Part shown: in pieces, positions 1-29,124 of the stretch
Layout of the letters: the number at the start of each line of letters is the position of its first letter
Position numbering within the stretch: the first letter of the stretch is position 1
IMG/VR virus record: IMGVR_UViG_3300021964_000356
Location: 1 to 29,124 of that record
Reading direction: 5' to 3' (one strand)
DNA length: 29,124 bases
Source of the DNA: a virus
The notes under the pieces: model-generated
The model's database searches: none
What the model was told of the DNA's origin: nothing
What the model saw: the letters and a program-made list of their open reading frames with translations, nothing else
Made by a program: the position numbers and the translations under genes

Positions 1-1254
1 TCTGGAGTATCAGGAAATTCAGGTACTTCAGGCACAAACGGTACTTCAGGAAACAGCGGAAACTCAGGTACTTCTGGTACTTCAGGCACAAACGGTACTT
101 CAGGAAATAGCGGAAACTCAGGTACTTCTGGTACAAATGGAACTGCAGGTACTTCAGGAACTACTGGTACAAGTGGTGTAGCAGGTCAAGCTGGCTTATC
201 ACGTACCTCAGGTACAACCGGTTCTTCAGGTACAAATGGAGCCAATGGAAATAGCGGTAACTCAGGAACTTCAGGTACAAACGGTACTTCTGGTTCTAAT
301 GGTACTTCAGGAAATAGTGGCAACTCAGGTACTTCTGGTACAAACGGTACAACAGGTAACTCAGGAGCATCTAGAACCTCAGGTACAAACGGTACTTCTG
401 GTACAGCAGGTAATACTGGTAATTCCGGAAACTCAGGCACCTCAGGTACAAATGGTACTTCGGGAAGCTCAGGTACAACGGGTACTTCAGGTGTTTCAGG
501 TCAATCTGGCTCTAGCAAAACATCAGGTACAAATGGTACTGGAGGTACATCAGGTGCCGCAGGTAATTCAGGTAACTCAGGAACTTCAGGTACAAACGGT
601 ACTAGTGGTGCTTCAAGAACTTCAGGTAACTCAGGAACTTCAGGTACAAATGGTACTAATGGTACTTCTGGAGCTATAGGTAACTCAGGAAATTCAGGTA
701 CTTCAGGAACAAACGGTACAAGTGGTACTTCAGGTAATTCTGGTACTAGTGGTACTTCAGGTACTGCAGGTACTTCAGGTACAACAGGTACAAGTGGTGT
801 AAGTGGTCAATCCGGTTCTAGTAAAACTTCAGGTACAAATGGTACTAGCGGTACTTCAGGTAATTCTGGTACTAGTGGTGATTCAGGAAATTCAGGTACA
901 AACGGTACTTCAGGAACAACAGGTGCATCAGGAGGAAATGGGGTATCCGGTAATTCAGGAACCTCAGGTACAAATGGTACTTCAGGTAATAGTGGTACTT
1001 CGGGCACTAATGGTACCTCAGGTAATTCTAGAACTTCAGGTACAAGTGGTGTTTCGGGTACTTCAGGTAATAGTGGTACATCTGGCACAAATGGTACTAA
1101 TGGTACCTCAGGTAACATTGGTAATTCAGGTAACTCAGGAACTTCAGGTACAAATGGTACTAGTGGAGCTGCTAGAACTTCAGGTAATTCTGGCACTAGT
1201 GGTACTTCAGGTACTGCAGGTACTTCTGGTAGTACCGGTACATCAGGTGTAGGT
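1..1254 (+). repeat. 9-bp-phased Gly-X-Y coding repeat with higher-order units
   Basis: Every ninth base begins a Gly codon (nucleotide positions equal to 4 modulo 9) through 139 triplets. Exceptions are Arg codons at 202, 373, 616, 1030 and 1174 and Lys codons at 517 and 823, each followed by Thr-Ser-Gly. Larger units also recur: a GQ(A/S)G-type block at 184, 499 and 805, and a block encoding NGTNGTSG then (A/N)IGNSGNSG at 649 and 1090. This points to growth by duplication and divergence. Such tracts are prone to length change by recombination and to assembly collapse. Confidence 0.9.
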
Positions 1255-1551
1255 TCAATGTCAGGTGGTTCATTTACTTCAGGTACTACTGGTACTGCCG
1301 GTACTTCGGGTGAATCTGCTACTGCAGGAGCTTCAATAAACGGTTCAAATGGTACTTCAGGTTCAGGTACTCCTGGTACAAGTGGTACTAGTGGACAAGG
1401 ACATACTTTTTCTTCTGCTACTCCAATGTCTGGTCCTGGTGGTTTTAGTGATAATAACGTCCCAGATGATGTAGGCAAAACTGCAGCCGGATGGGTTGAA
1501 GTTGTTATTTCAGGAACCAGTTATTACCTTCCAGCTTGGGTTAGGGAATAA
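1..1551 (+). CDS. Collagen-like Gly-X-Y fibre protein, 5' end outside window
   Basis: The frame is open from the first base to a TAA at 1549-1551 (516 codons seen), so the true start lies upstream. Codons 1-418 are Gly-X-Y triplets, mostly GTS, GTN and GNS, with no proline before codon ~455. Seven Gly slots carry Arg or Lys. After interruptions at codons ~419-450 a non-repetitive C-terminus of about 55 residues follows, ending in an aromatic-rich segment ([18 protein letters not shown]) that looks like a folded cap or trimerisation end. Collagen-like repeats are common in phage tail fibres, which supports a tail fibre or adhesin role; this is inferred. The next four genes are glycosyltransferases and a methyltransferase, so the Thr/Ser/Asn side chains may be glycosylated. 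Overlapping long frames on both strands here arise only from the stop-poor repeat. Confidence 0.8.
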
Positions 1552-1573
1552 TTTGGATATGTATTAATAGGTT

Positions 1574-1583
1574 ATTATATTTA
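1574..1583 (+). promoter_or_regulatory. Possible promoter motif TATATTTA before glycosylation cassette
   Basis: TATATTTA (1576-1583) lies about 30 bases before the start of the 900-residue glycosyltransferase, in the 54-base gap after the fibre gene. The same core recurs before other transcription-unit starts in the window. The function is inferred from position and recurrence only. Confidence 0.3.
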
Positions 1584-1605
1584 GTTACAATTACAAAACT
1601 AGTTT

Positions 1606-4308
1606 ATGAAAAAATTACTTTATGTAGCTCCTCACTTATCTACAGGAGGATTACCTCAATATTTAGTTAAAAAAGTAGAATTACTTAAAGACGAATTTGA
1701 GATTTATGTTGTAGAATGGGTAAACCATACAGGAGGAGTTTTAGTAGTTCAAAGAGATAAAATTCTTAATTTAGTAGATCCCGATAAATTTTTTGAATTA
1801 GGAGAAGATAAAATGAAGCTTATTGATATTATCAATGAGGTTCAACCCGATATTGTCCATTTAGAAGAAATTCCTGAATTCTTTATGGATTTTGAAGTTG
1901 CTAAAAAAATCTATACTAAAGATAGAAATTACATTATTGTAGAGACATCTCATGATTCATCTTACGACACAACTCAAAAACGTTTCCTACCAGATAAGTT
2001 CATGTTTGTGTCAGATTGGCAAATAAAACAATACGAAAATATTGATATACCTAAGGTATTAGTCGAATATCCTATTGAGTATATTGATCGCCCTAATCGT
2101 GAAGAGGCATTGCGTAAATTGGGCTTAAACCCGCAGAAAAAGCATGTATTACACGTTGGGTTATTCACACCTCGTAAAAACCAAGCTGAATTTTTTGAAT
2201 ATGCTCGTTCACTACCTGAGGTAGAATTTCATTGTGTAGGTAACCAAGCTCAAAACTTTAAATTTTATTGGGAACCCTTAATGAAGGATAAACCTGATAA
2301 TGTTACCTGGTGGAATGAAAGAACAGACGTAGATAATTTTTATCAATCTATGGATTTGTTCTTATTTACTTCTCGTGGGACCAATAATGATAAAGAAACA
2401 ATGCCTTTAGTAATCCGTGAGGCATTATCATACCAAATCCCAGTATTAATCTATAACCTTCCAGTATACTTAAATTATTTTGATAAATTTGATGGTTTAA
2501 ATTACTTAGAATTTGATAATTTTGATAAAAATTGTAATATAATCTTAGAAAATCTTGAATTACAACAACGTAGTATTAACCCTGAAGAGGAAGCTATCAT
2601 TATCTCAACATATCCAGTTACAGACAGTGTAATTAGTACTACAAAAGAATGTATTCAAAAAGCTAAACAAACAGGGCGTAAAGTTATTTTAACTTCTCAT
2701 GCTCCTATTCCTGAAGAATTACAAGAAGAAGCAGATTATTGTGTATATGATAAAAACAATATTTTAACTAAACATACTTTCTTTAGTAATTCTTGGTGGG
2801 ATAGTCCTGAAATTAAAGTAGACATTAATTTAAGAGCTCATGGTAACGACGTATATCACGGTCCTGCAGTTTATACTAACTATTATAATGGTACTGTATT
2901 AGCTGATAAATTAGGGTTTAAAAAAGTATTCTTCTTAAATTTTGATTATTTAATTAAAAATGGGGAAATTTTAGATACTGCTTCTAGAGTATTAGAAACA
3001 AAAAATACTTACTTATATCACTTTAATGAAATTGAAGGACCTTGTGTAATTACATGGTTTATGGGTATCAGACCTAAATTCTTCTTAGATACAATCCCAG
3101 CTATCCATACTGCTAAAGATTACGATGATTTAGTAATTAAATTTAGCTCTGAAAGTAACACATTAGAAAATTTATGGTGTAATGCTTTCTTTAAAAAGGA
3201 TAATATCTTTTATATTAAAGACGATACATTACAAAGGGATTTAGCTACTAAAGAACTTTTAGAAAAGTATATTGAATTTAGGGATTTCTCTAGAGTAGAA
3301 TATTTTACAATTTTGCCTACTACTAAAGGGAATTTTGCTCCATATTTACAAATTACTAATAGTAAAGATAGTAGAAAAGTTATCATTCAAGTTAAAGAAA
3401 ATGATGAAATTATTTTTGATACTAATTTTGAAGTAACTAATCGAATTACCTGGTTTGAAGATGTTTCTTACAATGTAAATAATCATTATACTGTTACTAT
3501 GGAAAGTTACGATTTGGTAACCGGCAAACTAGTAGATAGTAATATATTAGAATTAGATAAAGAATATTTACTTAATGTTTTACCTAATAATGGCTTAATT
3601 AATTATAAAAACCATAAGAATATTAAACTAATGCACCTGGTTACAGAACCAGAAACAAACGAAAAAGAAATTCGTTCAATAGAAAATATTAAAGATTTTT
3701 GTAATAAAACAGGTATTACATACGAACAACGTATAAATAAAATTTGGACAGAAACTCCTCCAAAAGATACTTGTAATAGACCTAATGATGTTCAAGATGT
3801 TCCTGGATATTATAAACTAGCCCCAGGCCATTATGGATGTTATAAAGCACATACAGATGCAATCTTAGCTGAAGATAATTCTAATTATGATTATGTTTTA
3901 GTATTTGAAGGTGATGTAATTGTTGAATCTGATTATAATGAACTATTTGAATCCCTAAAACGTTTTAGTAGATTAGCGAATGAACAAGATCAAGATATTA
4001 TTGGGTTTGGTAATCCGTGGAAAAATAGAAATTTAAATGGTCCCAAAATAGAAGACATTTATACAGATGTTACCCCATTTATCCCAGCTCAATCATATTT
4101 AATTAATAATAATAAGTTAGATAAAATTAAATTATTGATTACTACAACACCTTGGGATGCATTTGATATGTGGGTATGTAATGTAGCTCGTTTACGTGTA
4201 GGTACAGCAGAAAAAATTTATACTAAACACCTTCCAGGATTTAGTATTATTGAACAAGAATTTAAAGGAATGGACGAAAATAGTCCTGAAATATACGCAG
4301 CCGAATGA
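1606..4308 (+). CDS. Multidomain glycosyltransferase: GT4 + GT-A-like + GT25-like
   Basis: A 900-residue protein that appears to join three sugar-transfer modules. Residues ~1-320 resemble a GT-B, GT4-type enzyme: an N-terminal GG loop (STGGLPQ), a GLFTPRKNQ segment at ~185-193, and an E-x7-E motif (E264, E272). Residues ~325-530 begin with an ISTYP motif and look like a GT-A-like domain seen in phage and capsule loci; its activity is unknown. Residues ~540-650 may be a beta-rich linker. Residues ~675-900 resemble family GT25 (LPS and collagen galactosyltransferases): GHYGCYKAH at 741-749 matches the family GC..SH motif, and EGD at 768-770 matches the usual EDD metal/nucleotide-binding motif. 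It follows the collagen-like gene by 54 bases and overlaps the next gene by ATGA. It probably builds a glycan on a phage or host surface protein; donor and acceptor sugars cannot be told from sequence. Confidence 0.75.
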   Translation: MKKLLYVAPHLSTGGLPQYLVKKVELLKDEFEIYVVEWVNHTGGVLVVQRDKILNLVDPDKFFELGEDKMKLIDIINEVQPDIVHLEEIPEFFMDFEVAKKIYTKDRNYIIVETSHDSSYDTTQKRFLPDKFMFVSDWQIKQYENIDIPKVLVEYPIEYIDRPNREEALRKLGLNPQKKHVLHVGLFTPRKNQAEFFEYARSLPEVEFHCVGNQAQNFKFYWEPLMKDKPDNVTWWNERTDVDNFYQSMDLFLFTSRGTNNDKETMPLVIREALSYQIPVLIYNLPVYLNYFDKFDGLNYLEFDNFDKNCNIILENLELQQRSINPEEEAIIISTYPVTDSVISTTKECIQKAKQTGRKVILTSHAPIPEELQEEADYCVYDKNNILTKHTFFSNSWWDSPEIKVDINLRAHGNDVYHGPAVYTNYYNGTVLADKLGFKKVFFLNFDYLIKNGEILDTASRVLETKNTYLYHFNEIEGPCVITWFMGIRPKFFLDTIPAIHTAKDYDDLVIKFSSESNTLENLWCNAFFKKDNIFYIKDDTLQRDLATKELLEKYIEFRDFSRVEYFTILPTTKGNFAPYLQITNSKDSRKVIIQVKENDEIIFDTNFEVTNRITWFEDVSYNVNNHYTVTMESYDLVTGKLVDSNILELDKEYLLNVLPNNGLINYKNHKNIKLMHLVTEPETNEKEIRSIENIKDFCNKTGITYEQRINKIWTETPPKDTCNRPNDVQDVPGYYKLAPGHYGCYKAHTDAILAEDNSNYDYVLVFEGDVIVESDYNELFESLKRFSRLANEQDQDIIGFGNPWKNRNLNGPKIEDIYTDVTPFIPAQSYLINNNKLDKIKLLITTTPWDAFDMWVCNVARLRVGTAEKIYTKHLPGFSIIEQEFKGMDENSPEIYAAE

Positions 4309-5261
4309 GAATCTGTCACGTAGACCCTGCTTGTGGTTTAAGTATCCCTCCTAAAAATTGGGGTGCAATTGAAAAAATTATTTGGGAATTTGAACAAAAT
4401 CAAATTGCTTTAGGTCATGAATCTACTCATAGATTAGAGGGTCATATTTTACCTGGTGAATTTGATATTGTACATTGTCATGTAGCTAACCTAGCTAATT
4501 CTTTAGCATCAAGAGGTATTCCTTATATTTACCAATTACATGATCACCATGTAGTACATTGGGGTAAAGATTCTCATGTATATAAAGAAAACCTTAAAGC
4601 AATTGAAAACTCAGTTATCTCATTAGTACCAGCAAGATATTTAAAAGAATGGTTTGATAACCACCCTAAAATACAATATTTTGCTCATGGGGTTGATAGT
4701 AATGCTTTATATCCTAAAGAAAATTATAATACTCCTCCATTAGAACATAAATTACTTATGTTAGCTAATAATGGGTTAGGAGGTCATAACGGATATGATA
4801 GAAAAGGATTTACATTTGGGATTCAAACTGCAATGGCTCGTAATTTACCTATTACTATAGTAGGTCCTAAAAACAATGAAAATTACTTCAGAGAAAATCC
4901 TTGGACATTTGGCTATTCTAAATTAGATATTATTTGGGAACCCTCAAATGATGAGTTATTAGACATTTACCATGACCATACTATTTTCCTACACCCCTCA
5001 GAACTAGAAGCAGGGCATCCTAATTTAACATTATTAGAAGCTTCTGCTTGTGGTTTACCTATTTTAGGTTGGATTGAAATGGAAACTACATTTCATGGTT
5101 TATGGAGAGCCCCTCGTAATGTTCCTGCTTTAGTAGAAGGTTTAGATACTATAATTAAAGAGTACGAATGGTATTCTACTAATGCTCGTAAGACAGCAGA
5201 AGAGTTAAATTGGAGAAATCGTACTATTGAGTTAATGCAAATCTATGAATCAATTCTATGA
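4305..5261 (+). CDS. GT4-family glycosyltransferase
   Basis: A 318-residue GT-B fold enzyme predicted to transfer a sugar from an activated nucleotide donor in the cytoplasm. Family marks are an N-terminal MRICHVDPA strand with a proline/glycine loop (IPPKNWGAIEK) where many GT4 enzymes bind acceptor, HGVD at 128-131, and a donor-site segment with E235 and E245 followed by ASACGLPIL. The spacing between these two acidic residues is two longer than the usual E-x7-E. It is shorter than typical GT4 proteins (350-400), mostly in the N-terminal domain. The start overlaps the previous stop as ATGA, and its own stop overlaps the next start in the same way, so translation is probably coupled across the cassette. 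The donor sugar and acceptor are unknown. Confidence 0.8.
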   Translation: MRICHVDPACGLSIPPKNWGAIEKIIWEFEQNQIALGHESTHRLEGHILPGEFDIVHCHVANLANSLASRGIPYIYQLHDHHVVHWGKDSHVYKENLKAIENSVISLVPARYLKEWFDNHPKIQYFAHGVDSNALYPKENYNTPPLEHKLLMLANNGLGGHNGYDRKGFTFGIQTAMARNLPITIVGPKNNENYFRENPWTFGYSKLDIIWEPSNDELLDIYHDHTIFLHPSELEAGHPNLTLLEASACGLPILGWIEMETTFHGLWRAPRNVPALVEGLDTIIKEYEWYSTNARKTAEELNWRNRTIELMQIYESIL

Positions 5262-5896
5262 GACGAGATACTAGATTAGTTAATATTAGGAATACTCCAA
5301 TGATTATATTTGAAGGCCCAGAATGCATCTCTGATGATATTATAAAATACAGAGATTTTTGGGAATTTGAATTATTTACTAAATGGTGTGATTATTTCCC
5401 TGAAAATGGGTTTTATTTAGACATTGGGGCTAATATAGGTTCCCACTGCCTCCAGTTTAAAGAAAACTATCCTAACATACAAATTTGGGCATTTGAACCA
5501 TTTACTGAAAATTTTAATTTATTAAAACAAAATACTAAAAGATATTTTGATGTACATTGTTTTAATGTAGGTGTTGGAGAAAAAAATATAATGGTTTATT
5601 TTAATGATGGACACGAATCAAATAGTGGTGTAGTTCAAGTAGTAGATTATAGTAAAAATAGTAATTTAGTAGTAGCATTAGATAATTTAGAATTCCCATC
5701 TAAAGTAGATTTTATTAAATTAGATGTAGAAGGGTATGAAGTAAATGCTATAAAAGGTATGATTAATTTACTTAAAAAAGATAAACCCATGCTATGGATA
5801 GAAGATAATACTCATACCGCAGTACCATTTTTAGAACAATTAGGATATAAAGTTATAGAAAAAGAAGAATTAACTAATGATTATTTATTAGCATGA
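5258..5896 (+). CDS. FkbM-family SAM-dependent methyltransferase
   Basis: A 212-residue Rossmann-fold methyltransferase. The SAM-binding motif is DIGANIG (D55-G61), followed by the acidic-loop motif FEPFTENF (~residues 75-82) and the FkbM signature KLDVEGYE (K154 onward, with D156 and E158). FkbM enzymes are typically O-methyltransferases acting on sugars or polyketide hydroxyls. Sitting between a GT4 enzyme and a TibC-like protein glycosyltransferase, with ATGA overlaps on both sides, it most likely methylates a hydroxyl on the glycan made by its neighbours. O-methyl capping of surface glycans is known in other systems, for example the Bacillus collagen-like protein BclA. The substrate here is inferred only from context. 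Confidence 0.85.
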   Translation: MRRDTRLVNIRNTPMIIFEGPECISDDIIKYRDFWEFELFTKWCDYFPENGFYLDIGANIGSHCLQFKENYPNIQIWAFEPFTENFNLLKQNTKRYFDVHCFNVGVGEKNIMVYFNDGHESNSGVVQVVDYSKNSNLVVALDNLEFPSKVDFIKLDVEGYEVNAIKGMINLLKKDKPMLWIEDNTHTAVPFLEQLGYKVIEKEELTNDYLLA

Positions 5897-7095
5897 AAGA
5901 AGTTTTAATCCACGAATACAACAATACAGAAGCCCTATATAAAGATTTTAGAGAACCTTCTAATAATTTTATAGTTAATTTTGTTAAAGGTGCTTGTTTA
6001 GAAGTCCAAGGTCCTCAAGAAAAAGAATACCATGTTAAGTTCTTTAACCATGATACTGGTGAATTAATTCATTCAACTGATATTAAAAATAATATGTGGA
6101 CACGTACTAGTGTTACTTATTTTATTAATTGGAGGGTAGAAGTATTTGATAAAGAAGATAATACTCTAGCTTTTAGACATTTATACGATGCTAAAGATAG
6201 ACGTGTTTACATTCATTTAGATTCAAGTGCTATTGGTGATACATTAGCTTGGTTCCCATATGTAGAAGAATTTAGAAAAAAACATCAATGTAAACTAATT
6301 GTATCTACATTCCATAACGATTGGTTCCAGAAAAAATACCCAAATTTAGAGTTTATAAAACCAGGAACTCAAGTATACGATTTATATGCTATGTACGGTA
6401 TTGGTTGGTTCTACCAAGAAAATAGTCAAGATGTAGATCTTAATCAAACACCAATTGATTTTAAACAACATCCTTTACAAGCCACAGCATATCGTATATT
6501 AGATCTTGATCCTGTTGAGGTTAAACCTATTATAGATATTCCTAATAGTAAAAGAAAAATTAAAGATAAATACGTTGTAATCGCTCCCCATGCTTCAGCA
6601 CATGCTAAATACTGGAATTACCCAGGCGGATGGCAAAAAGTAATTGATTACTTAAATGATAAGGGGTATAAAGTAGTTATGATTTCTAGTGAACCCTGGG
6701 GAGATGAATGGCATGATTCTAAACTAGGAGGAACTTTAAAAGGTATAGTTAATAGGACAGGTAACATTTCTCTTAAAACACGAATGAATGAAATAGTTAA
6801 TGCTGAAGCTTTTATTGGTTTAGGTAGTGGGTTATCATGGATGTCTTGGGCTTTAGGAACCCCAACAGCACTTATTTCTGGATTTAGTTATGATTGGACT
6901 GAATTTGAAGACTGTGAACGTATTTCTGCACCTGAAGGGTTATGTAGTGGATGCTTTAACAGAGAATGGTTAAACCCAGGTGATTGGGAATGGTGTCCTG
7001 ATCATAAAGATACTGAAAGACAATTTGAATGTACAAAAAATATTACTCCTGAACGAGTAATTTTATCTTTAAACAAAATGCTTAATATTTATTAA
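5893..7095 (+). CDS. TibC/Aah-like (BAHT) protein O-heptosyltransferase
   Basis: A 400-residue protein resembling bacterial autotransporter heptosyltransferases, which transfer heptose from ADP-heptose onto Ser/Thr of repetitive surface proteins. Residues ~1-100 form a beta-rich N-terminal region. GDTLAW at 115-120 contains D116, plausibly equivalent to the TibC catalytic aspartate. Residues ~205-225 carry the family-like HASAHAKYWNYPGGWQ segment, followed by a strand and SSEPWGDEW. Near the C-terminus C351, C354, C368 and C380 form C-x2-C-x13-C-x11-C, like the TibC iron finger, though with shorter spacing. It is the last gene of the coupled glycosylation set. The natural acceptor is plausibly the Ser/Thr-rich collagen-like fibre upstream. 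Whether the sugar is heptose depends on the host making ADP-heptose, which cannot be seen here. Confidence 0.8.
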   Translation: MKEVLIHEYNNTEALYKDFREPSNNFIVNFVKGACLEVQGPQEKEYHVKFFNHDTGELIHSTDIKNNMWTRTSVTYFINWRVEVFDKEDNTLAFRHLYDAKDRRVYIHLDSSAIGDTLAWFPYVEEFRKKHQCKLIVSTFHNDWFQKKYPNLEFIKPGTQVYDLYAMYGIGWFYQENSQDVDLNQTPIDFKQHPLQATAYRILDLDPVEVKPIIDIPNSKRKIKDKYVVIAPHASAHAKYWNYPGGWQKVIDYLNDKGYKVVMISSEPWGDEWHDSKLGGTLKGIVNRTGNISLKTRMNEIVNAEAFIGLGSGLSWMSWALGTPTALISGFSYDWTEFEDCERISAPEGLCSGCFNREWLNPGDWEWCPDHKDTERQFECTKNITPERVILSLNKMLNIY

Positions 7096-7096
7096 T

Positions 7097-7336
7097 ATGG
7101 AAAAAAATATTCTCACCACAGAAGAGTTACAAAATTTAAAACAATTAAGAGAAGAAAACTTGTTATTAATTAATCAATTAGGAGATTTAGAATTTAACTA
7201 CTTAATTGAAAAAGAAAAATTAATAGAAAAAGTAAAAGAGGTTGATATTAAAAACACCTCTTTAAGCAAATCCATTAAAGACAAGTACGGAGAAGGTTAT
7301 ATTAATATTGAAACAGGTGAGGTTACAAAAGAGTAA
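7097..7336 (+). CDS. Small coiled-coil protein of unknown function
   Basis: A 79-residue hydrophilic protein starting one base after the heptosyltransferase stop. Residues ~7-58 are rich in Leu, Glu and Lys with heptad-like spacing (LKQLREENLLLINQLGDLEF), predicting a coiled coil. The tail has a YGEGYINIETGEV motif that may form a small beta hairpin. No signal peptide, membrane helix or enzyme motif is seen. Proteins of this type occur in T4-like marine phages, but the role is not known to me. It could be a chaperone or assembly factor, or belong to either flanking module. Confidence 0.65.
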   Translation: MEKNILTTEELQNLKQLREENLLLINQLGDLEFNYLIEKEKLIEKVKEVDIKNTSLSKSIKDKYGEGYINIETGEVTKE

Positions 7337-7353
7337 TTTTTGAAAGAAAACCC

Positions 7354-7366
7354 AATATTTATAATA
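7354..7366 (+). promoter_or_regulatory. Likely late promoter motif before tail sheath
   Basis: The 13-mer AATATTTATAATA also occurs before the tail tube gene. In both cases the TATTTATA core begins exactly 31 bases before the ATG (7356 to 7387, 9536 to 9567). These are the two most abundant tail proteins, so a strong late promoter or transcript-start element is plausible. TATTTATA is the reverse complement of the T4 late -10 box, so its orientation is not the canonical one. Confidence 0.45.
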
Positions 7367-7386
7367 AAATATAACCTAATTTAACA

Positions 7387-9519
7387 ATGGCAGAAACATT
7401 AGTATCACCAGGGGTATTAGCGAGAGAGACAGACCAGTCGTTCCTTACCCAATTACCTGTTCAAGTAGGCGCCGCTATTATCGGTCCCACAGTAAAAGGT
7501 CCAGTAAATATTCCTACAGTAGTTAGCACCTATAGCGAATACCAAAACATTTTTGGTACTACTTTCGTTAGTGCTAGCAACTCTAATTCATTCTTAACTT
7601 CAATTGCAGCTTATAATTACTTCAACGCAGGAGGTGATTCATTACTAGTAGCAAGAGTAGTAACAGGTTCTTACACTTCTGCTACTTCTTCTATTAACGC
7701 CGGGGTTCCAGTAGGAACTAAATTAGCTACAGGTAGTGGAGATTTAAGTCTAACATCAGGATTTGGTGGGCCAAGTGGTGTAGAAGACGAATTAAGATTC
7801 ACCTACTCAGGAACTACTTATAGATTCGTAGCAGCCGACCCAACAAATGGACTACCAGCTGATTCAGCTCCATTATACTTTGTGGCTACAGGTTCAGATA
7901 CAGCTGCTTATGTAGGATTCTTAGCTACTAAGATTTCTGAATCTTTAAGTTCTTCATTATTAACAGGTGTAGATGAAGGATCATCAGTGCTAGCAATTTC
8001 TGCTTCTGCCGCTGGTACTGCTCTTAATGGTATAACTATCCAAACAGGTTCAGCTTCTTCATTCGTAACGGCATTTACTTTAGGTGGTGGTGCCCAAACC
8101 GAATCTATTACAGAAGCTTTCCAATTAGAAACAATTGGTGAAGGTCTTATCATGAATAGTACCTGTACAGAAGCTTCAGATGGTGCATTGTTAGATTCAG
8201 GTTCTAGTGATAATATTAGATGGTCTGTAACTAATAGAAACACAGGTTCAGGTACTTTCACACTTATTGTTAGAAGAGGTGATGATAAGCAAAACGATCA
8301 AAACGTTTTAGAAACTTACAACAACTTATCTTTAGATCCTTATTCACCAAACTTTATTTCAAATGTAATTGGTGACCAAAAACCAGTATTAGATACTTCA
8401 GATTCTAGCAACCCTTATATCGCAGTTTCAGGTTCATATCCTAATGGTTCAAACTTCGTAAGAATTAAATCAGTTAGTTTATTAACCCCTAATTACTTAG
8501 ATAACTCAGGAAATCCAAAAGCGGCATTTACATCTTCTATCCCTTCATTAGGATCAGGCTCATTCGGTGGAGCTGAAGGTGCTGCTTTAGGTACATTTGG
8601 AACTACAGGTGCTACACCAGTATACGAAGCTATTACAACAACTGATAAAGGAGCTCAAGGTATTGCAGCAGCAGATTACACTGATATGTTAAATCTGTTA
8701 TCTAACCAAGATGCTTATCAATACAATGTATTATCTCTCCCAGGTGTAATTGATCAAGGTGCTTATGCTACAACAATTACAACTGCAATTAACAATACTC
8801 AAGTAAGAGGAGATGCATTATTAGTAACGGATGTTGCTACTTATGGATCTACCGTAACTACAGTAGTAAACGAAGCATCAGCAAGAGATACTTCATATGC
8901 AGCAACTTACTGGCCATGGTTAATGGTACAAGATCCTGACTTAGGAAGAAATGTTTGGATACCTGCCTCAACAATGATCCCTGCAGTATATGCTTTCACA
9001 GATAACGCTTCAGCTCCTTGGTTCGCTCCTGCTGGTTTAACTAGAGGTGCATTAGGTGGAGTAATTAAACCTGAAAGAATTTTAACTCAAGGACAAAGAG
9101 ATACATTATACGATGGTAAAGTAAACCCAATTGCTCAATTCCCAGGAACTGGTGTTGTAGTATACGGTCAGAAAACTTTACAAACTAAAGCATCTGCTTT
9201 AGATAGAGTAAACGTAAGAAGATTATTGATTGCTGTTAAGAGATATATTTCTCAAATTGCAAATAACTTAGTATTCGAACAAAATACTCAACAGACTAGA
9301 AATTCATTCTTAGCAGCTGTAGAACCTTATTTAGAAACAATTCAACAACAACAAGGTTTATACGCGTTTAGAGTGATTATGGATGACAGCAATAATACTC
9401 CGGATGTAATTGATAGAAACCAATTAATTGGTCAAATTTATTTACAACCAACTAAAACTGCTGAATTCATTTACTTAGATTTCAACATCTTACCAACAGG
9501 AGCTACCTTCCCAGCGTAA
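7387..9519 (+). CDS. gp18: Contractile tail sheath protein (gp18-like)
   Basis: A 710-residue protein, slightly longer than T4 gp18 (659). It begins with the typical sheath N-terminus (SPGV at ~7-10, then RETD and a QVGAAIIGPTVKGP segment). The C-terminal part (~500-710) carries the conserved sheath core, including WPWLMVQDP, a PAVYAFTDN-type segment, GVIKPERILTQGQRDTLY and the closing KTAEFIYLDFNILP strand. Residues ~100-330 are a less conserved Ser/Thr/Gly-rich surface insertion. Copies polymerise around the tail tube and contract on infection. The tube gene follows 47 bases later with a matching upstream motif. The leader has no Shine-Dalgarno sequence; the start is chosen because homologous sheaths begin just before SPGV. 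Confidence 0.95.
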   Translation: MAETLVSPGVLARETDQSFLTQLPVQVGAAIIGPTVKGPVNIPTVVSTYSEYQNIFGTTFVSASNSNSFLTSIAAYNYFNAGGDSLLVARVVTGSYTSATSSINAGVPVGTKLATGSGDLSLTSGFGGPSGVEDELRFTYSGTTYRFVAADPTNGLPADSAPLYFVATGSDTAAYVGFLATKISESLSSSLLTGVDEGSSVLAISASAAGTALNGITIQTGSASSFVTAFTLGGGAQTESITEAFQLETIGEGLIMNSTCTEASDGALLDSGSSDNIRWSVTNRNTGSGTFTLIVRRGDDKQNDQNVLETYNNLSLDPYSPNFISNVIGDQKPVLDTSDSSNPYIAVSGSYPNGSNFVRIKSVSLLTPNYLDNSGNPKAAFTSSIPSLGSGSFGGAEGAALGTFGTTGATPVYEAITTTDKGAQGIAAADYTDMLNLLSNQDAYQYNVLSLPGVIDQGAYATTITTAINNTQVRGDALLVTDVATYGSTVTTVVNEASARDTSYAATYWPWLMVQDPDLGRNVWIPASTMIPAVYAFTDNASAPWFAPAGLTRGALGGVIKPERILTQGQRDTLYDGKVNPIAQFPGTGVVVYGQKTLQTKASALDRVNVRRLLIAVKRYISQIANNLVFEQNTQQTRNSFLAAVEPYLETIQQQQGLYAFRVIMDDSNNTPDVIDRNQLIGQIYLQPTKTAEFIYLDFNILPTGATFPA

Positions 9520-9533
9520 AAATTGAAAAAGTA

Positions 9534-9546
9534 AATATTTATAATA
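9534..9546 (+). promoter_or_regulatory. Likely late promoter motif before tail tube
   Basis: An identical copy of the 13-mer AATATTTATAATA found upstream of the sheath gene, at the same distance from the start codon (31 bases from the TATTTATA core). It lies in the 47-base gap between sheath and tube genes. Identity and fixed spacing in an otherwise unrelated leader suggest function. Confidence 0.45.
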
Positions 9547-9566
9547 GAATAAAATAATATAGCACA

Positions 9567-10055
9567 ATGGCAATAGTAGACGTAAATACAATGTTTTTCA
9601 CTCCGTTTGAACCTAAGGTTCAGAATAGATTTATTTTTAATCTAGGTGGTGTTCCTGCTTTTATGATTAAAGGTCTATCTGCAGTAACTGTAGATCAGGG
9701 TGAAATTAAACTTAATCATATCAATGTTTATCGTAAAATTAAAGGTAGAGCCAACTGGGGTGATATCACGATGACATTATATGATCCGATCACTCCTTCT
9801 GGTGCACAAGCCGTAATCGAATGGTTTAGACTACACCACGAATCAGTAACAGGTAGAGATGGTTATTCAGATTTTTATAAGAAAAACCCAACTATCCAAG
9901 TTTTAGGTCCTGTTGGTGATATTGTTTCTGAATGGGTAATCAAAGGTGCATTTATTAAGTCTGCTAATTTCGGTGAATATAACTGGGATACTGATGCTGG
10001 TGCTGTAAACTTAACAGTAACGTTAGGTATGGATTATTGTGTATTAAACTTCTAA
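9567..10055 (+). CDS. gp19: Tail tube protein (gp19-like)
   Basis: A 162-residue protein, almost the same length as T4 gp19 (163). It has the family layout: N-terminal FEPKVQNRFIFNLGGVPAFMIKG, then a beta strand/loop, IKGRANWGDITMTLYDPITPSGAQAVIEWFR, and a closing beta segment (SEWVIKGAFIKSANFG to the C-terminal LTVTLGMDYCVLNF). Hexameric rings stack to form the inner tube through which DNA passes. It lies directly after the sheath gene, the usual order, and before a strong intrinsic terminator, so sheath and tube form a short late unit. Confidence 0.95.
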   Translation: MAIVDVNTMFFTPFEPKVQNRFIFNLGGVPAFMIKGLSAVTVDQGEIKLNHINVYRKIKGRANWGDITMTLYDPITPSGAQAVIEWFRLHHESVTGRDGYSDFYKKNPTIQVLGPVGDIVSEWVIKGAFIKSANFGEYNWDTDAGAVNLTVTLGMDYCVLNF

Positions 10056-10076
10056 AAAAGTTTACATATTTCTTTA

Positions 10077-10108
10077 AAGAGAGCTTGGCTTTGTTCAAGC
10101 TCTTTTTT
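10077..10108 (+). terminator. Rho-independent terminator after tail tube gene
   Basis: Stem AGAGCTTG (10080-10087) pairs perfectly with CAAGCTCT (10096-10103) around an 8-base loop, followed by a run of T to 10108. The A-rich 5' flank can extend pairing with the T run. It lies 22 bases after the tube stop codon and 48 bases before the next start. Confidence 0.85.
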
Positions 10109-10155
10109 ATCGTTATATGTATACTCGATATAAAGTTATAACTAAATAAAAATTT

Positions 10156-10899
10156 ATGAGCGAATTTAAATTTCCAACTGAAACAGTTGAATTACCCTCT
10201 AAAGGTTTTTTCTACGCCGATGGTCATCCCCTAAGAGACGGTAAAGTAGAAATGAGATACATGACTGCTAAAGATGAAGATATCTTAACTAATCAAAATT
10301 ATATTAGAGAAGGAGTCGTATTAGATAAATTACTACAATCTATGGTTGTAGCTCCTGATTTTGACTTAAAAGATTTAATTGTAGGAGATAAAAATGCTTT
10401 ATTAGTAGCAGCTCGTATTTTAGGATATGGAGCTAATTATACTTTTACGGTTAGTGGTAAATCTGAAAGTATGGATCTTTCTCAATGTGAAAACATTAAT
10501 AATAATTTTGAGGGATTAACAGATGGGAAAAATGAATTTACATTTGTAACCCCTACTACTAAAACTAAATTAACCTTTAAATTATTAACGGGTCATGATG
10601 AAGTTAAAATTAATAAAGAAATTGAAGGTTTAGCTAAAGTAAATAAAGGTGGAAGTGATTTCCTTACTAGACTTCGTTACATCATTACATCTGTAAATGA
10701 TGATTCTTCATCTGAAGTTATTTCTGAATTTGTTAACGATTATTTTTTAGCTACTGATTCTAGAGAATTTAGAAAGCATTACAAGAACTGCATGCCTGAT
10801 GTAGATCTGTCCTACGAGGGGGAGGACGGTCGATTTCGCAGCGCTCCCATTGGACTTGACTTTTTTTGGCCTAACCTCGAAGATAGCGCTGAGTTATAG
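10156..10899 (+). CDS. gp26-type tail/baseplate assembly protein (upstream frame)
   Basis: A 247-residue protein resembling the T4 gp26-type base plate family: N-terminal TVELPSKGFFYADGHPL, then VEMRYMTAKDEDILTNQNYI (residues ~31-50), a beta segment with a conserved acidic/glycine pattern, and a C-terminal PIGLDFFWP motif (~232-240). It sits immediately upstream of the tape measure gene and overlaps a second frame there, the arrangement of tail assembly chaperones (lambda G/GT type). It may therefore be a chaperone that coats the tape measure during tail assembly rather than a virion component. A terminator precedes the gene; the start has no Shine-Dalgarno sequence. Confidence 0.75.
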   Translation: MSEFKFPTETVELPSKGFFYADGHPLRDGKVEMRYMTAKDEDILTNQNYIREGVVLDKLLQSMVVAPDFDLKDLIVGDKNALLVAARILGYGANYTFTVSGKSESMDLSQCENINNNFEGLTDGKNEFTFVTPTTKTKLTFKLLTGHDEVKINKEIEGLAKVNKGGSDFLTRLRYIITSVNDDSSSEVISEFVNDYFLATDSREFRKHYKNCMPDVDLSYEGEDGRFRSAPIGLDFFWPNLEDSAEL

Positions 10900-11179
10900 G
10901 AAAACCCTATTCCAGCAGATTCACGATATTATATTTCATGGTAATGGGGGGTATGATTTTTATACCGTCTATAATATGCCTATTTGGCTTAGAAAATTTA
11001 CCTTTAATGAAATAAAAAAATATTATGAAAAACAAGCTGAAGACTCTAAACAATCTCAATCTGATCCTAATAAAACTAGTATTATAGGGGAAGATGGAAA
11101 AATAAACCGCCCGGCATTTGCTGAATTAAGCAAACAATACCAGCCTCAAAACAAAAATAAAGCTCCAAAGTATTCATAA
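10850..11179 (+). CDS. Downstream frame of tail assembly chaperone (T-like extension)
   Basis: An open frame of about 109 codons overlapping the gp26-like gene by 50 bases. Its only initiation codon in the overlap is a TTG at 10850 with no ribosome-binding site, so it is probably made mainly as a frameshifted C-terminal extension from 10868 onward. The sequence contains QIHDIIFHGNGGYDFYTVY then MPIWLRKFTFNEIKKYYEKQ, followed by a charged, Gln/Lys-rich tail. This pattern (short helix, glycine loop, MP..LR, amphipathic helix) is like the T portion of tail assembly chaperones in other phages. It ends at a terminator hairpin that overlaps its stop codon, and the tape measure gene follows 40 bases later. 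If real as a fusion, it would recruit tail tube subunits to the tape measure. Confidence 0.6.
   Translation: MDLTFFGLTSKIALSYRKTLFQQIHDIIFHGNGGYDFYTVYNMPIWLRKFTFNEIKKYYEKQAEDSKQSQSDPNKTSIIGEDGKINRPAFAELSKQYQPQNKNKAPKYS
10861..10867 (+). other. Candidate programmed frameshift site (T7 run)
   Basis: Seven consecutive T bases occur where the gp26-like frame overlaps the downstream frame. The downstream frame is +1 (equivalently -2) relative to the first. A tRNA-Phe on the second TTT codon could re-pair perfectly after a -2 slip, or skip one base. Either route joins ...PIGLDFF to GLTSKIAL... and gives a product of about 340 residues. The downstream frame has only a TTG start without a ribosome site. 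Confidence 0.6.
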
Positions 11180-11194
11180 ATCTTTGGGGCTTTT
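11159..11194 (+). terminator. Rho-independent terminator before tape measure gene
   Basis: AAAGCTCCAAAG (11159-11170) pairs with CTTTGGGGCTTT (11182-11193), 12 base pairs with one G-U, around an 11-base loop, followed by TTTT. It overlaps the stop codon of the chaperone extension (11177-11179). It should separate that gene from the tape measure, at least partly. Confidence 0.8.
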
Positions 11195-11204
11195 AATATT
11201 TATT
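11195..11204 (+). promoter_or_regulatory. Possible promoter motif before tape measure gene
   Basis: AATATTTATT, one base different from the AATATTTATA motif before sheath and tube, lies 16-25 bases before the tape measure ATG, directly after a terminator. A new transcription start is expected here. Confidence 0.3.
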
Positions 11205-11219
11205 ACCAAACACCCATAG

Positions 11220-13757
11220 ATGGCGACATTAGACGAATTTAATAAGAAAATGACGGAATTAGAGAGAAAAATTAGCTCTCTAAGTCCTAATAACTCTGGT
11301 TTTAAACAAATGCTTGATAATATTAAGGCTGCTGAACAAGCAGGAACTAGTCTTAATGATCAATACGCTCAAGCTGAAACCTTATTAAATTCTGTTAATA
11401 GGGAAATTCAAGATATTAACAATGAATTAGGCTATACTTTTAGATCATTTACAGATATTGTAAATGAAATGACTAAAGGTAAAAATACTACGAATGAAAT
11501 TAAACGTAGTACCAAACAACTTACCAGTATCGCCGGGGATTTAGTTAATAGACAAAAAGATATTACAAATCTTTCTGTTAAACAATTAGAAAAATTACAA
11601 CAGAAATCTAAAGAAGAATTCCAAAATTTAAAAGTTCAACAAGAACAGTTAAAGGTTAAAGCACAAGCTGGAACCCTTACTGATAAGGAAAGAGCATTTT
11701 TAAATGAAGTAAATGGAATTCTACAAGAAAATGTTGGTCTACAATCTTCTTTTAATCGCCAATTAGAATCAGCTCTAAGAGAACAAACCGCTATTGAAGA
11801 ATCTTTAGGATTAACCGGTAGTATCCTTAAAGGAATAACCAACATCCCAGGACTAGGCCAACTTTCAGGTTTTCTTAAGGTAGATGAGGCTGTGGCCTCA
11901 ATGGAAGCATTTACTAAAGAACAAATTAATGCGGTTAAAAATAGTGATGCTTTTAAAGATAGATTTACTAGTATAAATTCTGAAATCCAGCAATATTCAG
12001 ATGCTATTAGTGATATTAATGAAAGAGAAGAACAAGGTTTACTTACAGCAGAAGAAGCAGATGAAAGAAGGGTAGCTATGCAAGGTCGTCTTAACGATGC
12101 TGTTGCAGAAAGATCTGAAATAGAAGCTGAAGCTACTGAAATTGCTACTGGTGGTTTAGGGAAAATGAAAACCCTAATGAAAGGTTTAGGATCTTTAGCT
12201 GGAGGGTTTGGTAAAGCTTTAACTGACCCTATGACTATCATTTTAGCAATTGCTAAAGCAGCCGGAAAAGCTAATGAACAGTTTGTAGGTATACAAAAAT
12301 CTTTAAATCTTTCATTAAAAGAAGCTAAAGAATATAAAGACCAATTAGTAGATGCTGCTAATGCTACCGGAAGTAATTACCTTAATAGTATAAAAGTTGT
12401 AGAATCCCAAATGGAATACAACGAACTATTAGGAGTTACAGGAAAATTAAATGCTGAAAACGCAGTTACTCAAACAGAATTAACTAAACAATTAGGAATA
12501 TCGGTTGAAAGTGCTGTACAACTTAGAAAATTTGCTGAAGCTACTGGTAAAGATTTCCAACAACAAAAACTAGATTCTTACGAAATTACAAGCCAAATCA
12601 GTTCTCAATATGGAGTTCAGGTAAACCAAAAACAAGTAATGGAAGAAGTAGGTAAACAAAGTGCCTACACATTAGCCCAATTCAAAGGTTCAACCACAGC
12701 ATTAACTGAAGCTATTTCAAAAGCTAAAGCACTAGGGACTGACTTAGGTAAAGTAAATCAAATAGCAGGAAGTTTATTAGATTTTGAGTCTTCTATTTCT
12801 AAAGAATTAGAAGCAGAATTACTTACGGGTAAACAACTTAATTTAGAAAGAGCTCGTTATTATGCTCTTACTAATGACATTAGTGGTTTAATGGATGAAA
12901 TCAATGATCAGATGGGAAACTTTAATGACTTCCAAAACATGAACGTTATCCAACAACAAGCCTTTGCTGAATCTTTAGGAATGAGTGTAGGTGATTTAAG
13001 TGAAATGTTATTAATGGAGCAATATAGGAATAATACCCTAGAAGAAATTGCTGCTATGGAAGGAGAAGATGTAGCTAAACAAGTTGAAAAACTTAGAACA
13101 CAAGAGGCATTCCAGGGGCTTATGGAAAAACTTCAAGCTACTTTAGTTGATATAGCTGATGGTCCTTTAGGTACTGTTATGAATATGTTTATTAGTATTC
13201 TAGATAATTCATTCGCTTTAAACACAGTTTTAGCTGGTATTGCTACAGTCCAAATAGCTAAAATGGTTTCGGGTTATGCCCAACTAGTCCCTAAAATCCT
13301 TGCAGCAGCAGCTGCAGAAAAAGCTAGTACTGCTGCTAAAGTTGCTGGGTGGGCAGTTGCAAACCCTTTAAAAGCAGCACTAGGGCTAGCTGCAGCTGCC
13401 GCCGCAGTAGGAGGTATTATGACTTTAATTAGTAATTCCGGTAAAAAAGAAGAACCAGGAGCTCAATTTGGTGGTGAAGTAACAAAAGGTGGTAGAGTAA
13501 TGGTAGGTGAAGTAGGACCTGAGGTCTTAGACCTCCCATCAGGTGCCCGTATTAATCCTTTACCTGTAAATCAAAGAAATGATCTTAGGTCTTCTCAATC
13601 TGCTCCAACAGTAGATATGTCTCCTGTAACACAAGCTATGCGTGAAATGCAAGCACAAAACCAACAACTAGCGGCTTCACTTAAAAATCTTCAAGTAGTA
13701 ATGTATCCTGCAAGAGTAACAGCAGGACAGGTTACTACAGAATCGCAAATTCAATAA
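11220..13757 (+). CDS. Tail tape measure protein (gp29-like position)
   Basis: An 845-residue protein. Residues ~1-170 and ~240-310 are long, charged, predicted coiled coil. Residues ~310-345 and ~655-745 contain hydrophobic and alanine-rich helices (for example LGLAAAAAAVGGIMTLI) typical of tape measure segments that may enter the host membrane. The C-terminal part has a GGEVTKGGRVMVGEVGPEVLDL motif (~750-775), common near tape measure C-termini, and ends in a Gln-rich coiled coil. Position just after the chaperone pair and before baseplate genes agrees. It is longer than T4 gp29 (590), so a longer tail than T4 is likely; at about 1.5 angstroms per residue the length would be roughly 120-130 nm (estimate only). 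Confidence 0.85.
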   Translation: MATLDEFNKKMTELERKISSLSPNNSGFKQMLDNIKAAEQAGTSLNDQYAQAETLLNSVNREIQDINNELGYTFRSFTDIVNEMTKGKNTTNEIKRSTKQLTSIAGDLVNRQKDITNLSVKQLEKLQQKSKEEFQNLKVQQEQLKVKAQAGTLTDKERAFLNEVNGILQENVGLQSSFNRQLESALREQTAIEESLGLTGSILKGITNIPGLGQLSGFLKVDEAVASMEAFTKEQINAVKNSDAFKDRFTSINSEIQQYSDAISDINEREEQGLLTAEEADERRVAMQGRLNDAVAERSEIEAEATEIATGGLGKMKTLMKGLGSLAGGFGKALTDPMTIILAIAKAAGKANEQFVGIQKSLNLSLKEAKEYKDQLVDAANATGSNYLNSIKVVESQMEYNELLGVTGKLNAENAVTQTELTKQLGISVESAVQLRKFAEATGKDFQQQKLDSYEITSQISSQYGVQVNQKQVMEEVGKQSAYTLAQFKGSTTALTEAISKAKALGTDLGKVNQIAGSLLDFESSISKELEAELLTGKQLNLERARYYALTNDISGLMDEINDQMGNFNDFQNMNVIQQQAFAESLGMSVGDLSEMLLMEQYRNNTLEEIAAMEGEDVAKQVEKLRTQEAFQGLMEKLQATLVDIADGPLGTVMNMFISILDNSFALNTVLAGIATVQIAKMVSGYAQLVPKILAAAAAEKASTAAKVAGWAVANPLKAALGLAAAAAAVGGIMTLISNSGKKEEPGAQFGGEVTKGGRVMVGEVGPEVLDLPSGARINPLPVNQRNDLRSSQSAPTVDMSPVTQAMREMQAQNQQLAASLKNLQVVMYPARVTAGQVTTESQIQ

Positions 13758-13763
13758 CCTTTA

Positions 13764-13774
13764 TATATTTATAA
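13764..13774 (+). promoter_or_regulatory. Possible promoter motif after tape measure gene
   Basis: TATATTTATAA contains the same TATTTATA core (13766-13773) as the sheath and tube motifs, here 24 bases before the next ATG, in the 32-base gap after the tape measure gene. It may start the baseplate transcription unit. Confidence 0.35.
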
Positions 13775-13789
13775 ACAAAACATAATATT

Positions 13790-14158
13790 ATGAGTTTAAA
13801 AGATTTAGTAGATAACGCAAACACAAAGAGCGCTTTCCAAGCTTTATGGTCTCCCTCACCTACATCAGCATTAGGGCTAAAGAATACTACAAAACAATCA
13901 GAAATGCATTCTGATAATTCAGGTACAGCTGGAAAAGGATATTCATTATCAGGTGATCCTACCAAAAATGCTTTACCTAAAAATCAATATTTTAGGTACC
14001 AAATTAATAAGACTGTATCCATTCCTAATCCTTCTACTATTGATAGCAATACAGGAGTCTCTACTACATACACTACCCACTACCCAGGTAATGGTCAGTT
14101 AGGTACAGGTAGATATTCACAAAATGCTCCTGAAGGTAAAACTCCTGGAGGATTATAA
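13790..14158 (+). CDS. Hypothetical small tail/baseplate protein
   Basis: A 122-residue protein I do not recognise. It starts with a short helix (SLKDLVDNANTKSAFQALW) and continues with Ser/Thr/Asn/Gly-rich, low-hydrophobicity sequence, suggesting an extended or loop-rich structural protein. It has no membrane segment, cysteine or catalytic motif. It lies between the tape measure and the tube/baseplate-junction gene, with only 10 bases to the latter, so a role in baseplate or tail-tip assembly is likely by position only. Confidence 0.65.
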   Translation: MSLKDLVDNANTKSAFQALWSPSPTSALGLKNTTKQSEMHSDNSGTAGKGYSLSGDPTKNALPKNQYFRYQINKTVSIPNPSTIDSNTGVSTTYTTHYPGNGQLGTGRYSQNAPEGKTPGGL

Positions 14159-14168
14159 TTTATAGAAT

Positions 14169-15905
14169 ATGCCATTAATAAATTCCTTAAATCAAACAGA
14201 TTTTAGGACTTTAAAATTTTCTAATTATACTGACACTCCCCCTACAGTAATAGTTCCTATTCCTGACTCAAAAGGAGAACAAAAACCAGTAGGAATTCCA
14301 GGGTACAATATTTTACCCCCTTTTGGAGGACGTGGAGGAAATGTAACAGATTATTTTAGAGGTGGAACTGGCTTACCTAAAAGTATAATTGCTGATGAAG
14401 TAAGAATTGGTAGCTTATTTATTCAAAATAACACCCCTCAAACTAAAGGTACTTTATTTGTTGCTAAACAAAATCAATTATCTCTTGCAAGTGTTAGAAC
14501 CCAAGCCGTAAACCCAACCTCCGTTGTTAATGATGGTATTTATAACCCTGCAAATACTTTATTAAGTGTAGCAGGCATTTCCGAGGGGATTTTTATCCCT
14601 AAACAAACTCGTTTAAAAAAATATTCACAACTTATTACTAACGATGGAGAAGAAGACAATTACTCCATCTCAGGAAATGATACTAACAGATTAGTACAGT
14701 TAGTAGCAACTAAAATAGGTAAGGATGATGTTGAAAATACCTCTAAAAGAAATACTATTAGCAAAAATGAAAATGCTATACTAGGATACACAGGAGGCCC
14801 AGGTTCAGCATTAGGTGTTGGTAGAACACGACTTTATTTTGCAGGTTATGATTTAAAATCAGGACGTACAAATACTTACAACCCTAACAATGATCAAACC
14901 GGGACTTTAACTTTAACTTCCCAAGAAATATTAGCTGCATCTTCTTCTTTAATGTCCTCTACTATAGGAAAATATGACATTAATCCTAAAGTTTATGATT
15001 TTAGAAAGACATTACGTACTAAATTAAGTGGATCCTCTAATATAATTTCAATTTCACCCGATTACGACACATATAGTAGAGAAAATAATTTTAACTTAGG
15101 AGATCCTGGTAACCCTACATATAATAGATACAATCCTAATAATGGAATTGGGTATAGTGGTAGTGTAAAAGCCTTAGATAAAATTACTGCTTTTCCTATG
15201 TACAGAGCTAAAAATGCAAGTAATGGTAGTGCTACAATCCCCTTAAAAGATATAGTTAAGTTTAGAATTGCTTCTATTGATAATAATGATCCTAATTTTA
15301 AAGTGTTTACTCATTTTAGAGCCTTTATTAATAATTTTAGTGATACTTATACCCCCGAATGGAATGGGGTTAAATATGTGGGTAGAGGAGATTCTTTATA
15401 TAGATATGGAGGTTTTACTAGAACTATGCAATTAGAATTTGAGGTAGTAGCCCAATCAGTTCAAGAACTGCTTCCTATGTTTTCAAAATTAAACTTTATA
15501 GCTTCTAATACTATGCCCGACTATTCAGACGCGGGGTATATGAGAGCTCCTTTAATTGAACTTACTATAGGAGATTATCTAGTTGACCATCCTGGGTTTA
15601 TTAGTAATTTAACTTATACCCCTAATTTAGAAGCTGGGTTTGATATTAATATTCAGGATGAGAATACCAATAAAGAACTTCCTAGAATGATGAAAGTAAG
15701 TATGGGCTTTACCCCAATCCCAGACTTTATTCCAAAAAAACTTAAAGGTAATTTGGTAGAACAAACAGATGTAACTACATTATCTTCTAAAGAAGTAGGA
15801 ACCGACCCAAAAGGATATATTGAAAAATTTGAACACAATTATTTTGGTAATTTAACTACAGAAGCTTACGTAGAATCAGATACTCCAACAGAATCAGATG
15901 AATAG
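14169..15905 (+). CDS. Baseplate/tail-tube junction protein (gp48/gp54-like)
   Basis: A 578-residue structural protein. Residues ~1-350 are loop-rich with many Asn/Gly/Thr and Pro. Residues ~375-540 contain a pattern seen in tube-initiator baseplate proteins: FRAFINNFSDTYTPEW, then YVGRGDSLYRYGGFTRTMQLEFEVVA, then LPMFSKLNFIASNTMPDY and APLIELTIGDYLVDHPGFISNLTY. This alternation of strands and a long helix resembles the tail-tube fold, so the protein probably caps the hub and starts tube polymerisation like T4 gp48/gp54. It overlaps the LysM-like gene by 8 bases. The exact T4 counterpart is uncertain. Confidence 0.65.
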   Translation: MPLINSLNQTDFRTLKFSNYTDTPPTVIVPIPDSKGEQKPVGIPGYNILPPFGGRGGNVTDYFRGGTGLPKSIIADEVRIGSLFIQNNTPQTKGTLFVAKQNQLSLASVRTQAVNPTSVVNDGIYNPANTLLSVAGISEGIFIPKQTRLKKYSQLITNDGEEDNYSISGNDTNRLVQLVATKIGKDDVENTSKRNTISKNENAILGYTGGPGSALGVGRTRLYFAGYDLKSGRTNTYNPNNDQTGTLTLTSQEILAASSSLMSSTIGKYDINPKVYDFRKTLRTKLSGSSNIISISPDYDTYSRENNFNLGDPGNPTYNRYNPNNGIGYSGSVKALDKITAFPMYRAKNASNGSATIPLKDIVKFRIASIDNNDPNFKVFTHFRAFINNFSDTYTPEWNGVKYVGRGDSLYRYGGFTRTMQLEFEVVAQSVQELLPMFSKLNFIASNTMPDYSDAGYMRAPLIELTIGDYLVDHPGFISNLTYTPNLEAGFDINIQDENTNKELPRMMKVSMGFTPIPDFIPKKLKGNLVEQTDVTTLSSKEVGTDPKGYIEKFEHNYFGNLTTEAYVESDTPTESDE

Positions 15906-16158
15906 ATATAGTACTTCAAAGACACCTAAATACCCCGAAATCCCTTTATCTCAGGGAGATATTTACGTTATATCTCAAAAAGGAGACAGATTTGATATTT
16001 TATCTCAACAATATTATAGTAATCCTAAATATTGGTGGGTTATTTCTATTGCTAATGAAAATTTGGCCCAAAATTCTTTATTTATACCTGAAGGCCAACA
16101 AATAAGAATCCCATCAAATCTAGACAGTATCCTGTTTCAATATAATGAATTAAATTAA
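15898..16158 (+). CDS. LysM-like baseplate protein (gp53-like)
   Basis: An 86-residue protein with a LysM-type core: GDIYVISQKGDRFDILSQQYYSNPKYWWVISIAN then an IPEGQQIRIP turn. This pattern is shared by T4 gp53-type baseplate wedge proteins and phage tail X-type proteins, where the LysM fold is structural rather than a free peptidoglycan binder. The N-terminal YSTSKTPKYPEIPLS segment is also typical of gp53-like proteins. Its start codon lies inside the end of the preceding gene (8-base overlap), and the hub gene follows 8 bases later, so the three are likely co-translated baseplate components. Confidence 0.75.
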   Translation: MNRYSTSKTPKYPEIPLSQGDIYVISQKGDRFDILSQQYYSNPKYWWVISIANENLAQNSLFIPEGQQIRIPSNLDSILFQYNELN

Positions 16159-16166
16159 AATTAGTT

Positions 16167-19100
16167 ATGGGAAATATATTAGGAGAACCAATTAAAGGTC
16201 AAATACAAAAACAAATTGAAGTTCGCCAAAAATATTATGGTGATAATAAATCTTCAATTGATGATCCAGCTGAAAACGAAAAGTTAAGAAATCTTAGAAT
16301 TCAATTAAACCAACAACGTTCTCCTTTTATTCGTTTATCTTCAAGTGTTAATATAGATGATGAAAATGTATTATTAAAAGCTGGTATTCCTGCTGGGTAT
16401 AAAAATAATGTATTAGCTAAATCTTTAGTATTATTTAATGGTTCTTCTTTATGGAATAACTCAAAATTTATTCAACGAGGAGGATTAAATAGAAGTACTA
16501 GTACCTTTAGAGTAGGTGATGATACTTTAGGAGCTTATGGTTTAGGGGGAGTAGGAGAGGAAAATGTCTTAACTGATTTTGGTCAAGTTCCTATGCCTGG
16601 GATTAAAGACATTCAAGTACAATACAAAAATAGAGGATCTTTAAGACAAGCCTCTATCTCATTAACAGCATACAATATAACTCAATTTAACGCTATTGAT
16701 TTACTTTATCTTAGATTAGGTTATACTGTATTATTAGAATGGGGTAATAATGTATATATAAATAATGATGAAGAATTAGAAACCCAAAAAACCCCAACTT
16801 ATTATAAAAAATTTATAGATGGTGGTTTAGATTATTACCAAATGTTAGCTGAAATTGAAACAGCTAGAGTATCCTCTCAAGGAAATTATGATGCTATGAT
16901 AGGTAAAATTACTAATTTTAATTGGAATTTTACTAAAGAAGGTAATTATGAAATAACTATAAATTTAGTTAGTATTGGGGATGTTATAGAATCTATTAAA
17001 GTTAATTCTATTTCATATAATGTTGTAGGATCCTCATATGAAAACAAATTAAAATCTTTACAAGCAGAAGTTCGAAACTTAGAAGAAAAGGCGATTCTAC
17101 ATAGACAGGCAGCACGTTACTACGGTGGGTATCAATATACAGGTGGACTTCTTGATGCTCAAAGATACGAAGAAATTACAGGATATAAAACCGCTATTAA
17201 TGTCCAGATTGATTTTACAATCGATGCAAGTGGCAACTTTATCCCAGCGGAAGAATCAAATTTTTCCCGACCCCTTTATCTTCAAACTGATGATCCCGCT
17301 GGCCTAGAACAATACTCTGAAGAACTTGATCAATATTATGAGAACATAAAAGAATTTGCTAAAAATATTGACGCAACTCCTGAAAGTCCTTTAGGAGATG
17401 CTAGAAAACGACTACAAGACTTTCTTGATAGCAATGTAGATGAAGGTTTAAGTTCTAAAGCATATTTAGAAGCTAGTTCTGTTTTGTCTAATATAGGATC
17501 GGTTCTTAATAGTGACATATCATACTATGAAGCCGCTAGTCAATTTTTAGTCCGTAAAAGTGGAGATACATTATCAAGATCCGGAAATAATTACCCTATA
17601 GACTATGCTAGAATAAGATTTTCGGGAGTTAATGAAGGTTCTGAAGACCAAGATGGACTTTTTGATAAAGAATATTATGTTAGATTAGGAACTCTTTTAC
17701 AATATCTTCAAGAATATGTATGTTTCGTTTATGTTCAAGATGGAAAAGGTACCCCTGCTTTAACATTTGATATAGACCAAAATACTAATCTTATTCCTAT
17801 TAATGCTTCAACATTCCCATCTGACCCCAGAATTTGCATTTTTGATACAGGTGAGTTTACATTTTATGGGCAAGGCTATAATTTGTATACGGGAACTGAT
17901 AAAAGTACAGGAGGAGCTTCAAATTTGCTTTCAACCTTTATAAAAGAGGTTGAAACTGAACCCGTTTCTTATGTAGGAAGATTAATGAATTTATATATTA
18001 ATGTAAAATATATTCTAAAAAAAGTTAATAGTGGGTATAAAGAAGAAGGGGGTGTTTCACTTTTTGATTTATTAAGATATATATGCGATGGAATTAATAA
18101 AAATCTTGGAGGATTAAATAAACTCGAACCTGTTATTGATGATACTACTAATATAGTTTATTTAATAGATCAATCTCCTATAGCTAAAGAAACTTTAGAT
18201 AAATTAGGATACACACAAAATTTTGATCCTAATAAAACGGCTACATTTCAAATTTATGGTTTAAATCCTTTAATAAATGGAGAATACGAAGGAAGTTTTG
18301 TTAAAGATTTTAATATTAAAACTGAGATTTCCCCTAAATTAGCTACTCAATTAAGTATTGGAGCTCAAGCTATTGGTGCCTCCATAGCTGAAAATGCAAC
18401 CGGATTACAATGGTTCAACCAAGGAATTATAGATAGAATTTCTCCTAAAAAAGTAGATGATATAGATATTGATAAAGAAGCTGAAGAATTAGGTATAACC
18501 CAAACCTTATCTGCTAAGTTACTAGGCCAAAAGGATTTAACCTGGGCGATTTTAGAGAATGTTGAAGATAGAACAGTAACCCCCTCCCAGATGAATCAGT
18601 TAATATCTTTAAATAAAACTTTCCAAAATTTACTTTCTACTGAAATATCGGCCCAAACTAAATCTCCTACTCCACAAGGGACAGGTTTTATTCCTATTAA
18701 TTTATCCCTTACTATGGATGGTCTTTCTGGAATAAAGATTTATAATACGTTTGGTGTAAATTCTAAATTTTTACCTCCTAACTATGGTAGCAATTTACTT
18801 TTTATTGCTACTAAATTAAATCATAAAGTAGATTCGAGTGGTTGGGAAACTACTTTAGATTCTTTAGTTATTCCTTCTTCTGTAGGTAATCAAAACGCAG
18901 AATCACTTATTCAAAAAGGAGATGGAACAACACCAAAACCAAAACACACCGATACCGAAACCGATCTTCATATAGTAGGAGACGATTACACATACTACTC
19001 AGGAAAAGAAAGTCAATTTAGAAAAATAGTCCCTACTAGTATTATCCTTCATATTACAGTATCTAATCATACAGCTAAAAGAACAGTTGAATCCGTAAAT

Positions 19101-19805
19101 AAAGTAGATAAATATGCCGATAAGGAAAACCCTTACTTTACAAACGGTATCCATTGGGCTGTAGATAGAACTGGAGGCACATTTGCAGGAATACCCGAAG
19201 GTAAACACTCAGCTCATGGTAATAATTGGAATGATCATTCTATCGGTATTGAAATATCTAGTTATGGTTATGTTGTTCCTATTACTTTAGACGATGGAAC
19301 TATTGAATATGCTACATATTATGATGAGAGAGCAAACAGTAAAAGAGACCCAGGTGATAGAAGTACAATCCCAGAATCCCAAGTAATTCAACTTAAAAAC
19401 AAAGATGGTAAACCTTGGTATTGGATGGGTCATGGATACTTCCAAGAATATACAGATGTCCAAATAGCAACATTAAAAACTTTAATACAAGGTATCCTTT
19501 CTCGCCATGACGGAAAGAAAAAAATAGCAGAAACTGGAGAAATCTCAGCCCCTATAAAAGATGGAATTAAAGGAAGTGTCTGGTCAGTATTTGGTATGAC
19601 TGAAAGACCTCAAGCAGCTAGAGATTATAATAGAAGTGCTTTATCAATCCCACCAAATAAAGCAGATGGTAAAAGCTGGGACCAACTTGGTATATTTACT
19701 CATACTACAGCAGCAACTACAGACCATACTGACCCTATACCTACACCTAAATTAATCAACATGCTCCTATCTTTAGGCTATACTGATACTGACCCATCTT
19801 ATTAA
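16167..19805 (+). CDS. Baseplate hub protein with C-terminal zinc amidase
   Basis: A 1212-residue protein. Residues ~1-930 look like a large baseplate hub: segments such as GIKDIQVQYKNRGSLRQASISL, YLRLGYTVLLEWGNNVY and a late NGLSGIK-like strand (LTMDGLSGIKIYNTF) occur in myovirus hub proteins. Residues ~945-1212 form an N-acetylmuramoyl-L-alanine amidase domain of the Amidase_2/PGRP type: ILH (H962), HWAVDRTGG, SIGIE (E1029), and H1179 followed ten residues later by D1189-P. The H...x9...DP spacing equals the last two zinc ligands of AmpD. H1187 stands where AmpD has its catalytic lysine. The domain probably opens the cell wall during DNA entry, replacing the lysozyme role of T4 gp5. Confidence 0.8.
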   Translation: MGNILGEPIKGQIQKQIEVRQKYYGDNKSSIDDPAENEKLRNLRIQLNQQRSPFIRLSSSVNIDDENVLLKAGIPAGYKNNVLAKSLVLFNGSSLWNNSKFIQRGGLNRSTSTFRVGDDTLGAYGLGGVGEENVLTDFGQVPMPGIKDIQVQYKNRGSLRQASISLTAYNITQFNAIDLLYLRLGYTVLLEWGNNVYINNDEELETQKTPTYYKKFIDGGLDYYQMLAEIETARVSSQGNYDAMIGKITNFNWNFTKEGNYEITINLVSIGDVIESIKVNSISYNVVGSSYENKLKSLQAEVRNLEEKAILHRQAARYYGGYQYTGGLLDAQRYEEITGYKTAINVQIDFTIDASGNFIPAEESNFSRPLYLQTDDPAGLEQYSEELDQYYENIKEFAKNIDATPESPLGDARKRLQDFLDSNVDEGLSSKAYLEASSVLSNIGSVLNSDISYYEAASQFLVRKSGDTLSRSGNNYPIDYARIRFSGVNEGSEDQDGLFDKEYYVRLGTLLQYLQEYVCFVYVQDGKGTPALTFDIDQNTNLIPINASTFPSDPRICIFDTGEFTFYGQGYNLYTGTDKSTGGASNLLSTFIKEVETEPVSYVGRLMNLYINVKYILKKVNSGYKEEGGVSLFDLLRYICDGINKNLGGLNKLEPVIDDTTNIVYLIDQSPIAKETLDKLGYTQNFDPNKTATFQIYGLNPLINGEYEGSFVKDFNIKTEISPKLATQLSIGAQAIGASIAENATGLQWFNQGIIDRISPKKVDDIDIDKEAEELGITQTLSAKLLGQKDLTWAILENVEDRTVTPSQMNQLISLNKTFQNLLSTEISAQTKSPTPQGTGFIPINLSLTMDGLSGIKIYNTFGVNSKFLPPNYGSNLLFIATKLNHKVDSSGWETTLDSLVIPSSVGNQNAESLIQKGDGTTPKPKHTDTETDLHIVGDDYTYYSGKESQFRKIVPTSIILHITVSNHTAKRTVESVNKVDKYADKENPYFTNGIHWAVDRTGGTFAGIPEGKHSAHGNNWNDHSIGIEISSYGYVVPITLDDGTIEYATYYDERANSKRDPGDRSTIPESQVIQLKNKDGKPWYWMGHGYFQEYTDVQIATLKTLIQGILSRHDGKKKIAETGEISAPIKDGIKGSVWSVFGMTERPQAARDYNRSALSIPPNKADGKSWDQLGIFTHTTAATTDHTDPIPTPKLINMLLSLGYTDTDPSY

Positions 19806-19807
19806 TC

Positions 19808-20398
19808 ATGTACTACCCAAAATCCCAAATAAAATCTAATTTATACACCTCAGGAGGAGAATATGCTATTATTGGTAGTGGTCAAGAGTACATGGGGTAT
19901 TATTATAAAGTCTCTACTGGACAATTCTTTACAGGTAAAGTCCCTGGAGATGGGCCCAATGATGAACTTCAACCTACTACGTTTGATCTTGAAGAATTAG
20001 GAGGAGATGCTAGATCTTATTCTCCTAAAATTCATGTTCACATTAATAACACTCTTCCTAATTCGGGAGATGATCGATACTTACCTATTACATCTCACCC
20101 ACACCCAACAGACGATGATTATAGAGTAGGATCATTCCAAAGGTATTTCGCCAAAAATATTAGTGGACCAGTTTATATAGAAATCTCAAAAGAAACTTAT
20201 AATAATTTAAATGATCGAGTTAATAACATATACTGGGAAATTTATACTACGTTAAGTTTGTTCTGGAGGTTACAAGGAACTAAAGAAGAAGTAGCTCGTG
20301 CTAATAAAAATTCTATTGAATTAGTAGAACAAAAAAACAGGATTATAGGACTTGGAGCTTATTTAGATTATAATTATCTTCAATACTATAAAGAGTGA
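19808..20398 (+). CDS. Conserved-looking phage structural protein, role unknown
   Basis: A 196-residue protein starting two bases after the hub stop. The N-terminal half is beta-rich with a repeated Tyr/Gly pattern (YYPKSQIKSNLYTSGGEY and MGYYYKVSTGQFFTGKVPGDGPN), which I recall from virion proteins of other marine T4-like phages. The middle is His/Asp-rich (HVHINN, SHPHPTDDDYR). The C-terminal ~50 residues are a charged helix. By position it is the last gene of the tail block, so a baseplate or wedge-associated role is likely. No enzymatic motif is seen. Confidence 0.6.
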   Translation: MYYPKSQIKSNLYTSGGEYAIIGSGQEYMGYYYKVSTGQFFTGKVPGDGPNDELQPTTFDLEELGGDARSYSPKIHVHINNTLPNSGDDRYLPITSHPHPTDDDYRVGSFQRYFAKNISGPVYIEISKETYNNLNDRVNNIYWEIYTTLSLFWRLQGTKEEVARANKNSIELVEQKNRIIGLGAYLDYNYLQYYKE

Positions 20399-20416
20399 TA
20401 TATTAAAAAATAGGTT

Positions 20417-20427
20417 GTATATTTAAA
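20417..20427 (+). promoter_or_regulatory. Possible promoter motif before DNA polymerase gene
   Basis: GTATATTTAAA lies 4-14 bases before the polymerase ATG, in the short gap between tail and replication genes. The TATATTTA core matches that at 1576 and 22157. Its closeness to the start codon would imply a leaderless or near-leaderless message, so this may be coincidental AT-richness. Confidence 0.25.
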
Positions 20428-20430
20428 TAA

Positions 20431-21693
20431 ATGTTTTGGTTAATAGAGAATAAAGAACAATTTGAAAAGTTACAAAATAGTGGTTTTAAAGAAGCGTTTG
20501 TAGAGATTATCCCAAATAATCCTTATCAACACCCTACACAAAACTCCATTTGTGCTTTTTATGTAAGACCTACTTTAGGTCATAAGGGATACATTCTACC
20601 TATTTCTCATCCCGAATGCGAAAACTTATTTGAGGATGAGGTTTATTTGTATTTAAAAGGGTTAAAGAAGATATATGTAAGGGATAAGAAAGAATTCTTA
20701 CATTATACGATTTTAAAGCAACTTGTAGATATAACATTAGGATCTCCTCCGTATATACTACCTCAAACAACAGCACATACTACATTATATAGGAGATTTC
20801 CGGATCTATTGACGGTTAATCAACTCGTGCCAATTACTAAACATTATGAGGTTTGCGAGCAAGTATATGATGATTTAGAGCACCGCGTTGAAATCGCGGT
20901 AAACCCGTTCTATAATGACAAAGCTACACTAGTATTTAACGCAATTGAGCGTAATGGTATAAAAATTAATAAAAATGAATTCAAAAAACATTTCGAGAGG
21001 GATCCGCAGGACGAGTTTGTATTTACTTCTTACAATCTTAATACCCTTACTACAAGGCCTTCCAACAAGTTTGATGGTATCAACTATGCGGCTCTCCCAA
21101 AAGAGAACGGTTGTAGGAAAAGCTTTATTCCTCGTAATGATGTGTTTGTGGAATATGATATTAGCGCCTATCATCCTACTCTTAGCGGGATGCTTGTCGA
21201 CTATAATTTTGGTGATGATGATATACATAAGGCTTTTGCAAGCATGTATGGCGTTGATTACAACAAGGCAAAAGAGTTAACTTTTAAACAACTATACGGG
21301 GGAGTATTTGACCAATATAAGGACCTGGAGTTCTTTAGGAAAATCCAAGTATATATAGATGAGATGTGGGTAGCATACGAGGAAAACGGTTGGATAGAAT
21401 GCCCTATCTCCGGTTATCAATATCGTGAATGGGAACTAGAGAACATGAACCCACAAAAGCTCTTTAACTATGTTTTGCAAAATATGGAGACGAGCGTGAA
21501 TATTGAGATATTATTTCGTATATTCAAGCTATTGAAAGGTAGGAATACCAAACTCGTACTATATACGTACGATTCATTCTTATTTGACGTTGATGAGAGC
21601 GAATTGCCCGTATTGGAACAAATAAAACAAGTTTTTGAAGAATTAAAGTTACAAATTAAAGAAAAAAATGGAAGTACTTACGACTTTACCTAA
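20431..21693 (+). CDS. Compact family A DNA polymerase
   Basis: A 420-residue polymerase with the three family A motifs. Motif A is VEYDISAYHP (catalytic D243); motif B is KAKELTFKQLYGG (K281, F285 and Y289, equivalent to E. coli Pol I K758, F762, Y766); motif C is YTYDSFLFD (D381). The TRPSNKFDGINYAALPK segment before motif A is the usual template-binding stretch. It ends in GSTYDF, like the natural Pol I C-terminus, so it is not truncated there. The first ~150 residues look like a remnant of the 3'-5' exonuclease fold but lack its DxE motif, so proofreading is doubtful. Substitutions include His for Pol I E710 and Ser for E883. It may be the phage replicase, since no family B gene is seen, or a repair enzyme. 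Confidence 0.8.
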   Translation: MFWLIENKEQFEKLQNSGFKEAFVEIIPNNPYQHPTQNSICAFYVRPTLGHKGYILPISHPECENLFEDEVYLYLKGLKKIYVRDKKEFLHYTILKQLVDITLGSPPYILPQTTAHTTLYRRFPDLLTVNQLVPITKHYEVCEQVYDDLEHRVEIAVNPFYNDKATLVFNAIERNGIKINKNEFKKHFERDPQDEFVFTSYNLNTLTTRPSNKFDGINYAALPKENGCRKSFIPRNDVFVEYDISAYHPTLSGMLVDYNFGDDDIHKAFASMYGVDYNKAKELTFKQLYGGVFDQYKDLEFFRKIQVYIDEMWVAYEENGWIECPISGYQYREWELENMNPQKLFNYVLQNMETSVNIEILFRIFKLLKGRNTKLVLYTYDSFLFDVDESELPVLEQIKQVFEELKLQIKEKNGSTYDFT

Positions 21694-22132
21694 ATATGAC
21701 TATATTTATGGGTCAGACATACACTCACCCCAAAACAGTATAGATTTGAATAACAAGTTATTTTGTACATTTACAACTCTTGATGAGTTGGATAATCTAG
21801 TATCGGACCTACAATCACGATACGATATTATGTACAACAAAATGTTTGTATTACACGTAAAAAGTAATAACGAATACGTAGTTACATACAATGTAGACCA
21901 GGCAAATGTTGCCTCAATCCCAGAAAACACAATCCTAGTACATAGAAAGAAAGATAGTAATACTCTATATACAATTAATGCTTTAAATGAGTTAATTAAA
22001 CGCCTTAATAATGGTGTAGTTGACCCTCGTTTTAGAATAAATTGGCAACATTATAGAAATACTATTTTACTAACCCAGCAAAATGAGCTGAAAGAATTAA
22101 AAACAAAAATTCACACAATCATTGAACTTTAA
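21668..22132 (+). CDS. Hypothetical protein coupled to DNA polymerase
   Basis: A 154-residue protein whose start lies within the last 26 bases of the polymerase gene, implying translational coupling. I do not recognise a family. It begins with a Tyr-rich stretch, then LDELDNLVSDLQSRYDIMYNKMFVLHV, a mixed alpha/beta pattern, and ends in a charged helix (QQNELKELKTKIHTIIEL) that may be a coiled coil. No cysteine pair, nuclease or NTPase motif is seen except one Cys near residue 32. It could be a polymerase accessory factor, but that rests on position alone. Confidence 0.6.
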   Translation: MEVLTTLPKYDYIYGSDIHSPQNSIDLNNKLFCTFTTLDELDNLVSDLQSRYDIMYNKMFVLHVKSNNEYVVTYNVDQANVASIPENTILVHRKKDSNTLYTINALNELIKRLNNGVVDPRFRINWQHYRNTILLTQQNELKELKTKIHTIIEL

Positions 22133-22148
22133 CTTGCTTCATAGCAAG
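22133..22148 (+). terminator. Weak hairpin, possible terminator or mRNA end
   Basis: CTTGCT (22133-22138) and AGCAAG (22143-22148) form a 6-bp stem with a TCAT loop, one base after the stop codon of the preceding gene. There is no clear T run (CCGTTTCG follows), so termination would be weak; it might instead be a processing or stability hairpin. Confidence 0.4.
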
Positions 22149-22156
22149 CCGTTTCG

Positions 22157-22164
22157 TATATTTA
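22157..22164 (+). promoter_or_regulatory. Possible promoter motif before gp32-like gene
   Basis: TATATTTA followed by GTTG lies 27-34 bases before the gp32-like start. The same TATATTTAGTT(A/G) sequence occurs at 1576 before the glycosylation cassette, at nearly the same distance. It directly follows a hairpin, as expected at a new transcript start. Confidence 0.35.
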
Positions 22165-22190
22165 GTTGTTAATAAAAATAAGTTATAAAC

Positions 22191-23009
22191 ATGGATTTAG
22201 ACGTAATCAAAAAGCGACTAGAGGCGCTTGAAAAACCTACCTCTAACAACAACAACAATGGTAAATCATTGTTCTGGAAACCATCAATTGGGAAACAAAA
22301 CGTTCGTATCGTTCCCTCAAAGTTTAACAAATCAACTCCATTTAGTGAATTGTATTTCCACTATGGTATTGGAAAGCCTGTAATGATCTCTCCAATTAAC
22401 TTCGGTGAAAAAGATCCACTAGTAGAGTTTGCTAAAAAACTTCGTCAAACAGATAACCCTGAAAACTGGAAGTTGGCTAAGAAACTTGAACCAAAAGTTC
22501 GTTACTTTGCTCCTGTAGTTGTTCGTGGTATGGAAGATGAAGGTGTTAAAATTTGGCAGTTCGGTAAAGAATTGTATTCTTCATTTTTGCAAATGGCTAT
22601 GGATGAGGAAGTAGGTGACTACACTGATGTAGCTTCAGGACGTGATATTAAGTTGAATACAGAAGGACCTGAAATGACAGGTACTAAGTACAATCGTACT
22701 ACTGCTTCTCCTTCAATGAAAGTAACTCCGCTAGATGCTGATGCTTCAAAGGTAGAAAATTGGTTGAGTAATCAAGTAGATCCACAAAGTGTATTTAAGC
22801 CCGTTCCTTACGATGAAATGAAAGCTGCACTTGAGTCTTGGTTAACTCCTGAAGATGCTCCCCAAGAAGGTGATATCATTGATGATGAAAAACCAGTAGC
22901 AGAAACAAATTATTCACTTAATACATCAACCGAAAACGTTAAGCAAACTAAACTAGATAAGTTTGATAGTTTGTTTGATGGTGAAGACGATGATGATCTA
23001 CCATTTTAA
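22191..23009 (+). CDS. gp32: Single-stranded DNA-binding protein (gp32-like)
   Basis: A 272-residue protein laid out like T4 gp32 (301 residues). A basic N-terminal helix (VIKKRLEAL) matches the cooperative-binding region. A central OB-fold-like core (~25-215) begins LFWKPSIGKQNVRIVPSK, the usual gp32-type opening strand. An acidic, flexible C-terminus ends DGEDDDDLPF and would bind partner replication proteins. There is no cysteine in the protein, so the T4 zinc site is absent. It coats single-stranded DNA during replication and recombination; uvsX follows three bases after its stop, as partners in strand exchange. Confidence 0.85.
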   Translation: MDLDVIKKRLEALEKPTSNNNNNGKSLFWKPSIGKQNVRIVPSKFNKSTPFSELYFHYGIGKPVMISPINFGEKDPLVEFAKKLRQTDNPENWKLAKKLEPKVRYFAPVVVRGMEDEGVKIWQFGKELYSSFLQMAMDEEVGDYTDVASGRDIKLNTEGPEMTGTKYNRTTASPSMKVTPLDADASKVENWLSNQVDPQSVFKPVPYDEMKAALESWLTPEDAPQEGDIIDDEKPVAETNYSLNTSTENVKQTKLDKFDSLFDGEDDDDLPF

Positions 23010-23011
23010 GT

Positions 23012-24091
23012 ATGGCTAAAAGAAAAGTAAGCAAATCACTCTCGGCGGCTGTGTCCGCCGAGATTAAATCTAAGTTTGATCTTAACAGTTTTAAGAATAA
23101 AAAAGGTCTTGGAGGTAATGTTAAGTTTAAACCACAGAAATGGATTCCATTATCTAATGCTTTTCAAGAGGTAACTTCTGTACCTGGGATTCCAATGGGT
23201 CATGTTTGTCTTCTTAGAGGACATTCCGATACAGGCAAAACTACAGCACTAATTGAAGCAGCTGTCTCAGGTCAAAAAGCAGGTGTACTTCCAGTATTCA
23301 TTATTACTGAGATGAAATGGAACTGGGAGCACGCAATGCAAATGGGTCTGGATGTTCAAGAAATTTGGGATGAAGATACTGGTGAATTACTAGACTATCA
23401 GGGTGATTTTATTTATGCTGACCGCGAAACACTTCATACAATTGAAGACGTAGCAGCATTTATTTTAGATCTACTTGATGAACAGAAAAAAGGTAATTTA
23501 CCTTATGATCTATTATTCCTATGGGATTCAATTGGATCTGTTCCATGTCAAATGTCTGTTGAGAAAAAGAAAAACAACAACGAATGGAACGCTGGAGCTA
23601 TGTCAACTCAATTTGGTAATGTTGTAAACCAAAAAGTTGTAATGTCTCGTAAAGAAAGTAGCCCGTATACCAATACACTAGTTGCTATTAATAAAGTATG
23701 GACAGCAAAACCAGAAACCCCAATGTCAATGCCTAAATTGATGAATAAAGGTGGATTTACAATGTGGTACGATGCTACATTCGTTGCTACATTTGGAAAT
23801 ATTTCAAATGCTGGTACTTCTAAAATTAAAGCAATCAAGGATGGTAAACAAGTAGAATTCGCTAAACGTACTAACCTTCAAATTGACAAAAATCATATCA
23901 ATGGTGTAACTACTCGTGGTAGGATTATTATGACTCCTCATGGTTTTATTGAAGATAGTGATAAGTCACTTAAAGCCTACAAAGATGAAAGAGGTGAAGA
24001 GTGGAAAGCTATTTTAGGTGGTGGAGATTTTGATATTGTAGAAGAAGTAGACGCTGAACCTACTGAAACGTTCACACAAGAACCAGATTAA
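23012..24091 (+). CDS. uvsX: UvsX/RecA-type recombinase
   Basis: A 359-residue RecA-fold ATPase. Walker A is GHSDTGKT (residues 70-77, K76), and Walker B is LLFLWDSIG with D172. The N-terminal basic region and the spacing between motifs fit T4-type UvsX, and the C-terminus is acidic (EEVDAEPTETFTQEPD). It forms filaments on single-stranded DNA and carries out strand invasion for recombination-dependent replication and repair, working with the gp32-like protein encoded just upstream. A conserved phage-type loop (KESSPYTNTLVAINKVW) follows Walker B. The 5' nuclease gene starts three bases after its stop. Confidence 0.9.
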   Translation: MAKRKVSKSLSAAVSAEIKSKFDLNSFKNKKGLGGNVKFKPQKWIPLSNAFQEVTSVPGIPMGHVCLLRGHSDTGKTTALIEAAVSGQKAGVLPVFIITEMKWNWEHAMQMGLDVQEIWDEDTGELLDYQGDFIYADRETLHTIEDVAAFILDLLDEQKKGNLPYDLLFLWDSIGSVPCQMSVEKKKNNNEWNAGAMSTQFGNVVNQKVVMSRKESSPYTNTLVAINKVWTAKPETPMSMPKLMNKGGFTMWYDATFVATFGNISNAGTSKIKAIKDGKQVEFAKRTNLQIDKNHINGVTTRGRIIMTPHGFIEDSDKSLKAYKDERGEEWKAILGGGDFDIVEEVDAEPTETFTQEPD

Positions 24092-24094
24092 ATT

Positions 24095-25144
24095 ATGGCA
24101 AATAAGGATTTATTAGAGCTCCTCAATAACATGGATAAGGAGCCGGAGACACCCTCCTCACCACATGAAAGAGTTTTATTTATTGACGGTCTAAATCTAT
24201 TTTTTAGAAACTTTGCCATGCTTAACATTGTTAATGAACATGGTGTTCACGTAGGTGGACTAGGCGGTTTTCTTCGTTCATTGGGGACTCTAATAAATAC
24301 TATTGAGCCAACTTCAATGTATATAATTTTTGATGGGGAAAATTCCTCTATGAACCGAAAAAATATCCTTTCAGAATACAAGGCAGGTCGTCATCAGTCT
24401 CGTATTACTAACTGGGATATTTTTGAAGACGTAGGAGATGAACACGATGCTAAAGTAGATCAAATTGTAAGATTAATTGATTATTTAAAGTGTCTTCCTG
24501 TTAAAACCGTAGCGCTCGATAAGGTAGAGGCCGACGATATAATCGCGCATTTAGCAAGTGAAATCACATCAACTAATGATAACTCCCGTGCATTTATTGT
24601 ATCAAGTGATAAGGATTTTATTCAATTAGCCAGTGATAAAATCTGTGTATATCGTCCTATAGAAAAAGATTACTATACAGCAGATACAGTACAGAAAAAA
24701 TTTGGAGTATTACCTGAAAACTTTATTTTATATAAAGTACTAATGGGAGATGCTTCTGATAAAGTACCTGGAATTAAAGGATTAGGGGCTAAAAAATTAG
24801 CCAAATTATTCCCAGAATTAGGAGAACGTAGTCTTACTTTAGATGATATTATAGAAATTAGTGCTGAAAAACATAAGGAACATTTAATTTATTCTCGTGT
24901 AGTTCTTCAAGAAAATGATCTTAGGAATAATTACAAGATTATGAATTTACATGATCCTATGATTAATGAAATTGAAAAAGAATACTTAAACTCTTTAATA
25001 GACGAAGAACCACCCGTGCTTAATCCAAAACCTTTTCTTAGATTCTACCAAGAAGATGGGTTACGTCACTTAATTAAAAACCCTGAATTCTGGCTAAACA
25101 ATCAGTTTCGAACATTAAATAGTTTTGTAAATGACCCTGAGTGA
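24095..25144 (+). CDS. rnh: 5'-3' nuclease, T4 RNase H/FEN-like
   Basis: A 349-residue flap/5' nuclease. Metal-binding acidic residues appear in FIDGLN (D31), IIFDGE (~residues 79-84), EADD (E145, D147, D148), SSDKD (D172, D174) and GDASD (D219, D222). The VPGIKGLGAKKL segment is the helix-hairpin-type DNA-binding motif of this superfamily. The lysine/arginine-rich loop SEYKAGRHQ matches the helical arch. T4 RNase H removes RNA primers from lagging-strand fragments. About 28 residues precede the first nuclease strand, so the start could be slightly downstream, but the ATG 3 bases after uvsX fits the operon spacing. It overlaps the helicase start by 14 bases. Confidence 0.88.
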   Translation: MANKDLLELLNNMDKEPETPSSPHERVLFIDGLNLFFRNFAMLNIVNEHGVHVGGLGGFLRSLGTLINTIEPTSMYIIFDGENSSMNRKNILSEYKAGRHQSRITNWDIFEDVGDEHDAKVDQIVRLIDYLKCLPVKTVALDKVEADDIIAHLASEITSTNDNSRAFIVSSDKDFIQLASDKICVYRPIEKDYYTADTVQKKFGVLPENFILYKVLMGDASDKVPGIKGLGAKKLAKLFPELGERSLTLDDIIEISAEKHKEHLIYSRVVLQENDLRNNYKIMNLHDPMINEIEKEYLNSLIDEEPPVLNPKPFLRFYQEDGLRHLIKNPEFWLNNQFRTLNSFVNDPE

Positions 25145-26507
25145 TTTAAATAAATACGGACCAGCATTTCAAATTAAGGTTATTCATTCCTTACTTGAAC
25201 GTAAAGAATTTTTAATTAATATCCATGATATTTTAGATTCATCATATTTTGATAATCAAGCACATAAATGGATTATTGATAATATTCTTAAGTATTACAA
25301 CGATTATCATACAACCCCTACTCCTGAGGTATTAAAGGCAGAATATGAAAAAGTTACAAATGATGTTTTAAAGGTATCCATTAGAGAACAACTTAGAGAT
25401 GCTTATAAAATAGTAGCTTCAGATGCTGAGTATATTCAAACCGAATTCTCAGCATTTTGTAAGAATCAACAATTAAAAAAAGCATTATTAGGCAGTGTTG
25501 ATTTACTTCAGGCTGAAGATTATGATTCAATTCGAGGATTAATCGATAATGCTCTTAAAGCTGGGATGGATAAAAATATTGGACATGAATACATGAAAGA
25601 TATTGAAACACGTTATAGAGAAGAACAACGTATTACAATCCCAACACCTTGGCCTCAATTTAATGATATTTTACAAGGGGGTTTAGGTAATGGTGATTTT
25701 GGTTTGATTTTTGGTGGTCCGGGTGCTGGTAAATCTTGGTCATTAGTAGCATTAGCTGGTAATGCTGTCAAAATGGGATTTAATGTTGTTTATTATACAT
25801 TAGAGTTAGGTGAAGATTATGTAGGTAGAAGATTTGATGCTCATTTTACAGGCATCCCAGCTAACGAAATTACACTTCATAAAGATAAAGTTGAAGCAGT
25901 TATGACTAAGTTACCTGGAAATTTGATTATTAAAGAATTTCCACCTAATAAAGCATCTATATCAACTATTGAATCTCATATCCAAAAATGCGAGGATTTA
26001 GGTACTAAAATTGATTTAGTAGTTATCGATTATGTTGACCTTCTTCGATCAAAGAAAACAAGTAAGGAGCGTAAGGAAGAAATTGATGATATTTATATAA
26101 GCACTAAAGGATTAGCCCGCGAGCTTAATATCCCAATTTGGTCAGCTTCTCAAGTAAACAGACAAGGAGCTCAAGACGAAGTAATTGAAGGGCATAAAGC
26201 AGCGGGCTCTTATGACAAAATGATGATTACAGATTTTGCAGCATCCATTAGTCGTAGAGCAAAGGATAAACAAACAGGAGTAGGTAAACTCCATATAATG
26301 AAAAATCGATACGGAATGGACGGACTTACTTACAATGCTGCTATCAATATTGCTATTGGTGAGTATAAAATTGTAAGTAATGAAGAATACGAAGCATTAG
26401 CTGGTCCTTCTGAATCCAATACAAATGAAGGTTCTACCATTACTGACAACTTTAGTTTAGCTGAAAAAAACCAACTTAGTCAACTAAAGGGATTATTGAA
26501 TTTATAA
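25131..26507 (+). CDS. gp41: Replicative DNA helicase, DnaB/gp41-like
   Basis: A 458-residue DnaB-type helicase. Residues ~1-150 are the N-terminal helical domain that contacts primase. The RecA-like motor domain has Walker A GGPGAGKS (195-202, K201), YYTLELGEDYVGRRFDA (motif H1a), Walker B VVIDYVDLL (D300), a Gln in SASQVNRQ (motif H3) and the arginine-finger region ISRRAKDK (~residues 380-387). Length is close to T4 gp41 (475). It unwinds the fork for lagging-strand synthesis. Its start lies inside the nuclease gene, so translation is coupled. No primase gene is visible in the window. Confidence 0.92.
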   Translation: MTLSDLNKYGPAFQIKVIHSLLERKEFLINIHDILDSSYFDNQAHKWIIDNILKYYNDYHTTPTPEVLKAEYEKVTNDVLKVSIREQLRDAYKIVASDAEYIQTEFSAFCKNQQLKKALLGSVDLLQAEDYDSIRGLIDNALKAGMDKNIGHEYMKDIETRYREEQRITIPTPWPQFNDILQGGLGNGDFGLIFGGPGAGKSWSLVALAGNAVKMGFNVVYYTLELGEDYVGRRFDAHFTGIPANEITLHKDKVEAVMTKLPGNLIIKEFPPNKASISTIESHIQKCEDLGTKIDLVVIDYVDLLRSKKTSKERKEEIDDIYISTKGLARELNIPIWSASQVNRQGAQDEVIEGHKAAGSYDKMMITDFAASISRRAKDKQTGVGKLHIMKNRYGMDGLTYNAAINIAIGEYKIVSNEEYEALAGPSESNTNEGSTITDNFSLAEKNQLSQLKGLLNL

Positions 26508-26528
26508 CTTTTTAATTAAATTATTACA

Positions 26529-27515
26529 ATGGCAAAGAAGAAATCTCTCTTGCAAGAACGTATTGTCTATAAACCATTCGAATATCCGAAAGCACATGAG
26601 TATTGGATGAAACAACAACAAGCACACTGGTTACATACCGAAGTGCCTATGATGAGTGATGTTAATGATTGGAAACAAAATTTAACTGAAACAGAAAAAA
26701 ATATTATTGGTTCAATCCTTAAAGGATTTGCCCAAACTGAAACAGTAGTAAACGATTATTGGTCAGGGTTGGTAACAAAATGGTTTCGTAAACCAGAAGT
26801 TATAATGATGGCTACAACTTTCGGCGCATTTGAAACAATCCACGCTGAAGCATATTCACTATTAAATGAAGAACTTGGTCTTGATGATTTCTCTGAATTC
26901 CTGGAAGATGAGACTACGATGGCAAAAATTGAAAATCTTATGTCTGTTAGGGATAGTTTTAATGGTGAGAAAGACTGGCACGAAATTGCTAAGTCACTCG
27001 CTATATTCTCAGCATTTACCGAGGGAGTTAATTTATTCTCTTCCTTCGCCGTTCTCTTATCTTTCAAGATGCGAAACAAGCTTAAGGGAGTGGGTCAAAT
27101 TGTTGAATGGTCTATTAGAGACGAATCAATGCATTCCGAAGCAGGATGCTGGTTATTTAGAACACTTATCGAAGAGAATCCTCAACTCAAAACTCCAGAA
27201 CTTGAAGCAGCCATAAATGAAGCAGCTTTACTTTCTTTACAACTTGAGCTTGATTTTATTAATAAAGTTTACGAGCTTGGTGACTTAGAAGGATGTAATA
27301 AAAATGATTTAATTCACTTTATTAAAAATAGAGTAAACACAAAATTAGGAGATTTAGGTTATAAACCCATTATTGATGATGTTGATATGAATGCTGTAGG
27401 TAGAATGAAATGGTTTGACCATTTATCAGCAGGAAAACAACACACAGACTTTTTTGCAAATAGAGTAACAAATTATTCAAAAGGCCACATGGAGTGGGAT
27501 GAAAGTATTTTTTAA
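26529..27515 (+). CDS. nrdB: Class I ribonucleotide reductase small subunit
   Basis: A 328-residue ferritin-like subunit that holds the metal/radical cofactor for making deoxynucleotides. All six ligands are seen with E. coli spacing within each pair: E71, E102, H105, E165, E199 and H202. Y109 stands seven residues after E102, as E. coli Y122 follows E115, so a tyrosyl radical is possible. The first ligand is Glu, not the Asp (D84) of E. coli R2, a variation known in other class I groups such as the Chlamydia type. The C-terminus (HMEWDESIF) resembles the tail that docks on the large subunit. nrdA follows after two bases. The gene gives the phage its own nucleotide supply during infection. 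Confidence 0.93.
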   Translation: MAKKKSLLQERIVYKPFEYPKAHEYWMKQQQAHWLHTEVPMMSDVNDWKQNLTETEKNIIGSILKGFAQTETVVNDYWSGLVTKWFRKPEVIMMATTFGAFETIHAEAYSLLNEELGLDDFSEFLEDETTMAKIENLMSVRDSFNGEKDWHEIAKSLAIFSAFTEGVNLFSSFAVLLSFKMRNKLKGVGQIVEWSIRDESMHSEAGCWLFRTLIEENPQLKTPELEAAINEAALLSLQLELDFINKVYELGDLEGCNKNDLIHFIKNRVNTKLGDLGYKPIIDDVDMNAVGRMKWFDHLSAGKQHTDFFANRVTNYSKGHMEWDESIF

Positions 27516-27517
27516 TT

Positions 27518-29124
27518 ATGGATAACAATTTAATAGCAGATTACACCCAATGGGTACGTGGTAAAGATTACCCTGAATTTTTTGATGATGTAGCTTTATC
27601 CACAATCAGTAAAGGTTACCTTCTACCAGGGGAAACACCCCGCAAAGCGTATAGACGCGTAGCTAATGCAGTAGCAGACAGATTAGGTAAGCCAGAATTA
27701 GCTAATAAATTCTTTAAATACATTTGGAATGGATGGATTGGTCTCGCATCTCCTGTTCTCAGTAATACTGGTACTGACAGGGGTTTGCCTATTAGCTGTT
27801 TTGGTATTGATACTCCGGATTCGGTACGTGGTATTGGCCTCACTAACGCAGAGCTTATGCGCCTTACTAGTTACGGGGGAGGTGTGGGAATATCCCTTAG
27901 CCGAATTAGACCTAGAGGAACAAATATTAGAGGAAACGGAAAATCTGAAGGAGTAGTGCCATGGGCAAAAATCTATGACTCTACTATTATTGCTACCAAC
28001 CAAGGTTCGGTACGTAGAGGAGCAGCTTCTGTAAACTTAGATATTAACCACTTAGACATTGATGAATTTTTACAAATTCGTAGACCTAAGGGAGATCCAA
28101 ACAGACAATGTCTAAACTTACACCAATGTGCTGTAGTAGACGATCATTTTATGAAGCGTCTAAACGATAGAGATCCGGAAGCAATGAAACTATGGCTTGA
28201 AATTCTCAAATCAAGAGTAGAAACAGGAGAACCGTATATTATGTTTAAGGATAATGTTAACAAAGCAAATCCTTTAGCTTACATGATGAATAACCTTGAT
28301 GTAAGTATGACTAACATTTGTACTGAAATTACACTTCACACAGATGAAGAACATAGCTTTATTTGTTGTTTATCTTCACTTAATTTAGCTAAGTATGATG
28401 AATGGAAAGATACAGATGTTGTAGAAACTTCGATTTGGTTCTTAGATGGTATAATGGAGGAATTTATCCAAAAAACTAATGGTAAAGAATCAATGATTCG
28501 TACTCATAGACATGCTAAAAAAGGTAGAGCATTAGGTTTAGGGGTAATGGGTTGGCATACTTTCCTACAACAAAAAGGCCTACCATTTAACTCAATCGCT
28601 TCTACTGCCTGGACACACACTATTTTTAGTGATATCCAGAAAAAAGCAGAAAAAGCTTCTCGTGATCTAGCTGAAGAATATGGCGAACCACTTTGGTGTA
28701 AAGGTACAGGTATGAGAAATACCCACTTGTTAGCTATTGCCCCTACAGTATCTAATTCACGTATCAATTCATGTTCAGCAGGTATTGAACCCCAACCAGC
28801 AAATATTTACACATTTAATGGTGCTAAAGGTACTTTTATTGTAAAAAATCCTGAACTAGAAACTTTACTAGAATCTAAAGGACATAATACAGATAAAGTA
28901 TGGGATCAAATCTTAGCTGATGGAGGCTCAGTAGTAAATCTTCCTCATAACGTATTAAGTGAAGATGAAAAAGAAGTATTCTTAACCTTTCCAGAAATTA
29001 ACCAGTTAGGACTAGTACAGCAAGCAGCTGTTCGTCAAAAGTATATTGACCAAACTCAATCACTTAATCTTTCTTTTGCACCAACTGATTCACCTAAATG
29101 GATTAATCAAGTGCATATGGAGGC
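27518..29124 (+). CDS. nrdA: Class I ribonucleotide reductase large subunit, 3' end outside window
   Basis: The frame runs from an ATG two bases after nrdB to the window end without a stop (535 codons seen). Active-site residues are present: C94 (LPISC; E. coli C225), N266-x-C268-x-E270 (NICTE; E. coli N437, C439, E441) and C283 (FICCLSSLNL; E. coli C462). NSRINSCSAGIEPQ and DQTQSLNLSF are typical of the barrel. Since C94 equals E. coli C225, about 130 N-terminal residues are missing, including the ATP-cone. Overall activity would then not be shut off by dATP, which suits a phage. The C-terminal redox cysteines are beyond the window. Some stretches (~27600-27900) seem richer in G+C than the neighbours. 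Confidence 0.92.
   Translation, partial: MDNNLIADYTQWVRGKDYPEFFDDVALSTISKGYLLPGETPRKAYRRVANAVADRLGKPELANKFFKYIWNGWIGLASPVLSNTGTDRGLPISCFGIDTPDSVRGIGLTNAELMRLTSYGGGVGISLSRIRPRGTNIRGNGKSEGVVPWAKIYDSTIIATNQGSVRRGAASVNLDINHLDIDEFLQIRRPKGDPNRQCLNLHQCAVVDDHFMKRLNDRDPEAMKLWLEILKSRVETGEPYIMFKDNVNKANPLAYMMNNLDVSMTNICTEITLHTDEEHSFICCLSSLNLAKYDEWKDTDVVETSIWFLDGIMEEFIQKTNGKESMIRTHRHAKKGRALGLGVMGWHTFLQQKGLPFNSIASTAWTHTIFSDIQKKAEKASRDLAEEYGEPLWCKGTGMRNTHLLAIAPTVSNSRINSCSAGIEPQPANIYTFNGAKGTFIVKNPELETLLESKGHNTDKVWDQILADGGSVVNLPHNVLSEDEKEVFLTFPEINQLGLVQQAAVRQKYIDQTQSLNLSFAPTDSPKWINQVHME

Follow-up and report, generated by a model that had tools for sequence, protein, structure and literature searches.

Which protein, if any, do the glycosyltransferases encoded directly behind a collagen-like fibre gene in a phage genome modify? 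This question is raised by the first genes of the window, by which we mean the whole 29,124-base IMG/VR record that was analysed, a linear fragment. A first-pass annotation had described a fibre gene followed by four ATGA-coupled enzyme genes; all of these genes were recovered at the same coordinates (Table 1), the enzyme genes are linked by three ATGA overlaps (4305, 5258 and 5893), and a 54-base gap without overlap separates the fibre ORF from the first of them. We read the five genes as a fibre-decoration unit in which TibC-like heptosylation of the virion fibre would be followed by glycan extension and O-methylation, leading to a glycan-coated fibre, and assign this reading a probability of roughly 0.7.

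From position 7387 onward the window contains T4-like myovirus genes, including those for the tail sheath, the tube, a baseplate hub, a DNA polymerase fragment, a RecA-like protein, a helicase and a ribonucleotide reductase, the functions being in part read off the translations. The sheath shows 48% identity to that of Flavobacterium phage immuto, which at the corresponding site has a tail fibre of non-collagen type and lacks any annotated glycosyltransferase; compared with immuto, the cassette has therefore been inserted or is a replacement. The cassette also occurs on a contig within a Winogradskyella MAG, and the host of the phage is therefore likely a member of the Bacteroidota.

Table 1. 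Features of the fibre and glycosylation locus (positions in the window).
Feature	Position	Strand	Evidence or remark
Collagen-like (Gly-X-Y) fibre gene; repeat ~1-1400, then C-terminal segment	1..1551	+	Pfam Collagen
Three-part glycosyltransferase fusion, 900 aa	1606..4308	+	
GT4 (GT-B) domain of fusion	1606..2595	+	PF00534, E 9e-14
GT-A-like domain and beta-sandwich of fusion	2596..3585	+	AF2 model, pLDDT 86.5
GT25-like domain of fusion; GHYGC..AH and FEGDV motifs	3586..4305	+	AF2, pLDDT 83.4
GT4 glycosyltransferase, 318 aa	4305..5261	+	PF00534, E 5e-7
FkbM-family methyltransferase, 212 aa	5258..5896	+	PF05050, TIGR01444
TibC/Aah-type protein O-heptosyltransferase (BAHT), 400 aa, assigned by sequence	5893..7095	+	TIGR04414
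Asp116 codon, counterpart of TibC catalytic base Asp110	6238..6240	+	
Iron-finger region: Cys351, 354, 368, 380 (TibC Cys339, 342, 358, 370)	6943..7032	+	
Small coiled-coil-like ORF, 79 aa, between cassette and sheath	7097..7336	+	Position conserved
Tail sheath gene	7387..9519	+	phrog_23, E 7e-68; puts cassette inside virion structural module

The fibre ORF matches the Pfam Collagen profile (PF01391, E 1.9e-51), with about 94% of its triplets being Gly-X-Y with Gly in register and with GTS (47), GNS (27) and GTN (20) as the commonest triplets. It is open at its 5' end, where the contig edge falls inside the repeat and the gene start is missing; its C-terminus, for which no Pfam match was found, S74 domain included, recurs as the end of a complete 1467-aa fibre in a related locus (L071). 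In six relatives, the partner Gly-X-Y fibre is closed by a Peptidase_S74 chaperone domain, which is typical of phage tail fibres and tailspikes.

The last enzyme of the cassette scored 306.9 bits against TIGR04414 (cut-off 200, E 2e-91), the level of an equivalog, and matched the TibC structures 4RAP and 4RB4 in a profile comparison with E 6e-83. Since the LPS heptosyltransferase profiles RfaQ and heptosyltransferase I gave just 36 and 26 bits, respectively, we take it for a protein-modifying equivalog and not an LPS heptosyltransferase. In TibC, Asp110, Thr226, Lys230, Arg286, Trp305 and the cysteines 339, 342, 358 and 370 have been singled out, and the catalytic Asp, the donor Lys and Trp and the four Cys are needed for function (PMC4358343). 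The window enzyme has Asp116, Ser235 (a conservative change from Thr226), Lys239, Arg297 and Trp316 at the equivalent positions, and Asp116, Lys239, Trp316 and the four iron-finger cysteines were invariant across 44 aligned relatives. The counterpart of Arg286, retained in the window, is substituted in most methanotroph enzymes and in 4 of 33 phage enzymes, so that the donor may vary. The gene lies next to a Gly-X-Y fibre and not to an AIDA/TibA-type autotransporter.

To what extent this neighbourhood recurs was determined from a scan with the TibC-like protein, which returned 225 phage matches, 80 of which were examined; clustering at 90% identity, with three loci from a sheath scan included, gave 38 TibC groups. 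A Gly-X-Y ORF was found in the examined stretch of 24 groups, or 24 of the 28 with enough flank, and 10 of the 14 groups lacking such an ORF have at most 2.9 kb of upstream sequence. The fibre gene is either upstream, co-oriented and before the sheath gene, or lies downstream in the reverse orientation, close to the gene for the major capsid protein (L007, L008, L063, L078 and others). These TibC-linked ORFs are mostly 54-80% Ser/Thr and nearly Pro-free, whereas among 32 control loci (sheath relatives of immuto with at least 5 kb of upstream sequence and no TibC) only 10 had a Gly-X-Y ORF, with 34-55% Ser/Thr and none reaching 60%. The corresponding p-values of 2e-5 (presence) and 0.004 (composition) are indicative only, as phage relatives share ancestry and independence is overstated.

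The reverse test started from contigs chosen by a DNA pattern of five G-[ST]-[ST] triplets (n = 50) or by a composition-blind Gly-X-Y pattern (n = 45). A TibC homologue was present in 17 of the 50 Ser/Thr-rich contigs versus one of the 45 composition-blind ones, this one being 78% Ser/Thr, and in none of the 39 Gly-X-Y contigs below 60% Ser/Thr; about two thirds of the Ser/Thr-rich contigs, most of them fragments, were without TibC. The first-pass annotation had proposed looking for co-occurrence of fibre, BAHT and FkbM genes in phage and metagenome sequences: fibre and BAHT are associated on these counts, and FkbM, missing from many cassettes, is ruled out as an obligatory member and has to be regarded as optional. 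Several loci depart from the pattern. In the 636-kb phage LR756504 and at locus L138, TibC has no Gly-X-Y ORF in its vicinity, the TibC neighbour in L076 is a YadA-like, Ser/Thr-rich NTASG repeat protein, L022 shows close to TibC a Gly-X-Y tract dominated by Pro and Gln whose visible part has 4% Ser/Thr, and the tracts of L032 (20%) and L039 (24%) are also low in Ser/Thr.

The pairing extends to distant phages and to bacterial chromosomes. In the 735-kb phage LR756501 (L003), a GSSGTSG structural protein gene is transcribed divergently from genes for two fusions, one GT4/GT25-like and one joining GT4 to TibC, and in Microcystis phage Mel-JY01, the one cultured phage in which a TibC-like enzyme was detected, a TibC fused to glycosyltransferase domains is located beside a 1016-aa collagen-like ORF. 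In Methylomicrobium sp. RS1, a Methylococcaceae MAG and an Arenicellales MAG, TibC adjoins a GTS-repeat protein that is secreted or resembles a lipoprotein, and the other cassette genes are absent; in the Methylomicrobium pair (L168), TibC occupies 9848-11107 and the repeat protein 11217-11918. Five high-scoring TibC genes of the window type were found among 151 Methylococcales genomes, and all five adjoin a gene for a secreted GTS/GTN-repeat protein, again without further cassette genes. The tree places four TibCs with lower scores, from three genomes, on a branch of their own (support 100/100), and at least two of these (L416 and L417) adjoin AIDA-type repeat proteins, the substrate class known for BAHT enzymes. 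Each of the two TibC branches thus shows a tendency towards a repeat type of its own. The first-pass claim that the cassette acts on the fibre hinged on a fibre-enzyme association in related phages, and a strong one was found there, in unrelated phages and in bacterial chromosomes. As unrelated phages and methanotrophic bacteria show the pairing too, the phage probably glycosylates its own fibre.

The same gene maps bear on the idea that the target is a different component of the virion (for instance the sheath, the capsid or a further fibre that is not collagen-like), given that the cassette directly precedes the sheath gene in most loci and follows the major capsid gene in others, and that the L076 neighbour is a non-collagen repeat protein rich in Ser/Thr. 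Neither sheath nor capsid, however, is a constant neighbour of TibC; the Gly-X-Y ORF, whose Ser/Thr content tracks TibC, accompanies it in the two arrangements and on the chromosomes alike, which makes such a target unlikely. The enzymes could instead alter a glycan or protein of the host surface, for example LPS, and so exclude superinfecting phages, the adjacency of the fibre being incidental; it is well established that some phages encode glycosyltransferases which change the surface of the host, and the GT25 and GT9 families include LPS enzymes. We consider this quite improbable in view of the TIGR04414 equivalog match of the TibC-like enzyme and of a pairing with Ser/Thr-rich Gly-X-Y proteins that persists in another gene order, in huge phages and in chromosomes.

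The remaining enzymes of the cassette would serve to extend and methylate the glycan. The first-pass annotation had presented the 900-aa protein as a GT4/GT25-like fusion; its GT4 part was confirmed, but there are at least three parts, and the GT25 label is below threshold in Pfam (PF01755, 17.5 bits, cut-off 24). The AF2 model of the middle part gave weak Foldseek matches to a GH2 beta-sandwich, glycogenin, LH3 and KdsB. For the predicted fold of the GT25-like domain, the best PDB match was human COLGALT1 (TM 0.56), with Mimivirus R655 also at the top. Sequence similarity of this domain to GT25 is marginal; PF01755 is matched at E<=0.05 by 13 of 15 aligned members, the window included, with a best value of 2e-5. 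The methyltransferase is well above the cut-offs of both FkbM profiles (PF05050, E 1.4e-12, 48.5 bits, cut-off 22.7; TIGR01444, 78.7 bits, cut-off 37.7). In a PHROGs search the fusion and the TibC-like protein obtained no family and the GT4 enzyme weak families only. N-glycosylation at N-G-T sequons was also considered and was dropped, as no N-glycosyltransferase was found among the cassette genes. Across loci the cassettes are mosaic, the optional genes encoding FkbM types, a carbamoyltransferase, a sulfotransferase and a 2OG-Fe(II) oxygenase (prolyl-hydroxylase-like).

Genes for heptose precursors were surveyed in 36 phage records, 18 with TibC and 18 without detected TibC; for six of these controls (L086, L154, L147, L163, L476 and L481) the search for TibC covered the flanks only. 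HldE1-like kinases were present in 8 of the 18 TibC phages versus none of the 18 controls, and GmhA in three records, all TibC-positive, so that 9 of 18 versus 0 of 18 carried one or the other (p 0.001). HldE1 was the best NCBIfam family for three phage proteins, at 306-324 bits (cut-off 345), and one phage protein each exceeded the cut-offs for GmhA and HldE2. Weak HldE2 matches (TIGR02199) were set aside, as they also turned up among the controls and could represent nucleotidyltransferases of a general kind; NCBIfam does not place the 'cytidylyltransferase-like' gene close to the Mel-JY01 cassette among the heptose enzymes. Together with the equivalog match and the conserved donor and catalytic residues, the precursor genes in TibC-positive phages strengthen the earlier suggestion that heptose is the donor sugar.

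A third alternative, neutral hitch-hiking at fibre loci that are hypervariable cargo sites gathering glycosyltransferases and repeat genes by chance, is very unlikely. In its favour are the mosaic make-up of the cassettes and the fact that large aquatic phages commonly carry either partner. Against it, a Gly-X-Y ORF was seen in only a minority of the sheath-matched, TibC-free phages and was never as Ser/Thr-rich, the Methylococcales pairs of the window type are adjacent in every case without any other cassette gene, and heptose kinase/isomerase genes co-occur with TibC.

For fibre decoration we propose the following course. The collagen-like protein would be a virion fibre, and ADP-heptose would be supplied by the host or partly via phage genes. 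The TibC-like enzyme would move heptose onto Ser/Thr of the G-T/S-S repeats of the still cytoplasmic fibre; lengthening of the glycan would fall to the GT4 and GT-A/GT25-like enzymes, and its O-methylation to the FkbM enzyme. The virion would end up with a glycan-coated fibre, from which it may gain stability, adsorption or shielding. The identity of the genes, the conserved active site, the repeated occurrence of the pairing and the richness of the partner repeat in Ser/Thr were shown by computation; we infer the modification of the fibre, the donor sugar, the order of the steps and the benefit.

BAHT enzymes have been described as modifiers of bacterial autotransporter adhesins; characteristically they are dodecamers that attach heptose to Ser, and for the window enzyme the heptose-precursor genes lend indirect support to such a transfer. 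The window enzyme resembles this family (TibC/Aah; TIGR04414, GT9-like; partners TibA/AIDA-I) in full-length homology, the catalytic Asp, the donor Lys and Trp, the four-Cys iron finger and the Ser/Thr-rich repeat protein alongside. It differs in being phage-encoded, in having a Gly-X-Y fibre as partner in place of a strand-loop-strand autotransporter, in Ser for the donor-site Thr226 and Gly for Pro300 of TibC, and in belonging to a branch apart from the AIDA-associated enzymes. Its membership in the BAHT family rests on sequence; the partner is new, and no autotransporter-modifying system is claimed. BclA of the Bacillus exosporium carries O-glycans on Thr of its Gly-X-Y repeat with an O-methylated terminal sugar, but it is a spore protein, unlike the putative virion fibre of the window, and other enzymes and sugars are involved. 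As in GT25 collagen glycosylation (COLGALT1; Mimivirus R655), there is a GT25-like predicted fold, a proposed collagen-like substrate and, in some cassettes, a 2OG-Fe(II) oxygenase; unlike there, Lys hydroxylation is not implied, a Ser/Thr linkage is proposed and sequence similarity is marginal. Glycosylation of the capsid has been suggested for mycobacteriophage Maravista (PMC11256854). The mycobacteriophage case is similar in that phage glycosyltransferases are proposed to act on virion proteins; different enzymes, a collagen-like fibre target, Gram-negative hosts and a proposed heptose donor set the window apart. In a literature search with most subscription journals outside its reach, no paper connecting BAHT enzymes with phage proteins or collagen-like substrates was found. 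Within phage virion glycosylation, the pairing of a BAHT enzyme with a collagen-like fibre appears to be new, the modification itself being proposed from the genes.

In a scan with the 2OG-Fe(II) oxygenase, Gly-X-Y ORFs were present at 31 of 60 loci, and most of these ORFs have Pro in the X position; TibC-linked fibres without the oxygenase have almost no Pro. The oxygenase loci do not exceed Gly-X-Y proteins at large in Pro content (the composition-blind set has a median Pro of 0.12), and Pro at X therefore indicates that a substrate is available, not that the enzyme is specific for it. Tentatively, and at slightly less than even odds, we suggest that, in phages as well as bacteria, a separate TibC-type branch has become specialised on collagen-like repeats of the form G-S/T-S/T, and that aquatic phages tailor their fibres in a mix-and-match fashion: after O-heptosylation and extension of the glycan there would be methylation, carbamoylation or sulfation, and fibres containing Pro would also undergo prolyl hydroxylation.

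The analysis proposes a definite substrate for a large group of so far unannotated enzymes, which includes the 225 TibC-like matches of a single scan and the methanotroph GTS-repeat pairs, and the fibre-enzyme pairs are testable by ordinary co-expression in E. coli. If the broader view is true, it would represent a prokaryotic-virus counterpart of the hydroxylation and glycosylation of animal collagen; and if the fibres are indeed modified, glycosylated tail fibres would be a common trait of aquatic phages, with a bearing on adsorption, stability and antigenicity.

Of 60 loci carrying a phage oxygenase of the 2OG-Fe(II), prolyl-hydroxylase-type family, 31 had Gly-X-Y (collagen-like) fibre genes close by, both with and without TibC, and phages may hydroxylate collagen by means of this family. 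Phages also encoded genes of the ADP-heptose pathway (HldE1-like kinase, GmhA-like isomerase and HldE2-like adenylyltransferase). In Microcystis phage Mel-JY01, an annotated minus-strand CDS (739-2298) opposes the collagen-like ORF, and the wrong strand was probably annotated here in PP395634.1.

Coordinates of the features (within-locus for L-numbered loci)
Feature	Locus	Position	Strand	Remark
2OG-Fe(II) oxygenase	L033	4059-4652		relatives L449-L507
HldE1-like kinase	L518	1483-2469
GmhA-like isomerase	L515	1402-1971
HldE2-like adenylyltransferase	L509	1438-1926
Collagen-like ORF, Mel-JY01	L002	2-3052	+	1016 aa
Coiled-coil-like ORF	window	7097-7336		79 aa
Baseplate-region protein	window	16167-19805		1212 aa; C-terminal amidase_2 domain
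DPYGEE examples, LR756501.1	L003	284-607, 13993-14307, 14621-15199, 15758-16093, 17985-18428, 18406-18813, 19839-21083
Secreted GTS-repeat proteins, Methylococcales	L168	11217-11918		also L410-L414

Within the window, the amidase_2-bearing protein is probably a tail tip that degrades the cell wall. The position of the coiled-coil-like ORF between cassette and sheath is conserved, and this ORF is also present in cassette-less phages.

The whole genome of the 735-kb phage LR756501.1 encodes 109 copies of the hexapeptide DPYGEE, compared with 0 for the reversed control pattern. The peptide, mostly found as DPYGEExW, is located close to the termini of many small hypothetical proteins and may serve as a tag for their sorting, targeting or processing.

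In Methylococcales methanotrophs, TibC homologues were paired with secreted GTS-repeat (Ser/Thr-rich Gly-X-Y) proteins, which are candidate surface glycoproteins.

Follow-up and report, generated by a model that had tools for sequence, protein, structure and literature searches.

In a marine bacterial virus, one gene appears to yield two forms of a helper protein for tail building. The locus lies in the IMG/VR record IMGVR_UViG_3300021964_000356 (positions 1 to 29,124; the whole stretch of 29,124 nucleotides that was analysed is referred to as the window) and is read here as that of a two-form tail assembly chaperone (TAC), the long form of which would be produced by a +1 frameshift, a reading to which we give a probability of about 80% based on comparative sequence data. 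The comparison of related loci strongly supports a programmed frameshift into a T-type chaperone domain, and the frameshifted production of a chaperone of the T4 gp26 type is very likely. The features of the locus are as follows:

7387..9519, + strand: tail sheath gene (context); phrog_23, E 6.7e-68; PF17482, PF04984
9567..10055, + strand: tail tube (gp19-like) gene (context); phrog_4542 tail tube, E 1.2e-23
10156..10899, + strand: ORF1, short tail assembly chaperone (TAC-N/G-like), T4 gp26/gp51 family; phrog_150, E 2.4e-8
10802..10804, + strand: TAG closing the second frame upstream
10858..10872, + strand: putative shift site GAC_TTT_TTT_TGG_CCT; near-invariant among relatives, silent-site constraint
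10868..11179, + strand: predicted +1-frame T domain of 103 residues, beginning GLTSK; kept at 141/146 loci; helical model
10897..10899, + strand: zero-frame stop TAG, end of the short form
11220..13757, + strand: tape measure protein gene, directly downstream; phrog_167, E 0.022 (weak)

ORF1 and the second frame overlap directly ahead of the tape measure gene, with the coordinates and sequence that the initial annotation had described, and they are sited between the tail tube (9567-10055) and tape measure (11220-13757) genes, as is the G/GT gene of phage lambda; the tape measure gene is placed as in the annotation of phage immuto. The second frame is +1 relative to ORF1, open from 10805 to 11176 and closed by a stop codon at 11177-11179. 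The overlap (10801-10899) is richer in G+C (52%) than the remainder of ORF1 (approximately 30%) and the window as a whole (34%). Behind the tape measure gene, two genes encoding 122 and 578 amino acids (13790-15905) gave no PHROG or Pfam match, and in a protein of 1212 amino acids (16167-19805) that is possibly a tail-associated lysin, the region around residues 956-1035 is amidase/endolysin-like (phrog_1493, phrog_822). The window opens with a truncated protein (1-1551) that matches collagen-like and tail fibre families.

ORF1 belongs to the T4 gp26/gp51 family. The profile phrog_150, which includes both T4 gp26 and gp51, is matched by ORF1 of the window (E 2.4e-8) and by 43/43 relatives scanned. 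The Pfam profile search did not report PF12322 for the window ORF1 itself; a 48%-identical homologue (L181/L236, E 2.6e-9) as well as L132 and L235 score above the PF12322 cut-off. Since hhalign comparisons of ORF1 with small gp26 and gp51 alignments were not significant, the assignment of ORF1 to the family is based on the deeper phrog_150 and Pfam profiles. The two halves of the fusion were modelled separately. The ORF1 model (pLDDT 91.6) supports a TAC-N fold, residues 1-101 matching 3fgx, 3klu, and 2ob9 as ranks 1-3 of 767 chains with moderate VIA-align Z scores of 6.3, 5.7, and 4.9, which, being below 8 and not decisive alone, are supportive but not final. These three structures are described as phage tail assembly chaperones (PMC9603447), 2ob9 being the TAC of HK97. 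The link between the T4 gp26 family and tail chaperones drawn by the initial annotation is not new: as far as it is cited in PMC12846349 and PMC10885494, the work of Vladimirov et al. 2022 already contains it. The view of T4 gp26/gp51 as a G/GT pair arisen by duplication, arrived at independently here, is likewise published.

The second frame is predicted to encode a short helical T-type domain. Its model (pLDDT 75.5) found no significant PDB match. The DUF6760 profile (PF20546) scored the T domain below its cut-off (E 0.0028, 18.1 bits versus 27) and gave no match in four phage records, and a profile comparison of the T domain with five DUF6760-type sequences exceeded 150/150 shuffles; these sequence comparisons point to a domain related to DUF6760 that we do not file as a member. 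DUF6760-type sequences also aligned with T4 gp51 above 150/150 shuffles. T4 gp51 consists of a gp26-like domain, aligned with gp26 over the full gp26 length (hhalign 99.5%), and a C-terminal extension of approximately 45 residues, and it is there (residues ~204-249) that the T domain aligns best, albeit weakly (E 0.003-0.007; 1/100 column shuffles scored higher). Moreover, phrog_634 was matched by 4/25 T members (best E 0.0012). The 95-144 kb region of phage S-PM2, looked at for cyanophage gp26 and gp51, contained neither. In two contractile-injection-like loci of Bacteroidota (L240 and L241, both at 859-1626), a single frame of 255 residues carries PF12322 and DUF6760 domains. This pair corresponds in kind and order to the one in the window but is fused in frame, with no frameshift needed. 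Two further contractile-injection-like loci (L237, L238) likewise have a gp26-like and a DUF6760-type T domain fused in one frame. These in-frame fusions suggest that DUF6760 is a tail-chaperone T domain.

At the presumed shift site, ORF1 is read in the zero frame as GAC TTT TTT TGG CCT (10858-10872), and the T7 run behind GAC noticed in the initial annotation is present at 10861-10867. T7 runs occur 15 times on both strands of the 29-kb window, 14 of them on the minus strand, and the only one on the coding (+) strand is the shift site; T7 thus seems to be avoided on the coding strand elsewhere in the window. The sequence CTTTTTTTGGCCT is found once versus 0 expected.

To compare related loci, viral contigs were searched with ORF1 (48 loci) and with ORF2 (at least 80 loci). 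Among the matches listed, 113 distinct close relatives were left after removal of duplicates, and a wider set comprises 146 distinct loci with both parts. The T domain lies in the +1 frame at 141 of these 146 listed loci and at +2/-1 in five. A re-pairing site is found in the overlap at all 141 listed +1 loci (138 YTT_T, 3 TTT_C), and in the first set the second frame is at +1 in every locus with both parts, with overlaps of 20 to 134 nt. Outside the ORF1 overlap, differences in the T frame at codon positions 1/2/3 amount to 11445/7285/31050, a pattern indicating divergence as protein-coding sequence. A sequencing error, to which some methods are prone at homopolymers, or a pseudogene could have created the frame change; the same offset at more than 140 distinct loci from many samples, among them the cultured phage immuto, and the coding-type divergence of the T frame refute this explanation, which we regard as having practically no chance of being correct. 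The conserved offset and the constrained site support the programmed frameshift into a tail chaperone fusion proposed in the initial annotation, whose reading is right for the most part.

Across the 113 listed close relatives, (A/G)C_TTT_TTT_TGG_CCT forms a core that hardly varies, silent positions included. The site is TTTTTT|TGGCCT in 75 loci, CTTTTT, ATTTTT or TTTTTT ahead of other TGG contexts in 24, CTT directly ahead of TGG in three, a T9 run before CCT in nine, and otherwise different in two. The conservation that the initial annotation had proposed to check in related phages is found for the offset (141/146 listed loci) and not for the T7 run itself: because relatives have TTC_TTT_TGG, TTT_CTT_TGG or CTT_CTT_TGG, the conserved core is, judged by sequence, YTT_T(GG). 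Transcriptional slippage can arise on homopolymer T runs of similar length, and with its T7 run the window could be a template on which RNA polymerase slips and creates an mRNA population in two frames; the offset is kept, however, where the longest T run spans three or four bases (in TTC_TTT_TGG, TTT_CTT_TGG, CTT_CTT_TGG and TTT_CTA), which makes this alternative very improbable.

Silent-site constraint was assessed in loci whose T parts are less than 78% identical. Where an Asn, Asp or Ser(AGY) codon, with C and T synonymous in third place, precedes TTT TTT, its last base is C in 43/44 of these diverged loci, compared with 20% C elsewhere in ORF1 (p 4e-29, a nominal value that is too small as shared ancestry is uncorrected). 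This base is read in the zero frame only and not in the +1 product; coding by the second frame therefore does not explain it. A U at this position would create U_UUU_UUU, a canonical -1 site, which is likely the reason for the C. The Pro codon after TGG is CCT in 46/46 loci, an invariance that can be explained by dual coding. L050, L061, L067 and many similar loci (71-80 nt overlap) have an extra T run, ACTTTTTTTCCC, with TTT_C approximately 50 nt 5' of the main site; this run falls within the overlap, where the +1 frame is open, and might serve as a second shift site. A +1 chaperone pair of the same kind is also present in L185 (contig CP070664.1, a 2.8-Mb WOR-3 MAG chromosome record), where tube-like and tape-measure-like genes adjoin it (L235).

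The start codons available to the second frame bear on whether the T domain is a separate protein, initiated at TTG 10850 or 10856 or re-initiated past the ORF1 stop. The window offers these two TTG codons as the only start-like codons ahead of the T domain, and the next ATG of the second frame (10976) falls within the domain. The initial annotation had taken the TTG start without a ribosome site as an argument for the fusion; the TTG codons are as described, but Bacteroidota mostly do not use Shine-Dalgarno sites, and the missing site is weak evidence if the host belongs to them. Among the 113 listed relatives, 46 contain ATG or GTG within ORF1 in the frame of the T domain, 27 have TTG only, the TTG of the ATT-GGN type being a by-product of conserved Ile-Gly codons, and 40 have no ATG, GTG or TTG before the domain, so that the second frame can be expressed there by frameshifting only. 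The overlap in the 113 relatives is bounded upstream by a T-frame stop and goes down to 20 nt, the counterpart of the window TAG (10802-10804) sitting few bases 5' of the T run in many of them. In the typical short overlap TAAACTTTTTTTGGCCTGACCTCTAA, a TAA shuts the second frame immediately 5' of the site, and no ordinary start is therefore usable. In two distant relatives (L166, L171) the end of ORF1 is altered and the T domain lies in another frame with its own ATG 5-8 nt past the start of the ORF1 stop codon; there a separate T protein is probable, and the fusion is therefore not always required. Relatives with an own start, named in the initial annotation as evidence against frameshifting, thus exist, but site or frame changed together with the start, and they are exceptions rather than a refutation. 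With the slip site kept at silent positions in addition, a separately initiated T protein is an unlikely explanation for the window.

The frameshift reading leaves two directions, +1 and -2, between which the initial annotation had not decided. On T7 the Phe tRNA re-pairs perfectly in both cases and reaches the same frame, a -2 shift adding one Phe at the junction. The two are not equal across relatives: in TTC_TTT_TGG (L156-L170) a -2 slip would place the Phe tRNA on UCU, and in TTT_CTA (L132, L190) on ACU or CCU, whereas both sites re-pair fully after +1. The +1 direction is therefore favoured by these variants, and a -2 shift is improbable.

Following from the conserved offset and the site, we infer this course of events: most ribosomes would stop at 10899 and release the short, TAC-N/G-like form of 247 amino acids, and some would slip one base forward at UUU_UGG. 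The peptidyl-tRNA-Phe on the P-site codon UUU (10864-10866) would re-pair on UUU (10865-10867) with the A site over UGG still empty, and GGC (10868-10870), CUA and ACC would be read next, on to 11179. The TAC-NC/GT-like long form with the C-terminal helical T domain would have 340 residues (237 + 103), the size of the fusion given in the initial annotation. If assembly proceeds as in lambda, the tape measure protein, encoded downstream, would acquire a coat of many short-form and few long-form copies, with tube subunits recruited through the T domain.

Folding of the window and 53 relatives revealed no downstream RNA structure (mean z about -0.3) and a weak upstream signal (mean z -0.8). Inverted AGCGCT and CGAGG repeats flanking the window site, spotted by eye, were rejected as they fold no better than shuffles (z 0.77). 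The site resembles that of prfB (RF2), CUU_UGA, where a P-site YUU re-pairs on UUU, and CTT_TGG is found in L030, L044, L130, and most of L191-L203. In phage immuto (L130), which infects Flavobacterium sp. LMO8, the site reads AGC_TTT_CTT_TGG. While prfB has a stop codon in the A site and an upstream Shine-Dalgarno-like stimulator, the A-site codon here is the sense codon UGG, a Shine-Dalgarno-like element is absent at the position that it occupies in prfB, and the analysis identified no stimulator; the shift efficiency may therefore be low. We tentatively consider, at somewhat less than even odds, that YUU_UGG represents a widespread bacterial +1 frameshift class that uses a sense A-site codon and dispenses with stop codon, Shine-Dalgarno-like element and 3' RNA structure, with the conserved nascent peptide IPIGLxFFWP as a possible aid and C rather than U kept before the run to block -1 slippage at U_UUU_UUU, and in hosts that mostly ignore Shine-Dalgarno sites.

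The locus is like lambda G/GT and its counterparts in P2, HK97, and SPP1 in its placement between tube and tape measure and in having a short and a frameshifted long form, the latter predicted here from sequence. It differs in the sequence family, ORF1 being gp26/gp51-like, and in direction: known cases mostly use -1, a slippery heptamer being usual, not universal, whereas +1 on YTT_TGG is found here. Canonical T_TTT_TTC, read as GAT_TTT_TTC with the T-like frame at -1, occurs only in L176, L231, and L232 among the 146 loci listed; in L176 (2140-2330) the same domain pair thus goes with the opposite direction of shift. The site of the haloarchaeal myovirus HSTV-2 is very likely +1 as well, in an archaeal host (PMC5009743). 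Pakpunavirus/Vandenendeviridae and Andersonviridae are myoviruses that, as here, have a conserved poly-T at the TAC-N 3' end and behind it a frame that is often recorded as a hypothetical gene of its own; their shift is proposed to be -1, at GTTTTT, a -1 site being reported for Pakpunavirus (PMC12846349). In the same way, a hypothetical protein of 36 amino acids is annotated where the frameshifted T domain lies in phage immuto (L130, 4339-4449) and a separate hypothetical gene in Microcystis phage Mel-JY01 (L131, 4237-4473), entries that the present reading corrects.

According to a review (PMC5009743), long-tailed phages other than T4 share a conserved G-T frameshift. In the account that PMC10885494 gives of Vladimirov et al. 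2022, some T4-like phages carry a short TAC gene and a fused long one in place of a frameshift, and T4 itself makes its short (TAC-N) and long (TAC-NC) forms from the paralogous genes of gp26 and gp51; the window phage apparently uses one gene and a frameshift. As cited in PMC12846349, Vladimirov et al. 2022 also report poly-T sites in T4-like TAC-N genes, and frameshifting in gp26-type genes may to some extent be described there already. The kind of system is known; the new part is the unannotated conserved +1 site with its natural variants. If the reading is true, gp26-type chaperones of T4-related phages can arise by frameshifting, which was argued to be absent for the two-gene T4 system. 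General motifs for bacterial +1 shifts are lacking (PMC10885494), and the many natural variants of this site would define one. One domain pair with several solutions, namely +1 and -1 frameshifting, in-frame fusion, gene duplication and a separate gene, would then become comparable within one family.
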